A stretch of DNA of 61,075 nucleotides from a virus: positions 1-61,075 of the IMG/VR virus record IMGVR_UViG_3300010354_000093; one strand, written 5' to 3'. Both the position numbers and the translations under genes were made by a program. Below are positions 1-61,075 of the stretch, in pieces. The notes under the pieces are model-generated. The model did not search any database. It saw only the letters and a list, made by a program, of their open reading frames with translations, and was not told the origin of the DNA. Positions within the stretch are counted from its first letter, which is position 1. Each line of letters opens with the position of its first letter.

Positions 1-420
1 GAGTGTGCCGATGCGGCTCACGGCCTCGGTGGGCACATTATTGCTGACGGTGGCTGCACTTGCCCCGGAGACGTTGCAAAGGCTTTTGGCGCTGGTGCAG
101 ACTTTGTGATGCTAGGCGGTATGCTAGCCGGTCATGATGAAGGCGGTGGTGAAGTCAAAGATGGCAAAGTCACATTCTATGGTATGAGTTCGGATACTGC
201 TATGGAAAAGCACCATGGAGGTGTAGCGGAATATCGTAGCAGTGAAGGACGTACTGTTACAATTCCATACAAAGGTGCTGTGGAAAATACCGTTTTAGAT
301 CTATTAGGCGGTATTCGTAGTACCTGTACATACGTAGGTGCACCGTCACTTAAACAATTAAGTAAATGCACTACTTTTATCCGTGTTAACAGACAAATTA
401 ATGATGTGTTTTTAAAATGA
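1..420 (+). CDS. guaC: GMP reductase, C-terminal part (5' end outside window)
   Basis: Partial gene, open from base 1 in frame 1 to the TGA at 418-420, giving 139 C-terminal residues. GMP reductase converts GMP to IMP with NADPH. The visible part carries the flavodoxin-barrel end of the IMPDH/GMPR family: [14 protein letters not shown], the phosphate-loop-like [14 protein letters not shown], the FYGMSS segment and the terminal KCTTFIRV. The [11 protein letters not shown] and TYVGA...TTFIRV signatures fit GMP reductase better than IMP dehydrogenase, which has a longer C-terminus. It overlaps the next gene by 4 bases (ATGA). In a phage it would feed host nucleotides into the purine pool. Family call is firm; the N-terminus is unseen. 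Confidence 0.93.
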
Positions 421-764
421 AACCAGAAACTCCAGCACAAGGTGTACTCCAAGTAAACGATTGGGGACACAGTAAAATGTACAAAGCCGTGTGTCAATGT
501 GGTAACGACGACTGCACTCATACTATTGATGTCGAGGCGGAAGACCACGGTGATGTTATTGTAACAATTTATACCAAAGTTAGGACCAATTTTTGGTCTA
601 TGACCAGATGGCAACATATTTGGCAACTCTTAATTCGGGGCTATACAGATTTAGAAACTTCCATTGTGATGAATAAACAGGTTGCTCTTAACTATTCAAA
701 TGTGTTACAATCAGCAGTCAACGATATAGAAGAATTTAGGAATAAGAAAAATGTCAAAAATTAA
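417..764 (+). CDS. small Cys-rich protein of unknown function
   Basis: A 115-residue protein I do not recognise by name. It starts in an ATGA overlap with guaC and overlaps queE by 14 bases, so it is translated as part of the same message. The one visible motif is a compact metal-ligand cluster, C26-x-C28-x4-C33-x-H35 ([10 protein letters not shown]), which looks like a small zinc or iron site. The rest is mixed, with a Trp-rich middle (residues 59-70) and an Asn/Lys-rich tail. No signal peptide or membrane segment. Its position between two purine-related enzymes suggests, but does not prove, a metabolic role. Confidence 0.75.
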
Positions 765-1611
765 AATTGCAGAATTATTTTATAGCATTCAAGGCGAAGG
801 ACGTTACATGGGTGTACCGTCCGTTTTCTTACGTACATTTGGTTGTAATTTTAAATGTCAAGGTTTCGGCATGCCCAGAGGTCAACTAAGTACTGAAGCA
901 GACGACCTAGCAGAAGTTGTTCATATGTTTAACAAGTATGAAGAACTACCTTTAGTTAGCACAGGCTGTGATAGCTATGCTAGCTGGCATCCAAGTTTTA
1001 AAGATCTTAGCCCGATGCTCACTACAGATGCTATTGCAGAACGTATTATGGAAATTCTTCCACACGGCGAATGGCAATCAGAACATTTAGTTATTACAGG
1101 CGGCGAGCCTTTGCTAGGTTGGCAACGTGCTTATCCAGACTTGCTCAATCATCCTAAGATGACTGGCTTGCGTGAAATTACATTTGAAACAAATGGTACT
1201 CAAGCACTTACTCCAGAGTTTACACAATATTTGAAAGACTGGCCGTGGCAACATAAAGATAATATTGCTCGAGAGCTTACATTCTCAGTAAGTGCTAAAC
1301 TTCCATGCAGTGGAGAAAAGTGGGAAGACGCCATTCGTCCCGAAATTGTCAAGTCGTATCAAGACATTGGTGCTACTGTATATCTTAAATTTGTTATTTC
1401 TACAGAAGAAGATTTTGCAGATGCTTTACAAGCAACCAAGGAATTCCGTGATGCAGGTTTTCGAGGCCACGTTTATCTAATGCCAGTCGGCGGAGTCGAG
1501 AGTGTTTATGCACTAAATAATCGTACAGTAGCAGAACTTGCTATGAAACACGGACTTAGATACAGTGATCGTTTGCAGGTTCCGCTCTTTAAAAATGAGT
1601 GGGGAACTTAA
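751..1611 (+). CDS. queE: 7-carboxy-7-deazaguanine synthase-like radical SAM enzyme (QueE)
   Basis: QueE makes 7-carboxy-7-deazaguanine from carboxytetrahydropterin, a step towards preQ0/queuosine and, in some phages, 7-deazaguanine DNA modification. The 286-residue product begins with the family hallmark FYSIQGEGRYMGVPSVFLR and has the SAM-contacting TGGEPLL segment and FETNGT. The cluster motif is split: C32-x3-C36, then the third Cys appears at C73 in TGCDSYASW, where cellular enzymes have CxxxCxxCDT. About 34 residues are thus inserted between the second and third ligands, explaining a length greater than the usual 210-240. It overlaps its neighbours by 14 and 1 bases. No QueC, QueD or FolE is visible in the window. 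Confidence 0.9.
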   Translation: MSKIKIAELFYSIQGEGRYMGVPSVFLRTFGCNFKCQGFGMPRGQLSTEADDLAEVVHMFNKYEELPLVSTGCDSYASWHPSFKDLSPMLTTDAIAERIMEILPHGEWQSEHLVITGGEPLLGWQRAYPDLLNHPKMTGLREITFETNGTQALTPEFTQYLKDWPWQHKDNIARELTFSVSAKLPCSGEKWEDAIRPEIVKSYQDIGATVYLKFVISTEEDFADALQATKEFRDAGFRGHVYLMPVGGVESVYALNNRTVAELAMKHGLRYSDRLQVPLFKNEWGT

Positions 1612-3047
1612 TGCATCAACCAGTTAGACATATTTGTATTTTTGGAGCAGGATCGGCAGGGTGGGTTTCAGCGTTAGGTATTAAAGCATTATTGCCTGGT
1701 GTAGAAATTACAATTATTTGTCCTAAAAAACATTCTAGTATTGGAGTGGGTGAGTCTACACTACCTGATTTACTGCACATACTAGAACAAGCCGGTATAG
1801 ATTTACCAGAGTTTATGGTTGCTACTAACTCTGTATTTAAACATGGCATGTATTTTAAGAACTGGGACGGTGAAGGAACTGAATACTGGCATCCTTTTTC
1901 TAATTTAGATCGAACCGGCAATATGTATTCAAGAGCTCATCATTACCACATGATGAGCAAAATCGATCCTGTCAATTTTCCAAGAAAAGACTACTATAAA
2001 CACGTTCACCCAAGCTGGACATTAGCTATTGAAAACAATCTAAGTTCGACAGAGATGGGGCATGCATTACATATTAATGCTATCGAGTTTGCCGATTACG
2101 TAAGAAAATTTGTAGGAAATAGTGTTAGAGTAATTGACTGTGACAATCATCATATTAATCATGATGATAAAAAGATAGAATCAATTATTGTAGACGGCAT
2201 CACAATTAATGCAGATTTATATATCGACTGTAGCGGATTTAATAAAGTACTGATTAGTAAAGTTAGCGAACTTGAACACGATAATTACGAAGCTAATGTA
2301 AATGTGGCATTATTTGGTCGTGTGCAATATAATCATCCTAAAGTAAAGTTTATCCCGTACACTAAAGGAGAAGCAACCAAACACGGTTGGATTTGGACTA
2401 CTCCTATTAGAAATCAAGTCGGTACTGGATGTTGCTACCATAGTAATTTTACTAGCGACGAAGAAGCAATGAAAACTTTTATAGACTATTGGGGCGGTGC
2501 TATAGAAGAAAAAAACATTAGAAAAATACCGTTTCCTTCAACTTCGCTTAAACAACCTTGGGTCAGTAATGTTGTTGCTATTGGTCTTAGTTCTGGGTGG
2601 GTGGAACCGTTGGAAGCAACAGGATTAAGTACATTTATCCAAGCTATTAGTAGCTTAACTCGATTTCTAGAAAATCATTATTATGATCAGGATGTTATAA
2701 ACAGGTATAACGCTAATACTGTAAATCACATAGAAGACATCAAAGATTTTATTGATGTACACTACACACTTAGTAGCCGAAGAGATAGCGACTTCTGGAG
2801 ATGGGCTACAAGCCGAAAAATGCATCCTAGGTTGGAATCAAAATTAGAAATATATCGTAAATTCTTACCTAACTTAAACAATAGGCAGTCAACATACTCG
2901 TGGGCGTTTAATGACATTTCATGGATTGATACATTAACAGGATACAATTTTGATTTCGATCCTATCACTAATACCCCGCAATGGTTGTTAAATAAACGCG
3001 ATATGGAACTGTACATGGATTTTAATAAAATGGTAAAGGGTCAATAA
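1611..3047 (+). CDS. flavin-dependent halogenase, tryptophan-halogenase family (VirX1-like)
   Basis: Predicted FADH2-dependent halogenase of the PrnA/RebH superfamily, to which the cyanophage enzyme VirX1 belongs. Read from the ATG in a TAATG overlap with queE (a GTG four codons earlier is possible), giving 478 residues. Visible features in order: Rossmann motif GAGSAG (12-17), IGVGESTLP (44-52), the lysine that positions hypohalous acid (K77 in FKHGMYFKNW), DCSGF (206-210), the halogenase signature as WIWTTP (260-265; consensus WxWxIP) and EPLEATG with the catalytic-type Glu (E335). All key residues are present, so an active halogenase is likely. Substrate and halide are unknown. A flavin reductase is not visible and may come from the host. 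Confidence 0.9.
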   Translation: MHQPVRHICIFGAGSAGWVSALGIKALLPGVEITIICPKKHSSIGVGESTLPDLLHILEQAGIDLPEFMVATNSVFKHGMYFKNWDGEGTEYWHPFSNLDRTGNMYSRAHHYHMMSKIDPVNFPRKDYYKHVHPSWTLAIENNLSSTEMGHALHINAIEFADYVRKFVGNSVRVIDCDNHHINHDDKKIESIIVDGITINADLYIDCSGFNKVLISKVSELEHDNYEANVNVALFGRVQYNHPKVKFIPYTKGEATKHGWIWTTPIRNQVGTGCCYHSNFTSDEEAMKTFIDYWGGAIEEKNIRKIPFPSTSLKQPWVSNVVAIGLSSGWVEPLEATGLSTFIQAISSLTRFLENHYYDQDVINRYNANTVNHIEDIKDFIDVHYTLSSRRDSDFWRWATSRKMHPRLESKLEIYRKFLPNLNNRQSTYSWAFNDISWIDTLTGYNFDFDPITNTPQWLLNKRDMELYMDFNKMVKGQ

Positions 3048-3337
3048 TGGAATTGTGGCAAAAAGTAAAAGATTTCTGGGTTCGTAGTTATACCAGCGAC
3101 AGACGTGCATTTTATTATGAAACTGTAGCAAGTGCATGTGTGTTTATATCTATGACTTGGATTAGCATTACAGCTCAACATCCGCCAATGCATCTAATTT
3201 ATCCTATTAGTTTTACAGGTGCAGTTTTTAGTATTTTAGCATTTGTCAGGAGAGGAGCAGGTTGGCCATTAGTTATGACTTGTTATTTTGCTTGCTTACA
3301 TGTGTTTGGGTTCGGAAGAGCTATGGGATGGTATTAA
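3047..3337 (+). CDS. small integral membrane protein
   Basis: A 96-residue protein starting in a TAATG overlap with the halogenase stop. After a charged N-terminus (residues 1-22) it has three hydrophobic stretches, about 28-43, 50-67 and 74-91, with two Arg between the second and third, so it is probably a three-pass inner-membrane protein. I recognise no family. Its position inside the halogenase/oxygenase block suggests it could anchor or transport a substrate or product, but nothing in the sequence identifies a ligand. A holin-like role is an alternative but the location among metabolic genes argues against it. Confidence 0.75.
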   Translation: MELWQKVKDFWVRSYTSDRRAFYYETVASACVFISMTWISITAQHPPMHLIYPISFTGAVFSILAFVRRGAGWPLVMTCYFACLHVFGFGRAMGWY

Positions 3338-3338
3338 T

Positions 3339-3788
3339 ATGAAAAAACTTATGAGAAAATTGCTTGGCATAGAAGAGATAGAAAAAAACATCGCCATTGC
3401 ACAAGCTAAACTGGAAGAGACGGAGCGTCTTAGAACGGAGGCGTTAGAAAGAGCATCGGAAGCATTGGCTAAAGAAGAAGAAGCTAAACTTACTCCTAAA
3501 GATCGGGCAACTAAAAAGAAAGAGCCATGGGTTGCCGTTTTAGATACTCATGTTAATAAAGATAATATTCGAAACGGATTTTTTGAGTTAGATTGGAATG
3601 AATATTTTATAGAAGAACTTAAAAAATCTGGTTACGGGTTTGACGGTGATTTAGAAGAAGAAATAGTAGATCGTTGGTTCCGAGATTTAGCAAGAAACAT
3701 GCTAACTGACGAAGGACTTGATCCAAATAGGGGCGCTGGTTTTATTGATGTAAGAAAAATATCGCCTGATAAATCTGAAGTAAGTTAA
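3339..3788 (+). CDS. coiled-coil protein of unknown function
   Basis: The ATG at 3339 follows the previous stop by one base and gives 149 residues; an in-frame start farther upstream would overlap the membrane gene by 50 bases and is less likely. Residues 1-10 are basic (MKKLMRKLLG), about 13-55 form a highly charged Glu/Ala/Lys coiled coil, and the C-terminal 90 residues are an acidic globular domain with NGFFELDWNEYFIEELKKSG and VDRWFRDLARNML. I associate this domain with conserved unknown proteins of aquatic T4-like phages but cannot name it. It ends in an ATGA-type overlap with the oxygenase gene. Confidence 0.75.
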   Translation: MKKLMRKLLGIEEIEKNIAIAQAKLEETERLRTEALERASEALAKEEEAKLTPKDRATKKKEPWVAVLDTHVNKDNIRNGFFELDWNEYFIEELKKSGYGFDGDLEEEIVDRWFRDLARNMLTDEGLDPNRGAGFIDVRKISPDKSEVS

Positions 3789-4360
3789 TGAAAATTATAG
3801 ACAAAAACGATTATATCGAAAGATACGATTTCAGTAAATTAATTACCGAAGAAGATAATAAAGAAATTATGCGTATTAGCAAAGAGCTAATTGACGCAGG
3901 ATTATACTTTACTAATAGTCCTAAATATCAAACCAAGGCTAATTTATTTGCCAGGCCTGAACCCGTGTTTCTTAAAATGAGGCAAAGTTTTATCTATAGT
4001 TGCTTTATGTTTTTAGGCAAAGAAGTTAAAATCAAAGGAATAAACAGTTGGGTGTTTATGACAAAACACGGTGACGAAATTGATAGACAACAGCTATGGC
4101 ATCATCATCACTACGATAAAGAATTTGGTAAAGTAAGTGGAATATGGTATGTAAACATTCCCGAAGATGCAGGGGATTACAATCATTCCGGAACTGAATT
4201 TGCATTAGATGGAGTTGATGGTACTGATAAAGTACTTGTGCGACCATCTGAGTCTACTTGGATTGTTTATCCAAGTAAATTATGGCACCGGCCGGCGTTG
4301 ACGTACAATAAAGAAAATTACAGATTTGTATTTGCGGCCGACTTGGAGTATTTACTATGA
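3788..4360 (+). CDS. putative 2-oxoglutarate/Fe(II)-dependent oxygenase
   Basis: A 190-residue protein with the facial triad of the 2OG-Fe(II) superfamily: H108-Y-D110 within WHHHHYDKE, distal H167 in LWHRP, and R179 twelve residues later, the usual 2OG-carboxylate partner. The strand SGIWYVNIPED following the first ligands is typical of the prolyl-hydroxylase-like group (related to 2OG-FeII_Oxy_5). Such enzymes hydroxylate peptides or small molecules. The gene overlaps its neighbours on both sides (1 and 4 bases) and sits between two flavin halogenase homologues, which suggests action on the same substrate. The HxD ligand is an aspartate, so the non-haem iron halogenase variant (HxG/A) is not indicated. 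Substrate unknown. Confidence 0.82.
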   Translation: MKIIDKNDYIERYDFSKLITEEDNKEIMRISKELIDAGLYFTNSPKYQTKANLFARPEPVFLKMRQSFIYSCFMFLGKEVKIKGINSWVFMTKHGDEIDRQQLWHHHHYDKEFGKVSGIWYVNIPEDAGDYNHSGTEFALDGVDGTDKVLVRPSESTWIVYPSKLWHRPALTYNKENYRFVFAADLEYLL

Positions 4361-5547
4361 AGCTTGCAGTTCTTGGTGTTGGGACTGCTGGACTCACATC
4401 ATTATCACATTGCCTTGCTCATTTAAATGATGAGTGGACTATATACTCTATAAGCGATCCTGCAACACCTATTTTAGGGATTGGCGAAAGTACTACTCCA
4501 TTAATTCCCGGGCAGTTGTACAACGGTGCAAGATTTACTTTATTAGAAGATTCTAACGAGTTAGATGCAACTGTAAAATATGGTGTCAAGTATGTTGGTT
4601 GGCGCGAAAAAGATTTTTTTAGTCATATACTTCCGCCAAACCATGCAATACATTTTAATAATTTTAAACTTAAAGAATTTTGTTTTAAAAGGTTTGCGGA
4701 TCGTTGGAAAGATAAATTTAAGATTATATACGGAAAAATTAATTATTTAGAGAATCAGAAATCTTGGGCTACTGTATCTGTAGAAGATCAAGTTTATAAT
4801 TTTGACTATGTTATTGACTGTAGAGGATATCCAGAAAACTATACCGACTACAACGTATTAGAGTCTATTCCAGTAAATCATTGTCTTGTACACACAGTAA
4901 ACGAACCAGGTGAGTGGACCTGGACATATCACAAAGCCCATAGAAACGGATGGATGTTTGGCATTCCTTTAAAATCTAGGCAAGGATGGGGTTATTTGTA
5001 TAACGACAAAATAACTCCCCGAGAAGATGCTGTTGCAGATATTGCAGAGAGGTTAGGTGTTAACTCTAAAGAGCTAGCTTTAAGAGAATTTTCTTTTAAA
5101 ACATACTATGCAAAAAAGTTCATGGAAGGGCGTGTTATTAAAAATGGTAATCGCGCACTATTCTTTGAACCAATGGAGGCGCTGTCAGGATCATTCTATG
5201 GAACATTAATGAGATCGTTCATCAGTTTTATAGCAGGCGACATTGATGAAGACTATTTCAATACTAGCTTAACACATACTGCACAGGATTTTGAAAATTT
5301 TATCTGTTTTATGTATCACGGCGGTTCAAATTACGAATCGAAGTTCTGGGAAATAACCAAAAATAGATGCCGGGCTCATTTACACAACAACGAGCGATTC
5401 AACTATTTTATCGATTTAATAAGAACACTTAAACCTCACGAATTTGAACACAAAATGTGGACTCCATTTTTGTCAACCAATTGGATTGACTTTGATCGAG
5501 ATTTAGGATATAATTACTTTAATCCTAACTCTAAAGAACGACCATGA
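4357..5547 (+). CDS. second flavin-dependent halogenase-like protein, diverged
   Basis: A 396-residue member of the same FAD superfamily as the 1611-3047 product but only distantly similar and about 80 residues shorter. It keeps the Rossmann motif GVGTAG (7-12), GIGESTTP (41-48), the lysine K74 in TVKYGVKYVGW, DCRGY, and the Glu of EPMEALSG (E274). The diagnostic WxWxIP motif reads WMFGIP (W199-M-F201-G-I-P), so the second Trp is Phe. It may be an active halogenase with altered specificity, a flavin monooxygenase, or a partner of the first enzyme. It overlaps the oxygenase by 4 bases and the RNase H gene by 4. Confidence 0.82.
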   Translation: MKLAVLGVGTAGLTSLSHCLAHLNDEWTIYSISDPATPILGIGESTTPLIPGQLYNGARFTLLEDSNELDATVKYGVKYVGWREKDFFSHILPPNHAIHFNNFKLKEFCFKRFADRWKDKFKIIYGKINYLENQKSWATVSVEDQVYNFDYVIDCRGYPENYTDYNVLESIPVNHCLVHTVNEPGEWTWTYHKAHRNGWMFGIPLKSRQGWGYLYNDKITPREDAVADIAERLGVNSKELALREFSFKTYYAKKFMEGRVIKNGNRALFFEPMEALSGSFYGTLMRSFISFIAGDIDEDYFNTSLTHTAQDFENFICFMYHGGSNYESKFWEITKNRCRAHLHNNERFNYFIDLIRTLKPHEFEHKMWTPFLSTNWIDFDRDLGYNYFNPNSKERP

Positions 5548-6530
5548 CTTATATTATCGTAGATACTGCTAACACATTTTTTCGTGCTAGACACGTAGTA
5601 AACGGATCTAGTGACATTAAATTAGGCATGGCATTCCACATTACGTTTAATAGTATTAAAAAAGCATGGAACGATTTTAACGGAAGCCATGTTGTTTTCT
5701 GCCTAGAAGGCAGATCGTGGCGCAAAGACTTTTACGAGCCTTATAAACGTAATCGTGCAGAAAGTCGTGCGGCACTCACTGCAAAAGAACAAGAAGAAGA
5801 CAAACTGTTTTGGGAAGCGTTTGACGAATTCAAACAGTTTGTAATTGAAAAAACTAACTGTACTGTATTGCATCATCCTCAACTAGAAGCAGACGATCTT
5901 ATTGCAGGGTTCATTCAATCACATACAAAAGATAAACATGTGATCATTTCAACAGACAGCGATTTTTATCAACTAATTGCCGAGAACGTAAGTCAATACA
6001 ATGGTGTTCAAGAGCATCATATCACGCACGAAGGTATTTTTGATGCAAAAGGTAAACTTGTTAAAGACAAAAAAACTAACGAAGCAAAAGAAATCCCTAA
6101 TCCCGAATGGCTACTTTTTGAAAAATGTATGCGCGGTGATACCAGTGATAATGTCTTCTCGGCGTACCCAGGTGTACGTGTTAAAGGCACAAAAAACAAA
6201 GTGGGTCTTACTGAAGCGTTCCAAGATCGTAATAGCAAAGGCTTTGCGTGGAACAATCTCATGCTTCAGAGATGGGTTGATCACGAAGGAAAAGAACATA
6301 GAGTAAAAGAAGATTACGAACGCAATCGCATACTCATCGACTTGGCTGCTCAACCAGAAGAAATTAAAACACTTATTCGCAAAACTATAGAAGTAGATTG
6401 CATACCAAAAGATGTTACACAAGTTGGCATTCGTATGCTTAAATTCTGTAATGCTTGGGATATGAAAAAAATAGCAGATAACATTCAGCAATATGCTGAA
6501 CCCTTTCAAGCAAAATATCAAAGGAAATAA
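5544..6530 (+). CDS. rnh: RNase H / 5'-3' exonuclease of the FEN-1 family (T4 RNase H type)
   Basis: Removes RNA primers from lagging-strand fragments, as T4 RNase H does. The 328-residue protein has the family's acidic clusters: N-terminal IIVDTANTFF, then EADDLIAGF, ISTDSDFYQL and RGDTSDNVFSAYPGV, which together build the two-metal active site and the helix-hairpin-helix-like DNA-binding loop. Length is close to T4 RNase H (about 305). It starts in an ATGA overlap with the halogenase-like gene, so a core replication gene is coupled to the accessory block. Confidence 0.9.
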   Translation: MTYIIVDTANTFFRARHVVNGSSDIKLGMAFHITFNSIKKAWNDFNGSHVVFCLEGRSWRKDFYEPYKRNRAESRAALTAKEQEEDKLFWEAFDEFKQFVIEKTNCTVLHHPQLEADDLIAGFIQSHTKDKHVIISTDSDFYQLIAENVSQYNGVQEHHITHEGIFDAKGKLVKDKKTNEAKEIPNPEWLLFEKCMRGDTSDNVFSAYPGVRVKGTKNKVGLTEAFQDRNSKGFAWNNLMLQRWVDHEGKEHRVKEDYERNRILIDLAAQPEEIKTLIRKTIEVDCIPKDVTQVGIRMLKFCNAWDMKKIADNIQQYAEPFQAKYQRK

Positions 6531-6532
6531 AA

Positions 6533-6733
6533 ATGGCACGTAAAAAGAAAGAAGATTCTTCAGAGACATGGCCTAAAGTTATACAAGGCAGTCACAGTAC
6601 TAGAACAGAATACGAAGATGGCCGTATAGAGTTTGTTACAGACTGGGATGCACTACAGCGAGATGTGCGCGAAGCTATCGCCAGCGTAGAAAACAAAACT
6701 GAAGAAAAGCCTAAGCGTACAAGGAAAAAATAA
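6533..6733 (+). CDS. small charged hypothetical protein
   Basis: Sixty-six residues, with a strong ribosome-binding site (AAAGGA at about 6522-6527). Both ends are Lys/Arg-rich (ARKKKED at the start, PKRTRKK at the end) around an acidic middle. No recognised domain. The basic tails would suit nucleic-acid contact, but this is only a compositional remark. It follows RNase H by two bases and overlaps the next gene by one. Confidence 0.65.
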   Translation: MARKKKEDSSETWPKVIQGSHSTRTEYEDGRIEFVTDWDALQRDVREAIASVENKTEEKPKRTRKK

Positions 6734-7212
6734 TGACAGAGATACACGCCAAGCCCATTGTTGATGGCAAATTTTGGATCGTCGAGATGAACGGCGAAAA
6801 AATTGCTACATTACATAAAAAAGAAAATAATAAATTTCTACTGAGTAGTACTACCGGGGAAGTCGTTTTCAATAAGAAAGAAGAACTGACTAATCAGTTT
6901 GGTAGAGATTTCTTTTTATCTAACTCAAAAGTAAAAGTCACAAACCTTGAACCTAAAGAGTGCCACGGATATCCTACCAGCTGTAAACCAAATAATTCAA
7001 TGTACGATGTGCGTAGGAAATTGCCGTTGTTTACAAAGAGCGCACAAAGTAAAAGTCTGTACTGTGCCGGATACTATATCATTAAGTTCGATAAAGGATG
7101 GGTTAAAAGTTTTTGCCCTAAGGCAATTACTGTTGAAAGATATCCGTATAAAGGCCCTTTTAAAACTGAAATTGAAATGAAACAGGTGTTGGCAAATGCA
7201 AAATCAAATTAA
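6733..7212 (+). CDS. conserved hypothetical phage protein
   Basis: A 159-residue soluble protein of unknown function. The C-terminal half is the distinctive part: ECHGYPTSCKP, KLPLFTKS, KSLYCAGYYII and GWVKSFCPK contain four Cys that could bind a metal or form a conserved core. I recall this block from aquatic T4-like phages but cannot assign a role. It starts in a TAATG overlap and overlaps the next gene by 17 bases. Confidence 0.75.
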   Translation: MTEIHAKPIVDGKFWIVEMNGEKIATLHKKENNKFLLSSTTGEVVFNKKEELTNQFGRDFFLSNSKVKVTNLEPKECHGYPTSCKPNNSMYDVRRKLPLFTKSAQSKSLYCAGYYIIKFDKGWVKSFCPKAITVERYPYKGPFKTEIEMKQVLANAKSN

Positions 7213-7441
7213 TACTTCACCGTTTTCACAATTTGCACAGATACTACGGGCCGCAGAGCAAGCTCAAAGCAAAGAGGTAAAATTACCCATTCATCAAGCA
7301 AGAGCTTTAAATCTAGCTCTTCTTGAAGTTTTAAGTAAATTAACACAAGACTACGAGAGTCTTTTTAACGAACTACGCAAAAATAAAGATTCTGAAGTTA
7401 TTAGTGTAACTATGGATGGCGGTACTTTTAACAAAGAATAG
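7196..7441 (+). CDS. small hypothetical helical protein
   Basis: Eighty-one residues, predicted mostly helical ([38 protein letters not shown] is interrupted here only by its own length), with no known motif. It overlaps the preceding gene by 17 bases in another frame and is the last gene before a short non-coding gap at 7442-7473 that holds a late-promoter-like octamer and a hairpin. Confidence 0.6.
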
Positions 7442-7442
7442 A

Positions 7443-7450
7443 GATAAATA
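7443..7450 (+). promoter_or_regulatory. possible late promoter GATAAATA
   Basis: GATAAATA matches the NATAAATA octamer seen upstream of the late genes of this phage. Initiation would fall inside the hairpin that precedes the ATG at 7474. The region is otherwise an early-type operon, so this is a weak call. Confidence 0.35.
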
Positions 7451-7452
7451 TA

Positions 7453-7472
7453 TGCGTATATTTGGATACGCA
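7453..7472 (+). promoter_or_regulatory. hairpin immediately upstream of the 7474 start codon
   Basis: Perfect 7-base inverted repeat TGCGTAT / ATACGCA with a 6-base loop, ending one base before the ATG. The usual Shine-Dalgarno position is occupied by the stem, so it could modulate translation of the 7474 gene or act as an mRNA 5' end stabiliser. Confidence 0.5.
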
Positions 7473-7473
7473 A

Positions 7474-7758
7474 ATGAGTAGACCTAAACCAAAAATTCTT
7501 TTAGAACACGTTAATAAAAAGACATATAAAGCCGAACAGATTTTAGAAGCCGACGCTATATGGGCTGTGTTTTACAAGAACGAACCGTTTAATTTAAAAT
7601 CATTTAATAGTCTGACTAGCTATCCAGGCCCAAAATATAAAAAAGTGTCTTTCTCAAATCCCGGGCATGCACACAATTTGGCAAAGAAGTTAAATTTAAC
7701 ATTTGGGTGTGAAGATTTTCAAGTAGTTAAACTTACCCAAGGCCAAATTATAAAATGA
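7474..7758 (+). CDS. conserved hypothetical phage protein
   Basis: Ninety-four residues from the ATG at 7474 ([13 protein letters not shown]); an in-frame TTG four codons upstream lies within the hairpin and is less likely. The core [19 protein letters not shown] and [22 protein letters not shown] resembles unknown proteins of aquatic T4-like phages. No catalytic motif is apparent. There is no good ribosome-binding site, the place being taken by the 7453-7472 hairpin. Ends in an ATGA overlap with the next gene. Confidence 0.7.
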
Positions 7759-8162
7759 TTCCACGTGATGCTCTTACTAAAATTTTTTTACAACAATGGG
7801 GAAAGAGCACAGACAAAGCTAATGTATCCATGTACTCAAGGACATGGTGGCAATCGAATCGTTCAGGAAAAAACTCTTTTCGATTAAGCGACAAAGGGTA
7901 TGAGTTTTTAGCATCCGAGCTAAACATTAAAGAATACGAAATACCATTTACCGAACCTATTGACCTAAGTCCACAAACAATAGTATTTTTGGAAAGATAT
8001 ATGGATTGCCCGTATTATCTGACAAACCAAAGTATTACTGTTTTTAGCGAGCGCAAGAGTTTTGAGCTAATGTTGTTTTCTGACGACATTCGTAAATTTG
8101 GTTTGGTAAAAGCTATCAACGAACGCGAAAAAGAGATATCCGAAACGGTTAAGAACTCTTAA
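7755..8162 (+). CDS. conserved hypothetical phage protein
   Basis: A 135-residue soluble protein. Features include [19 protein letters not shown], which reads like a small DNA- or protein-binding winged segment ([10 protein letters not shown]), and a C-terminal DCPYYL...[23 protein letters not shown] block. I know similar unknown proteins from T4-like aquatic phages. It is the last gene of the first operon; the next gene has its own promoter. Confidence 0.72.
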
Positions 8163-8169
8163 AAAGTAG

Positions 8170-8198
8170 TTGACTTTTGTGCGGATCTCCCGTATAAT
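8170..8198 (+). promoter_or_regulatory. strong sigma70-type promoter for the MoxR-like gene
   Basis: TTGACT (8170-8175), a 17-base spacer and a perfect TATAAT (8193-8198), followed about 40 bases later by a good ribosome-binding site AAAGGA and the ATG at 8247. Lies in an 84-base gap between overlapping operons. Confidence 0.85.
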
Positions 8199-8246
8199 AC
8201 ATACATCAACTAAACAACATTCCCCTTAACTTTTAAAGGAATTAAA

Positions 8247-9335
8247 ATGGCAGAAGTTATTAGCCGCACCGTAGGACCTAAAAACGCTAAAAAGTCCTTG
8301 CGTAAGGCATTTAAGAGTAAGCGTCCGATTTTCATGTGGGGGCCACCCGGAATTGGTAAATCTGATATTATTAAACAACTCGGTGACGAGCTAGATGCTC
8401 ACGTTATCGATGTTCGTTTGAGTCTTTGGGAACCTACTGATATTAAAGGTATCCCTTATTTCGATTCAAACACAAACACAATGGTTTGGGCTCCTCCTAG
8501 CGAACTTCCTAGCCAAGATTTGGCTAGTCAGCATAAACAAATTGTTTTGTTCCTTGACGAACTGAACTCTGCGGCTCCTGCTGTACAAGCGGCGGCTTAT
8601 CAGCTTATTTTGAATCGCCGTGTAGGCACTTATCGCTTGCCTGACAATGTATCGATTGTTGCCGCAGGTAACCGTGAAACTGACAAGGGTGTTACTTATC
8701 GTATGCCTGCTCCGTTGGCTAACCGTTTTGTTCACTTGGAACTTGCCGTCGACTGGGACGACTACTTCGAGTGGGCTACTGAAAACAAAGTACATAAGGA
8801 TGTTGTTGGCTTCTTAACTTTCTCTAAGAAGGACCTCTACGACTTTGATCCAAAGTCTAGCTCACGTGCATTTGCTACGCCACGCTCTTGGTCTTTTGTG
8901 AGCGAATTGCTTACCGATGATGACACAGATACTGACACACTTACTGACTTGGTGTCGGGTGCAATTGGCGAAGGACTTGCTATTAAGTTTATGGCGCATC
9001 GAAAGATTGCTAGCAAACTTCCAGATCCGTCCGACATTCTTAAGGGCAAAGTTAAGAAAATGGACACTAAAGAAATTTCCGCTATGTACTCTTTAACTGT
9101 CTCATTGTGCTATGAGCTTAAAGATGCTTGCGATAAAAATGCCAAAGACTGGAATGACCAAGTAAATTGTTTCTTTGAATTCATGATGAATAACTTCGAA
9201 ACAGAGTTGGTTATTATGGGAACTAAACTTGCTCTTAGCCAATACAAACTTCCGTTGGATCCGGACGAGATTAAATGCTTCGACGACTTCCATGCAAAAT
9301 TTGGTAAGTACATTGCGGCAGCTACTGAAAAATAA
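8247..9335 (+). CDS. MoxR-like AAA+ ATPase
   Basis: A 362-residue AAA+ protein. Walker A is GPPGIGKS (32-39), Walker B is VLFLDELN (about 102-109), and sensor-like AAGNRETD and an arginine-finger-type APLANRFVHLEL follow, the arrangement of MoxR/RavA-group ATPases that remodel or activate partner proteins. The C-terminal third is helical and unassigned. It is immediately followed by a metallopeptidase/vWA gene, the usual partner type for MoxR proteins. A strong sigma70-type promoter of its own points to early, host-polymerase-driven expression. Client unknown. Confidence 0.88.
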   Translation: MAEVISRTVGPKNAKKSLRKAFKSKRPIFMWGPPGIGKSDIIKQLGDELDAHVIDVRLSLWEPTDIKGIPYFDSNTNTMVWAPPSELPSQDLASQHKQIVLFLDELNSAAPAVQAAAYQLILNRRVGTYRLPDNVSIVAAGNRETDKGVTYRMPAPLANRFVHLELAVDWDDYFEWATENKVHKDVVGFLTFSKKDLYDFDPKSSSRAFATPRSWSFVSELLTDDDTDTDTLTDLVSGAIGEGLAIKFMAHRKIASKLPDPSDILKGKVKKMDTKEISAMYSLTVSLCYELKDACDKNAKDWNDQVNCFFEFMMNNFETELVIMGTKLALSQYKLPLDPDEIKCFDDFHAKFGKYIAAATEK

Positions 9336-9351
9336 TTTGGTTTAGCACCAT

Positions 9352-9380
9352 TTGACACCGCCCCCGGGCGGTGTTATACT
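9352..9380 (+). promoter_or_regulatory. sigma70-type promoter with palindromic spacer
   Basis: TTGACA (9352-9357), 17-base spacer, TATACT (9375-9380). The spacer is filled by a perfect inverted repeat at 9355-9374: ACACCGCCC, two bases, GGGCGGTGT. This GC-rich dyad overlaps the end of the -35 box and abuts the -10. AAGGAG and the ATG at 9407 follow. Confidence 0.85.
9355..9374. repeat. perfect 9+2+9 inverted repeat between -35 and -10
   Basis: Arms ACACCGCCC and GGGCGGTGT, separated by CC. There is no following T tract, so a terminator for the upstream gene is less likely than an operator for a dimeric repressor or a cruciform/attenuator element. Confidence 0.8.
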
Positions 9381-9406
9381 ATATACATATACAAAAGGAG
9401 CACCAG

Positions 9407-10591
9407 ATGGCACATCAAGATCCAATTATCGACAAAATTATTGTAGCACGAGTTGGTTTATTGCTACGTCACCCGTTTTTTGGCAACATGGCCACACGTC
9501 TGAAAATCGAAGAATGTACTGATTGGTGCATGACTGCGGCGACTGACGGGCGAACAATTTTCTTTAATCGAGACTTCTTTAGTAAACTATCTATTAAACA
9601 AATCGAATTTGTTATTGCACACGAAATTATGCATAATGTATTCGATCACCTTTCTCGTACAGAAGGCCGTGACCGTAGTATTTTTAATGCGGCAGCAGAC
9701 TATTGCGTAAATGGTCAGTTAGTTCGAGATCAAATTGGAGACCATAACATTCCAGATATTAAGATCTTTCATGATCCTAAATATTATAACTGGAGTGCAG
9801 AACAAGTCTACGACGACATTTACGAAAAAATGGACGAGCAGGCTCTTAAGGCGTTGGGTCAATTGCTCGACGAGCACGTTGACTGGGGTGAACAAGGTAA
9901 AAACGGTCGACCACAATATACCAAGGACGAGCTTAAACAAATCCGCGACGAAATTCGTGAAGCTACTATGCAAGCGGCACAAGCGGCGGGTGCAGGTAAT
10001 ACTCCTGCAAGCATCCAACGAATGATTAAGGAACTTACAGAACCTAAGATGAACTGGCGCGAAATTTTGCGTCAGCAAATTCAAAGTACCATTAAAAACG
10101 ATTTCAGTTTTATGCGTCCTAATCGCAAAGGATGGCATATGAGTGCTATTTTGCCCGGACAACAATTCCAAGAAACTATCGACATTTGCATTAGCATCGA
10201 TATGTCAGGCTCTATCGGCGACGAACAAGCTAAAGACTTCTTGACCGAGATTAAAGGCATTATGGAAGAATATAAGGACTTTAAAATTAAACTCTGGTGC
10301 TTTGATACTAGAGTATATAATGAAGCTGACTTTGATGGTTACACTATGGACGAATTCTTAGATTACCAACCTATGGGCGGTGGTGGTACTGAGTTTGACG
10401 TTAACTGGGAATACATGAAGGAACATGATATCAATCCTAAAAAGTTTATCATGTTTACTGACGGTTATCCCTGGGGCAGTTGGGGTGACGAACTCTACTG
10501 CGATACGGTATTCATCATTCATGGCAATGACAAGATTGTTCCTCCATTTGGAGAATACGCCTATTACGAAGCCTTAAAGGAATCTGCTTAA
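9407..10591 (+). CDS. metallopeptidase-vWA protein, partner of the MoxR-like ATPase
   Basis: The ATG at 9407 has an AAGGAG six bases upstream; an earlier in-frame start lies inside the promoter. The 394-residue protein joins two domains. The N-terminal domain (about 1-150) resembles the DUF2201-type putative metallopeptidases with the zinc motif H72-EIM-H76 and a later acidic helix. The C-terminal vWA-like domain (about 255-390) has the MIDAS sequence D265-M-S-G-S plus GGGGTEF and FTDGYPWG. MoxR ATPases commonly pair with vWA proteins. Activity could be proteolysis of a host or phage target, or metal-dependent assembly. It overlaps the next gene by one base (TAATG). Confidence 0.85.
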   Translation: MAHQDPIIDKIIVARVGLLLRHPFFGNMATRLKIEECTDWCMTAATDGRTIFFNRDFFSKLSIKQIEFVIAHEIMHNVFDHLSRTEGRDRSIFNAAADYCVNGQLVRDQIGDHNIPDIKIFHDPKYYNWSAEQVYDDIYEKMDEQALKALGQLLDEHVDWGEQGKNGRPQYTKDELKQIRDEIREATMQAAQAAGAGNTPASIQRMIKELTEPKMNWREILRQQIQSTIKNDFSFMRPNRKGWHMSAILPGQQFQETIDICISIDMSGSIGDEQAKDFLTEIKGIMEEYKDFKIKLWCFDTRVYNEADFDGYTMDEFLDYQPMGGGGTEFDVNWEYMKEHDINPKKFIMFTDGYPWGSWGDELYCDTVFIIHGNDKIVPPFGEYAYYEALKESA

Positions 10592-10878
10592 TGGCATTGA
10601 AAAATGGCAAACCTAACCCGTTAAATTACTTTGACTTACGCAGGGTTGGGTTTGCCGCACCGCACTTTAAATATGTTACTATAGAAAAATTCAGTCCGAT
10701 TTATATTAAACAGTTAGATTCCTGGATTAAGAAAAATCTTAATCATCGATATTATATTGGGCCAAGCATTTCTCTTGATAATAGTAACACCATCATATAC
10801 ACAACAAAACTTGGCTTTGAAAGCGAAAAAGAACTTAGCTTTTTCACGATTGCGTGTCCGCTTTTTCAATCAAGATAA
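10591..10878 (+). CDS. hypothetical protein
   Basis: Ninety-five residues starting in a TAATG overlap with the metallopeptidase/vWA gene. Aromatic-rich (YFDLRR, HFKYVTIEKF, HRYYIGPSISL) and probably a compact alpha/beta protein; the pattern of a small single-domain accessory protein. No motif recognised. Confidence 0.62.
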   Translation: MALKNGKPNPLNYFDLRRVGFAAPHFKYVTIEKFSPIYIKQLDSWIKKNLNHRYYIGPSISLDNSNTIIYTTKLGFESEKELSFFTIACPLFQSR

Positions 10879-10908
10879 TTAACTATGCAGTTCGAATAAG
10901 GAGAAACC

Positions 10909-11172
10909 ATGACTGATACTGTAGAAAATCAAACTCAAACTGACGACAACATTCCTGTACCCGTTGAAGTACTCAATGTACAAGATTTAGTAGATATCGC
11001 AAATCTTATTGATGTTGTTACTCAACGCGGTGCTTTCCGTGCGGACGAGCTAACTGCCGCTGGTGCATTGTATGACAAACTAAAAACATTCCTAGCAACC
11101 TTAATGCCAAAAGAAGAAACACCCGAGGCAGAACAAAAAGTTGAAGGAACTTACGAATTCAAGGGAGAATAA
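10909..11172 (+). CDS. small acidic hypothetical protein, tandem paralogue 1
   Basis: Eighty-seven residues with an AAGGAG ribosome-binding site. The central part LNVQDLVDIANLIDVVTQRGAFRADEL...GALYDKLKTFL is clearly related to the following gene. The flanking tails are acidic and low in complexity. It is predicted helical, probably a helical hairpin for dimerisation. I have seen similar short proteins in aquatic T4-like phages but know no function. Confidence 0.72.
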   Translation: MTDTVENQTQTDDNIPVPVEVLNVQDLVDIANLIDVVTQRGAFRADELTAAGALYDKLKTFLATLMPKEETPEAEQKVEGTYEFKGE

Positions 11173-11175
11173 ACA

Positions 11176-11412
11176 ATGGCCGAAACCGCTGCTCAAACTC
11201 CAGAAAAAGAAGACATGGATCTAAGTCTCAATGATCTTAATGCTATGAAAGTTATCATTGATATTGCTAGTTCTCGTGGTGCATTCAAACCAAACGAAAT
11301 GGCAGTAGTAGGAACAACCTATAACAAACTAACTGCATTCCTTGATAATGTAGCAAAACAAGCAGAAGCCGCAAAACTGTCAAAGGTAGCGGCAAGTCAA
11401 CCGGAGGCATAA
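11176..11412 (+). CDS. small acidic hypothetical protein, tandem paralogue 2
   Basis: Seventy-eight residues, three bases after its paralogue, with a GGGAG ribosome-binding site. The core LSLNDLNAMKVIIDIASSRGAFKPNEM...GTTYNKLTAFL aligns residue by residue with the 10909 product, showing an old tandem duplication. N- and C-terminal tails are unrelated between the two. No known domain. Confidence 0.72.
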   Translation: MAETAAQTPEKEDMDLSLNDLNAMKVIIDIASSRGAFKPNEMAVVGTTYNKLTAFLDNVAKQAEAAKLSKVAASQPEA

Positions 11413-11416
11413 AAAT

Positions 11417-12055
11417 ATGCAAAGTTTAAAACACGTAGGTAGAATTAAATCTACCAAAAAGAAAGTTCTTATTGCTTATAGAACATTGCCAGGCGATGCA
11501 TACTATTGTCTAGTAATTCCAACAGAGAGTCTAGATGATCAATATCATAATGCAATTATTAATCTAGTAGAAAGCCCGGCGGCACAATCTGCGTATGAAT
11601 TTGCAGAAGCATTGGATCGTACACAATTCCCGGACGGAAGTCGTATGCTTCCTAGCTTACATGCTAAAGGAATGTTGCTAAAAGTTTCAACGGATCAGGT
11701 AGAAATGACCCCAACTATGTCTACTAGCATTTTGCTTTCTGAGTTAAATCAGATCATTGCAGAACAACGAGGTGTTGCTGTCGACGGTCTTTCGATTGCT
11801 CCTGCAAGTGCTGATAAAGTTGAATACATGGACACTTCAACTAAAACTTCTTCTAAAGAAAAAGTAGTTAAAACGACTTCGCAAGACATTGCACAAGAAG
11901 TTACTCATGAACCTGAGCCAACTTTTGATTCTCCAGAATCTGAAGCAAAATACTACAGAAGTCAAGCCGATAAGTTAGCAAAGCAAGCTGCCGAAATGAG
12001 ACGTAAGGCCGAGGAAATTGCTCCTACCAAGAAAAAACTATCTGAAGTAGCGTGA
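11417..12055 (+). CDS. conserved hypothetical phage protein with coiled-coil tail
   Basis: A 212-residue protein with GGAGG ten bases before its ATG. The N-terminal 120 residues look globular (VLIAYRTLPGDAYYCLVIPTESL; FPDGSRMLPSLHAKG), residues about 135-165 are a Ser/Thr/Glu linker, and 178-205 form a Lys/Ala/Glu coiled coil (YYRSQADKLAKQAAEMRRKAEE). Unknown function, seen in related phages. It shares the GTGA overlap with the next gene. Confidence 0.72.
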   Translation: MQSLKHVGRIKSTKKKVLIAYRTLPGDAYYCLVIPTESLDDQYHNAIINLVESPAAQSAYEFAEALDRTQFPDGSRMLPSLHAKGMLLKVSTDQVEMTPTMSTSILLSELNQIIAEQRGVAVDGLSIAPASADKVEYMDTSTKTSSKEKVVKTTSQDIAQEVTHEPEPTFDSPESEAKYYRSQADKLAKQAAEMRRKAEEIAPTKKKLSEVA

Positions 12056-12372
12056 CCTCATCGGGAAAAAATCTTCCCAAAGAAGTTGTCGATTATTGGC
12101 CCGAAGTGTTTGGAGAAGTAAGACTTCACGTATTACCTCTTCGATATTTAGATTCGGTGTTGGTAAATTTTAAAGACGGAAAAATTTGGGAAATAAAAGT
12201 AACTGCAAAAACAAAGCGCCAAGGATGGGAGCCTTTTGAAAGGTCTCTATCAGAATTGGCTCGCACTTACGAACAAAAAATCGATAGTATTAATTTTAAA
12301 TTAGATACAGAAAAAATTAAAATTGATATTGAAAAATCAACACAAAAATTCTTAAAGAAACGGAAGTTATAA
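12052..12372 (+). CDS. conserved hypothetical phage protein (GTG start)
   Basis: Starts with GTG at 12052 in a GTGA overlap with the preceding stop; no ATG gives a comparable N-terminus. The 106 residues begin KNLPKEVVDYWPEVFGEVRLHVLPLRYLDSV and contain VNFKDGKIWEI, a pattern I associate with unknown proteins of T4-like aquatic phages. The last 40 residues are a Lys-rich helix. It overlaps thyX by one base. Confidence 0.7.
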   Translation: MTSSGKNLPKEVVDYWPEVFGEVRLHVLPLRYLDSVLVNFKDGKIWEIKVTAKTKRQGWEPFERSLSELARTYEQKIDSINFKLDTEKIKIDIEKSTQKFLKKRKL

Positions 12373-13049
12373 TGCAAGTTAAACTAATCAGTGTTAGCAA
12401 GCCAAGTCAAGAAATGATCGACGAAGGGATTGCAGATGCACAAGAACTTATTGCTTTTTGTGCTCGTGTAAGCAACCCTGCTAACCAGTTTAATACCGAA
12501 ACTAGTGAAAAACTAATCAAGTATCTTGTAAAACACCAGCACTGGAGTCCTCTAGAAATGGTTTCAGCTTGCATTGAAATTACAACTACTCGAGACATTG
12601 CTAGACAGATTTTGCGTCATCGTAGTTTCAGCTTCCAAGAATTTAGTCAAAGGTATGCTGATCCAACCAAAGACTTACAGTTTGTTCTACGTGAGCCTCG
12701 ATTTCAAGATACTAAAAATCGTCAAAATAGTATCGACATCGACTGGGATAACGACGAACACAGACAAATTGCTTATCAATGGGAAAATCTGCAAAATGAT
12801 CTAATTAGGCGCACTCGAGATGCCTACGAGTGGGCTATTAGTAAAGGCATTGCAAAAGAACAAGCTCGTGCAGTCTTACCTGAAGGCTTAATTGAAAGTC
12901 GTTTGTACATGAATGGAACATTGCGTAGTTGGGTTCACTTCATCGAACTGCGATCTGCAAACGGTACTCAAAAAGAACATCAGGAAGTTGCAAGAGCTTG
13001 TGCTCGAGCGATTGCGGAAATCTTTCCAATGATTTCCGACCTTACTTAA
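12372..13049 (+). CDS. thyX: flavin-dependent thymidylate synthase
   Basis: Converts dUMP to dTMP using FAD, NADPH and methylenetetrahydrofolate, supplying thymidine for phage DNA. The 225-residue protein has the ThyX signature RHRSFSFQEFSQRY (82-95), plus the C-terminal RSWVHFIELRS and ARAVLPEGL segments typical of the family. It ends the plus-strand block and its last 8 bases overlap the end of the convergent glycosyltransferase-like gene. Confidence 0.96.
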   Translation: MQVKLISVSKPSQEMIDEGIADAQELIAFCARVSNPANQFNTETSEKLIKYLVKHQHWSPLEMVSACIEITTTRDIARQILRHRSFSFQEFSQRYADPTKDLQFVLREPRFQDTKNRQNSIDIDWDNDEHRQIAYQWENLQNDLIRRTRDAYEWAISKGIAKEQARAVLPEGLIESRLYMNGTLRSWVHFIELRSANGTQKEHQEVARACARAIAEIFPMISDLT

Positions 13050-14121
13050 ACATCGACGGCGGGAACATTTTAATATGTTGCTCGTATTCTTCTTTTAACC
13101 ATTCGTAATCGTTAATTTTAGCTAGAGCGTTCTTATCACCTCTATAAGTACTACCATACCATTGGCCTGCACTTGCACCGCCTCGTACATATTCTGCATA
13201 GGGTTTATCCTTACCTCCAGATAACCATACTTTTAAACGCTCTTCAGTTTCTTTATCAACCTGACCATTGATTACTCGACTACTAAGTTTAGTACACTCT
13301 CTAAATGCACTACGCCATGCGCTAAAAGAATCTGTGTTAAAATGTGTTATATTTGCAACTTCAGGAATAATTTTTATATCTTTGCTAATGCTTGTTGTCA
13401 TGTCAACTGATTCGTTTGACATGTTTAATACTTTTTCTCTAGGAAACAATTTTAGGCCACCGAATCCATATTCTAAATGATTTACTGGATTACGGCTATA
13501 CCATAAATGGACCATTTCCTCTTCCTCTGGCGTCAGTGCTAAATTAAATTTAAAAGTAGGAAGTATTTCGCAGTCAGCATCCACAACCCAAAACATATTA
13601 GTAGTAGCTTGTTTGGCTGCTTCGATGTGTGCGTTATGGATTCCTTTAATACCTTCGACATGAAAAGTTCTATTTGCTTTTCTTCCTGGATGCGTTAACA
13701 GTTCTTTAAATCGTAAGTTTGCATTTAATTCATAATTTGATATAAATGCAATGTCGTAACCTTTGGTAAAAGTTGCAACATTATTCATTTTTATCATGCC
13801 GACAAAAAATCGATACTCTAATTCTCTTTTAGTGACTGTTTTATTTTTAGGAAACAGCCCAATACTAGGAAGATTTTTATCAACACTATTAGGCCAAATA
13901 TGTATGTATTCTTCTTCGCCAAGAGATGGCCGAAAATCAAAATTAAAATTACTATCAACAACAACACCTGGCCAGACTGCCCAAAACATTTTTGTTACAG
14001 ATTTTTCCTGGGCTTGCTCAAAAGTCATTGCTCGTTTAGCAAACGGAGTTATTTCTTTTAAACTAGCAAAATCACCATCGATGCTAGGAGTATGTTCTCC
14101 GATAAAAAATAAATCATACAT
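13042..14121 (-). CDS. putative glycosyltransferase, GT-A-like, paralogue A2
   Basis: A 359-residue protein that appears to hold two related halves. The first (about 1-110) lacks an obvious active site. The second (120-359) contains EGIKGIHNAHIEAAKQA, a DxD-type metal site in MFWVVDADCEI, EYGFGGLKLFP and SAWRSAFRECTKLS. These blocks match the neighbouring 14114-15016 product (VDGDN, YGNGGLKMW, AWRAGFREGVKMS), so they are paralogues. The fold call rests on the DxD and nucleotide-sugar-like context only. As the last gene of the late region, downstream of fibre genes, it may decorate virion or host surface glycans. Confidence 0.65.
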   Translation of the reverse strand: MYDLFFIGEHTPSIDGDFASLKEITPFAKRAMTFEQAQEKSVTKMFWAVWPGVVVDSNFNFDFRPSLGEEEYIHIWPNSVDKNLPSIGLFPKNKTVTKRELEYRFFVGMIKMNNVATFTKGYDIAFISNYELNANLRFKELLTHPGRKANRTFHVEGIKGIHNAHIEAAKQATTNMFWVVDADCEILPTFKFNLALTPEEEEMVHLWYSRNPVNHLEYGFGGLKLFPREKVLNMSNESVDMTTSISKDIKIIPEVANITHFNTDSFSAWRSAFRECTKLSSRVINGQVDKETEERLKVWLSGGKDKPYAEYVRGGASAGQWYGSTYRGDKNALAKINDYEWLKEEYEQHIKMFPPSMFK

Positions 14122-15016
14122 GTTTTTTTCTTAGTCCTCTAGGAAAATTTTGATATACTGCTTTAAAAAATTTACTGCCAGCTGGATCAAGATTGGCTAT
14201 GTCTATTCCGCACTTTTCCCTAAGTTCTCGCCCATAAAAATTAATCTGTTCTGTGTATATCTCAGGCGTTGCATTTTCGTAATGTTCTTTCCAATAATTT
14301 GTTAAGTACTCGAAATCTCTTACATTAGTGTAATCCCAATCTGTACAATTAGTTAAAGCAGCTCCTTCTCGTGCGCCCAAAATACTAAACATTCCATTTT
14401 CAACATCAGCACCAACACTACACCAAATTAGTAATCTTTGATAATTTTGCCAATACGTCTTTTTTAAATCTTTTACACGGGCGCCTTGTTCTAACGACAT
14501 TTTTACCCCTTCTCGGAATCCTGCTCTCCATGCTTGAAAAGGTGTAGCATTTGTAAAACTCTCGCTGTAATTAGAATCGAACTGATAATAGTAATCATCA
14601 AAACAAAACTCTACTAGTCCTTTTGTATCTGACGGGTCGCTATTTTCATGTGTACGCATATTGTTGACAAAATCCTTTGTCCACATTTTTAGGCCGCCAT
14701 TACCGTACATCAAATGATTTACATGAACTTTTCCGGTCCAGCTGAATACGTGTTTTGGTGTTAATCCTAATTCGTCTAAGTTAATCTCAACTTCTAAAAA
14801 TTTTGGATCTACAATATTATCCCCGTCAACTGTTACAAAATACTCTGTTTCGCTTGTTGCAGCACAGGCCTTATGTGCAGCATCACTACCTTTGACTCCA
14901 TGCACACGTTTTGCCCAGGGCACCTTTGTTAATAAGTCAGCATAATGTTTTTCAGCATTAGGTTCATCGTAACTTAAAAATACGATATCTTGCTCAATTA
15001 CTTTAATTGTTGTCAT
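14114..15016 (-). CDS. putative glycosyltransferase, GT-A-like, paralogue A1
   Basis: A 300-residue single-domain relative of the 13042-14121 product. It begins QDIVFLSYDEPNAEKHYADL, has HGVKGSDAAHKACAATSE, a DxD-like TVDGDNIVD, YGNGGLKMW and AWRAGFREGVKMS. The order of these blocks resembles a GT-A nucleotide-sugar transferase. No membrane segment. Overlaps both neighbours (8 and 14 bases), so the group is co-translated. A polysaccharide- or fibre-modifying role is inferred from context. Confidence 0.68.
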   Translation of the reverse strand: MTTIKVIEQDIVFLSYDEPNAEKHYADLLTKVPWAKRVHGVKGSDAAHKACAATSETEYFVTVDGDNIVDPKFLEVEINLDELGLTPKHVFSWTGKVHVNHLMYGNGGLKMWTKDFVNNMRTHENSDPSDTKGLVEFCFDDYYYQFDSNYSESFTNATPFQAWRAGFREGVKMSLEQGARVKDLKKTYWQNYQRLLIWCSVGADVENGMFSILGAREGAALTNCTDWDYTNVRDFEYLTNYWKEHYENATPEIYTEQINFYGRELREKCGIDIANLDPAGSKFFKAVYQNFPRGLRKKHV

Positions 15017-15635
15017 AAACTTTAGTTAATCCGTATGTCTCAAATACTAATCGACTAGATACAAGTAAATTATCTATGTCGTGTTCTTTATTAGAAATAA
15101 AAGGATGGTAAACTTTTTCTTTAAATAACAATAACGAAGTGTCAATATAAATTATCCTTGTTAATAAATTTAAATCCGAGGCGTCAGTAACAAATACTGC
15201 AATACGTTGAGCAAGCCCTTCGTCATGCAATCTAGCCCGTGCTTTAGGTGTTAAGTAAAAATACCATCCCCAGCTATTCATATTCCATTCAACGATAAAT
15301 TCTTTTTCTTCTGGAGTTGTTGTTGGTTTAATAATTTCAAAAATATTTGTTCTTCGAATAAAAAATTCTTCTTCTTTTGGAATTATTGTTAGTCCAATTT
15401 TTTCGTCGTAAGCTACACAATAATCATGTATCGATTGCTGTCCTTCTAAAAATGGAACAATAACAGATTTTTCTACTTCAAGAAAATATTCAAATTTTTC
15501 ATTTTTTTCATTAGTAACTGAAAGTATGTTTCCAGTTTTTTTATCATAGTATACAAAATAATTTTTTGCAGGATTAGATGCAAAAACTTGCGATAATTCT
15601 TCCTCAGTAAAATAAATTAACTCATCATCTTGCAT
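15003..15635 (-). CDS. hypothetical protein in the glycosyltransferase cluster
   Basis: I choose the ATG at 15635 (AAGGAA seven bases upstream) over a TTG eight codons earlier, giving 210 residues. Acidic, rich in Phe/Tyr/Glu, with no recognisable catalytic motif; NSWGWYFYLTPKARARLHDEG is the most distinctive stretch. It lies between the two pairs of glycosyltransferase-like genes, overlapping both, so a role in the same modification is plausible. Confidence 0.65.
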   Translation of the reverse strand: MQDDELIYFTEEELSQVFASNPAKNYFVYYDKKTGNILSVTNEKNEKFEYFLEVEKSVIVPFLEGQQSIHDYCVAYDEKIGLTIIPKEEEFFIRRTNIFEIIKPTTTPEEKEFIVEWNMNSWGWYFYLTPKARARLHDEGLAQRIAVFVTDASDLNLLTRIIYIDTSLLLFKEKVYHPFISNKEHDIDNLLVSSRLVFETYGLTKVYDNN

Positions 15636-16467
15636 CTGGTAATTCCTTAATAATTTCAATTATTTCAGAAGTTAAAAAATCTTTTTCAACATAATGAAAT
15701 ACTTTTTGCTGACGGATATTAGCTAGATACAATTCGCCTTTTTTATTCATGAATTTATGAATAGTATTCTGCCAACGTATATTATCTAGTAACCAGCCTT
15801 GTATTGCAGGTTTCATATGTGTGAACTCTAACGGACAATTTTTATCAACTACCTCATCTTGGTAGCTAGAAATTTTTAATGCAATAGCTGCCGCAAGATC
15901 CATACTTAGCCAATGTTGGTAATCTTTAGGTGCATATTTTCCGTAGCATGCTTCCCAGTTTTTTATTACAAATTCTAAAATTTTATAAAAGCCTAGGGCT
16001 ACATTTGATTTTCTAAAATAATGAAATGCACAATACACATTTGGTAAATCATTTTCAATAAATGTTTTTCGATGCTTGAAATCTTGTTCAATAATTTCTT
16101 GTTTATAATTTTTAATCTTAGTGCAAAATTTTAAATCATAGTTATCAAGATAATCCCACCATCTAGATATGTCTTCAAGAATAAGCATATCACTATCAAG
16201 AACTACAGTCTGTTCATAAGGTGTAACATGATATATTTTCCAGCGATGATCAGCAGCTAAAAAATTGTCAGATTCGTCATACCACGGAATTTCAATTATG
16301 TTGTCAAACAGATTTTTATAATCATCTGGTACTTGATTGTTAGTTACAATCGATACATTAGCCACCAAAGATTGCGTTTTTTTAATACTCAATGCCAATG
16401 CACATGCTTGCTGTACATAATCAGTATCTTTGGAGTTTTTAGCAAAAATAACAAAACCTTTAGACAT
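15625..16467 (-). CDS. putative glycosyltransferase, GT8-like, paralogue B2
   Basis: The ATG at 16467 begins MSKGFVIFAKN and overlaps the previous stop by 8 bases; a start nine codons upstream is less likely. The 280-residue protein has the GT8-like arrangement: N-terminal strand FVIFAKN, ALALSIKKT, ANVSIVTNN, then TPYEQTVVLDSDMLI with the DxD metal motif, and later HKFMNKKGELYL. It is paralogous to the 16460-17305 product (TPFEKTLVIDSDYII). Retaining nucleotide-sugar transfer is expected from the family; donor and acceptor unknown. Confidence 0.7.
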   Translation of the reverse strand: MSKGFVIFAKNSKDTDYVQQACALALSIKKTQSLVANVSIVTNNQVPDDYKNLFDNIIEIPWYDESDNFLAADHRWKIYHVTPYEQTVVLDSDMLILEDISRWWDYLDNYDLKFCTKIKNYKQEIIEQDFKHRKTFIENDLPNVYCAFHYFRKSNVALGFYKILEFVIKNWEACYGKYAPKDYQHWLSMDLAAAIALKISSYQDEVVDKNCPLEFTHMKPAIQGWLLDNIRWQNTIHKFMNKKGELYLANIRQQKVFHYVEKDFLTSEIIEIIKELPDAR

Positions 16468-17305
16468 TACTGTCTCCATCAATGCACCGTGCAAGACTTA
16501 TTTTGTTCATAACGTGTATGTCTAAATTGCTAGTTTTTGCAGCAGTATATTCCCCTAAATGATTTTCTTTTTCAACTAAAAATTTCATGCTACTATCTGC
16601 TATCTCTAATAAAATATCTTTATCTGTTGTAAAAATCATTTTACCTGGCAGCTCCATTGGTAAGTCACTAGATAGTTTTCCATTTAGTAAGTGTATTGCT
16701 ATGCTAAAAGAATAATCATTACGATAGATACTAGAATCAATATTATACAGAGCCCGGTAATAAGTCCAGTTTTCTTTGATAAACTCAACTAATGTAAAAA
16801 ATGATTGTGTCCAAGCAGTTTTTGTAAAGATAAAAACAGTTGCCCAATAAAAAGGAATACTCTGATCATTAATCCTTTTAAACTCGTCATTTTGTCTCCA
16901 AGTTGTTAAATCCATACTTGATTTATAAATTTGGAAATCAGCATCGCGGTCTAACGCTATTTTTAGCAACGGAGAATTAATAATATAATCACTGTCGATA
17001 ACTAATGTTTTTTCAAATGGTGTAATTTCATATATCTGTGTTCTAGATAAATTCTTCCATTCTAAAACTTTGCTAGCCATTGCACCGTCATGAAAAGATC
17101 TTTTACCAGAAGATTCTCCAGCAATATGTATGATCTGATCAAAACAATGATCAGGATACGCCGACTCTAACCAGCCCCGGCTGTCAGTGGCCAATGCAAC
17201 TGGAATGTTAAGGTGTTTTTTGATTTGTTTAGCTGCAAAAACAGCTAACTTTACATAATCTATGACACCATTGTTTTGGGCAAAAATTAAAGCGCCTGTT
17301 GTCAT
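16460..17305 (-). CDS. putative glycosyltransferase, GT8-like, paralogue B1
   Basis: A 281-residue protein opening with GALIFAQNNGVIDYVKLAVFAAKQI and IPVALATDS, followed by TPFEKTLVIDSDYII with the DxD motif, and a long C-terminal helical/strand region. The same scaffold as the 15625-16467 product, so these two arose by duplication. It overlaps the preceding 17302-17652 gene by 4 bases, tying the sugar-modification genes to the structural transcript. Confidence 0.7.
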   Translation of the reverse strand: MTTGALIFAQNNGVIDYVKLAVFAAKQIKKHLNIPVALATDSRGWLESAYPDHCFDQIIHIAGESSGKRSFHDGAMASKVLEWKNLSRTQIYEITPFEKTLVIDSDYIINSPLLKIALDRDADFQIYKSSMDLTTWRQNDEFKRINDQSIPFYWATVFIFTKTAWTQSFFTLVEFIKENWTYYRALYNIDSSIYRNDYSFSIAIHLLNGKLSSDLPMELPGKMIFTTDKDILLEIADSSMKFLVEKENHLGEYTAAKTSNLDIHVMNKISLARCIDGDSNV

Positions 17306-17652
17306 AGATCAACTAAATCTTTTACTTTTCTCTTAGATCTAATTTCTAAATACTTGGCTGCATATTCGTTTAACGTTTCAAAGTATGTAGAAAAAAGAGT
17401 TTCATGGAATGTAGATACATCTTTGATCAGTATTGGTATATTGTTATCATCGAGCACGGCTGCGTCAGACAAAATACCTTTATCAAGTAGCAATTTAGAA
17501 AAATTTATTAACTCAAGAGTAATTTTAAAAGTACCGCCATTGTAATAATAAATTAATTTTTGATCTAGCTCTTCCAAAATTATCTTTTTTTGGCTAGCCA
17601 AAGATGCAAAGTAATTTGTTATTTGGAAGGCTTTTTCTGTACGTTCATCCAT
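17302..17652 (-). CDS. conserved hypothetical phage protein
   Basis: A 116-residue helical protein with GAGGAT upstream of its ATG. The central LIYYYNGGTFKITLELINFSKLLL and DDNNIPILIKD are like unknown proteins found beside late genes in aquatic T4-like phages. The length and place between structural and glycosyltransferase genes suggest a small virion or chaperone-like component; no function can be assigned. Confidence 0.7.
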   Translation of the reverse strand: MDERTEKAFQITNYFASLASQKKIILEELDQKLIYYYNGGTFKITLELINFSKLLLDKGILSDAAVLDDNNIPILIKDVSTFHETLFSTYFETLNEYAAKYLEIRSKRKVKDLVDL

Positions 17653-17706
17653 AGATAATCCTCGTAGTTATATACTACTTTAATTATCTATTATTTGATA
17701 AAGGGA

Positions 17707-18582
17707 TTATAATTGTGAAGATGTTGCTGGCGGTGCAGGAACAGATACATTTGAGCCAGAAGCACGCCTTACTTGGCATGTTCCAACTAATGTTCCATCA
17801 ACATCCTCGTCAACAGGAGGGCCAAGACCAGTTTGGTCGCCTGTATCATCGTCTCTAAATTCTAGCGTAAATTCTAACTGATTTGCACTTACTTTTCTAC
17901 CATAAAGATAAAAATCATTTTCAGCATAAACACCAGCAGGAGCAGGCTTATGGAATATCTGTGTATTTGATCCTGGTAAGTTTGTCCATCCGTAAGCTGA
18001 GCCTGTTCCAGAACCGCTAGCAGTAGTATCAGAATAGGCAAATGTAATAGTTCCCATACCAGTTAACATTGCCGTCCAAGTATTATTTTTTGATCCAGAA
18101 TTTCCGCCAGAACGACTAGCACTAAATTGAATATTACTACCAGTATTAAAGAAATGTCTTGCAGCATCCGCAGACGGCCATGTTATTGTTATTACTTGTT
18201 GTAATGTTCCGTTCCAAGATAATGTTCTTGTTGAACTAGCAACTGTTTCTATAGTTGCTTCGCCAGATGGCGGTGTAACTAATCTGTTTGTTACAACAAG
18301 GCTAGCCATGTTGTTACATGATGTATAAATTGTATTTGCAATCAATCCACCACTAGCTGGAATAGGAATATTTGAAGATTCATCGTTTCCTGTTTGGTGT
18401 TGTCTAGCTTTAAGTAAGTCGGATCGTAAATTAATCCATTGTTGAGCTGTAATTACTGCACCTGCTGAGATTTGACTGCTTGCAAGACTTTGACCATAGC
18501 CAAAATCTCCAGTACCTGTCCCCATGACAGATTGCACAGTTGATTGTATTGTATTATAATCAGTTAACTGGATTAATGGCAT
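17707..18582 (-). CDS. virion structural protein, fibre-associated
   Basis: A 291-residue beta-rich protein. After MPLIQLTDYNTIQSTV and a helical segment (AGAVITAQQWINLRSDL) it becomes Ser/Thr/Gly-rich, with DAARHFFNTGSNIQFSASRSG, a stretch I know from structural proteins of aquatic T4-like phages, and an acidic C-terminus. It lies 11 bases downstream of a fibre gene in the late transcript. A role as adhesin or fibre connector is likely but unproven. Confidence 0.72.
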   Translation of the reverse strand: MPLIQLTDYNTIQSTVQSVMGTGTGDFGYGQSLASSQISAGAVITAQQWINLRSDLLKARQHQTGNDESSNIPIPASGGLIANTIYTSCNNMASLVVTNRLVTPPSGEATIETVASSTRTLSWNGTLQQVITITWPSADAARHFFNTGSNIQFSASRSGGNSGSKNNTWTAMLTGMGTITFAYSDTTASGSGTGSAYGWTNLPGSNTQIFHKPAPAGVYAENDFYLYGRKVSANQLEFTLEFRDDDTGDQTGLGPPVDEDVDGTLVGTCQVRRASGSNVSVPAPPATSSQL

Positions 18583-18593
18583 GTTTTACCCTA

Positions 18594-20069
18594 TTATAAA
18601 ATTACTGCTTCGATAAGTTTAACACCAACGTCATCACTCGATTCTAAAGCTACTGCAAAAACTTCACTACTATGATGTACAGCCTGTACTGCACAACCAT
18701 TGCTCGAAGCTATTAGACATTTTCCTTTTGCAATTGCACCAATGACCTTTACTGGTACACGGCCTTTTAGTGCAATATAGGTGCCGCCTTCTAACTCACT
18801 ATTCATCATATAAGCAGGGTTAGCACTTACAACACCGATTGCGCGATGGCCAAAAGTACTTGCAGTTACTTCTTTTTCGCCGCCAACTATCATAACTGTA
18901 CCAACTTCATAGTCCTTATCGGCAAGATATTTTTCTGCTAAGTCAGCATATTGTGCAGATGTAGCAACGCCTCTAAATGTTGTTGCATATAAGTCGCCTA
19001 CTGCATCTCTAGCAGCAATTGTTACATTACCAGCAGAAATTGAAGTAGTTGCAACTCTGGCAGTACCGGCAACAGTCAACGTATCGGCTTGACTTGCAAT
19101 ACCTTCAAACTGATTAGCATAGACTGTAGAATAACGATATGTTAAAGATCCAATATTAGAATTACCATCTGTATCAGGAAGGATGTCATTCCCAATAAGT
19201 TTTAATGGAATTTTTGTAACAGACGCCACTGTTGTTTGGAAAATCATAGTATTTGTATTGGACTGAAATACCGGATTGCCGCCTGGATTGATCGAGACTT
19301 GTAATTTTTTAGTTGCAAGGCCTACAGTATATCCAGGATCTCCAAATTCAACTTGCGTGTTAAATGTTGCACTAGTTGCTTGAACAAACGATGAGGCAGG
19401 AAACCCGCCTAACAAATCGGCGTTCGTTGCAGTTCCATAAAACTTAATTGGGGGTGTTGTCTGGCCAGGTGCTGCTGGATTGTTTGTATTTCTTAATGTA
19501 ATACCTGGATGAACATCCGTAAATCCGTCAATTGCGTTAACTGTATCTTTTAACGTAAAAGTTGTTGTTTCCGTACTAACAATAAACGAAACGACTCCGT
19601 TAACTGTGGCACAAATAATCGCATGGGATCCGCCTAGTGTGTCAATAACTAGTCGGCTAACCATCTCAGTTTGCTGGGTTCCTGCGGATTGAGGGCCTAT
19701 AAGTGTGAAACTAGTTCCGTTGTAAGCATACAGTTGTTTGTTATCTGTATCCCACCAAAAATCACCAAGAGTTAAGCCAGACGGCTCTGTTGCACCAACC
19801 TCAGCGCCGCCAGTAGTTCTAAAATAAACACCATCAAAAAACTTTAATTTTTTATTAGATGTATCGTACCAAATTTGTCCGCTAATTGGCTTGGACGGAG
19901 GTGAGCTGTAAGCAAAATTTTCAAGTAATTTTACAAAATTTTCATTTTGTATTTCGCCGTAACCTGCGTAATTTTTACCAATTAATTTAATGTCAAGGGT
20001 GCTATCAATAGTGCCATCAGCTACTACAGCTACTTGATCTCCACTTGTTTTATTAATAGTATATGGCAT
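18594..20069 (-). CDS. tail fibre protein, paralogue 3, with C-terminal chaperone/protease-like domain
   Basis: A 491-residue fibre. Residues 1-90 form a module shared with the next two genes (LIGKNYAGYGE, NENFVKLLENFA, GQIWYDTSNKKLKFFDG). The middle is a Ser/Thr/Asn-rich beta shaft. The C-terminal 130 residues (QYADLAEKYLADKDYEVGTV, RAIGVVSANPAYMM, ALKGRVPVKVIG) look like the autoproteolytic intramolecular chaperone domain (peptidase G2 type) found at fibre tips; this is a similarity by eye. A late promoter AATAAATA precedes its start by about 22 bases. Confidence 0.78.
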   Translation of the reverse strand: MPYTINKTSGDQVAVVADGTIDSTLDIKLIGKNYAGYGEIQNENFVKLLENFAYSSPPSKPISGQIWYDTSNKKLKFFDGVYFRTTGGAEVGATEPSGLTLGDFWWDTDNKQLYAYNGTSFTLIGPQSAGTQQTEMVSRLVIDTLGGSHAIICATVNGVVSFIVSTETTTFTLKDTVNAIDGFTDVHPGITLRNTNNPAAPGQTTPPIKFYGTATNADLLGGFPASSFVQATSATFNTQVEFGDPGYTVGLATKKLQVSINPGGNPVFQSNTNTMIFQTTVASVTKIPLKLIGNDILPDTDGNSNIGSLTYRYSTVYANQFEGIASQADTLTVAGTARVATTSISAGNVTIAARDAVGDLYATTFRGVATSAQYADLAEKYLADKDYEVGTVMIVGGEKEVTASTFGHRAIGVVSANPAYMMNSELEGGTYIALKGRVPVKVIGAIAKGKCLIASSNGCAVQAVHHSSEVFAVALESSDDVGVKLIEAVIL

Positions 20070-20091
20070 CTGGGTTATTCCTTATTCCTAG

Positions 20092-20099
20092 TATTTATT
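20092..20099 (-). promoter_or_regulatory. late promoter AATAAATA (fibre gene 20069)
   Basis: On the minus strand AATAAATACTAG, ending 22 bases before the ATG at 20069. Matches the NATAAATA late consensus of T4-like phages and the sites at 24545, 49107 and 54786. The only non-coding gap in this part of the late region. Confidence 0.75.
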
Positions 20100-20121
20100 C
20101 GTTTTTGGGCAGTTGTACGCA

Positions 20122-21777
20122 TCAGATATCTGAGTTATAAGTCCACACGCCGGTGACAAGAGAGTACAACTTCGATGTTCTAACACCCCCGTTAACACAA
20201 TGAATCCTGCAAAGTGTTCCGTTTGCATAATCTATCGCAGGGAAAACTTTTTCAATAATCGCCGAAGCAATAGCAGAAGTTTGATTAGCAAGTCCTGTTG
20301 TGTCAGCAGAAATTCCTAAAGATTTTGAAGATAACTGAGTGTCAACATAGGTTTTATTAGCTGCATCATTAGAACTAACAGGAGTAGCTACATTTGAAAT
20401 CTTCTTTGAATTTACATCTATTACTCCAGAGCCGTTTGGAGCTATTACAACAGAACCGTTTACTGCTGTTGAACTAATTGTATTTCCTGTAATATTAATA
20501 GTTCCAGCATAAAAGTTAGTCTGTGTTCCTATACTTGTTAATCCAGGAGCACTAGTAACAGTTGACCCAATAGCAGTTTGACTTAAAACATCAAATCCGT
20601 TAATTTTATAAGTTTTGTTAACTGCTAAATTGAAGTGTTCCGAGCTTGTCCATGCAGAATTTGAGGATACCCAAGTTAATGTTTTGTCACCGTCGCCGCC
20701 TGCTTCAAGTAGAATACCTCCACCATTAGCTGTGGTATTACTTGGAGTATCAACTTTACCTAATTCAATTAATAAATCTTCAATTTGTAAATTAGTAGTG
20801 TTGATTGTTGTTACAGCACCTTCGACTGTCAGGTCTCCAGTAATTCTAACATCACCCGATACGTCTAAAGTATACTGGGGCGAATCAGTAAAAATGCCGA
20901 CAAGCTCGTTTTGAGCATCTACAAATATTGCAGTTTGTAGTCCGCCTGCATTTTTAACTCCGATTTTAAAATTCTGATTACTTCTGTTTGAGTTAAATGC
21001 ACATATGGAATTTGACACTAAAAATTCATTCTGAGTCGCTGGACCTAACTTTAACGGTGTTGTACTAAGAATACTAACTGTTCCGTTAATTGCTGAATCA
21101 GTATCGTTCAAGACAAAATTTTCAACAACTTTTAAATTGCCTGCACTATCAATTAGATTATATGCGGCTGTAACATTGGTCTTAAACTGCATATTTGACA
21201 GCGTTCCTTGATTAAATCCTGGAACAATACTGCCACTAAACCCTGGAATTGCAGTGGATGGTGTAAATGTATCTTTAGCAAAAATTCCCAACAGCACCTG
21301 TCCAACATAAAAATAAATTACTGTATGACTGTTTTGATTAGTATCTAAAATATCTACTACTTGAAACCCACTAATTCCTTGCTGCTCAGTATACAACGGA
21401 CCGGCTAATAAATTTGAAACACCATCATTAAAATATAGTTGCCTTCTAAAACTATCTATCCAAATATCACCTTGTGCTATCGAACTTGGAGCACTTGAAC
21501 TTACTATTGTACCTCCGCTGACTTTCCAACCATTTCCGTCGTAAACTTTTACTCTTCCTTCACTAGTGTCATACCATAATTGTCCTTGAACAGGATTATT
21601 AGGTTGACTATTATTAGCAAAATTTTCTAAAAGATGAACAAAGTTTTCGTTAAAATATTCGCCGTAAGACGTAGAATTTTTTCCAATTAAGGTCAAATCT
21701 GTAGCAGTCTGATCAATAGTACCATCAACTATTTCAGTTAATACAGACCCGTCAGTTTTGTTTATAGTATAGCTCAT
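20122..21777 (-). CDS. tail fibre protein, paralogue 2
   Basis: A 551-residue fibre sharing the N-terminal module (LIGKNSTSYGE, NENFVHLLENFA, GQLWYDTSEGRVKVYDG) with its neighbours, followed by a second copy-like element (GDIWIDSFRRQLYFNDG) and a long Ser/Thr/Val-rich shaft with STTPLKLG and DVSGDVRITGDLTVEG strands typical of trimeric fibres. The C-terminus (NAANKTYVDTQLSS plus about 70 residues) differs from the others, as expected of the receptor-facing end. Overlaps the upstream fibre gene by one base. Confidence 0.78.
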   Translation of the reverse strand: MSYTINKTDGSVLTEIVDGTIDQTATDLTLIGKNSTSYGEYFNENFVHLLENFANNSQPNNPVQGQLWYDTSEGRVKVYDGNGWKVSGGTIVSSSAPSSIAQGDIWIDSFRRQLYFNDGVSNLLAGPLYTEQQGISGFQVVDILDTNQNSHTVIYFYVGQVLLGIFAKDTFTPSTAIPGFSGSIVPGFNQGTLSNMQFKTNVTAAYNLIDSAGNLKVVENFVLNDTDSAINGTVSILSTTPLKLGPATQNEFLVSNSICAFNSNRSNQNFKIGVKNAGGLQTAIFVDAQNELVGIFTDSPQYTLDVSGDVRITGDLTVEGAVTTINTTNLQIEDLLIELGKVDTPSNTTANGGGILLEAGGDGDKTLTWVSSNSAWTSSEHFNLAVNKTYKINGFDVLSQTAIGSTVTSAPGLTSIGTQTNFYAGTINITGNTISSTAVNGSVVIAPNGSGVIDVNSKKISNVATPVSSNDAANKTYVDTQLSSKSLGISADTTGLANQTSAIASAIIEKVFPAIDYANGTLCRIHCVNGGVRTSKLYSLVTGVWTYNSDI

Positions 21778-23912
21778 TATAAGACACCAGTGAAAATTAT
21801 ATAATTAATGGTCAAATACGGATTCATTCTAGAAAACGCATCGCTTGTTGTTGGATTTAAAATATCTCCAGTGCGAGGCAATCCTTGTCCTGTACTTGAA
21901 CTTGGTAATCCAAGACCAGCAATAGCATTAGGATCTCCTGCTGCACCTGGTAAACCGCCAGCATAATACTGCCCGGCGCCTGTTGCTAAATCGTGTTGGT
22001 GATTAGGAAGATTAGAAATAACTAGTGTTGTTTCTTCGTTGCCTGCGCCTTGACCTAATATATCAGCTGTTGTATCAGTTACTCTGTTTGCTGGGCCGCC
22101 GCCTGCATCAATAAGAATCCCTGGATCGTTTTTATCAGGAACTTGTTGTCCGTTGTCCATATTGTCGCGGCCTAATGGAAAACGACCTCTTAGATCTGGT
22201 AATGCAAACGTGTTGTTACCTATTAAAAATGCTGCATTTTTATAGGTATAACCAATAATAGCAAATAAACTGCTGTAAGTTCCAATTGATATTTCTGAAC
22301 CGTCACATAACAGATACCCGGCTGGTGCAGTAGATCCTGCAAACGGCATTATAGCTCCGATTGGAACAGTTGCAACATTTGATAAAAATGATTGTTTAGT
22401 AACTTTCTTAAGTCCGCTATCAATACCAGAACGATAAATTAACAATGTATCTGTTGGATTAGCGGTTGTTACCGCAGTTTTACTTGTAATAATATCTGAA
22501 CTAATTGTTGCGTTAAGAACAGCAACACCAGCATTAGCTTGACCGTCAACTGAAACTCCCGGACTTGTTACATCTCCTGTTAAACTAAAAACTGTCGGAC
22601 TTGCCCAACGAGCCGCTGAGCCGCTAATGCTACCTGCTAAACTTCCTGTAAATGCTCCGCTGAAATTTCCTACGAAATTGTTAGCATATATATTTCGGAA
22701 AGCTCGTGTGCTAGACCCAATATCATAAACACCGTTGGCTGCATCACTTCCTGGAACTAATACTGAAGCAGGTGTTGGATCGCCAAGGCCGTCTAAATTG
22801 TTAACAATAATCTGACCGTTAGCAATAGTAATATTTGCACCAAATGTTGAAGATTTACTGATTGCGGCGCCGCCAGCAACTTTTAAACTACCTGTTGAGA
22901 GACTAGTTGATGCTGTATCTCCTAAAATATTAACATCATTGTCAATACTAGCACTACCCCCAACGTCTAAAGCAGCCACAGGGTTAGTGTTATTAGGGCC
23001 AACGCCTACAAAGCCATTAGAATTTAAAAATAAACCAGTTACTGTGTTTAAATTATTTGTTAATTTAATTGCAATGCTTGCATCACTGTTTTTACTATAT
23101 AAAATAGTTGTGTTTTCAGTATCGTCTCGACCAATATTAAAACTTAAATCTGCACCTAAACTTATACCCTGATTCGATCTAATGTTAAACTGTGCATTTG
23201 TTGTGCTGGTAATATCGCCTCTAAGAAAATTTGAGGCATCAACAGCACTATTATTAACTATAAGAGAATTTGCTTTTTCACTAGTGCCCCAAAATTTAAT
23301 TGGTGCTGTAGAACTTGTAGCATCATTCGCATTTAAATTTATACCTTGATTAATACTAAGGTAACCAGATATGCTAGCCTTTGGTGTGAATGCTTCTCGA
23401 CTAATAATTGCTATTCGATTATTATTAGCGTATAAACTTATAACACTATGTGACACATTTACAGTATCAACAATAGTTTCAACCGTAGGACCTGTTTTAG
23501 TTCCAGAACTAAATTGTGGGCCTACTAATAACCATGCAGATCCTGAATAAAGATATAATTGCTGGTTAACTGTATCTGCCCATAAGTCGCCGGCTAATGC
23601 AGTATTTGGAGCAGTAGACGATTTTTTAATAGAGCCAGAATTTACCCACTGAGTACCATCATAAACTTTTAACAAATTTACATCTGCGTTATTGTCATAC
23701 CAGAGTTGGCCTTGGACTGGATTGTCCGGTGGCGTATTTTTAGCAAAATTTTCTAATAAATGTAGAAAATTTTCAGCTATAATTGGTGCATACCCTGCAT
23801 AATTTTTTCCAACAAATGTTAAACTTGTTTCAGAGTTAAGTGTCTGATCGTTAACTGTTAACGTTGGTTTAGCAGGATTAGTTGTTTCAGTAAATTTAAC
23901 TTGATAAGCCAT
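21777..23912 (-). CDS. tail fibre protein, paralogue 1, with tail-collar domain
   Basis: A 711-residue fibre. N-terminal module as in the next two genes (FVGKNYAGYAP, AENFLHLLENFA, GQLWYDNNADVNLLKVYDG), long beta shaft, then near the C-terminus a phage tail-collar domain: VPIGAIMPFAGSTAPAGYLL, CDGSEISIGTYSSLFAIIG and FALPDLRGRFPLGRD. The last 100 residues (Gly/Asn/His-rich, SNLPNHQHDL) form a typical metal-coordinating fibre tip. Three paralogues in a row suggest alternative or hetero-oligomeric receptor-binding fibres. Confidence 0.85.
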   Translation of the reverse strand: MAYQVKFTETTNPAKPTLTVNDQTLNSETSLTFVGKNYAGYAPIIAENFLHLLENFAKNTPPDNPVQGQLWYDNNADVNLLKVYDGTQWVNSGSIKKSSTAPNTALAGDLWADTVNQQLYLYSGSAWLLVGPQFSSGTKTGPTVETIVDTVNVSHSVISLYANNNRIAIISREAFTPKASISGYLSINQGINLNANDATSSTAPIKFWGTSEKANSLIVNNSAVDASNFLRGDITSTTNAQFNIRSNQGISLGADLSFNIGRDDTENTTILYSKNSDASIAIKLTNNLNTVTGLFLNSNGFVGVGPNNTNPVAALDVGGSASIDNDVNILGDTASTSLSTGSLKVAGGAAISKSSTFGANITIANGQIIVNNLDGLGDPTPASVLVPGSDAANGVYDIGSSTRAFRNIYANNFVGNFSGAFTGSLAGSISGSAARWASPTVFSLTGDVTSPGVSVDGQANAGVAVLNATISSDIITSKTAVTTANPTDTLLIYRSGIDSGLKKVTKQSFLSNVATVPIGAIMPFAGSTAPAGYLLCDGSEISIGTYSSLFAIIGYTYKNAAFLIGNNTFALPDLRGRFPLGRDNMDNGQQVPDKNDPGILIDAGGGPANRVTDTTADILGQGAGNEETTLVISNLPNHQHDLATGAGQYYAGGLPGAAGDPNAIAGLGLPSSSTGQGLPRTGDILNPTTSDAFSRMNPYLTINYIIFTGVL

Positions 23913-23915
23913 TTA

Positions 23916-24524
23916 TTAAACTCCTGCCAAACCTGTTAAACTCTGTATTCTTACAGTATAATCAACTTGTATAAGTCTATTCAATGATTTTTGTACTGGA
24001 TGGAATATGACATGTGTTAAAAGTAAGCTGTTACCAGAAGAGCTATAGGATTTTAGCCCCAATTCATCAAAAACATAAGCACTTTCATTATTATTCGAAT
24101 TATCGTAAGCTAATTGGCCGTCAGGTTCACCGTAGTCTAATAGGCAACTCACAAATACATCTGTATAATTTGTTCCTGTAACATGTCGAGATTCGACGTA
24201 ATTTCTAGTTGGATCTATGTTGTTACTGGATCTATCATTAACAACTTTAGAGAATGTTTCATTATACAAGCTGGCATTTGCTCCAGAGCTATTTGGTGTT
24301 AAGTATGTGATAATTCCAGTGGGATCAACTGCTGTTCCGCCGTTGCCAAATGCCATTTCATAGATAAATCCTTGGCCGCTGTTACCAATACTCTCTGCAA
24401 GAGCAATGCTCATGTTTTCGTAATGAATAGCATTACGTTTATTAATGTAAATTTCTTTAGAGATAGGGTCGTATATCTTAATATGCCCTTCAATATGAAT
24501 TCCTGTAAGATCTTTGCTCTGCAT
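23916..24524 (-). CDS. virion structural protein
   Basis: A 202-residue beta-rich protein beginning with DLTGIHIEGHIKIYDPISKEIY and containing FIYEMAFGNGGTAVDPTGIITYL, a motif pattern of structural proteins beside fibres in aquatic T4-like phages. Its start follows the late promoter at 24545-24552. It probably belongs to the fibre attachment or adhesin set; exact role unknown. Confidence 0.72.
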   Translation of the reverse strand: MQSKDLTGIHIEGHIKIYDPISKEIYINKRNAIHYENMSIALAESIGNSGQGFIYEMAFGNGGTAVDPTGIITYLTPNSSGANASLYNETFSKVVNDRSSNNIDPTRNYVESRHVTGTNYTDVFVSCLLDYGEPDGQLAYDNSNNNESAYVFDELGLKSYSSSGNSLLLTHVIFHPVQKSLNRLIQVDYTVRIQSLTGLAGV

Positions 24525-24544
24525 AACATTCTCTCTTTATAGTA

Positions 24545-24552
24545 TATTTATC
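24545..24552 (-). promoter_or_regulatory. late promoter GATAAATA (gene 24524)
   Basis: Minus-strand GATAAATATACT, about 20 bases before the ATG at 24524, in the 51-base gap after the subtilase gene. Same octamer family as the other late sites. Confidence 0.72.
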
Positions 24553-24575
24553 TAGTACCATTATATGGTAGTTTA

Positions 24576-26081
24576 TTAGACCCTAGTTACAGTTAGCGGA
24601 TTTGATCCGCTAAACGGCCATCTTAAATATCGATTAGCGGCACCTTGTAAACTTAGTGTGTCAGTATATGTTGTTGTACCAGAATCGCTCATTCTTCCCT
24701 GGGTGGCTGTAGTTGTAACCCAATTAATACAATCATAAGCATCGTAATCTCGTCGACTTTCAAGCAAACAAGCTAGAACTCCAGCAACTTGGGGTGAGGC
24801 CATGCTTGTGCCTTGTATTTTTTTAATATAAAATGTAGGATCATCAGGATGAGATACTGAACCTGACCCTAAGGTAGCTGTTAATGGCATTGCAGACTGA
24901 ACAGCTTCACCTGGAGCAAAAACTGTTATGCCTGGGCCGCAACAACTAAAGTTACTCTTATATTCAGTATTAGCAGCTCTTATTGCACCAACAGTAATAA
25001 CTCCGTTTGGGCCATTAGGAGTAGACCCCCTGTGATAGTATCTGTTCGCGCCACCTGATGTAAAATAATTATTATAATCTAATCCCCCAGAAACATCTAT
25101 TTTATGTGTATCATTTCCGGCGGCTGCGACTAAAATAATACCAGCTGAAATACAACTATCTATATCTGCATCGACACTAGCTACTCGAACTGGGTGAGTG
25201 TAAGCATTATATGTAGAACTAAAGTTATAAGAAGTTTGCACCATGCCATACTGGCTCTGAGCAGTTGTGCCAGTCCACGATGTTCCCCTATAATTGCCAC
25301 CAGTAATACCTGAATACAAATTAAAATACCCCCAACTCATATTAACAACTGTAGGATTTTTGTTTGTTTTTAATAAATGCCAGTTTCGAATCATATTGAA
25401 CGCGGCACTAGTACCAAATGCATCGGTATCAAATATTTTTATAGCATATATGTTGGATTCTTTTGCCCATCCGTAACGCCGACCTGCTACTGTGCCGGCG
25501 CAATGGGTTCCGTGTCCGTAAGTATCGGTATAGTGTTGGGCACCTTGAGTATATGTTCCCGATAAACCAGATGCGACGGGCCAGTTAATTTGATTAAGTC
25601 TGTCTGTTATACCATCTTGCGCCTTCCACTCCGGGTGACCGACCTGTATACCCGAGTCCATAATTACCGAGTCAACATTTTTTCCTGTAGCAACATACGG
25701 ATGTTGATATGTTAATGTTGTTCCAGAGAACGGATTAGAGTTATTAATACATGCAGGTATTGCCCAAGCGTAATCACTATTGCTCTGAGTAGTCGATCTA
25801 GAATATGTTCTGCTTGAATCTAATGTATGATGCTTGAGGAAAATACCGTTTTCTTGTTTAGACCCGTAACGAACATCAGTTATGCGAGGGTCATTTTTCA
25901 AAAATTCAACTTCTTTCTGTGTTAAAACAACATCAAAGTTTCTTTCGCTTTCATTTTTTTCATTCCACATTTCAACCTTGCGGCCTAATGCTTTTCCAGA
26001 AACAATATCATCCATTAAAGCATCTACGTCGACACCTTTTTCTGCTGTTACAACACAACGATTTTGATCTTCAGTAGTCAT
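24576..26081 (-). CDS. subtilisin-like serine protease (S8), virion-associated candidate 2
   Basis: The ATG at 26081 starts two bases after the upstream fibre stop; earlier starts would run back through that gene. The 501-residue protein has an N-terminal inhibitor-I9-like propeptide (about 1-80, FDVVLTQKEVEFLKNDPRI) and a full S8 catalytic domain: D142 in VIMDSGIQVGHPEW, H190 in YGHGTHCAG, oxyanion-type AAAGND, and S426 in GTSMASPQ. No signal peptide is visible, so it is not an ordinary exported protease; position among fibre genes suggests incorporation in the virion. It may mature fibres or cut host surface proteins. Confidence 0.88.
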   Translation of the reverse strand: MTTEDQNRCVVTAEKGVDVDALMDDIVSGKALGRKVEMWNEKNESERNFDVVLTQKEVEFLKNDPRITDVRYGSKQENGIFLKHHTLDSSRTYSRSTTQSNSDYAWAIPACINNSNPFSGTTLTYQHPYVATGKNVDSVIMDSGIQVGHPEWKAQDGITDRLNQINWPVASGLSGTYTQGAQHYTDTYGHGTHCAGTVAGRRYGWAKESNIYAIKIFDTDAFGTSAAFNMIRNWHLLKTNKNPTVVNMSWGYFNLYSGITGGNYRGTSWTGTTAQSQYGMVQTSYNFSSTYNAYTHPVRVASVDADIDSCISAGIILVAAAGNDTHKIDVSGGLDYNNYFTSGGANRYYHRGSTPNGPNGVITVGAIRAANTEYKSNFSCCGPGITVFAPGEAVQSAMPLTATLGSGSVSHPDDPTFYIKKIQGTSMASPQVAGVLACLLESRRDYDAYDCINWVTTTATQGRMSDSGTTTYTDTLSLQGAANRYLRWPFSGSNPLTVTRV

Positions 26082-26082
26082 A

Positions 26083-27279
26083 TTAATATAAAGCGTTCCA
26101 ACTTGTTCCGTTATAAAATACAGGATAAGCTCCGCCAGTTCCCTTTGAAGCAGGATCCCAATTAGTTCTGTCTGCAACAGCAAATACACCGGCGCTTATT
26201 CCAGTAGGAGCAGCTGACAATGGAGATAACCTTAAAAATTTACTTGCTTCAACTGCTCCTTGAACTACCATCGATCCAGTCGAACTACCTGTTGCAAATA
26301 CAAAATCACTAGCAGAAGTGTATGTAGGAACCCCAGTACCAGAACTGGTCAAAGTTGTTGCTGTTACTGTGCCCCCTACTGTTAAATTTGTGCCGTCAAA
26401 CGTTAAATTTGCACTACCAGCAAATGCTCCGTTATTATTAAATTGAACTTGAGTATTAGATCCCCCTGGATTTGTTGATCCGCCACCGCCACCGCCTGCT
26501 GCCGAAATAGTTATAGTATCTGTAGTAGCATTTGTAGTGATAGTAATATTAGCGCCTGCAACAAATGTTAAAGTATCTATACTACTGTCTGCAACAATGT
26601 TACTTTGTCCAGCTACAGCAATAGTGTTAAAAGAGTTTACTGTTCCAGTAGCAGCAATTGTTACAGAATCTGTATTAGCATCAGTGGTTAAAGAAATACC
26701 AGAACCGGCAACTAAAGTTAAAATATCTTCCGGAACGTCTGCAATAGCATCTGCCTGGCCAGTAATACGAATTGTCCCAAAAGAGCTTGGTAATGCCGGA
26801 GATCCTTGATCAGCAGCAGTTATAGTAATCGAGTCTGTTGCAGCATTTGTAGTAATGGTGATATTATTGCCTGCTACTAAAGTTAACACATCGGTAGGGC
26901 TATTTGCAAGAACACTACTTTGTCCTGATACTGCTATTGTTGAAAATGAGTTTGATGGAGGGCTTCCGCCGGCGCCAATGTCGTCTTCGCCGTTATACCA
27001 AGCTGTTCCATTATATTTTAACACTTGTCCAGATAGCGGAGTATTGATTACAACATCGGTGAGTCCGTCTAAATTCGATGCGCCACTTCCTCCTCCACCG
27101 CCGTTTGCTAAAACCCAGGCACGAGTAGCTAGTATCGATCCTCCAATTAAAGACCCGTTGTATACTCTTAAGGTATTACTACTAGAGTCCCAAAAAACTT
27201 CCCCTGGTTCATAGGCAAACTTGTTTAAAGTTTGCGTGCCTTGCGATTTTAATCTAACTGAGCGTAACGGTGTTGTCAT
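26083..27279 (-). CDS. tail fibre-like protein with threefold internal repeat
   Basis: A 398-residue fibre-type protein. The N-terminus (LNKFAYEPGEVFWDSSSNTLRVYNG) is an attachment module, followed by a Gly-rich hinge. Three copies of about 45 residues follow (F-x-TI-x-V-x-GQS ... D-x-LTLVAG-x-x-I-x-ITTNA-x-TDSITI-x-A), then a second Gly-rich hinge and a beta-rich tip with SKFLRLSPLSAAPTGIS. It lies between the two subtilase genes, forming a fibre/subtilase/fibre/subtilase order. Confidence 0.75.
   Translation of the reverse strand: MTTPLRSVRLKSQGTQTLNKFAYEPGEVFWDSSSNTLRVYNGSLIGGSILATRAWVLANGGGGGSGASNLDGLTDVVINTPLSGQVLKYNGTAWYNGEDDIGAGGSPPSNSFSTIAVSGQSSVLANSPTDVLTLVAGNNITITTNAATDSITITAADQGSPALPSSFGTIRITGQADAIADVPEDILTLVAGSGISLTTDANTDSVTIAATGTVNSFNTIAVAGQSNIVADSSIDTLTFVAGANITITTNATTDTITISAAGGGGGGSTNPGGSNTQVQFNNNGAFAGSANLTFDGTNLTVGGTVTATTLTSSGTGVPTYTSASDFVFATGSSTGSMVVQGAVEASKFLRLSPLSAAPTGISAGVFAVADRTNWDPASKGTGGAYPVFYNGTSWNALY
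26500..26950 (-). repeat. three tandem coding repeats in the fibre gene
   Basis: About 135-150 bases each, encoding the GQS ... LVAG ... ITTNA ... SITI module. The copies have diverged at DNA level, so they are old; low-complexity shaft repeats rather than a mobile or CRISPR array. Confidence 0.72.
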
Positions 27280-27293
27280 ATTTCAATCTCGTT

Positions 27294-29981
27294 TTAATTT
27301 ACTAAAATATCTATATTAGGAGCCGGATATATTCCTAATCTTACATTCATAGTCAGTGCAAATGTTGTTGTCATGGTTATTGGTAACGACCCAGCATTAT
27401 TATTAACTGTAATTGTACCTGTTAACGGCACATTTAATGATGTTCTACTAAACGGATACACAGATCCGCCCGGACTTTGAAATGCCCATCTTGCATTTAC
27501 TCCTGTGTGTACATCGATCTGGTTACTAGTATTTTCATAAAATACTGCTTCGTACACCATGTTAGGATTTCCTAATGTGCCGGAGACAGAATTAGTTCCT
27601 TCCCATCTAATTCTAAAAGTTCTATTTGGTGCTACGCCTTCCTCACCGTAATATATTCGTTGACAACTATTATCATTTGCAGAAATCATTATCTTTGGAA
27701 TAGCAGGGTTAGAACTACTTAATTGAGAATAGTTCGATGAACCAGCACCAAATGTAATGTAAGTGTTTGTTCCTACATAAATTGTGTTGTATGTTTGATT
27801 TAAAAAACTAATGCTAAAAGGAAGTGGAACTGTCCAATACCCGTCATCAGAATTTCCTGTGAATGTTAAGCCAGCCGGGGCAGATGGCGTCGACGACAAC
27901 AAACTTGCTGGGCCAATAATCGAATTTGTAATACTAATTCTCGAGCCGGCAGTTGGAGTAGTAGTTGTAATCCTATTTCCAGTATTTGGGCGTGTGTCAA
28001 AGCTATCGGTATTAGTAACTCTTGTGTCAGTTGTATAGATTCCACTAAAACCAGATTCAACTAACACTGGAGATCCGCCTGCTCTAGGTTTAGCAGTAAT
28101 AATATAAGGAACAACTGTACCATTTGGTATATTTGCTGTTGATAAGTTTACTGTAACGGTCCCATTATTAATGACTGAACTTACATCAGAAGTTAAATTA
28201 AACGTTGCTTGATTATTATAGCTGTAGAGTGTTCTTTTTCGAGGAACAATTTGGCCAGACACTGGCCTATGTGCCGCAGTTATTTCTGGAAATGGAACTG
28301 TATGATAACCTCCTACATCAAGCGTTGGTACTCGTGTTCCGACTAATAGTAATACTTGTTTATTACTTGCTGGATTAAATGTTAATCCAGCATCTTTACT
28401 ATCCTGGGCGCCACCGTTTGAACTTTGTAAAGTTGGTGGACACATTGCTTTTAAATACTCTCGAGCTTCTTTTTGAGTCATTCTAGGATATTTTTCAGCT
28501 AAACATGCAAGAACACCAGTGGTTTGTGGACCACTCATGCTAGTACCTGGACATTTTTTAAAATTGTTATTAATTGTGTCTGTTCCAGCAAGTGATTCTA
28601 TTCTTGAATCCGGAGCTGCTATAGAGTCATATAATGTAGTGCCGGTACTCCATATACTTTGTATACCTGAACCTGGTGCCCAGCAATCAATTCGTGGGCC
28701 ATAGTTACTAAATTCTGCTTTAAAGTCTCCAGATTCAATACCAGTCGAACTATAAATGCTTGCTCCAGAAGTTTCATTGTGTTGCCCCATGGCGCCTGAA
28801 CAAATAATTTTAGTTTCTTCTGTGCCACCATCTGCGGCACCAGGACTACTGCCACGATGGATGTAATAAGTTGTGTTGTTGTAAATCATTGTGTTGTCGT
28901 AATCTAAGCCGCCAACTACATCTTCGTAAAAATAACTATTTCCAGCACTAGCAACAATGATAATTCCTTCTGCCATAGCATCGATCATATCGATATCAGT
29001 TCCAGTATCTCGAGTTGGAAACGCTCCGCCGATATTTAATCTAGCAATATTTTGCAGAACATTAGAGTCCCATACATAAGATCCGTTTGAGCCGCTAGTT
29101 GGAAAATAATCAACACCTCTTATAGTTAACTTTGAAATGGAAGCAGAGTTTAATGAGCCTCCCCTATAACCCCAACTGTTATTCATCACTGTAGGATTCT
29201 TAACACCAGTTAACGGATTAATTGGTTTGTTTTTATGGAACTCCCTGACATAATCGATACTATCATAAAATGTAATATTATAGATATTTGCATCTCTGGC
29301 CCAACCCTGAGTATTGCCTGCGGTTGTTCCTGATGTGTGTGCGCCATGTTGTTGCAATCGTTCGCCTGGATAGTCGTAATACCCTATTGCGCCGCCTGTA
29401 ACAACAGGATTATGAATAAACCAATTATACTCAACCATTCTGCTGTAACCGGTTCCGTTGGCATTTTGTGCATACTCATAGGTAGTTGGATACGGTGCAC
29501 CGTCATCCATAATAACAACATCAACATTTTTTCCTGAACAGTCAACCAACAATGAAGCTGCTTGTTGTACCGTACCGTCGATCCCCCAATTTGTAATATT
29601 AGATTTTTTTAAACATCTAACAAATCCCCAATTTATATCGCCTGCATCGCTTGCAACACGTTTATCAAAATTTGACGAAGTTTGATTGAAACCAAAAGTT
29701 CCTCTAATTAAACCTAAATCTCTATAATTTAATTCTACTGTTAATACACGAGGATCTTTTTTAATAAGAGCCGCCTCATCATAACTTAACATATAATGTG
29801 TGTTACGGCTGATAGGTCTTCTGTTGACGCATTCAACCATCCTGTCAGGAATATAAAGATTCCCTCCTGGATTTTCCATATCTTTATAAAAATCGTCAGC
29901 ATCGTCCATACTCTTAAGAGTTACAATATACTCTTTAAGGCTTTGATCTTCCGGATTACCTAAGTGTGGAATTGGATCCAT
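27294..29981 (-). CDS. large subtilisin-like protease with C-terminal beta domains, virion-associated candidate 1
   Basis: An 895-residue S8-family protein. An N-terminal propeptide-like domain (about 14-90, EYIVTLKSMDDADDFY) precedes the catalytic domain: D159 in VVIMDDGAP, H212 in QQHGAHTSGTTAG, IVASAGNSYF, and S481 in GTSMSGPQ. Residues about 550-895 are beta-sandwich type; one part (PFSISFLNQTYNTIYVGTNTY ending short of an IRWEG...YEAVFYENTS block) resembles nidogen-like domains of adhesins. It is about twice the length of its neighbour and lacks a signal peptide. Placed directly after a repeat fibre in the late transcript, it may be a particle-borne protease. Confidence 0.87.
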   Translation of the reverse strand: MDPIPHLGNPEDQSLKEYIVTLKSMDDADDFYKDMENPGGNLYIPDRMVECVNRRPISRNTHYMLSYDEAALIKKDPRVLTVELNYRDLGLIRGTFGFNQTSSNFDKRVASDAGDINWGFVRCLKKSNITNWGIDGTVQQAASLLVDCSGKNVDVVIMDDGAPYPTTYEYAQNANGTGYSRMVEYNWFIHNPVVTGGAIGYYDYPGERLQQHGAHTSGTTAGNTQGWARDANIYNITFYDSIDYVREFHKNKPINPLTGVKNPTVMNNSWGYRGGSLNSASISKLTIRGVDYFPTSGSNGSYVWDSNVLQNIARLNIGGAFPTRDTGTDIDMIDAMAEGIIIVASAGNSYFYEDVVGGLDYDNTMIYNNTTYYIHRGSSPGAADGGTEETKIICSGAMGQHNETSGASIYSSTGIESGDFKAEFSNYGPRIDCWAPGSGIQSIWSTGTTLYDSIAAPDSRIESLAGTDTINNNFKKCPGTSMSGPQTTGVLACLAEKYPRMTQKEAREYLKAMCPPTLQSSNGGAQDSKDAGLTFNPASNKQVLLLVGTRVPTLDVGGYHTVPFPEITAAHRPVSGQIVPRKRTLYSYNNQATFNLTSDVSSVINNGTVTVNLSTANIPNGTVVPYIITAKPRAGGSPVLVESGFSGIYTTDTRVTNTDSFDTRPNTGNRITTTTPTAGSRISITNSIIGPASLLSSTPSAPAGLTFTGNSDDGYWTVPLPFSISFLNQTYNTIYVGTNTYITFGAGSSNYSQLSSSNPAIPKIMISANDNSCQRIYYGEEGVAPNRTFRIRWEGTNSVSGTLGNPNMVYEAVFYENTSNQIDVHTGVNARWAFQSPGGSVYPFSRTSLNVPLTGTITVNNNAGSLPITMTTTFALTMNVRLGIYPAPNIDILVN

Positions 29982-29982
29982 G

Positions 29983-31251
29983 TTATACCTCTAATTGCAA
30001 CAATGTTAATGTAACAGTAATTGTTGTTGACGACCCGCTTTTATTAGTAACTGCAACCGGAATGCTAGTTGTCGGAGTTCCTTCGTTGTTAAATCCTAAA
30101 ACAGCTGGAGTAACCACTACTGTTTGACTTCCGGTTGTAATAAATTCTGCTAGAACACCGCTTCCAGGAGCAGGATCTGTTAAAATATCTCTACTAGCGT
30201 CTGATGTCCTTGACGCAACATCGCTATATAATCTTACCCAAGCCGCTGCACTTGTTTGAATTTTTAATACCATATAGGATTTAAATCCGGTAATAGTTAT
30301 ATTACCTGTTGCATTATTTGCAATACTTGAAGTAGTTGCCGAAGCCGTTGTTCTACTGTAGGCTCCACCGGTACCTGCGACAGCAGCAAAAGAAAATTGT
30401 CCTGCACCATTAGTTGTTAAGAATGTTCCAGGTAATCCGTCAGCAATACCTAAATTTAATATGCTAGTTGGAATAGTTGGTTTACCAGTTAAATCTTGAT
30501 ATAATCCCGAGACTGCTACAATAGAAAAAGCCGGTCTATTTTGTATTGCAGACCATTCAACAACACCAACACCAGTTGAACTAATTACTCCGTTTGCGTC
30601 AATAGTAATAGACGCTCCGTCAACTTTAATTCCGCCTAGTGTTCCGCCGCTGCCAGTACCTGCGGTTGGCAGGGTATATTGTGTTGGAATAGTAGGTTTG
30701 TTTGTTAAATCAGTATAGCTTCCACTAGTTGCCACAGTTGCAAACGTTGGTTTTCCTGAGATATTTGCCCAAGCTAGCGAAGTTAAAGTAATATACCCAG
30801 AGCCATTAATAAGCTGATTCGTGTTGTTAGGTATTGTTGGTTTGTTTGTTAAATCATTATAGCTACCGCTAAAAAGTACAGGCTTGTTTGTTAAATCATT
30901 ATAATTGCCGCTAAAAAATGTAGGCTTGTTACTTAAATCGTCGTAGCTACCGCTTGTTGCTACCAAGGATAAAGAAGGTGTGTTATCTAAATCAAAATAG
31001 CTGCCTGAAGCGGCTACATCTGACAATGTGGGTTTATTCGTTAAATCAGTATAGCTTCCACTAAACAAAACTGGTTTGTTCAATATTTCAGCAAGTCCAG
31101 ATGTGGCATTCCAATCAGCATTGACTTGACCAGTTTCCATAAACTGATATAACTCTGTGAAATTATCATTTATTTTTTGAGCACCAGATCTTAACGTATC
31201 GCCTGATCCGTCATTTGCTGTAACTCCTGCATTAATTACTTGTTGCGACAT
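29983..31251 (-). CDS. tail fibre-like protein with GSYxDLTNKP repeats
   Basis: I take the ATG at 31251 (AAGGA eight bases upstream, MSQQVINAGVTANDGSG) rather than a TTG six codons earlier inside the giant gene. The 422-residue protein starts with a fibre/baseplate-attachment motif (INAGVTANDGSGDTLRSGAQKINDNF) common at phage fibre N-termini. Seven copies of a SGSYxDLxNKP element follow, then a beta-rich tip. These repeats make a thin triple-stranded shaft. Placed between the giant protein and the first subtilase. Confidence 0.78.
   Translation of the reverse strand: MSQQVINAGVTANDGSGDTLRSGAQKINDNFTELYQFMETGQVNADWNATSGLAEILNKPVLFSGSYTDLTNKPTLSDVAASGSYFDLDNTPSLSLVATSGSYDDLSNKPTFFSGNYNDLTNKPVLFSGSYNDLTNKPTIPNNTNQLINGSGYITLTSLAWANISGKPTFATVATSGSYTDLTNKPTIPTQYTLPTAGTGSGGTLGGIKVDGASITIDANGVISSTGVGVVEWSAIQNRPAFSIVAVSGLYQDLTGKPTIPTSILNLGIADGLPGTFLTTNGAGQFSFAAVAGTGGAYSRTTASATTSSIANNATGNITITGFKSYMVLKIQTSAAAWVRLYSDVASRTSDASRDILTDPAPGSGVLAEFITTGSQTVVVTPAVLGFNNEGTPTTSIPVAVTNKSGSSTTITVTLTLLQLEV
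30460..31090 (-). repeat. SGSYxDLTNKP shaft repeats
   Basis: Seven irregularly spaced copies, visible on the plus strand as TTGTTTGTTAAATC followed by AGCTACC or AGCTTCC blocks. Coding repeat of a fibre shaft; the near-identical DNA copies make recombination-driven length change likely. Confidence 0.78.
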
Positions 31252-31255
31252 TTTT

Positions 31256-34200
31256 TTATCCTTGGTCAAATGTTATGTCATTGCTATCGAACGAGCCGGC
31301 ACTTGAGTCAAACGTTGAAACAGACTCAGCACTTTGATATTTATTGCTCTCTTGATACCAAATTCCCGGAACAGCTTTTAAGAAAGTTGCTACGCTATTG
31401 TTATCATATAATAAGTTTACTGTTGAATCCCAAATTATACCTTTCTTTCTAACTACAGTTATGTTAATACCGTAATCTAAAGGTGTTTTCAATGTAAGCA
31501 CATTAGTATTTCCATCAACTGTGAATTCAGCATCAAAGTCAATATCTCCTTCAGGACTATCTGGTGCTTGATTAACATTGTAAACTGTATAGTCCGACTT
31601 ACGTAATCTTAAATTACCTATAAAAAATTCCCAATTGGCAGAATCATTTATAAAATTATCTGTACTTGTATGATTAGTCACGCATCTATATGTGTAACTT
31701 CCAACAGTTACAATATTTCCTATAGAATAAGCTACACCTGAAGTCCAATTAGCACCAACATTGTACCCCCCAACAAAAACTTCGATAGAATCTTTTGCAA
31801 GAGTGATAGCATCTTCTGCTGTCATCGAGCTACCCTGATATGTATAAGATGTATCAAAGTTGCCAGGAACAAAGTTTAAATTAACAGTATTAGTACCATC
31901 AGAAATTAATTTTTGTATAATTTGTTCGTTAACATAAGGTATTGTTTCCGAAGGACCAATATCTTGAACAAAACTGTTAACTGGATGAACGTTAGGAGTA
32001 CCTGTTCCTAATGTTCCACGACGTAGTTGACTTAATACATTTCCATTTTTTTGGAAATACTCAATTCGTTCTCCGCGAATTTCGACAATACCTGGCTTGT
32101 TTGCAGACGGGTTAGGAGCGTCGAAATTTGATGCATCTTCAACTTCTATCGAAACATCATTGTACTTTAAAGGTGCTGTTAATTTTGTTTGCTTATACAA
32201 ACTTAATCTCTTGAAATGATCCCTATTCAACATATCCTTAAATTGCATATAAGCTATGCCTGGAGATAGTACATTACTTCCAAAAGTTATAACATTAACT
32301 TCTTGATTTAAAGGAACATAGTCAGTTAGTTTAACTGTAATTTTATCTTCTTTAACTACATAGTCAACGCTAGGAACAAGAAGTTTACCAGCCTGGATTA
32401 CCCACACATAATTCTCATCAATTACAGGATTTCTTAGAGTAATATAACCACCAGTTACACCAACATAACTATAATATTCAGTTGTATCAGGTGTTACAGA
32501 AACAGAAGCATCAACTGTTAAAACTGTTCTTTCAATATCTAAAATATCGTGTTTATAAGAGCTTATAATTTCTACAGTATCCAAATTTGAGTATGCCTGA
32601 GCAAAAGTTATCTGTGCTGGCGTTGCTCCTTGTGGAGGAGTATAAACATACTCGGCATTCTGCAATACATTAACAATTAATTTCTTTCCTTTATACTGAG
32701 CAGCAATACTAGGAGTTATTTTTATATTGATAACGCTTAAATCAATAATATAATCGTTACCTAATGTCAATAGTGTTCCGTCAGCATAAATTTTTAAATC
32801 TGTAATATCAATGCTATAAGGCGGCAATGTTACCGGATCTAAAGAATAGTTATACTTGTTTGCTTTAATCGTGAAGTATTGATTTGTTGGTCCTGTTAAG
32901 AAAGTTTGATTTGCCCTAACAAGAATGTTTGATTCAATTGGTAACGAATCGCCTATTATATTAGACAAGTTATAAGTTAATGAACCATTTGTAGCAACTT
33001 TTTCTGTTTTAGTAACTGCAAATGTTTGTTGATTACCTGCAACGATAGAATAAGTTATTATGCTTCCAGACAGCGGTGCTGCACCGAAACGAATACCTAC
33101 TCTATTTGGACTATCATACGTTTCGTCTGTTTTAAAGATTTGCCCGTTACAAGGTTCTCCATTTAAATATATCAAATAGGACATCTGGTCAAGCCACGGA
33201 GCTTTAGTAATAAATTCCTCTGTTGTACCATTGCCAATAAAATAATCAATATCTAAAATGTTCCCGCCGTTGAATCCAAAACTGTAAACAGAAACAATGC
33301 TCTTAGCAGCAGGTGCCGTTACAAAAGTGATCAAATTATTTTCATAATCAAATGTGTAATCAACTTCACTAGTTTTAACACTATGGACAGAATTTGATAT
33401 TACTTTAACTATAATAGCCTGTTTAGTATTAGGCCTTTGAGATAAAATAAACTCCTCAGTAACACCATTGGCAACAAAATTATCGACCCTCATTGTAGCA
33501 CTTGCTGAATAAGGTTTATCAAATACTTTAATTGAAACTGTGTCAAACAACTGACCCGGTACAACTTCTTCTGGGGCAGGGCTAGTAGTTGGAGTCACAA
33601 AGCCGTCGCCGTCAACAATAATATCTTCTGGTAACAGGCCCGTTGCGGTAGAATATGCAAAATTTCCGCCACTAAGAGCTGTATCATAATCTGATTCTTC
33701 TGGTTTTATAGATCCGTCACTTGTGTTCTTTCTAATAATAATTTGGTCGCCGTCGTTAATTGTATATGTCAACGGTATTGCAATGTCGTAAGCCGGTATT
33801 GTTGGATCAGAACTTATACCAGTCGACACAATAGTTTCCATTATTGCATTAGTGTTTGTTTGGCCTGGGGTATTGTAGTCAGGATCATCTAACCTTACAG
33901 GCTCTAACAACGAGTATACTTCAACCCAAGACTGATCTGGAGCAGGAACTGTAAGTACTGCTATATCAAATCCAGTTAAAGCAAAATCAACATTTTTAAC
34001 TAAATTACGAGTAAAGGTTAATGAGCTTGCCGGATCTATTGATCCGTATAAAATTTGATTTAACCTAACTTGTGTACTGCTAATGATTTGAGTAACTGAG
34101 GTGTTCAGCCCAAGTACACCATTAACTGTTGTTGTTACTATATCACCAATTGCAAGACCTGTTGTACTAGCTACAGTTAGAATATCAACACCTGGTTTAT

Positions 34201-37200
34201 TCAAAGTAAATTTTAATGCTGTTCCATTTGCTGGAGGTAGACTTGGGGCGGCACTTAGAATCAAAGTTGTTGAGTTGGAAACTGTGACAACTGTTTGTGT
34301 TGTAAACTCTGTGCCAACTACTAGCATGCCCGGAACGATTCCGGTAGTATTGGAAACCTTTAATGTTGTACCAAAACTTCCTGCCGATACATAATTTGCT
34401 ACTACTCCTCCAGAATTAACATATCTTTTTATTCTGACTTTTGGAGACACCATATTGGTATTATATGGATACTCGAGGTTAATGCCGTCTGATTGTAAGT
34501 CATTTATTTCTAGTTTTATATGATAAACATTAATTTCTGTTCCGGCAGGAGGAACATAATTCAGCGTCCACTCGTGATCACCTGAACCAGTAGTTACAAT
34601 AAAATCATCAAATGTTGGATCTGCACTATCCCATCTTTCGGTAAAGTACGGCACATTATCCCAACCTTGGCCAACATCAAAATCTAAGCCGTCTAGTACA
34701 ACGCCACCGTAATCTATCCCTGACATTAACTGAGATAAATCTTTACCAATTTGACCCGATGTTGGATTATAGTAAAACTGTACTCTGTCAGCTGCATTCA
34801 ATAATGACCAATCTTTTGTATAGGTTACAATAATAGTTGCGTTTCTAGCAGGTGCTTTTTCAAATATAATCGAACCGCTATAACTTGTGTAACCTTTTGA
34901 TACAGATTTAATAATAACAAGTTTATAATTATCTCGTAATTCTTCAACTCCATTTACTGTAACTGTTGATTTATTAACCCTTACATCAGGTCCCCATTTT
35001 AACGGAAATTGTAATCTACTGCCTGTACCGCTAAATGTTTCTGTTTCTTCTAATTGTGTAATAAAATAACTTTGTGTTATACGATCAAACTTCATTCGAA
35101 TAGTTTGAGATCTTGTCACGCCGCCGCCGATAATAGCCACAGCAGTTGCTTGCGTTCCGCCCTGTTCTACTCCGCCTTCTAACACCACTTGCGGTGCTGA
35201 CAAATAACCACTTCCAGAATCAAGTAAAACAATTCTATTCACTTTTCCATTAGCAATAAATGCCCTAGCAGTTGCTCCAGACCCAGAGCTACTAATAAAT
35301 CTTACTACCGGAGGAGAATAATATAATGCTCCGTTATCAACTATCTGAATAGAAACAACTTTGTAACTTGCATTATCTAACCAGTTTTTCCAAGGATAAT
35401 TATCAATAACAGTTGATGTACTGGTAATTTGATTATTTTGAACTGATGCATTTACAACAGAAACTTTTCCGTTTTGGTAGGCTGGTTGTAAGTCAAAGTC
35501 AGTTACTAGTAATTGAGCAGGATCTACTTTATTATAGGTGCTAATATATTCTCTTATCTTAGTTCTATAAGGCTTAACCTCAGAAACATACGATTCAAAG
35601 TCCGATAAATTATCGTTCTTATAATTTACTGGCTGATGTAATTCTCCTACGTTATGATTTGCTTTAACAAAACTTGTTTTAAAAATCCAATCAACATAAG
35701 TTTGTTCATTTAAAACATAACGAACTGTATTAAAGAAAGATCCAAGATATGCATATTCTAATGTGTCAATAAGAATATTGTTCTTTAGCGCAGTGAGTAT
35801 GTTCCTTAATTCTGTTGTTGCAGAATTGTCAAACGTTGCATTGTCATATAACGCCCCATCAAATCCATAATCTGTATTTTGGAAAAGATATAAACTAGAA
35901 CTTAATTGTATTGTTCCATTTTCTTGACCAACTACTTTATAAATCTGTGTCCAGTCGATACTTTCAACATCGGAATATTTTTCTAATAAGAACCAAGTTC
36001 CACTACTGCTTGTTCTAACTTTTACAGTTTGTCCTATTGCTGGATAGATGGAATTTAAATCTGAAAATGTGTCTACTGCAAAATTTATTGCAGTATAATC
36101 ACTATATCCAGTTGCATACCAGTCAACGTAATCCCAGTATTTTCTTGTGTCAAATGACTGACTACGAATTCTTGACCATACTTTGTTTACAGAATCATAG
36201 GAGTATATGCTCCAAGTTCCAGTAGCGGAAGTATCAGTATGTACAAGTGCTGCGTAACTTCTTACTGAAAAGACTGTATTTGTGTCGTAACCGTATCCTG
36301 GAGAGATAATTTTAATACCAGTTATTTGTCCTTTAGCATTAATCAGTGCTTTAATCGAAGCCCCAAATCCTGAACCAACAACATCAATAACCGGTGCTAT
36401 AACATACCCGCGGCCGGCGTCAACAACTGATGCACCGACTATTGATCCATTTTCGATTATTGGAACTAATGTTGGTAGCACAAAAGATCCAACGTTGGCA
36501 AAACGTAGTTCTAAGTCTGTATCTAATACAACATCATACAATCCTGTATTAACACTAGGTTCTTTTTCATATGACTCTAATAAACTAAAATCTCTCTGGC
36601 CAACTACTTGGGTAGTTATTAACACTCTGTTAACATACTCGATGTATTGTTTTAGAGCCTCGAGACGATTAATAAACATACCTTGTCTAGGTCTGTTTTC
36701 AATTCCATATAATAGTTTTGGTGGAAGTGCAGGATCAGGTACTACTCTACCTTGCTCGTCTTTTCCACAAAGACTGTCTATCCATTTCTGTTCAATAATT
36801 TTAGGAATTACTGTATCACTATTAGTGCTTACTAATCTCCACTGGCTATGAATATTTTTATTAGGAGGATCACTTACCCAATATTCAACAGACAATACAA
36901 CATCTCGATCTGCTAATAAATTACCAACATTAACTAGACTAAATGAATTTGAACTAGTAAGTGCTAGATATTTGTATGCCTGGCCCCTAGGATTTCCTAT
37001 TAAACTAGAAACATCTTGAGCAGATATATATCTACCAACAACATTTGGAGTTGTTTTCTTATTCTTGACCCAGTAATAATACGTGTACTTGTAAGACTTA
37101 GCAACCGAGTCCCAACGTTTTGAATAGCTGTATGTGTTATTTCCGTACAATGTCTGGCCGCTTATACCCGAGGCAAGTCCTTCTTCGGTGTCGGCCTTAG

Positions 37201-40200
37201 CGTTCCAATCTGCTGGTTTATATTTTGATTCGACCCATTCGTAGATATCTACGGTAGATCCTGGGAATAATGTATTCCACGTACTGTTTCGATAAACAGT
37301 TTCATTATCATTGCTATCAATAAACTTTGTTGTTCGTAGATCCCACCATAATGTTCCAACTTGCGAGCTACCCCATGCAAGGCCATCATCAATTTTTACA
37401 GAACTGTTGGGTGTTTCAGATATTGGAGTTGCATATATTGCCGGATCAAAATATGTTTTATAACGTATTTCTTGATCAGAAATTCCTGGAATTTTTCCTT
37501 GACTAGAATCTATTACATCTAAGTATGTAATAAATTTATTTGTACGCTTGTTATATAAAAAGACTGATTTAATCTTAGATAGATCAACTTTGTCAATTTC
37601 ATAATGATTCAATGTCCAACTGTAGTGACCTTGTTTTTTAATATAAGAATAAAGTTTTCCAGAAGTTTTACCGTTGACAACTGCATATGGGGCTCCAACT
37701 AATACATAATTGCCGCCAACCGTAATTGATGTTCCGTATCCTTCTAATATATCAGTGTCTGTTGCTAAACTTTCTCCAAATATCCACTTTTTGTTGTACC
37801 TATCAAAGATATCAATTCTGCCACTATCAACATTCTTTTCAAGATAAAATGTTGTTAAGGAGTCGTCAAATGTTGTGCCGTCATTTATATCCCAGCCAAC
37901 TCGACTATCTGCACTTGCACTATAAATTACAAGTGTTTTATCATTATTCATGAAAAATATCTTACTTCCAAACATTTCTCCTTGTTCAGAATTTAAAGAA
38001 GTTATTGTTTGACCAAGACTATTATCTAAAATATAGTTGCCAGCTTGATTCCGTTCGTAGACAACTACTTTGCCCTGATCTACTTTATCACCATCGTATA
38101 CAGTTGACGATATTGCAATATATGTTGCAGAGTCAGTAATAGCTATACTTTGACCAAATCTAGTGTCTGTTCCAGAAATTGTCTGTGCTAAAGTATACAC
38201 TCCAGAATTGTTCTGTTTATAAACATACACTGACCCGTTTCCACCAGAAGTAATAGCAGGAGCTGATACTACTAGTGTCGAGCTGTCTTTACTTACGACT
38301 ACCGAGTCACCAAACTGATTTCCGATAGCACCTGCTGTAAATCCAGTAAGGTTATCATAAGCCCACGATGTTAAGACAAAATTTAGTCTTCCAAATGGGT
38401 CGCCATCTGGCGGCGCACTTAGAACCAATGTGGTCGAGTTCACAACTGTTATAACTTGTTGGCCTTGTGTAAATCCAGTTCCAACTACAGTCATTCCTTC
38501 TTTTACACCGTCTGTTGTAGATACTTTAATTGTTGCGCCTGTACTGCCAACAGGATTATATAACGCACTAGTTTGAACACGTGAATCATAAATTAATTTG
38601 TAAACTTTACTAGAATTATCAGCAGTAGAAACAAATAATGTATTATCACCAAATGCAACCTTGTACCCAAATAGTTCATTGATGCTTTGTACAGGACTTA
38701 CAAAAGTTGTAAGATGAGAATATAGTCCTATGCTGTTCTTGAAATAAACTGAAACTGCACCTTGCTGTAAAGGCCCTGTATTAGTTGCACCGTTAACTGT
38801 TTCAATTAAATTATTTTCACTCCAGTAAGTCGGCGATGTAGCAGGCGGATGAGATCCCGAAAAACTTACAATTGCTTCATAAATTTTTGTACCATCTGTT
38901 ACTAAATCTCCAACTACATACGAACTAGCAGGGTTATACGTTCCTTTAAACTTGGTTGCAGCAAGTCCGGCGCGAGGATGTCCTACTGCTAACCAATATC
39001 CGTCAGGAGAAAATGCTGCTGATTCTGCAAACCACGAATCTTGATTTGGATTAACACCTAGTATATCATTTGCTACAACAGGGCGTAAAAATATTTGAAC
39101 TTTTGTCCAAGGTACTCCCGGAACTGGTTTAGAATAAATTGAAGGTTGGCCCGACGTGTCTGAAACAAACGCTACATTGCCGTCTAAATTCATTACGACT
39201 AGTCTGCCAAATAAGGCATCATCTTCTAATGGATTTGGCGGTATAGTATCTCCTGCAAATACAGGATTATATTTCCAAGTTCCCCATTTTCCGTCGCCTT
39301 TATCTTTAGTCCATAACAATTCGCCATTGACTCTATTATTCGATAGAACCGAGTCAACTAAATCAATAGACTCGGATAGTTGAGGCTTAAGAGCAAATAC
39401 AGGAACAGTTGTTCCAGCCTGGAATGGTGTCCATCCAGCAATAGTTGTATTAATTATAATTTTTTCTACAGATACTGAAGAGATTTTATAAAATCCCTTA
39501 AACCCAACAGTCTCGATGCCAATATATGAGTCTGGTTCCAGGGTAACCACAGAGTCTGTCTCTAGTGTAAGAACAGAATTACTATAAGTAGCATTAACAA
39601 TCTTGATATCAGTAGGTGTATATCTATAGACATTCCAACTTATACCTTCAAATCCTACCCATACATAAGACCCATTGTTATATTCATCGATATTTTCAAG
39701 TAATATCTTATCTAGAGATGTTAAAACAGTTTTAACTTCGTCTTGTCTAACAAACCCTGCTGAACGTAGATAATTCTTTTGTGATGTTTTTAAAGGCCAT
39801 GGATTACTATTGTAACCAAGCGGTTTTAAATATATGTCACTTTCAATTTGTCTTACAATAAAATCATTTAAATTTCTATCAACTGTTTTTACTAATTCAA
39901 ATCCTTGAGGATTATTTTTAAACAGAGATTCGTCAAGTAGAAATTCAATGTTTTCAAAGGCGGCATTGGCACCGTATTGTCCAACACGTACTGCCCATTC
40001 TTCGTAAAAGTCTAAGTTTTCTTTTCCGCTGGCACCGAAGACGTCGAATAATTTATCTAAGGAATTAACTGAACCTTTGTCTGCAATCATTCCCTGATAA
40101 AATTTAAATTCGCTAACATCGTCTTGAATAATGTTACTTAAATACTGTCTTTTTTGGTAACCAATTAGATGCTGTGCTACTTTTTGCTGACCAGAATCAA

Positions 40201-43200
40201 AATTATCACTATCAAGGCTGTAAAAATCAGTAAACTGTTCTGCTTTATAAGTCCAGTTTGGAAGTAATTGCGGAGTTGGTTTTTCTGATAACTTAATCCA
40301 GCTAGTTGGATTAAAATCAAGTGTGCCTTTTAGAGACGATGCAGCACTATAATAAAATTCTTTATATTTGGCAATGTCACCTAAGTTATAATCTGTCCAT
40401 GGTGTCCAGTCATTAATTGTCGCTTCGTCGTAAATAAAACCAGGAACATTAAACCCGCCGTTCCACTCAGAGCTTACATACCCAGAAACTTTAATTCTTT
40501 CTTGTCGATAACCACTTTCAAGATTATAAATTGTATCACCAAACATTGTTTGGTTGTTTAGTAAAACAATTTGCTCTTTTTGTACAAGATAAAAAACTGC
40601 TCCATAAATTCCGTCTTCGCTGCTTGGAGAATATGTCACAGCATTATCTTCTCGATAAGTTGAAAGGAATGAATCAACGATAGGCGACCCGTCAACTTTG
40701 TATATTTCATATCCGTTAAACTGACTTCTTATATCTTCTACTACACAATAAGGAGTTGAGAAAGTTAAAGATGTTGCAGACGGGCTAAGACTTATTACAC
40801 TACTACCAACTGTGCTTAAACCATCTAATTTAACAAAATCTTCTTCGTTAAAAATTGAAGATGCAAAAACCTTATACTTTGCTTGATAATAATCGCCGTT
40901 GTATTTTACAATCTCTTGATATTCAATATCTTGATCATCGCTCCAGTCTTTCCACTTATCTTGTCCTGAATTCCAATTTTGTGTTGTCCAGAATAAAAAC
41001 TCTTTTGCACTAGTTTGCCAGTTAGTTATAGTTCTTAAATTATTATTAAAGTCATCAAAAATAAAACCCTGATCTTTTAACCATTCACCATAGCCAACTA
41101 TAAAGTCATATGTGTCTTGAATTGTATCAAATTTAGTTCCGTACGGAACAATAATAGATTCTGTCCTATCCCATCGAATTCGTGTTGTTGCTTCTTTACC
41201 ACCTACAACTGGCAAAGAACCTAATGCTTGATAAAAATCTGAATTGAATTCCCCTTCGGCAGTATGATTTACCTTGACTCGATAAAATCTATTCTGATAA
41301 TTAACAACTTTGCCTGCAACATATGTCGATCCGGCTGTCCAAAAAGTGTAGCCTTCCGAAATTCCCCCAACATTAATGGTTGGGCCAGATTGTGTATAAG
41401 GATAATAGTAAAAATACGGTTGAGTTTTACTATATCCCTTAACTTCGTATCCGGTAGGCAATTTTGTAATTATTATACCGCTATAGACAATCTTTTTAAT
41501 TGGGCTGGAAGTATTTAAAATTATATTATAATCTTCTTGAGGTATAAAAACTCCTCCAGAGCTTAAAGGATTTTTACTATCTAAAATAAAATTAAATTTT
41601 TCTTTGCTAGTAAATCCGCCAAGACGTAAACTAATTTGTGCAGAAATATTTTTTAAATCGTATGTATACTGATCATAGGATCTTAGATAATCGCTTAAGA
41701 TATAATCAACAACATAGTTAATTAAACCAGATGTGTATACTCTTTTAGGACTTGAATAGATACTAGGGAGTACTAAATCACTTGGCGTAATTCTTAATTC
41801 TGTTTCTGTATATATTAACTGCCCAGCAATGTTTCTCTTAATTCTCGAACGATCGAGTAATGTTCCAAAAGACATCGCAGGATTTATTAAAATAGCAGTA
41901 ATTATAAAACTAAACGGATAATGACTACTTCTCCGCCAAGCGGCTTCTACTGGACTAACATCTCCGAATACAAAATCGCCGACAGTTGCTCTTGAAATTG
42001 TGCCTTCGACAATCTCTGTAGTATACGGACTTCTTAATTGGCCATACTGATCTACTGGTATATGATCTAGCAAGTAAGGTCTGACATATTGTTCAAGAAC
42101 TAATGATGGAGCATTTGGATCTCTTACCAAACCGGCCGCGAGATCTTCCCATAACACTAAATTATCGCTTGTATACGGCGCTGGGCCATATACAGTTTCC
42201 CACCATTCTGGTTGTAGAGTAAACCCTAACATTTCCCACGGGCATAGGTGGGGGCGGTCTGTACCTAGCATCCAACGGTATATGCCTCTCCAGTACCCTG
42301 GAACATTTCTTCCATCTAACGATACATAGTCGCCATAGTTCCAAGTAAAAGAATTGTCTTCGTCAAAGCTCAAGGGTTTTGAAAAATCTCTATTAACAAA
42401 CGATGTCCATTTAAAAAATTGAGGTGCAAAAATTTTATTAAATTCGTCTAACCCAATGCTTGAATTTTGATTATAAGCTGGCTCAATTTCTGTTACATCA
42501 AATAACTCTGGATTATATTTTATTTTAATATTATTAAAAATTCTTTTTTCTAATTCTAAAATAAGCTCGTCTCGATAATCTCCGTAAGCTAATACTTGAC
42601 TTCCGTCGTGGCCTTGTATCATTAGCCTTGGAGTTACTAAACTAGTATCTAGATAAATTTTAGGCTCGTAGGCTGGCCAAATACCTAACTTAGTAGGAGT
42701 AGACGGTATAAAACAACCATCAGTACTATCATACTCGTATATTGATATTTCATCATCGTTGGCCATTTCAGCCTTAATAACAATAAAACGTTGTTCGCTG
42801 TCAAAAGTATAATCTTTTCCGTAAATTAAATGGTTGCCATTTAAATAAACATATACTGCTTTATTTGATAAGGACTCTAGGTCAAACGAAGTTGACACAG
42901 GGTAAGTCTTTATCCTGTAATCAATTACCGGATATGTATTAACTACAGAAGCTGTGTAGCCGACCATGTCACTAAAATAGTAAGGGCCAGTTTTTGCTTT
43001 ATCTTTATTGATATGATTTAAAATTGCATTGACGTGCCCAACATAATCTGTGAGATTAGGATAATCTAACACCTCAATTACATTAATAAAATTGCGTTTA
43101 AATATTCCGTAGTCATCTCGAGATTTTTCAATACCTCGAATAATATTACTTGACTGGCTTGTAATGTGATATAAACTTAAACTTAACGGGCCTGCGTGTT

Positions 43201-45610
43201 GAACAAATTTTGTTCCGTACGGAGACACATTTCCTAAATCTCGAATATTGCTGGATCCTGGAAAAATTCCTTCAAAATTTTGAATATTATCTACAATCGA
43301 TCCAACATGGTCTATGACTTCTCCTAGGGTAAAGTCATTCATTGTTCCATTCAAAGGATTATTTTGTAAATTTATAGGAATTTCATAATGTCCGTTATTA
43401 TTAATTTCTTGCTTGGCAAATGCTCTGATAGTTAATATATCTGAGTCTTTAATATCCGATGTTAAAACAATTTTTTTATAATCTGGTGCATCAACAATAG
43501 ACCATTGACTAGGATCTAAACGAATTTTGTTTACATAAATTTTTACTACAAGATCATCGAGATTATTAACATCATCAAATATATCTAATTTGAAATTATT
43601 AACAAGACCAGAATCTTTATAAATTCTAACTGCGGCTTGGGTAGTTGTTAGTACCGATTTTTCCCAACCATTTAAATATACTTTCTCGCCTGTTAACGGT
43701 TTTGATTTAATCAAAAATCCTACATCACATTTTTTTTCAAATACAGATGCTAATTTTTTATACTGAAACGAATCTGTTAAAATATTAAAATTAAAAACAA
43801 TATCACCAACATTATTAATATTTTTATAAGAAAGTGCAAAACCAAGATTCGTATCAACAGTTCCAGTTCCTGTTTTATAAGAAAAAAGTTTAGTACCCTG
43901 AAAAGTTGTTCCTTCATATATGGACTCATTTGCAAAACTATTATAGTCTGCATCTACTAAATCAAATAGCGGAGGCTGATTTACAGAAATCTTTTGCTGG
44001 CTTTCTACCCATGTTGTACCGTTAAACCAAAATGTGACTCCGCCGTTGGCATTGCCATACTTGATAATAACAGTATCGTCAATTTCAGGTTCGTCTTCTA
44101 ATACAAGGTGTATTTGTCTGCTGCCGTCATTCAGATGAAGTACATCTAAAAAATCAACTCTAAAAATTTTATTTTTAACTAATACATCTGTATCGGCAGT
44201 AAACAAAATTCGCTGACCTTGAGACAAACTTACACCATCGATGTTATATCCAAAACTTCCTTCTATTGTTGAAAACACATCTTTAGTAAAGGTATCAATT
44301 AAATCAACATCAGGAATTGCACGAGTTCCAAAATTATACAATCTTAACCCTGCTTCAAATTCAATAATCGGTCTGACTGCCCTTTGATTTTGATTTAAAC
44401 TAGGAATTTTTCCGTTTATTTCGGCACTGGCATTGATAACATCTTTATGAACCCATCGATTATACCTACTCCAGGGATTCCTGTCTCGACTGGATCTATT
44501 TACAACATGATAATCAACTGAACTAGCCAACGATGTAGCATCGCTAAATGGCATTTCGTCAAATGGGGTTGTATCAAAAAGTACTGCTTCAGATGTTGTA
44601 TAAGCACTAATAAGCTCTAAATCATTTTTATTAATTAAAATAATCTCGCTTCCTACACCTTCGACATAAAACTGGCCGGTTGCATATTTTTCTGGTTCTA
44701 CTTTTCCAGTAAATGATACCAACATTCCGTTACTTAATTTTGTTCCTGATGGTAAAGTATATGTTTGTTTTCCGATAATTTCGTCATCAACATTGATATA
44801 AGTGTTATCTTCGATTGATAAAATATGTATTACTCCCCCAACATCAACGTTTGCTTCACTAACATAATATAATACATCAGGAGAATTGTAAGGAATAGTA
44901 ATAGTTAATGTACCATTTTCAATTGCAAATTGATCAAAGTCTATTGTCTGGTAACGGTCTTGAGCTCCAGCAGTTCTCAATGTTTTAATACTGAATGGTT
45001 GCCCAGGACAATTAATTTCAAAATTATAAGTTTGTCCTCTTAATAACGTTATTGTTGGGTTTCGCTCTAGGCCATTAGGAGTGAACAAATAGGTATAAGT
45101 GTTTAACTGATTTTCTAATGTTACATTATACGTACTATTAATTTCTAACTGCTGCCCAGCAATTTTAACTACATCAGGACCATTGGGTAGCCAATAATAA
45201 TTTTGAAAGTTTACAAATTTATCCCAGTCAATATGAGGATTCCACGAATAAAATTCTTCATTGTTAACTCGACTATGGTTTGAAATGTTTGCGCCAAATA
45301 CATTTAATTGATTAATATAATCTTGGTAGTCTTTAAAAAAGGTAGTATTATCTAGTTTATCTTTAATTGTAAAACCAGGCTCAAGCTGATAATTCTGCCT
45401 ATCGTTACTTACAGCAGAAATAAAAATGTCGTCACCAACAGTAGCTTTACTATTTTGTCTTCCAACAAAACCATTTACTTTTTTAACAGTTCCTGGTGTA
45501 ACTAGTTGATCAATTGTTGCTTGTAAAAACTTTTTATTTGGGTCTGATCTAAAGATTTTTGGAAGAAAATTGTAACTAGTAGTTGATTTAGAATTAACGT
45601 TATCAGCCAT
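31256..45610 (-). CDS. giant structural protein (4784 residues), baseplate/fibre type
   Basis: One uninterrupted reading frame of 14.4 kb, about 0.5 MDa, nearly a quarter of the window. It starts in an 8-base overlap with gp6, the place of the wedge genes 7-10 in T4, so it is likely a baseplate-proximal or long fibre component. The N-terminus (YNFLPKIFRSDPNKKFLQ) has a distinct alpha/beta domain. Recognisable later elements: repeated CBM5/12-like segments (Trp, GD/GKxV, YxA patterns near residues 1440, 1740, 2235 and 4640), FG-GAP-like beta-propeller repeats (about 2140-2660; FGDSVVVS, LVVSAP, LVGAP), GxGY-type strand repeats (about 3060 and 3430) and C-terminal Ig-like strands. No catalytic motif noticed. 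Confidence 0.85.
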   Translation of the reverse strand: MADNVNSKSTTSYNFLPKIFRSDPNKKFLQATIDQLVTPGTVKKVNGFVGRQNSKATVGDDIFISAVSNDRQNYQLEPGFTIKDKLDNTTFFKDYQDYINQLNVFGANISNHSRVNNEEFYSWNPHIDWDKFVNFQNYYWLPNGPDVVKIAGQQLEINSTYNVTLENQLNTYTYLFTPNGLERNPTITLLRGQTYNFEINCPGQPFSIKTLRTAGAQDRYQTIDFDQFAIENGTLTITIPYNSPDVLYYVSEANVDVGGVIHILSIEDNTYINVDDEIIGKQTYTLPSGTKLSNGMLVSFTGKVEPEKYATGQFYVEGVGSEIILINKNDLELISAYTTSEAVLFDTTPFDEMPFSDATSLASSVDYHVVNRSSRDRNPWSRYNRWVHKDVINASAEINGKIPSLNQNQRAVRPIIEFEAGLRLYNFGTRAIPDVDLIDTFTKDVFSTIEGSFGYNIDGVSLSQGQRILFTADTDVLVKNKIFRVDFLDVLHLNDGSRQIHLVLEDEPEIDDTVIIKYGNANGGVTFWFNGTTWVESQQKISVNQPPLFDLVDADYNSFANESIYEGTTFQGTKLFSYKTGTGTVDTNLGFALSYKNINNVGDIVFNFNILTDSFQYKKLASVFEKKCDVGFLIKSKPLTGEKVYLNGWEKSVLTTTQAAVRIYKDSGLVNNFKLDIFDDVNNLDDLVVKIYVNKIRLDPSQWSIVDAPDYKKIVLTSDIKDSDILTIRAFAKQEINNNGHYEIPINLQNNPLNGTMNDFTLGEVIDHVGSIVDNIQNFEGIFPGSSNIRDLGNVSPYGTKFVQHAGPLSLSLYHITSQSSNIIRGIEKSRDDYGIFKRNFINVIEVLDYPNLTDYVGHVNAILNHINKDKAKTGPYYFSDMVGYTASVVNTYPVIDYRIKTYPVSTSFDLESLSNKAVYVYLNGNHLIYGKDYTFDSEQRFIVIKAEMANDDEISIYEYDSTDGCFIPSTPTKLGIWPAYEPKIYLDTSLVTPRLMIQGHDGSQVLAYGDYRDELILELEKRIFNNIKIKYNPELFDVTEIEPAYNQNSSIGLDEFNKIFAPQFFKWTSFVNRDFSKPLSFDEDNSFTWNYGDYVSLDGRNVPGYWRGIYRWMLGTDRPHLCPWEMLGFTLQPEWWETVYGPAPYTSDNLVLWEDLAAGLVRDPNAPSLVLEQYVRPYLLDHIPVDQYGQLRSPYTTEIVEGTISRATVGDFVFGDVSPVEAAWRRSSHYPFSFIITAILINPAMSFGTLLDRSRIKRNIAGQLIYTETELRITPSDLVLPSIYSSPKRVYTSGLINYVVDYILSDYLRSYDQYTYDLKNISAQISLRLGGFTSKEKFNFILDSKNPLSSGGVFIPQEDYNIILNTSSPIKKIVYSGIIITKLPTGYEVKGYSKTQPYFYYYPYTQSGPTINVGGISEGYTFWTAGSTYVAGKVVNYQNRFYRVKVNHTAEGEFNSDFYQALGSLPVVGGKEATTRIRWDRTESIIVPYGTKFDTIQDTYDFIVGYGEWLKDQGFIFDDFNNNLRTITNWQTSAKEFLFWTTQNWNSGQDKWKDWSDDQDIEYQEIVKYNGDYYQAKYKVFASSIFNEEDFVKLDGLSTVGSSVISLSPSATSLTFSTPYCVVEDIRSQFNGYEIYKVDGSPIVDSFLSTYREDNAVTYSPSSEDGIYGAVFYLVQKEQIVLLNNQTMFGDTIYNLESGYRQERIKVSGYVSSEWNGGFNVPGFIYDEATINDWTPWTDYNLGDIAKYKEFYYSAASSLKGTLDFNPTSWIKLSEKPTPQLLPNWTYKAEQFTDFYSLDSDNFDSGQQKVAQHLIGYQKRQYLSNIIQDDVSEFKFYQGMIADKGSVNSLDKLFDVFGASGKENLDFYEEWAVRVGQYGANAAFENIEFLLDESLFKNNPQGFELVKTVDRNLNDFIVRQIESDIYLKPLGYNSNPWPLKTSQKNYLRSAGFVRQDEVKTVLTSLDKILLENIDEYNNGSYVWVGFEGISWNVYRYTPTDIKIVNATYSNSVLTLETDSVVTLEPDSYIGIETVGFKGFYKISSVSVEKIIINTTIAGWTPFQAGTTVPVFALKPQLSESIDLVDSVLSNNRVNGELLWTKDKGDGKWGTWKYNPVFAGDTIPPNPLEDDALFGRLVVMNLDGNVAFVSDTSGQPSIYSKPVPGVPWTKVQIFLRPVVANDILGVNPNQDSWFAESAAFSPDGYWLAVGHPRAGLAATKFKGTYNPASSYVVGDLVTDGTKIYEAIVSFSGSHPPATSPTYWSENNLIETVNGATNTGPLQQGAVSVYFKNSIGLYSHLTTFVSPVQSINELFGYKVAFGDNTLFVSTADNSSKVYKLIYDSRVQTSALYNPVGSTGATIKVSTTDGVKEGMTVVGTGFTQGQQVITVVNSTTLVLSAPPDGDPFGRLNFVLTSWAYDNLTGFTAGAIGNQFGDSVVVSKDSSTLVVSAPAITSGGNGSVYVYKQNNSGVYTLAQTISGTDTRFGQSIAITDSATYIAISSTVYDGDKVDQGKVVVYERNQAGNYILDNSLGQTITSLNSEQGEMFGSKIFFMNNDKTLVIYSASADSRVGWDINDGTTFDDSLTTFYLEKNVDSGRIDIFDRYNKKWIFGESLATDTDILEGYGTSITVGGNYVLVGAPYAVVNGKTSGKLYSYIKKQGHYSWTLNHYEIDKVDLSKIKSVFLYNKRTNKFITYLDVIDSSQGKIPGISDQEIRYKTYFDPAIYATPISETPNSSVKIDDGLAWGSSQVGTLWWDLRTTKFIDSNDNETVYRNSTWNTLFPGSTVDIYEWVESKYKPADWNAKADTEEGLASGISGQTLYGNNTYSYSKRWDSVAKSYKYTYYYWVKNKKTTPNVVGRYISAQDVSSLIGNPRGQAYKYLALTSSNSFSLVNVGNLLADRDVVLSVEYWVSDPPNKNIHSQWRLVSTNSDTVIPKIIEQKWIDSLCGKDEQGRVVPDPALPPKLLYGIENRPRQGMFINRLEALKQYIEYVNRVLITTQVVGQRDFSLLESYEKEPSVNTGLYDVVLDTDLELRFANVGSFVLPTLVPIIENGSIVGASVVDAGRGYVIAPVIDVVGSGFGASIKALINAKGQITGIKIISPGYGYDTNTVFSVRSYAALVHTDTSATGTWSIYSYDSVNKVWSRIRSQSFDTRKYWDYVDWYATGYSDYTAINFAVDTFSDLNSIYPAIGQTVKVRTSSSGTWFLLEKYSDVESIDWTQIYKVVGQENGTIQLSSSLYLFQNTDYGFDGALYDNATFDNSATTELRNILTALKNNILIDTLEYAYLGSFFNTVRYVLNEQTYVDWIFKTSFVKANHNVGELHQPVNYKNDNLSDFESYVSEVKPYRTKIREYISTYNKVDPAQLLVTDFDLQPAYQNGKVSVVNASVQNNQITSTSTVIDNYPWKNWLDNASYKVVSIQIVDNGALYYSPPVVRFISSSGSGATARAFIANGKVNRIVLLDSGSGYLSAPQVVLEGGVEQGGTQATAVAIIGGGVTRSQTIRMKFDRITQSYFITQLEETETFSGTGSRLQFPLKWGPDVRVNKSTVTVNGVEELRDNYKLVIIKSVSKGYTSYSGSIIFEKAPARNATIIVTYTKDWSLLNAADRVQFYYNPTSGQIGKDLSQLMSGIDYGGVVLDGLDFDVGQGWDNVPYFTERWDSADPTFDDFIVTTGSGDHEWTLNYVPPAGTEINVYHIKLEINDLQSDGINLEYPYNTNMVSPKVRIKRYVNSGGVVANYVSAGSFGTTLKVSNTTGIVPGMLVVGTEFTTQTVVTVSNSTTLILSAAPSLPPANGTALKFTLNKPGVDILTVASTTGLAIGDIVTTTVNGVLGLNTSVTQIISSTQVRLNQILYGSIDPASSLTFTRNLVKNVDFALTGFDIAVLTVPAPDQSWVEVYSLLEPVRLDDPDYNTPGQTNTNAIMETIVSTGISSDPTIPAYDIAIPLTYTINDGDQIIIRKNTSDGSIKPEESDYDTALSGGNFAYSTATGLLPEDIIVDGDGFVTPTTSPAPEEVVPGQLFDTVSIKVFDKPYSASATMRVDNFVANGVTEEFILSQRPNTKQAIIVKVISNSVHSVKTSEVDYTFDYENNLITFVTAPAAKSIVSVYSFGFNGGNILDIDYFIGNGTTEEFITKAPWLDQMSYLIYLNGEPCNGQIFKTDETYDSPNRVGIRFGAAPLSGSIITYSIVAGNQQTFAVTKTEKVATNGSLTYNLSNIIGDSLPIESNILVRANQTFLTGPTNQYFTIKANKYNYSLDPVTLPPYSIDITDLKIYADGTLLTLGNDYIIDLSVINIKITPSIAAQYKGKKLIVNVLQNAEYVYTPPQGATPAQITFAQAYSNLDTVEIISSYKHDILDIERTVLTVDASVSVTPDTTEYYSYVGVTGGYITLRNPVIDENYVWVIQAGKLLVPSVDYVVKEDKITVKLTDYVPLNQEVNVITFGSNVLSPGIAYMQFKDMLNRDHFKRLSLYKQTKLTAPLKYNDVSIEVEDASNFDAPNPSANKPGIVEIRGERIEYFQKNGNVLSQLRRGTLGTGTPNVHPVNSFVQDIGPSETIPYVNEQIIQKLISDGTNTVNLNFVPGNFDTSYTYQGSSMTAEDAITLAKDSIEVFVGGYNVGANWTSGVAYSIGNIVTVGSYTYRCVTNHTSTDNFINDSANWEFFIGNLRLRKSDYTVYNVNQAPDSPEGDIDFDAEFTVDGNTNVLTLKTPLDYGINITVVRKKGIIWDSTVNLLYDNNSVATFLKAVPGIWYQESNKYQSAESVSTFDSSAGSFDSNDITFDQG

Positions 45611-48600
45611 TAGATGCTCCGTATGTTGCGCTTGTTATAGTTTGTTGAGATTCGACAGTGGATTCGATTAGTGTTCCAGATACCGATTTAATGTTACTTG
45701 TAGTTATTCCCGCAATGATTTCAATGTCATCAACAGTTGCACCGTTAACAAACAACTCATCGCTCTCAGATTTTATTTCAAACAAACTTCCAAAATTTAA
45801 ACCTGCTTGCTTAGGAACAATGACAAAATTTACAATGTCAGGACTTAATTGTCCAAGTACATAAGTTGATAGCTCCGTAAAGTAAAATGTTTCTCCAAAA
45901 TCCCAATTTTCTAAAGCAAAAAATTGATTCATTGCAACTAAAATTCTAGACTTGATATCATTATCACTTAATGACTGATCGCGATTTTTTACAACTTTAA
46001 AAGTTGCTTGTAATGCCGGGCTAGACGAGGATCCAAACAAAATTTTATATCTTATTGGATGGTATATAATTTCGTCAGACATAGTTTTAATCGGATTAAG
46101 AGTTGTACTAACTAAATCATATAATTCATTAGAGCTTGGTGGCAACGGTTTAGTAATATTTGCTCCGTTTAGCCATTTTCTAAAATTAGTATCGTAACTT
46201 TTAGTCAAGACATAAACATCAATAATATTACTTGCACCCGGGTCAATTCTAGACTCATAGTCTGCACTATGAATATACTGGAATTTAAGACTGTCTCTTC
46301 CAATAAACACTTTGTAATCAAGACTCACATCAAGTTTCCCTGATGTTTTGTTAAGTTGTTTAACAATTTTAGTATCTACAAAATAAAAATATTGTTTATC
46401 GTTATACAAAGAGTAAGAAATTAAGGAAGCCTCTGAAGGTAAAATAATAACCTTTTCATCACTGTTTGTTACATATTTGTAATCTTCTTGGCCTACTGAG
46501 ATAAGATATTTTTGCTGAATGATATATTTTTTCTGTAGAACTATTTGATTAGTTTCAGTAAGTTCTGGAGGGTTGACAATGTTTGTAAAGAGATCTGGAT
46601 CGTCAACTGATCCGTTATCGTCTATATCGGCAAAAGATACAATAATTTTCTTATTGTCTATATACCCATCAAGTCCAACAAAATCAGACACAATGTCCCA
46701 TTCGAGATCTCGTGTAAACGGAATAGTTAAATCAGGAACTGTATTAATACTTAAAAAATTAATACTATCTTTTACCACTTTTCCAGAACGACTGTCATAT
46801 ATTTTCTTCGATGCATCATAATAGAAACGCAACTGAGAATCACTTTCTACTATGTAGCGTTTTAGTCGAGTTGTAACAGTATAAAATTCATTGTCTGTGG
46901 TAAACAATAGTAGCCAACTGGAGTCAAGTTGTTGGTTTGAAATATCGCCTTGATTTCCTAAACTGAAATTTGAAACTGTATTCAAATTTGCTTCAAAAAC
47001 AACCTGCCATACTTGGGTACTGGAATTATATCGTAGACCAAATGGTTTATTAGCAAAGATTAAATCTATCATTGTAGTAATAGCATTACTATCAATAACT
47101 GTTCGCCATCTAGGTAAAATATTTGAAATTACAGAATTTAACGGGATAGTTTTGTTTAACGCAATGGGGCCAAAACCACTGGATAATACCCCCTTGTTGG
47201 TTGCCGTTCCGTCATCATAAACAGAAACAACCTCAGCCCAAATGTACGATGTAGTTCCTGGACCATTGATCGAAGTTAGATTATTTGAATCATTTGTGTC
47301 AAAATAATATTGTGTGCCGCCAATGCTCGGAGCTAAAAATTTTACCAGCGCACCAACTGTTAAGTATCTTAAATCTGTAACAGTATAAGACCCAACTTTA
47401 TAAAATTGTAAAGTATCGCGAATTGCACCTGTTGAATAACCTTGTTCTGAAGTTGCTGGTGCCCAATAAACATTAAGACTAGATGCTAATTTTATAGGAT
47501 AATTTGCGTAATAAAAATTTCTTAAATTTTCTGATTTAAGAATATCAAAAATATTATTATAAATTATTCCTTCTATATCAGTTTTGTTAGCATAAGAAAA
47601 TCGAATTTGATCTGTGTAATCTTCTGTATACACAACACCGTCTGTGGCAAAAATATTAGTAGAACTATACTTTCCTGTTGGATCAACTAAATCAAAATAG
47701 CGACTGATTCCGCTACTTGAACGATTAAGTGCTTTAATTTTTGCTATTTCTGTACTTGCAGATAATGGACTTATATTATAGTCCTCGGCAGTTACCATCC
47801 TGTTTTGTGTGTAGTAGTACTGAGGAGCATTTGTTTTAATCGAATCGTTAGACTCTGTTGCCAATGCATTTGAAACTGACCCTGTTAATGATAAAATAAG
47901 AGTCAACGATTCAATTTGATTGCTAGCAGAATAATAAGGAATTGTTAGTGAAACGTTTCTAATATCTTTAGGATTGATTGTATAAGTTAATCCATTACTA
48001 ACTCGGTAGTAAGTTCTGAAGGTACCTAATGGTAAATTTCCAAAAACACCATCGCCGAATCCCAATGCAACTCGGTCGCCGGCCCGTGTAGTAACTGTAT
48101 AGATATTTCTAATATTTTTATTCAAACTATTGTAGATAATATTGTTACCTTCAAAGTTTGAGACCTGAGTCCATTCTTCAGATTCAATATTATTTTTATC
48201 TAATCTATAAAGCCAAACATCGGTGTTATTAATATTTACAGAATCAATATCTATACTGTCATTACTGCTTGGTTGAGTAATCGTAAACGTTCCTTGATTT
48301 AGTGTTCCTTGTGTAAAATTTAAGAAAAATCCAGAGTTTGCTGAACCTAAGCCACGGCCATCATCTCTGTAAATAAAAGCCAAACTATTGGCAACCTTAG
48401 GAGTTTCTTCGTATATAAAAGTTTTATTATTAAATGTAGTACTTGTAACTTCGAAACTCATCGAGTTTCCGTCAATAACTTTTGTAAATCCGTAAACAGG
48501 AACGTCTGCATTTGCACTCTGGAATCTATATTGTTCTGTTGGGATTCCATAAATTGTTGCTTTATCGATAGGGTTGCCAAATTGTTGTGTATTTGGAACT

Positions 48601-49088
48601 GCTGCATTTATTATTTTAATAAACTGATCATACCAATTAGGATTCGACGGATCGTTCCAGTTAATAATCTGTCCTGCTAAATTTCTACCGTTACTATCGA
48701 TAACAGTTTGTGTTGTCTGCACAGATTGAAATTTCAAAAGTCCTTTAGCAGCAGTGGTACGTTTAGAATTATATGAAATCATCCTTGCTAAACGTAAAAC
48801 ACTCTCTCGGCGTTCGGCTAATTCTAAGAAATTTTCTCGAGCATTTAAGTCAACACGGAAAGCTATGCTTTGACCCAAGAACGCAATAAGATCTATTAGG
48901 GCAAGGTATTCGCTAGACTCGATATAATCGTTAAAATCTTCAGGGTAATTTTGTCGGATATAACTAATCATGGTACGACGCAGATTTTCAAAGTCATAGC
49001 TTTTAAAGTCTGCGTTGCGGAACGATTGGTAGATTTTCTTCCAATCCTCTGCTACAAGTAATCGATTTTGTCTATCAGTTGCACTCAT
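45603..49088 (-). CDS. 6: baseplate wedge subunit gp6
   Basis: A 1161-residue homologue of T4 gp6 (660 residues), the wedge protein that forms the inner ring and iris of the baseplate. The N-terminal 140 residues (DFENLRRTMISYIRQNYPEDFNDYIESSEY, cut here, followed by LALIDLIAFLGQSIAFRVDLNARENFLELA) are the conserved gp6/baseplate-J-like signature. The middle is enlarged compared with T4 and the C-terminal part (FFALENWDFGETFYFTELSTYV) matches the gp6 core again. Expressed from the late promoter at 49107, downstream of gp25 as in T4. Confidence 0.9.
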   Translation of the reverse strand: MSATDRQNRLLVAEDWKKIYQSFRNADFKSYDFENLRRTMISYIRQNYPEDFNDYIESSEYLALIDLIAFLGQSIAFRVDLNARENFLELAERRESVLRLARMISYNSKRTTAAKGLLKFQSVQTTQTVIDSNGRNLAGQIINWNDPSNPNWYDQFIKIINAAVPNTQQFGNPIDKATIYGIPTEQYRFQSANADVPVYGFTKVIDGNSMSFEVTSTTFNNKTFIYEETPKVANSLAFIYRDDGRGLGSANSGFFLNFTQGTLNQGTFTITQPSSNDSIDIDSVNINNTDVWLYRLDKNNIESEEWTQVSNFEGNNIIYNSLNKNIRNIYTVTTRAGDRVALGFGDGVFGNLPLGTFRTYYRVSNGLTYTINPKDIRNVSLTIPYYSASNQIESLTLILSLTGSVSNALATESNDSIKTNAPQYYYTQNRMVTAEDYNISPLSASTEIAKIKALNRSSSGISRYFDLVDPTGKYSSTNIFATDGVVYTEDYTDQIRFSYANKTDIEGIIYNNIFDILKSENLRNFYYANYPIKLASSLNVYWAPATSEQGYSTGAIRDTLQFYKVGSYTVTDLRYLTVGALVKFLAPSIGGTQYYFDTNDSNNLTSINGPGTTSYIWAEVVSVYDDGTATNKGVLSSGFGPIALNKTIPLNSVISNILPRWRTVIDSNAITTMIDLIFANKPFGLRYNSSTQVWQVVFEANLNTVSNFSLGNQGDISNQQLDSSWLLLFTTDNEFYTVTTRLKRYIVESDSQLRFYYDASKKIYDSRSGKVVKDSINFLSINTVPDLTIPFTRDLEWDIVSDFVGLDGYIDNKKIIVSFADIDDNGSVDDPDLFTNIVNPPELTETNQIVLQKKYIIQQKYLISVGQEDYKYVTNSDEKVIILPSEASLISYSLYNDKQYFYFVDTKIVKQLNKTSGKLDVSLDYKVFIGRDSLKFQYIHSADYESRIDPGASNIIDVYVLTKSYDTNFRKWLNGANITKPLPPSSNELYDLVSTTLNPIKTMSDEIIYHPIRYKILFGSSSSPALQATFKVVKNRDQSLSDNDIKSRILVAMNQFFALENWDFGETFYFTELSTYVLGQLSPDIVNFVIVPKQAGLNFGSLFEIKSESDELFVNGATVDDIEIIAGITTSNIKSVSGTLIESTVESQQTITSATYGASNG

Positions 49089-49106
49089 GATATATCCTAA
49101 TATCTA

Positions 49107-49114
49107 TATTTATT
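49107..49114 (-). promoter_or_regulatory. late promoter AATAAATA (gp6)
   Basis: Minus-strand AATAAATATAGA, 18 bases before the ATG at 49088, in the 47-base gap between gp25 and gp6. Drives gp6, the giant protein and probably the first fibres. Confidence 0.75.
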
Positions 49115-49135
49115 GAATAAAATTATGTGCGTAGT

Positions 49136-49573
49136 TTATCGCAATAACAATCCGTTCTGTTGATCAAATCTTAATTCTAATGCTTGCTGAATGTTATAAG
49201 GGCGATATTCTAGTAAACATTGTATTTGTATTCCAGACTCGTATGCAGTGACAATCACTTCTTTGGCATTAATTCTTGGATCATAATTTATAATTTTATT
49301 CACATTTTCTGTAATAATAAATTTTATTTCTTCTGTCAAAGGCTCAAATAACAAATCCCAAATAACAGTCCCAAATCCTGGATTCATCAACCTCTCGCCT
49401 TGGCGAGTACTAAAATGATTAATCAAATCTTGTTTAATTAATGCAAAGTCAAAGAGACCAAAGTTTTCAGAATCAGGGCTAATTGTACTAAAACCCTTAT
49501 ACATTTTAGGAGTAAGGGTATCGTTAGATTGTTTGCCCTTTAATACTACTCTATCATAAAGTCTTGCGCTCAT
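49136..49573 (-). CDS. 25: baseplate wedge subunit gp25
   Basis: A 145-residue homologue of T4 gp25 (132 residues), which links wedge proteins to the sheath initiation ring. The conserved core NHFSTRQGERLMNPGFGT and VIWDLLFEPLTEE carries the EPR-like/gp25-lysozyme-superfamily fold without catalytic residues. Starts in an ATGA overlap with gp5. Confidence 0.94.
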   Translation of the reverse strand: MSARLYDRVVLKGKQSNDTLTPKMYKGFSTISPDSENFGLFDFALIKQDLINHFSTRQGERLMNPGFGTVIWDLLFEPLTEEIKFIITENVNKIINYDPRINAKEVIVTAYESGIQIQCLLEYRPYNIQQALELRFDQQNGLLLR

Positions 49574-51138
49574 GGTGTTTGATCCTCTTCTGGATTTTCT
49601 TCAGGTGGAATAATTTGCTCAAAAGTATCTGAATTGGTTGAATATTTTTTCCAATATTCAGGAACTTCAATTGCACTTCCTGATTCGCGATCTGTTAAGT
49701 CTGGTTTAAATTTTGTTGCATCTAAATTTTCATGATGCGGGTATGGTTCAGTTGTAGGAACTCGGAGCATGATACTTTCAATTGTTGTACCTTCTGCTTC
49801 TGTTGGATTTTCAAAAGTTGACAATGGCTCTGGAGCAGAGGCAGCTGATCCTCCAAAATTTCCCGAGTTAAGGTGTATTTCGCCGCCATCAATATTTGTA
49901 CCGGCAGCATTTACTTCAAAACTTCCGCCAGCTGTAATAGTATGCCCTGACCCTGTTGATATTGTTACTGTACCATCAACTGTTTCATCATGGTTACCAA
50001 CTGTTTTTAAAACAACATTGCCGTTAATAATAGTAATCTTGTCTGTTCCTACCTCAGTTTGATGTCTCTCCGCAACTTTTAAATTAAAATTTCTACCAAC
50101 TTCAATATTAAAATCTCTGTCAGCATAGAAATTAAAATCATTCTGTGTTCTTAAACTAATACTATCCTGAGCATATATGTCTATCTTCCCATCGCTAGTC
50201 ATTTCAATCCAAGCAGTACCTCGACTATTTGTTATATAAATTAAATCTTCGCTGTTATGCAAAAGAATTTGATGGCCAGTCCTTGTCCTAATTCGAAAAA
50301 GTTCGTTGTGGGGAATTGTTATTTCGCCGCCTTCTTCGCCTTGCTCTCGAGCAATATACTTAGGAGGACCATCTGTTACTATTGTGTCTCTGATATAAGC
50401 AGAATCGCCGTCATCCATAACAAAAGTAGTTCCTCCCAGATGGCTTACCGGCACTACTTTTTTATTTGGGGCTTCTCCTTTTAATCCTTCTTTTGCTCCT
50501 GATTGACGATCAAAAGGGCCTGGCGTACTTATACCAAATACTGCACTTGGTGTTTCTCGCCTAGCACTACTTGTTGTGATACCACGGGTGTCATCTTCTA
50601 ACAGGCCCTGCGAATCTAAAACATCCGCCAAAGGATGTTTTGGCTTTAACGCTTTAGTTTCATCAGGCACCGATGCCAATGCTTTCCTGTTTAAATCAGC
50701 TACAGGTAGTCGTTTGCTAGAGTCTTCGTTATTGAAAACTGTTGCTGCAATTCCTGGCATCATAAAATTAACACCAGTATTTTTTGTAATGCCGCCAATC
50801 CAATAACCTTGTTCGATCTTTCCTTGATGGAATATTACTAAGCCGTAACTGCCCACGTCAGGCGGTATCATCCACATACCATAACTTTTTTGTGTGTTGT
50901 TATAATCGTCAGGGTCTTCTCCGAGGTATTCCTCACCTGTAGTTCCAAAAAATGGACTCATGTAATTAACATCTATAATTTGTCCAGGCTGAGTTTCGTT
51001 ATTATTTCCAACGTTACGTAATAGTTCAACACGCAATTTACCCATATAAGTAGGATCAGCATGATTCACTACCTTTGCAATACAAGGTAGTTCAGGAACA
51101 AACGGTTGTTCGCCACTATTACCATCTTCATTATACAT
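49570..51138 (-). CDS. 5: baseplate hub spike gp5 without lysozyme domain
   Basis: A 522-residue gp5/VgrG-type spike. Residues about 15-135 form the OB-fold (CIAKVVNHADPTYMGKLRVELL, ... GYWIGGI). A long linker follows. About 265-450 is the beta-helix spike, with VMDDGDSAYIRDT, IRTRTGHQILLHNSED and repeated IEVGRNFNLKV-type strands ending in Gly/Asn-rich turns. The T4 gp5 lysozyme domain between OB-fold and helix is absent: no ExxxD or GLRL-like lysozyme segment is seen. The C-terminal tail is acidic/Pro-rich (PPEENPEEDQTP). It overlaps gp25. Confidence 0.88.
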   Translation of the reverse strand: MYNEDGNSGEQPFVPELPCIAKVVNHADPTYMGKLRVELLRNVGNNNETQPGQIIDVNYMSPFFGTTGEEYLGEDPDDYNNTQKSYGMWMIPPDVGSYGLVIFHQGKIEQGYWIGGITKNTGVNFMMPGIAATVFNNEDSSKRLPVADLNRKALASVPDETKALKPKHPLADVLDSQGLLEDDTRGITTSSARRETPSAVFGISTPGPFDRQSGAKEGLKGEAPNKKVVPVSHLGGTTFVMDDGDSAYIRDTIVTDGPPKYIAREQGEEGGEITIPHNELFRIRTRTGHQILLHNSEDLIYITNSRGTAWIEMTSDGKIDIYAQDSISLRTQNDFNFYADRDFNIEVGRNFNLKVAERHQTEVGTDKITIINGNVVLKTVGNHDETVDGTVTISTGSGHTITAGGSFEVNAAGTNIDGGEIHLNSGNFGGSAASAPEPLSTFENPTEAEGTTIESIMLRVPTTEPYPHHENLDATKFKPDLTDRESGSAIEVPEYWKKYSTNSDTFEQIIPPEENPEEDQTP

Positions 51139-51141
51139 ATA

Positions 51142-53457
51142 TTACCCCGGGAAGTCTCCCAAATCTTTACTTGCTTGAATTTCGGCAGGTGTTCGTAACT
51201 CAGTCGATAATCCTTTATTAGTGGAAACTTCTTCTTTTGTAGTATAAAGAGTTTTTGGATTTGGTGTTGCTTTAGAATCCTGACCTTGTCTACGATGACA
51301 AGTTAATATCTGTTTAAACTGATTTTTATTAAAATAACTCTTTATAGTCGATACTCTGTATAATCCGCTAAAACTTTGTATTACTTGTGTGTTTGTTAAC
51401 TCATATAATCCTGTAGTTTGATTAATGTCTGTCGGAGTTCGAAAATTTATAACAACATCAACTTCGCTGTTGACATAATTAACACTACCGTCTTTACTAA
51501 CATTAATTAAATTTGTTGGATTATCAACATAATTACCCTTGCCACTATTTGCAATCCAATACGGGTCTCCGACAATTTCTAATTCTAAATTCATCATGTC
51601 TTGGCCATAAGTTAACGAATCGTGGAACATACGAGCAACACGATTAGCAGCAGTTTCTCCGGAAGTTCCTCCTTTATTGTCTGTGCTTGTGTTGGTCTGA
51701 GTAGCTAATGTTCTTGTAGGCAACCCTTGACCAGGTAAAGGGGGTGCAGATCCTTTAGGTTGCGGTATTGATGTGTCAGGGCCTGTTCTAATATCACTAC
51801 TAGTTGCTTTTGATGTTTTTTCGTCCGCAGTTTTATTACCACTGTCTGCCAATACTGGATTATAAAATGTGTTTTTAATCTCAATATCAAATTTTAATAC
51901 GTCAACATTTTTCCCTGTGTAAATGTAATTGTACTCTTTTGCAGCTTGTTTTTTTAATTCAGCGATTCCCGGAGCAGGCGCATTGGGAGGTAATAAACGA
52001 CTTGCATGTACTTTATAAGGTATTACTCTATATACAATTAACCTAGGTATTTGTCCTGTTGATTTCATGTTTGCATTTGATGGAATATCGTAAGTTTTTA
52101 CATCAATCTTCCACCAAGGACGCATGCCTTCTTTACTAAGCTGACCTGCATCTAATGCTTGCTTACTTGCATCACTCTTAATTAATACCTGATTAATAAT
52201 ATTAATGATATCTGAATTTTGGCCAAATTGCATTACTACTTCTTTTGGATTGGCAACAGATTTTCCTCTAATGTATGTTTTTGTTTTTTCATCGTAATGG
52301 TCAGCAACATTAGTTACTGGTTTATCTCCGGGTCTTTCCGCATCAAACCCTAAACTAGCTCTGCCTAGCGGATTTATATCGCCCGATCCTTGTATTAATG
52401 TTTTGTTTGAAGAGCTTCGACTAACTCCTAATTTTTGAAATAAACTCGATCCGCTTTCTTGTGACGAAGAACCTGATGCAGTTGCTGATGTATCGTTCTC
52501 TTTTGCGGTTCCGGCGGAAGACGAGCTAGCAGCAGACGAAATATCATTTGGAAACAAAATTAAAATTTCATCAGGAATTGAAGTTTGGCCGTCTTCTTTT
52601 TGTTGTTTAAATCGTGCATTAGCTACAACTTGTAAACTTTGATCGCCTGTTTGCAAAATTTCTTGAACTGTCTTTCCTCGAATAGAAACGTCGTTTTTAA
52701 CTAGCTTATAGCTGTCATTTAAAGCTACAGAGTTAGCAATAGTTGCAACAATATTATATGTGCTGCCTGCGGCAGTTACTTTAAAAATTAAATTATTAAA
52801 TCTAAACGGAATAAACTTTCGAGTTCCAGGAACAAGCTTCATGTTTCCAGCTTGGTCGGCGCCTCGAAACTCTATCATTAATAAAAAAACTGCATCGGTG
52901 TAATTTGCATAACCGCGCTCATATGCGGTCTGCTGGACTGCTAACATGAACAACCCCATGCTATAAGGTTCTATAACTTGAAATTCAACATTTGTAGAAT
53001 TTACATTGCCTGTAGATTTTTCAAAACCGTATTGCCCAACTATCTGAACATTATCAATGTAAAAATCAAACTTTCCTGCTTTTGTTTGAACACGATTGTT
53101 TGGATCAGCGTTGGCACTCTTTAATATCCAAGGAGGATACTTTCCGGCAAAATAAGATTGATCTGGAAAATTAAATTCTTCTGCTGAAAGACATCCTATT
53201 GAAAATAAACAGTCATAACTAGCATAATCATGCAAGACATTTGCCATCGGTAGCTTTTTATCTGACTGTACTACTCCCAAAGATGATCCAGAAAAAATAT
53301 TTCCAATAGAACTCAATGCTCCAGATAGTGCTCCTCCAAGTTTGTCTCCGATTGAAGATAATCCGGTTGCCGGACCAAAACTTGAAAGACTATTTTTTGC
53401 AGCAGAAACTGCATTAGTTGCTGAATTAATGATACCTGGAAGATTATCCAATGCCAT
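51142..53457 (-). CDS. baseplate hub-like structural protein
   Basis: A 771-residue protein. The first 65 residues are a Gly/Ser/Ala-rich membrane-like or disordered region. The next part (DYASYDCLFSIGCLSAEEFNFPD, FDFYIDNVQIVGQYGF, FMLAVQQTAYERGY) and the C-terminal VVINFRTPTDINQTTGLYE and RVSTIKSYFNKNQFKQIL look like tube- or hub-type beta domains. The Ser-rich middle (about 300-360) is low complexity. Its place between gp53 and gp5 fits a gp27-type hub; the assignment is by context. The N-terminal hydrophobic stretch could insert in the membrane during injection. Confidence 0.7.
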   Translation of the reverse strand: MALDNLPGIINSATNAVSAAKNSLSSFGPATGLSSIGDKLGGALSGALSSIGNIFSGSSLGVVQSDKKLPMANVLHDYASYDCLFSIGCLSAEEFNFPDQSYFAGKYPPWILKSANADPNNRVQTKAGKFDFYIDNVQIVGQYGFEKSTGNVNSTNVEFQVIEPYSMGLFMLAVQQTAYERGYANYTDAVFLLMIEFRGADQAGNMKLVPGTRKFIPFRFNNLIFKVTAAGSTYNIVATIANSVALNDSYKLVKNDVSIRGKTVQEILQTGDQSLQVVANARFKQQKEDGQTSIPDEILILFPNDISSAASSSSAGTAKENDTSATASGSSSQESGSSLFQKLGVSRSSSNKTLIQGSGDINPLGRASLGFDAERPGDKPVTNVADHYDEKTKTYIRGKSVANPKEVVMQFGQNSDIINIINQVLIKSDASKQALDAGQLSKEGMRPWWKIDVKTYDIPSNANMKSTGQIPRLIVYRVIPYKVHASRLLPPNAPAPGIAELKKQAAKEYNYIYTGKNVDVLKFDIEIKNTFYNPVLADSGNKTADEKTSKATSSDIRTGPDTSIPQPKGSAPPLPGQGLPTRTLATQTNTSTDNKGGTSGETAANRVARMFHDSLTYGQDMMNLELEIVGDPYWIANSGKGNYVDNPTNLINVSKDGSVNYVNSEVDVVINFRTPTDINQTTGLYELTNTQVIQSFSGLYRVSTIKSYFNKNQFKQILTCHRRQGQDSKATPNPKTLYTTKEEVSTNKGLSTELRTPAEIQASKDLGDFPG

Positions 53458-53460
53458 ACT

Positions 53461-53760
53461 TTAAATACCTAATATTGTTTTAAGACTGCTACTTTTAGGA
53501 ATATAGATCTGAACTCCTGCAACAAAATCATATATTGGATCTTGTAATACATCTAAATTTCGTTGCATAAACACCCACCAAAGACCTGGCTCGCCGTATA
53601 AATCATACGCAAGTATGTCGGGACGATATTCGTAAGAAGTTGTAATAGTCCAATAAATGTCATCAGGGTCGGCTGAAACTGGTCGTATGGTTAAAATATC
53701 GAGATAGTCCTCACGAACTTCGGTGTTTGCCCAAGGACTAATATTACTATAGTTGGCCAT
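53461..53760 (-). CDS. 53: baseplate wedge subunit gp53-like
   Basis: Ninety-nine residues, about half of T4 gp53 (196), matching its conserved N-terminal part: SPWANTEVREDYLDIL, EYRPDILAYDLYGEPGLWWVFMQRN, DPIYDFVAG and IYIPKSSSL (LysM-like). The rest of T4 gp53 is missing, so this is a minimal version. Three-base spacing from both neighbours. Confidence 0.88.
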   Translation of the reverse strand: MANYSNISPWANTEVREDYLDILTIRPVSADPDDIYWTITTSYEYRPDILAYDLYGEPGLWWVFMQRNLDVLQDPIYDFVAGVQIYIPKSSSLKTILGI

Positions 53761-53761
53761 A

Positions 53762-54763
53762 TTATACGTACCCGAATGAATTTGTCATGTAGCCCCCGGT
53801 AACAAACCTGTCAAGACTGAAAGTTCGTACACTAGTTCTGCTGTACATTGTTTGCAAAGTAATTGTAAACGTTGATTTAGTAGGAACATATGCTTTGCCG
53901 CCTGATGTCGAGCCGCCAATGCCAAACGTCCCGGCTAAACTTGCAACTTGTCCAATGCCCCCAGCAATCGTACTTACTGTACTTGTAATTCCACTTAGTT
54001 GAGGAAGAGCTCCTCCTAGTGTACTAGCAAGACCTCCTAGACTATCTGTAATTCCTGCAACTGCACCAGCGGCGCTACCCACAACATCACAACTAATGTA
54101 ATCTGAATCTTTTGGAAGCTGTACTTGAAACTGTGTCATTGCAACAGGAACATTTTTAAAGACATAATTTCCATAACCATTTAAGAAAAATATCGGAGGA
54201 GGATTACCGGCCTTTGGATCAAATCCTGTAAACATCTTTGTAACACTTCGACAATAATGTAAAGCAGCTATCCAATACAATGCTTGTGCCGAATCTTCTA
54301 CATACATAGGAGCAGTTATGCTAATCTGTCCAGGACTACTACTTTCGTATGCACTAAAGGGATAATTAGTATGCACCGCTTGTATTTGATTATACTTCGC
54401 ACTACCCGATAATTGTATATCGGGTGTATAAGGAAATACAAAACCGCCTGCATCTTTTAAAGGCTTTAGCACCGGACTACTTTTAAAGCTAGACCAATTT
54501 GGCAAACTTAGTCTTACACGCCAATCTTTACTGTTGCCTGTATCAGAAAATAAGGAGACTGCACTAAGAACATCACCTATTGCTTCACCTGCTGCTGGTA
54601 ATCCTGACAAGGCCATTCGGGCCGCGCCTGCAACATCGCCCGCATTACCAATAGAACTGGCAAGATTTCCAGCGACTCCTATAGCATTTTGAACTGCTCC
54701 AAAGGTTGTGCTAGCGGCACCAATAGTAGATGACAATGATTGTCCAACGTTGAATAAGCCCAT
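53762..54763 (-). CDS. tail-tube cap-type structural protein (gp48/gp54-like)
   Basis: A 333-residue protein. Ala/Gly-rich N-terminus (1-60), then WRVRLSLPNWSSF, GGFVFPYTPDIQLSGSAKYN, ALYWIAALHYCRSVTKMFTG and PPPIFFLNGYGNYVFKNVPV, a pattern I associate with gp48-type tube-cap or gp54 proteins of T4-like phages. The 230-275 stretch is again Gly/Ala-rich. First gene of the late region, with the late promoter at 54786-54793. Assignment between gp48 and gp54 is uncertain. Confidence 0.68.
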   Translation of the reverse strand: MGLFNVGQSLSSTIGAASTTFGAVQNAIGVAGNLASSIGNAGDVAGAARMALSGLPAAGEAIGDVLSAVSLFSDTGNSKDWRVRLSLPNWSSFKSSPVLKPLKDAGGFVFPYTPDIQLSGSAKYNQIQAVHTNYPFSAYESSSPGQISITAPMYVEDSAQALYWIAALHYCRSVTKMFTGFDPKAGNPPPIFFLNGYGNYVFKNVPVAMTQFQVQLPKDSDYISCDVVGSAAGAVAGITDSLGGLASTLGGALPQLSGITSTVSTIAGGIGQVASLAGTFGIGGSTSGGKAYVPTKSTFTITLQTMYSRTSVRTFSLDRFVTGGYMTNSFGYV

Positions 54764-54785
54764 ATATTTTTCCTGTTTGGTAATG

Positions 54786-54793
54786 TATTTATT
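54786..54793 (-). promoter_or_regulatory. late promoter AATAAATA (start of late region)
   Basis: Minus-strand AATAAATACATT, 22 bases before the ATG at 54763. Its first base (54793) is also the first base of the -35 box of the divergent sigma70-type promoter. Confidence 0.8.
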
Positions 54794-54821
54794 TGACTTA
54801 ATAAAGTGCGTAGTTTATAAT
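54793..54821 (+). promoter_or_regulatory. sigma70-type promoter of gp55
   Basis: TTGACT (54793-54798), 17-base spacer, TATAAT (54816-54821), then GGAG at 54830-54833 and ATG at 54845. Host-type promoter driving the late sigma factor and the recombination genes, back to back with the late promoter. Confidence 0.87.
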
Positions 54822-54844
54822 GTAACATCGGAGATTAACCAAGG

Positions 54845-55687
54845 ATGACACCAACAACACCAAAAGTAAACTATCTAAACAACAAGGATATGTTAGCAGA
54901 AATACACCGATCTAAAAGCACTTATTGTAGCTTTAAGGATCCGTCTTATCATCAATACGATATTATTCTTCCAAGCCTAGAAAAAATTAATATCAGAACT
55001 ATAGCAGAAGCAAAAAGAAATAAAGCAAAAAGACTGTCCGATGAGGACTATGCAAGACGTAAAGCATCTGGCGAAAAAGTAAAGCTAGCAGACTGCGAAG
55101 TTGATTACAAAAAAATCCCTAAAATAGATTTAATTTTTAGGATCATGACATACGATCATATTCCTACTAATACCACACGTAAAAAGAATCCTAAAACCAC
55201 AGCTGATTCAAAGGACAAAGTAAACTTTCCTCCTTTTCAGCATTGGAAGTTTAACGAAGAAGACGAACTAGTCTGTGTAGGTAAGAGTCATTGGAAGGGC
55301 GATCTAGAAAAAGGGCACTTTGACAAAGATGCCGGATGTATTACCCCTACCCTCGCTCGTATGATGATTAAACTATGTGAAAGATATGCTACTCGAGGAA
55401 ATGTTCGAGGATACACATACAACGATGAAATGAAAGGTCAAGCAATTTTGCAGCTAACACAAATAGGACTTCAATTTGATGAAAGCAAATCTGATAATCC
55501 TTTTGCTTATTTTACTGCTGCGGTTACAAATAGCTTTGTTCGTGTTATTAATATTGAGAAGCGTAATCAAAATATTCGTGACGACATCTTAGAAATGAAC
55601 GGAATGAATCCAAGTTATAGTAGGACTGGCCAAGGAGAACACGAAGCCGCTATGAAACGTTACAATGAGGAAACCCCCGGTGAGTAA
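54845..55687 (+). CDS. 55: late-transcription sigma factor gp55
   Basis: A 280-residue homologue of T4 gp55 (185 residues), which binds host RNA polymerase and recognises the TATAAATA late promoter. The conserved part lies in the C-terminal 110 residues: MKGQAILQLTQIGLQFDESK, NPFAYFTAAVTNSFVRVIN and EKRNQNIRDDIL, equivalent to sigma region 2. The N-terminal half has a Lys/Arg-rich linker. It is the first gene of a right-going operon with gp47 and gp46. Confidence 0.93.
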   Translation: MTPTTPKVNYLNNKDMLAEIHRSKSTYCSFKDPSYHQYDIILPSLEKINIRTIAEAKRNKAKRLSDEDYARRKASGEKVKLADCEVDYKKIPKIDLIFRIMTYDHIPTNTTRKKNPKTTADSKDKVNFPPFQHWKFNEEDELVCVGKSHWKGDLEKGHFDKDAGCITPTLARMMIKLCERYATRGNVRGYTYNDEMKGQAILQLTQIGLQFDESKSDNPFAYFTAAVTNSFVRVINIEKRNQNIRDDILEMNGMNPSYSRTGQGEHEAAMKRYNEETPGE

Positions 55688-56693
55688 TTTGTTTAAAAAA
55701 GTTGCCTGTTTTACAGATATACACTTTGGTTTAAAATCAAACAGCAGCGTCCACAATCAAGACTGCGAAGAGTTTGTTGATTGGTACATTGCTAAAGCAA
55801 AGGAGGAAGGATGTGACACTGGTATTTTTATGGGCGACTGGCATCACAACAGGAATAGTCTTAACATTACTACTATGGACTACAGCCTTCGAGCACTGGA
55901 AAAACTTGGACAGGCTTTTAGTCAGTTTTATTTTTTTCCTGGTAATCATGATCTTTACTATAAAGATAAGCGTGATATCCACTCTGTAGAGTTTGGCAAA
56001 TACATTCCCGGAATTACCATCGTGCATGAGCCCATGACTGTAGGCGATGTTACTATGTGCCCTTGGCTAGTCGGTGAAGAATGGAAGGCTATAGGTAAAA
56101 AGAAGGCCAAATATATATTTGGTCACTTTGAACTGCCACACTTTTACATGAACGCCATGGTACAAATGCCGGATCATGGCGAAATACAGTTAGATGCATT
56201 TGATGGTTACGAGATGGGATTTAGTGGGCACTTCCACAAACGCCAAAGCAAGGGCAATATGCACTACATCGGTAATGCTTTCCCGCACAACTATGCAGAT
56301 GCATGGGACGACGATCGTGGAATGATGGTCTTAGAATGGGGTGGCGAGCCCAAGTACTTTAATTGGCCTAATCAACCTACATTTAGAACAGTAAAACTCA
56401 GTCAACTAATCGATGATGCAGATACTTTGATATTGCCTAAACAGCATTTGCGTGTAAGTTTAGATATAGATATTACTTACGAAGAAGCAAGTTTTATCAA
56501 AGAAGACTTCATGAACCGTTTTGAAATTAGAGAACTTACTCTTATAACGGAAAAGAAAGAAGTTGAGATCAATACCAACATTGATATTCAAAATTTTGAA
56601 AGTGTAGATCAAATTGTATCCAAGCAACTTGCTAATATCGATAGCGATACGTACAATAAGAGCACTTTGCTGGAAATTTATAATAGCCTATGA
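55680..56693 (+). CDS. 47: recombination endonuclease subunit gp47 (Mre11/SbcD-like)
   Basis: I prefer the GTG at 55680 (GAGG upstream, N-terminus MSNLFKKVACFTDIHFG) giving an 8-base overlap with gp55; an ATG at 55665 is possible. The 337 residues have the metallophosphoesterase motifs in order: DIHFG, GDWHHNR, PGNHD, GHFELP and GHFHKRQ. With gp46 it forms the Mre11-Rad50-type nuclease that resects DNA ends for recombination-dependent replication. Confidence 0.94.
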   Translation: MSNLFKKVACFTDIHFGLKSNSSVHNQDCEEFVDWYIAKAKEEGCDTGIFMGDWHHNRNSLNITTMDYSLRALEKLGQAFSQFYFFPGNHDLYYKDKRDIHSVEFGKYIPGITIVHEPMTVGDVTMCPWLVGEEWKAIGKKKAKYIFGHFELPHFYMNAMVQMPDHGEIQLDAFDGYEMGFSGHFHKRQSKGNMHYIGNAFPHNYADAWDDDRGMMVLEWGGEPKYFNWPNQPTFRTVKLSQLIDDADTLILPKQHLRVSLDIDITYEEASFIKEDFMNRFEIRELTLITEKKEVEINTNIDIQNFESVDQIVSKQLANIDSDTYNKSTLLEIYNSL

Positions 56694-58468
56694 TTAAAAT
56701 AAAGGAACTAACTGTCAAAAACTTTATGAGTGTGGGAAATCAAACCCAAGCTGTAGATTTTGGCAAGGAGAATCTAACACTTGTACTAGGTGAAAACTTA
56801 GATCAGGGTGGAGATGACAGCGGAAGCCGTAACGGTACTGGCAAAACAACCATTGTTAATGCACTAAGTTATGCATTATTTGGTACAGCGTTAACTAACA
56901 TTAAAAAAGATAATCTTATTAACAAGATTAACAATAAGAACATGTTAGTTACCCTAGCCTTTAATAAGGATGGCACAGACTATCGAATTGAAAGAGGGCG
57001 AAAGCCAAATGTTTTAAAGTTCTATGTAAACGATCAAGAGCAAGAAACAGAAGAATCCGATGATTCGCAGGGAGATATGCGTGAAACTCAGAAAGACCTA
57101 GACGACTTGTTAGGCATGAGTCACGACATGTTCAAACATATTGTAGCTCTTAATACATATACTGAGCCATTCCTTAGTATGAAGGCCAATGATCAACGTG
57201 CAATTATTGAACAGTTGCTAGGCATTACACTACTAAGTGAAAAAGCTGAAAACTTAAAAGAGCTTATTAGGCAAACTAAAGATGCTATTGTACAAGAAAC
57301 TGCTGATATCGAAGCAATTAAGAAATCTAATGAGAAAATTCAGCAAAGCATCGACAGTTTACTCACTAGACAAACGGCTTGGAACAAACAACACGAGCAG
57401 GATCTAGAAAAAATTGCCCGAGCTATTGTAGAATTAGAGAGCGTAGACATTGAAGCAGAGCTGGCACACCATGCTCTGCAAAAAGCCTATGCGGAGCATA
57501 GCGCAAAGCTCAAGAGCCTGAATAAGGAACGGGCTACGTTAGAAAGCGCGACAGCGCAAGCGGAGCGAAGCGTCACGAAGTATGACGGCGAGCTCGCCAA
57601 ATTGGCAAATAAGACCTGTCACGCTTGTGATAATAAGCTACAAGATCACAAACATGAAGAAATGACTGCGGATGCCGCTGTTAACTTAGCTGATGCTCAG
57701 AAGTATTTGGACAAGGTTACTGCTGACCTTAACAAGATACAGTCGGAAATTAAGGCTATTGGTGAGCTGACCAGGCCTGCCGACACTTATTATGAAACAG
57801 TTGAAGAGGCTCTTAAGCATCAAAACAACTTACAGACACTGGAAACACAGTATACAATTAAACTTGGTGAAGTCGACCCTTACCAAGAACAAATTGATGA
57901 ACTTACTAATACAGCATTGCAGGAAGTCCAATGGGATACTGTTAATGAACTGACTACACTAAAGGAACATCAAGAGTTCCTACTTAAATTACTAACAAGT
58001 AAAGACAGTTTCATTCGTAAGAAGATCATAGATCAGAACCTAGCATACCTTAATAATAGATTAACCTATTACTTGGACAAGATGGGATTGCCGCATACCG
58101 TGGTATTCCAGAATGATCTGACCGTTGAAATTACCCAGCTGGGTCAAGACTTAGACTTTGACAACCTAAGTCGTGGGGAACGAAATAGACTTATACTTGG
58201 CTTGTCCTGGGCATTTAGAGATGTTTGGGAAAGTTTATACCAAAACATCAATTTGTTGTTTGTCGACGAGCTAGTTGACAATGGCTTGGATGCATCTGGT
58301 GTTGAAAACGCACTGGCAGTATTGAAAAAGATGGCTCGTGAGCGCAAGAAGAACATTTATCTAATCAGCCACAAGGATGAACTGATCGGTCGTGTTAACA
58401 ATGTACTCAAAGTTATCAAGGAAAACGGCTTTACCAGCTATGCAAACGACTTAGAGGTATCAGAATGA
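56690..58468 (+). CDS. 46: recombination endonuclease subunit gp46 (Rad50/SbcC-like)
   Basis: A 592-residue SMC-like ATPase, partner of gp47. Walker A NGTGKT (48-53), two coiled-coil arms around a zinc hook CHAC (C310, C313), the ABC signature LSRGERNRLILGL and Walker B LLFVDELVDNGLD. Length is near T4 gp46 (560). Part of the first coiled-coil arm (about 57491-57600) uses GC-rich codons unlike the rest of the gene. Overlaps both neighbours by 4 bases. Confidence 0.95.
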   Translation: MIKIKELTVKNFMSVGNQTQAVDFGKENLTLVLGENLDQGGDDSGSRNGTGKTTIVNALSYALFGTALTNIKKDNLINKINNKNMLVTLAFNKDGTDYRIERGRKPNVLKFYVNDQEQETEESDDSQGDMRETQKDLDDLLGMSHDMFKHIVALNTYTEPFLSMKANDQRAIIEQLLGITLLSEKAENLKELIRQTKDAIVQETADIEAIKKSNEKIQQSIDSLLTRQTAWNKQHEQDLEKIARAIVELESVDIEAELAHHALQKAYAEHSAKLKSLNKERATLESATAQAERSVTKYDGELAKLANKTCHACDNKLQDHKHEEMTADAAVNLADAQKYLDKVTADLNKIQSEIKAIGELTRPADTYYETVEEALKHQNNLQTLETQYTIKLGEVDPYQEQIDELTNTALQEVQWDTVNELTTLKEHQEFLLKLLTSKDSFIRKKIIDQNLAYLNNRLTYYLDKMGLPHTVVFQNDLTVEITQLGQDLDFDNLSRGERNRLILGLSWAFRDVWESLYQNINLLFVDELVDNGLDASGVENALAVLKKMARERKKNIYLISHKDELIGRVNNVLKVIKENGFTSYANDLEVSE

Positions 58469-58914
58469 CTGTAGGATTTACTTGCAGCACATTTGATTTG
58501 TTTCACGCAGGGCATATTATCATGCTTAAAGAAGCAAAGTCAGTGTGCGACTATTTGATTGTGGGTCTACAAACAGATCCTACTATTGATCGCAAGGAAA
58601 AGAACAAACCAGTTCAAAGTATTTTTGAACGTTATGTTCAGCTACAGGCCTGCAAGTATGTTGACGAGATCGTAGTTTATGCTACAGAAAAAGATCTTGT
58701 GGACATACTGCTCAGTTACCCAATTAATATCAGAATACTAGGCGACGAATACGAACATAAGGCATTTACCGGCAGGCAAGAATGTATACAAAAAGGCATC
58801 AAATTTTATTTTAACAAAAGAGAGCATACATTTAGCACTACAGAGTTAAGACAGCGTGTCATTGACTGTGAAGCAGACAAATTTATGTCAAGGGCCAATG
58901 AGCAAACACGTTGA
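58465..58914 (+). CDS. cytidylyltransferase-like nucleotidyltransferase (TagD type)
   Basis: A 149-residue member of the HxGH nucleotidyltransferase superfamily: STFDLFHAGHIIMLKEAK (HxGH at the N-terminus), VGLQTDPTIDRKEKNKP, ERYVQLQACKYVDEIV and the C-terminal REHTFSTTELR, equivalent to the RTxGISTT motif of glycerol-3-phosphate cytidylyltransferases. Probably transfers CMP or AMP to a phosphorylated substrate. Coupled to gp46 by an ATGA overlap; in that operon it might activate a sugar or polyol precursor for the glycosyltransferases, which is only inference. Confidence 0.85.
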   Translation: MTVGFTCSTFDLFHAGHIIMLKEAKSVCDYLIVGLQTDPTIDRKEKNKPVQSIFERYVQLQACKYVDEIVVYATEKDLVDILLSYPINIRILGDEYEHKAFTGRQECIQKGIKFYFNKREHTFSTTELRQRVIDCEADKFMSRANEQTR

Positions 58915-59152
58915 ACCATTAGATTATCAAGATGAAGAAACTCATGAACAGCTGATGACGGCGTTTCGTGAGTATTTCAAGTCTAATCAAGAATGGGTCA
59001 ACAAAGGCACACGTAGGGCAGGAGAGAACAGTCGTTACTGGCTTGCCCAAATTAGAATCATAGCTAAGGCTCGCAGAGAAAAAATACAGCAATATCGTGT
59101 TCATTTGGACAGAACTAAGGCTCAAAAGAAAGGCTCGGCAGAGGAAGAGTAG
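58898..59152 (+). CDS. small basic hypothetical protein
   Basis: I take the ATG at 58898 (84 residues) rather than a GTG 14 codons upstream. Charged helical protein with GTRRAGENSRYWLAQIRIIAKARREKIQQYR, a basic amphipathic helix that could contact nucleic acid. It overlaps the cytidylyltransferase by 17 bases. Similar short proteins follow gp46 in related phages; function unknown. Confidence 0.68.
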   Translation: MSKHVEPLDYQDEETHEQLMTAFREYFKSNQEWVNKGTRRAGENSRYWLAQIRIIAKARREKIQQYRVHLDRTKAQKKGSAEEE

Positions 59153-59164
59153 ACTACATAGTTG

Positions 59165-59608
59165 ATGTATTGGACGTATCAACAAAAATCAGTAGAAGAA
59201 ATTCCAGAAGGCGTAATTGGCTTCGTTTATCTTATTACAAATCTCACCACCGGGCAAAAGTACATAGGCAAAAAACTAGCACAGTTTAAGCGTACCAAAC
59301 CACCACTCAAAGGCAAAAAACTTAAAAGACGTTCCGTAGTTGAAAGCGATTGGCGTGACTATTGGGGATCGTCGGATAGGTTACAAGCAGACGTTCAAGC
59401 ATTAGGTCCGGAAAAATTCACAAGAGAAATAATTTATTATTGCAAAAGCAAAGCAGAAATGTCTTACTTAGAGGCAAGAGAACAATTTGAACGGCGTGTA
59501 CTAGAGACTGACGAATACTATAACGGCATTATCAACGTTAGAGTGGGCGGGTCAGCTATCCTAAGACAGCGGTTAATAGAACAAGCACAGGCGAAATCAA
59601 ACGGTTAA
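59165..59608 (+). CDS. GIY-YIG-like nuclease
   Basis: A 147-residue protein starting at the ATG at 59165. The N-terminal GFVYLITNLTTGQKYIGKK is the GIY-YIG core (VYL...YIG), followed by the basic LKRRSVVESDWRDYWGSS and an acidic E/R helix (YLEAREQFERRVLET), the usual catalytic Arg and Glu neighbourhood. Freestanding endonucleases of this fold (Seg type) act as homing enzymes in T4-like phages. It abuts the structured 59609-60050 region, so a homing or RNA-linked role is possible. Confidence 0.82.
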   Translation: MYWTYQQKSVEEIPEGVIGFVYLITNLTTGQKYIGKKLAQFKRTKPPLKGKKLKRRSVVESDWRDYWGSSDRLQADVQALGPEKFTREIIYYCKSKAEMSYLEAREQFERRVLETDEYYNGIINVRVGGSAILRQRLIEQAQAKSNG

Positions 59609-59960
59609 TGGCTAGCGCAGGCCAAATTCGTGCGCTCTATACCTGGACCCAGGGTCGCAGGGACGGAAATCTCTCGCCGTTAAGAGTACTCAACCACTAC
59701 CCGAAAGGATGTTGATCGCTAATAAGACCTGCGATTTGGTTGTTTGAACAGGATTTAAGGCAAAAAGAAGGGTAATTCCCTAACGGACATATAGGTGATA
59801 GCATGTCTATATGTACCTGCCGTCGGATAAAGACGCTGCTCGTGGTACCGGCCGACCGCCACTGTAATGCAGTAATGCTATGTGACTGCGCTACTCAGAT
59901 GATGCGAATCTTTGCCCTATGCGGGCAAAGTGTGACCACTTAATCTAGATGATACTAAAT
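59609..59960 (+). ncRNA. candidate structured non-coding RNA
   Basis: No open reading frame of note lies here and the base composition is clearly richer in GC than the flanks. Exact stems visible by eye: 59614-59619 with 59631-59636; GTCGCAGG 59654-59661 with 59728-59735; GGG/CCC at 59770-59780; ACATATAG 59787-59794 with 59807-59814; GTCGG 59822-59826 with CCGAC 59852-59856; ACTG/CAGT 59861-59873; TTTGCCC 59911-59917 with 59923-59929. This density is expected of a folded RNA. I looked for tmRNA, RNase P, cobalamin-riboswitch and group I intron landmarks and found none convincing. Strand is assumed from neighbouring genes. Confidence 0.6.
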
Positions 59961-59978
59961 CGCTTCGCTTTAAAAATG

Positions 59979-59998
59979 CTTCGAGTCTTTAGACGAAG
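59979..59998 (+). terminator. hairpin, possible end of the structured RNA
   Basis: CTTC-GA-GTC TTTA GAC-GAAG, a stem with a two-base bulge. No run of T follows directly, so terminator function is doubtful; it may be part of the same RNA fold. Confidence 0.3.
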
Positions 59999-60002
59999 AA
60001 GC

Positions 60003-60021
60003 AAACGAACGCAGTTCGTTT
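60003..60021 (+). terminator. perfect hairpin abutting the late promoter
   Basis: AAACGAAC GCA GTTCGTTT, an 8-base perfect stem whose 3' arm ends in TTT and whose last base starts the TATAAATA octamer. Could end upstream transcription just before the late promoter. Confidence 0.45.
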
Positions 60022-60028
60022 ATAAATA
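60021..60028 (+). promoter_or_regulatory. late promoter TATAAATA
   Basis: Exact T4 late consensus, 22 bases before the ATG at 60051; spacing as at the minus-strand late sites. Marks the next gene as late/structural. Confidence 0.85.
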
Positions 60029-60050
60029 AAGGTATTATCGGAATAATATT

Positions 60051-61075
60051 ATGTCTTTAACTTTTTCACAAAGATTAATTGTAGAAGAAAAATTAAACGA
60101 AGGTCGAATTCTCTTAGAGGATATATGCCGAGGTTTAACTGAAGAACAAAATAAAATAATTAGAGGAATATATAGAGAGTTTTTACCGTTAATTGAAGCA
60201 ACATTAACTACAGATCAAATATCCCAATTATTTAAAAATGTAGAGCAATCAGCAACTGCTAGTGGATCTAACAGAACTGGGTTGGGAAAAGCCGCAGATG
60301 TTGCAAAATTACCAGTCCAAGCAGTTCAAAAAGTTAACGATATTATTAACAAAGCAGGGCAGTGGGCGCAAAACACTAAACCTGTACAGGCGTTTGATCA
60401 AAAATTTGAAGAACTAAAAGCAAAGATTAGTGCTAAGTTTCCAAATTTAACTCAAAACTTAACTCAAGCAGGAGAATGGGCTAAGGCAAATCCTGGAAAA
60501 ACCGCAGTGATTATCGGTGTGTTAACCGCCGTTGCATCATTAGCGGGAGGACCTTTAGGTGGTGCTATCGCAGGTCAAATACTAAGAGGTACTACTGAAT
60601 TAATGAAAGGCGAAAAACTTTCAACTGCGATCGGAAAAGGTATTAAAACTGCGGCTTTAGGTTACTTATCTGGTAAAGCCTTTGAAATGTTGGGAAAATT
60701 CGTAGAGGGAATGAGAGTTGAAGCATTGCCTGTTCCTGGGGCTGAGGAATCTGGGTTAGCCACTGTTAACTACGGGGCTACTAGAACTATTACAGGTCCG
60801 GGCACAGAATGGAAACAGACTGTGCAAGGATTTAATGTCACGGTATTTCCTGAACAACAGACAGCCATTAATGACGCTATGAGTATGATCCGTAATGGTC
60901 AACCCGGCGGTTTTGATCTATTGAAAACTATCGCCCAGGAGATTAGATCTCCTGAATACAGGGCTGCGATCAAAGATATAATGGTCAATGCTCGTGCAGA
61001 CCAATTGGCCAATGACGGATTACTAAAATGGATCAATGGCATGGCCCAAGCAGGTCAAAGTCTTAGTCAAGGTGC
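60051..61075 (+). CDS. putative virion structural protein, N-terminal part (runs off window)
   Basis: Open from ATG 60051 to the end of the window without a stop (341 residues seen). It begins MSLTFSQRLIVEEKLNEGRILLEDI, contains ATASGSNRTGLGKAADVAKLPVQ (read in pieces), a long helical part, and a Gly/Ala hydrophobic stretch AVIIGVLTAVASLAGGPLGG (about residues 158-180) followed by GEKLSTAIGKGIKTAALGYLSG. I associate this N-terminal layout with unknown structural-type proteins of aquatic T4-like phages. The hydrophobic segment suits a membrane-inserting or ejected internal protein. Driven by an exact late promoter. C-terminus and hence domain content are unknown. Confidence 0.75.
   Translation, partial: MSLTFSQRLIVEEKLNEGRILLEDICRGLTEEQNKIIRGIYREFLPLIEATLTTDQISQLFKNVEQSATASGSNRTGLGKAADVAKLPVQAVQKVNDIINKAGQWAQNTKPVQAFDQKFEELKAKISAKFPNLTQNLTQAGEWAKANPGKTAVIIGVLTAVASLAGGPLGGAIAGQILRGTTELMKGEKLSTAIGKGIKTAALGYLSGKAFEMLGKFVEGMRVEALPVPGAEESGLATVNYGATRTITGPGTEWKQTVQGFNVTVFPEQQTAINDAMSMIRNGQPGGFDLLKTIAQEIRSPEYRAAIKDIMVNARADQLANDGLLKWINGMAQAGQSLSQG

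Follow-up and report, generated by a model that had tools for sequence, protein, structure and literature searches.

Two fibre-subtilase pairs

The window, by which we mean the whole stretch of DNA analyzed (a 61-kb IMG/VR fragment of 61,075 nucleotides), codes for two S8 subtilases, here called sub1 and sub2, each located directly behind a fibre gene (fib1 and fib2, respectively). The order fibre, subtilase, fibre, subtilase described in the first-pass annotation was borne out, with all four genes on the minus strand and its coordinates right (Table 1). Both pairs have the same type of junction, in which the ATG of the protease lies one base past the stop codon of the fibre (TAA-N-ATG). Residue numbers of sub2 count from an ATG at 26081 rather than from the listed start of this open reading frame (GTG, 26189), which runs into fib2 and would overlap it by 107 bases; the ATG also reproduces the residue numbers given earlier. 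The length of fib1 is counted from a TTG, with a probable ATG at 31251. The placement of these genes in the late transcript is based on strand and neighboring genes; a search of the window did not find the T4 late-promoter octamer (TATAAATA) on the strand of the genes. A DNA-level comparison of this region with known phages gave no match.

Table 1. Features of the two fibre-subtilase pairs, with positions in the window
Feature	Position	Strand	Description
fib1	29983..31269	minus	Fibre gene, 428 aa, T4 gp9/10-type N-terminus; PF07880 4.8e-07
CTD-A of fib1	29986..30369	minus	Conserved C-terminal jelly-roll domain, predicted
fib1/sub1 spacer	29982..29982	minus	One base, TAA-C-ATG junction
sub1	27294..29981	minus	S8 subtilase, 895 aa, clade A; PF00082 2.2e-17
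sub1 probable I9-type propeptide	29691..29981	minus	Residues ~1-97; model topology, weak Inhibitor_I9 match
sub1 catalytic domain	28326..29690	minus	Residues ~98-552; D159, H212, N348, S481
sub1 tail motif RPVSGQIVPR	28239..28268	minus	Residues 572-581
sub1 C-terminal extension	27297..28214	minus	Residues ~590-895; low-confidence model
fib2	26083..27279	minus	Fibre gene, 398 aa; phrog_677 2.2e-11
fib2/sub2 spacer	26082..26082	minus	One base, TAA-T-ATG junction
sub2	24576..26081	minus	S8 subtilase, clade C; D142, H190, N323, S426; PF00082 1.6e-30

Both proteases are intact S8 subtilases by sequence, and we can predict that they are catalytic. The complete D-H-S triads reported in the first pass are present with exact numbering and are accompanied in both proteins by the oxyanion asparagine (N348 in sub1, N323 in sub2). 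Of 24 aligned sequences, 23 retain all four residues, the sole exception being S-CAM1, where the aspartate is replaced by glutamate. Both proteins match the profile of the phage subtilases in PHROG 9158 (6.9e-79 and 2.5e-66). The model of sub1 superimposes on the proteinase K-type structure 5wsl with a Z score of 33.7 (2.2 Å over 268 residues), while the subtilisin fold of sub2 is taken only from its sequence match to aqualysin I (6.8e-15). Ahead of the catalytic domain of sub1, residues 16 to 84 are modelled as beta-alpha-beta-beta-alpha-beta, the topology of I9-type propeptides. A propeptide is thus likely but not proven, because the Pfam profile Inhibitor_I9 matches sub1 (0.11) and its relatives, such as S-CREM1 (0.0078), only below the cut-off. 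The same profile gave no match in sub2, so the propeptide-like N-termini that had been ascribed to both proteins are backed by model topology and subthreshold matches in sub1, and in sub2 by its alignment to sub1 only. Neither protein has a hydrophobic N-terminal stretch, in agreement with the earlier statement that signal peptides are lacking. Past residue ~590 sub1 is poorly modelled, and the part covering residues 712 to 831 is found alone in S-SRM01 and other viruses or phages.

The C-terminal domain of fib1, which we call CTD-A, is predicted with high confidence (pLDDT ~97) to be a jelly roll, and nearly all the invariant columns of the fibre alignment fall within it. A fold search of the PDB gave no close solved relative for this domain, as all matches were below Z 8 and corresponded to generic jelly rolls. 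A likeness to the C-terminal beta domain of the Tk-SP subtilisin (Z 6.7) was set aside and is not used here as evidence. Unlike fib1, fib2 lacks CTD-A and ends in YNGTSWNALY.

Phylogeny and distribution of the subtilases

A tree of 75 sequences places sub1 in clade A and sub2 in clade C. All 58 subtilases linked to CTD-A form one group in this tree (SH-aLRT 99), and every member of clade A (58/58) is coded behind a CTD-A fibre, fib1 being the type of upstream partner that accompanies sub1-type proteases in all near relatives. The distance from fibre stop to protease start in clade A is 1 or -1 base in 42 of the 58 cases, one base being the most common (31/58). Clade B subtilases follow fibres that end in a different domain (CTD-B), and the fibre ends upstream of clade C are mixed.

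A recent tandem origin of the two pairs, a version of the duplication that the first-pass annotation had read from the alternating order, would agree with both proteases belonging to one phage family (PHROG 9158) and with the identical one-base junction in both pairs, but appears extremely improbable. The two proteases are only 31% identical and belong to different clades, a tree test rejects them as sisters (AU p=0.003), and the companions of sub2 in clade C come from viruses that mostly carry that type alone. The fibres speak against it as well, with weak, repeat-like similarity between them, unrelated C-termini and no common C-terminal domain. The loci that code for two subtilases (the window and L041, L042, L067 and L109) always combine one from clade A with one from clade C.

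Relatives of both proteases are widespread. tblastn searches with the window proteases identified 43 and 49 GenBank records of phages, which with few exceptions are cyanophages and contain one such place each, where the subtilase commonly lies straight behind a fibre or tail-pin gene. An S8 peptidase had already been noted in P-HM1 and P-HM2 (Sullivan et al. 2010; PMC3037559). Subtilases next to fibres had been regarded as unusual for T4-like phages, an expectation that does not stand, as single fibre-adjacent copies are common in T4-like cyanophages; paired subtilases in one virus are less common than single copies. A scan of metagenomic viral contigs recovered at least 600 stretches, with at least 565 confirmed relatives, while a scan of bacterial genomes gave 11, mostly on contigs binned into MAGs. 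Photosystem genes, including psbA, were found neither in the window nor in its 270-kb relative, which leaves a cyanobacterial host without support from them, although the virus may still infect cyanobacteria. The closest counterparts of the wedge protein of the window come from large phages, among them Phosso, Atu_ph07 and Paride.

Genes behind CTD-A fibres and the RPxxGxxYPR tail

The presence of CTD-A in a fibre predicts the class of the next gene. Among 195 distinct CTD-A fibres, from loci pooled from protease-seeded and fibre-seeded searches, the next gene is an S8 subtilase in 147 and a kumamolisin-type S53 protease in 19 (166/195 for either), with 29 other partners, a linkage that may partly reflect common descent, since clade A forms a single lineage and loci from metagenomes are not independent of each other. 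Twenty-eight of the 29 other partners are linked by sequence similarity into one non-protease family (the third family), and the remaining one is a 202-residue open reading frame located 57 bases downstream of its CTD-A fibre. In the fibre-seeded sample, a subtilase comes next in 61 of the 63 fibres that are closest to fib1 and have a readable next gene. One exception to the subtilase rule, L188, codes instead for an S53 protein (Pro-kuma_activ, 7.9e-11) with the C-terminus FRPTSGQAYPRPYTGVR. A scan seeded with this protease yielded 19 loci, all of them (19/19) with a CTD-A fibre directly upstream. The Pro-kumamolisin domain was recognized in four S53 members beyond L188. The S53 alignment, from which the cut L373 row was excluded, shows no variation at the E-x3-D, D and S positions. 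No match to this CTD-A-linked S53 type was found among 50,697 phage records.

A second common element is a short C-terminal motif, RPxxGxxYPR, which we call the tail. The regular expression used for it, R[PRG]xxGxx[YFWVLICM]P[RK], was written after the sequences had been seen, so the following counts are an association and not a pre-planned test: it matches 93 of 131 uncut S8 proteins adjoining CTD-A, usually within 10 residues of the end, and 14 of 18 S53 proteins, 5 to 8 residues from the end, with no match in the 17 other S8 proteins or in the 29 third-family or other partners. Background open reading frames match in 5 of 1221 cases, 3 of which are small proteins straight behind the third family. 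In third-family operons with enough sequence, the tail is indeed borne by an overlapping small gene (21/27), as also seen in the cultured phages S-H9-1, Sf-CH1b and S-SCSM1. The S53 loci provide the most independent support for the tail, because the protease, rather than the motif, was the seed for their retrieval. In the window the only match is RPVSGQIVPR of sub1, past the catalytic domain, and sub1 also has a CTD-A fibre directly upstream, as expected of this module. The second pair has neither element, fib2 being without CTD-A and sub2 without the tail motif, so that sub2, which by its sequence is an intact subtilase of clade C encoded behind a fibre, lies outside the CTD-A module. Subtilases behind fibre genes were already known; the CTD-A module, which pairs with S8 or S53, is defined here.

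Possible roles and comparison with known systems

We propose, with a probability of about one half, that sub1 is a virion protease made as a zymogen and held on fib1 through CTD-A and the tail, where it would cut a host surface protein. It would be produced from the same operon as fib1, with an I9-like propeptide ahead of a proteinase K-type catalytic domain, would be held on the CTD-A jelly roll at least partly through its RPxxGxxYPR tail, and would travel in the virion until adsorption, when a host-surface protein would be cut; the contact, the presence in this virion, the activity and the host surface substrate are the parts that we infer. CTD-A and the tail would act as a modular mount, on which S8, S53, or a non-protease accompanied by a small tail-bearing protein is placed, depending on the virus. 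The more general idea, that a plug-in mount of CTD-A plus a C-terminal tag recruited both S8 and S53 against host surface proteins in tailed viruses, is put forward tentatively, at a little short of even odds. Some observations count against a mount: 38 of the 131 CTD-A-linked S8 proteins lack the strict tail and 24 of 131 lack even a looser version, and the tail of sub1 is internal, with ~310 residues beyond it. The mount also leaves the second pair unexplained, because sub2 does not have one; being from another clade and behind another fibre, it may serve another fibre or another step.

The particle-bound role suggested in the first pass is plausible, considering the conserved fibre domain, the tail and an annotation-level virion note in S-SCSM1. 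Mass spectrometry of S-SCSM1 virions detected 45 phage proteins, with ORF213 and ORF214 being named there as detected (PMC9602691). The sequence record bears the note "(virion protein)" for both and for SSCSM1_228, SSCSM1_231 and SSCSM1_235. SSCSM1_231 is a CTD-A fibre, SSCSM1_235 is a tail-bearing protein and SSCSM1_228 is a subtilase fused to a structural part, which belongs to clade B, unlike sub1 (clade A). The virion status of this subtilase is at annotation level, because it comes from the record notes and not from the table of that article. Searches of the literature outside subscription papers turned up no work on a subtilase in virions or a kumamolisin in phages.

Each protease could instead be a maturase that clips its own fibre during assembly, for example at the boundary between shaft and CTD, with the CTD as an assembly domain. 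Cleaved chaperone domains exist on phage tail spikes, and the tight one-to-one gene order and junctions, together with the way in which the C-terminal type of the fibre tracks the protease clade, would fit such a role. We nevertheless consider it rather unlikely, since 29 of the 195 CTD-A fibres have no protease behind them, so that CTD-A needs none, and since the tail stays when S53 replaces S8, which favors mounting over one fixed cleavage site; the annotation of the S-SCSM1 subtilase as a virion component points in the same direction. That the protease is a transient cap or chaperone of the fibre, as in the proposal for the Alteromonas phage chaperones or the observation on Pam3 gp25, with proteolysis serving its release, seems quite improbable, even if a chaperone or cap can be the product of the next gene after a fibre (PMC10579305; PMC9608196) and the propeptide of sub1 suggests a timed activation. 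Capping alone would not need the catalytic residues, which are kept family-wide, and the S-SCSM1 annotation disagrees with it too. The S53 partner is, to our knowledge, not a known chaperone, which also counts against a cap. Both the maturase and the cap fit the gene order, but they explain the protease-free CTD-A fibres and the retention of the tail less well. A role within infected cells, with proteins of the host or the phage as targets and the position among fibre genes due to shared expression only, would suit the lack of a signal peptide-like N-terminus but is highly unlikely given that the linkage to one fibre domain extends over many contigs and that the tail motif is specific to CTD-A operons.

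Our data suggest that fibre-borne proteases are present in many tailed viruses, probably for host-surface proteins. Phage fibres are known above all for enzymes that cut glycans, and, if true, the plug-in mount would be the protein-cutting counterpart of glycan depolymerase spikes. Many aquatic viruses would then have proteases that serve in attachment or entry, a large set of fibre neighbors that are now unannotated would gain a testable function, and the short docking tag would be open to direct test.

The closest known counterparts are the single subtilases of cyanomyoviruses (S-CREM1, S-H38, Sf-FR1, S-WAM2 and P-SSM2), which belong to PHROG 9158 and lie behind a fibre as in the window, and those of the sub1 type also share CTD-A and the tail with sub1. 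However, these phages have one subtilase each, while the window, which lacks psbA, has two from different clades. In T-even phages, the adhesin gp38 is bound to the fibre tip (gp37) and encoded directly behind the fibre. The partner in the model proposed for sub1 has the same position and would work in a like manner, although in the window this partner is a protease. Proposed fibre chaperones are encoded next to the fibre in the host-recognition modules of the Alteromonas phages V22 and A5 (PMC10579305), as is the partner protein described as a cap or chaperone in Pam3 (gp24/gp25; PMC9608196); the partners in the window, in contrast, are proteases. With proteinase K and subtilisin (MEROPS S8A), sub1 shares the triad, the oxyanion asparagine and the fold, but the window type differs in lacking a signal peptide-like start, in its location in a viral fibre operon and in its C-terminal tail. 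The viral S53 proteases, found in relatives and not in the window itself, likewise share the Pro-kumamolisin domain and the catalytic positions with kumamolisin and sedolisin (MEROPS S53), and differ from them in being encoded behind CTD-A fibres and bearing the RPxxGxxYPR tail.

Giant structural gene and other window genes

The gene directly upstream of the fibre gene fib1 is a single structural gene, and a stretch at about residues 169-284 of its product recurs in other fibre-region proteins and also lies inside the subtilase of locus L030. A fibre-like protein of the window gave a sub-threshold match (0.008) to Peptidase_G2, an intramolecular chaperone. The two halogenase-like genes share their end of the window with a QueE-like radical SAM gene, Thy1 and a weak 2OG-Fe(II) oxygenase match.

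Coordinates of the genes discussed
Record	Position	Feature
Window	1599-3047	Tryptophan-halogenase-like (PHROG 2928)
Window	4357-5547	Tryptophan-halogenase-like (PHROG 2928)
Window	18594-20069	Fibre-like protein
Window	31256-45610	Structural protein, 4784 aa
S-CAM1 (L044)	5323-7578	Divergent subtilase
S-SCSM1 (L043)	29577-33812	Subtilase fusion

Proteases in other viral loci

Phage-encoded kumamolisin-type S53 proteases occur in loci L188 and L362-L380, and none of them is among 50,697 GenBank phage records. In S-CAM1, the subtilase gene, recorded as "putative proximal tail fiber protein", sits behind a fibre ending in the conserved C-terminal domain CTD-A; Glu is read at the catalytic Asp position, and the RPxxGxxYPR-type tail motif reads RRPVEGATYPR. 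S-BM3 (L045) codes for a giant protein of 2650 aa, annotated as peptidase S8 and with S8 matches, upstream of a CTD-A fibre that is followed by a gene of the third, non-protease partner family. In S-SCSM1 the subtilase domain is joined in one protein with a C-terminal portion whose matches are structural or gp7-annotated proteins of other cyanophages.

Follow-up and report, generated by a model that had tools for sequence, protein, structure and literature searches.

A Giant Protein Encoded Directly After gp6 in a Viral Tail Operon as a Probable gp7/gpI-Class Baseplate Wedge Protein

We analyzed a 61 kb viral record from IMG/VR (the whole stretch, hereafter 'the window'), a piece of a jumbo phage, and suggest that a giant protein encoded on its minus strand is probably a baseplate wedge protein of the class represented by gp7 in T4 and gpI in P2, with a core that is split in two. 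This reading is favored by the position of the gene, its coupled overlap with a gp6-like gene, ordered and invariant motifs, and weak structural matches. Homology to gp7/gpI is probable but short of proof, since fold scores are weak and curated models are unmatched, and the case for formal homology is weaker than the case for a protein that works like a gp7 arm. By its sequence, the protein belongs to an already known, functionally unlabelled family of giant virion proteins.

The Giant Gene and Its Operon

The giant gene (Table 1) starts with an ATG that has an SD-like GGAG just ahead of it and contains zero internal stops, which bears out the original prediction of a single intact frame of ~14.4 kb encoding 4784 residues (~0.5 MDa; calculated mass 533.2 kDa, pI 4.75). 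By simple arithmetic, the probability of 4784 stop-free codons arising by chance is ~(61/64)^4784, or ~1e-100. The existence of 76 full-length homologs in one frame, together with sequence blocks conserved in jumbo phages, indicates that this is a real gene. Its start overlaps the end of the gp6-like gene by 8 nt.

Matches to PHROGs reveal a minus-strand gene order of gp53-like, virion protein, gp5-like, gp25-like, gp6-like, and giant. On the other side of the giant gene lie a gene for a gp9/gp10 N-terminal domain protein, connector-like and subtilase genes, and a phrog_11259 gene, downstream of which collar/fiber-type genes are located. In 22 of 47 loci, the gp9/10-domain gene, sometimes accompanied by subtilase genes, separates the giant gene from the phrog_11259 gene in the manner of a cassette; in loci that do not encode this cassette, the phrog_11259 gene usually follows the giant gene directly. 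The two subtilase-family (S8) proteins of the tail operon adjoin connector-like genes, and the family motifs were identified in at least the second of them.

SbcCD-type genes are encoded on the plus strand past 54.8 kb; likewise, the same operon in PA5oct and RaK2 is flanked by genes for a late sigma factor and a recombination endonuclease. Elsewhere, the window encodes tryptophan-halogenase-like proteins (1599-3047 and 4357-5547, both +), a radical SAM protein (751-1611, +), and a MoxR-like AAA ATPase (8247-9335, +) that adjoins a DUF2201 metallopeptidase/VWA-like protein (9371-10591, +). A run of minus-strand genes spans 13042-17652, and none of the five of these that were scanned matched a PHROG.

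Table 1. Positions of the tail operon genes in the window and of regions within the giant protein.
Feature	Residues	Position (nt)	Strand	Basis or remark
Virion protein		53762-54763	-	Without assignment
gp53-like protein, PHROG 'baseplate wedge subunit'		53461-53760	-	phrog_7145, phrog_232
Virion protein		51142-53457	-	PHROG matches
gp5-like hub/spike protein		49570-51138	-	Profile matches
gp25-like sheath-initiator/wedge subunit		49136-49573	-	phrog_261, phrog_43
gp6-like baseplate wedge protein, 1161 aa		45603-49088	-	phrog_10646, phrog_219
Giant virion protein in wedge position (4784 aa, 533 kDa)	1-4784	31256-45610	-	PHROG 10938
Conserved N-terminal region	1-150	45161-45610	-	In all members
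Cupredoxin fold	152-270	44801-45157	-	Copper ligands absent; not in RaK2-type members
Conserved beta-rich arm with CBM5/12-like modules	300-1780	40271-44713	-
Proposed gpI/gp7-like core, first half	1781-1920	39851-40270	-	Helix-KG(S/T)-helix
Variable insert	2130-2700	37511-39223	-	FG-GAP/integrin-alpha-like beta-propeller and CBM-like module
Proposed core, second half	3271-3400	35411-35800	-	VDWIFKTSF strand, helix, K-P
Variable C-terminal arm	3621-4784	31259-34750	-	Small beta domains; single CBM-like module
Protein with T4 gp9/gp10 N-terminal domain		29983-31269	-	T4_gp9_10_N above cut-off
Subtilase		27294-29981	-	S8 family
Second connector-like gene		26083-27279	-	Downstream of giant
Second subtilase		24576-26189	-	S8 family; HGTHCAG and GTSMASP motifs
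phrog_11259 protein		23916-24524	-	PHROG match

Distribution of the Family and Association with Virions

The giant protein matched the profile of PHROG 10938 ('virion structural protein') in five stretches with a score of 1015 bits, and its membership in this family is established by that profile over the conserved blocks. Proteins of PHROG 10938 carry only hypothetical or structural annotation, and PHROGs places the family in the category 'head and packaging', though the gene sits in a baseplate operon. In the literature outside of subscription papers, we found no assignment of function for PHROG 10938, and an earlier one is possible; a cryo-EM paper on phiKp24 (PMC9700779) does not describe a protein of this family.

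A tblastn search identified homologs in ~60 isolated phages, nearly all with records of 285-490 kb (jumbo myophages). Named orthologs are PA5oct gp355, RaK2 ORF070, 121Q_582, CBB_236, Atu_ph07 gp180, SCTP-2_140, and Phosso 294. Those in the isolate records inspected are 3322-4555 aa in length and follow a gp6-like gene, SCTP-2 aside, where the upstream gene is a 9.3 kb frame without assignment. Among IMG/VR viral contigs, at least 590 homologous stretches were detected; the 76 full-length members have lengths of 3331-5461 aa (median, 4735), and nearly all members retain the giant as one frame. In one relative (L041:9992-24885), the match to the giant protein extends past an ORF of just 2697 aa, indicating that this frame is interrupted, through either an error of assembly or a mutation. 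A gp6 gene is immediately upstream in 126 of the 130 loci with enough upstream sequence. This position, together with the mass spectrometric detection of orthologs in virions described below, supports the prediction of a baseplate-wedge protein directly after gp6.

A nucleotide search of the giant gene against phages returned zero matches, and the RaK2, PA5oct, and SCTP-2 proteins, when used as queries, matched few or no viral contigs. Matches to cyanophages were rejected as orthologs because they cover only a small GSGA-type repeat (~3050-3120) that is common to many proteins; the conserved ends of the giant protein, when used as queries, matched jumbo phages only.

Mass spectrometry of purified virions detected CBB_236 with 21 peptides (PMC5259590), and phAPEC6 gp245 (381.88 kDa) was likewise detected in virions with 17 peptides (PMC7247149). 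The latter is considered an ortholog on the basis of gene order and of its mass identity with 121Q_582 (calculated mass, 381.87 kDa). The record for PA5oct gp355 carries a note stating ESI-MS/MS. Peptide coverage of the orthologs in virion mass spectrometry is low (7-8%). Collectively, these observations support, through orthologs, an association of the giant protein with the virion.

Domain Composition

Blocks comprising residues 1-150 plus 300-1950, and residues 2700-3600, are conserved across the family, even in jumbo phage members at ~30% identity, whereas residues 1951-2700 and 3600-4784 differ among members in both sequence and length. Residues 152-270 matched a cupredoxin (2dv6_A; Z 11.0, 99 aligned residues, rmsd 2.6). 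A search of this region for the copper-ligand residues (Cys..His..Met) revealed that they are absent, and it was therefore rejected as a copper protein despite the match in fold. The rows listed by the fold search with the N-terminal tile were taken up by cupredoxins aligned to residues 152-270, and they say little about the rest of that tile; a PDB search with the N-terminal profile returned nothing.

One CBM5/12 module (residues 1424-1453) scored above the Pfam cut-off, and further CBM5/12-like modules were recognized by pattern only at about 1735-1775, near 2222, and near 4622. FG-GAP repeats exceeded their curated cut-off (23.7 vs. 23 bits), with a further score of 30.6. A search of the PDB with the core profile returned mainly integrin propellers (3v4p_A, E 1.6e-8), and a PDB sequence search with the single giant protein returned weak CBM matches only. 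The receptor-binding modules of the original prediction thus stand as possible sugar-binding or surface modules; judged by domain type, the propeller and CBM modules may bind receptors.

Relationship to gp7 and gpI

In T4, P2, and A-1(L), the slot directly after gp6/J is occupied by gp7/I, and the giant gene occupies this same slot in a W-J-I (25-6-7) order. K-G-(T/S) at residue 1845 and K-P at residue 3346 are the motifs that vary least across the family. K-G (1845-1846) is invariant in 124 of 124 members, all of which have T or S at the next position; the P of K-P (3346-3347) is invariant in 123 of 123, and its K is present in 97% (123-124 members). Profile alignment of gpI proteins reveals a helix-KGT-helix unit and, later, a strand-helix-K(P/N)-strand unit. 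Corresponding motifs are KG81/KP140 in P2, KG108/SP178 in A-1(L), and KG738/HP884 in T4 gp7, in which Pfam domain V (766-861) sits between the two. The giant protein has helix-KG(T/S)-helix followed by strand-helix-(K/H/S)P-strand, in that order, albeit with weak profile alignment scores, and the secondary structure predicted at both of its motifs in an AF2 core model is of the same type as in gpI.

Because viral-contig relatives of P2 gpI are near-identical and of no use as a profile, 13 diverse gpI proteins were fetched, yielding a gpI profile of 14 members. When sliding tiles were aligned to the gpI family with hhalign, the tiles of both core halves ranked third to sixth of 62 and their alignments were collinear. 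The best-ranking tile was a non-core, tryptophan-rich stretch (1126-1275), and the gpI sequence test is therefore suggestive only.

The compact core of RaK2 was modeled with AF2 (mean pLDDT 60), and the prediction places helix-KG-helix-strand and strand-helix-KP-strand elements together, such that the two halves meet. A Foldseek search of the PDB with this model returned nothing below E 0.1. The top three VIA rows include the A-1(L) 'wedge protein gp32' (8kea_c; Z 6.2, 153/190) and a P1 baseplate chain (9ay5_a; Z 5.2, 162/204); further down is a 1031-residue chain (9f4a_A0; Z 3.9, 92 aligned) from an entry that holds gp7. These weak alignments involve both termini of the modeled core and omit roughly 800 residues in between, and VIA scores of Z 4-6 fall within the range of chance and would not be decisive alone.

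The giant protein had zero matches over the curated cut-offs of Pfam Tail_P2_I, Gp7_5th, and Gp7_6th, and consequently we do not file it under these families; T4 gp7 itself is also unmatched by Tail_P2_I. The records of eight complete relatives likewise contained no gpI or gp7 homolog over cut-off.

Alternative Explanations

The lack of a match to curated gpI/gp7 models and the weak fold scores would also be consistent with the giant protein being a peripheral baseplate or tail-fiber scaffold that is non-homologous to gp7. The actual gp7/gpI would then be encoded elsewhere, for example, by one of the two neighboring virion protein genes that are without assignment (51142-53457 or 53762-54763). 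We regard this as unlikely, however, given that the slot after gp6/J, which belongs to gp7/I in known systems, is kept by the giant gene in nearly all loci, and that the hallmark motifs, both of them invariant, align collinearly.

The original prediction held that the protein replaces genes 7-10 as a wedge fused to a long tail fiber, and its great length, post-gp6 position, and carbohydrate-binding modules are compatible with this. Nine tiles of the giant protein were aligned by hhalign with T4 gp6-gp12 and wac, and no tile matched (best E 0.07), and this holds for the gp7, gp8, and gp10 named as search targets in the original prediction; no tile resembles gp8-gp12 or wac. The positive controls worked, in that the gp6-like family profile recovered T4 gp6 (E 1.2e-4) and the product of 29983-31269 recovered T4 gp10 (88.9%, E 2.4e-6). 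Since T4 gp10 was recovered from this separate downstream gene and not from the giant protein, the replacement fails for gene 10. With the gp9/10 function encoded apart rather than inside the giant protein, the latter would fill only the gp7 slot and perhaps that of gp8, and a replacement of genes 7-10 was too broad a claim. No evidence for a trimeric long fiber was found in the giant protein, and collar-domain genes lie downstream, which makes the fusion highly improbable. We assign an equally low likelihood to a polyprotein whose processing, perhaps by the subtilase-like proteins encoded downstream, would release several virion proteins. Two subtilase genes are located 3' of the giant gene, at least one with HGTHCAG and GTSMASP motifs, and the sparse peptide coverage of orthologs is compatible with processing. 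Yet subtilase genes adjoin the giant gene in only 10 of 47 loci, and the protein stays a single frame in nearly all members.

Proposed Architecture and Comparison with Known Systems

The universal wedge of contractile tails comprises one sheath initiator (gp25/W), two copies of gp6/J, and one gp7/I. We propose that the giant protein would be the third member of this wedge. Its core halves (~1781-1920 and 3271-3400) would fold together, and the intervening 1,350-1,500 or so residues, including the beta-propeller, would loop out in a manner akin to domain V of T4 gp7. Residues 1-1780 and 3400-4784 would form arms of cupredoxin-like, CBM5/12-like, and small beta domains. Six copies may link the ring of gp6 with the periphery and bear the gp10-like and collar/fiber proteins, which have genes of their own; in addition, they may make weak contacts with sugars on the cell surface. 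More tentatively, and with somewhat less than even confidence, we suggest that a gpI of ~180 aa gained an insert within its fold as well as extensions and so became a one-chain baseplate arm of 0.5 MDa, such that six wedges carry a built-in ring of propellers and sugar-binding domains that touches the cell without dedicated fibers, and that this is general to the RaK2 lineage.

PHROG 10938 proteins are the largest encoded in the baseplate operons of these jumbo phages and are abundant in environmental viral contigs. If true, their placement with gp7/gpI would complete a minimal W-J-I wedge for the RaK2 lineage and correct the PHROGs label, and it predicts that two motifs 1,500 residues apart meet in one domain.

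Compared with its PHROG 10938 orthologs, the giant protein shares homologous conserved blocks and a place after gp6, and the orthologs occur in virions; it is longer than the named RaK2-lineage orthologs, with which it shares about 25-30% identity. Its cupredoxin-fold domain and propeller region are missing from, or reduced in, RaK2-type members. It resembles T4 gp7 in following gp6 and in its proposed core, where a KG motif is separated by an inserted domain from a P motif further on, but T4 gp7 comprises 1032 aa with 146 residues between the motifs, as compared with 1501 in the giant protein, and the two have no detectable sequence match. With P2 gpI, A-1(L) gp32, and pyocin Tri2, it shares the W-J-I order and the KG and (K/S)P motifs, and A-1(L) gp32 is the best, if weak, structural match to the RaK2 core model. 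The 8 nt overlap between the gp6-like and giant genes equals that of P2 J and I. In contrast, proteins of the Tail_P2_I class comprise about 180-200 aa and have neither the arms nor the insert of the giant protein.
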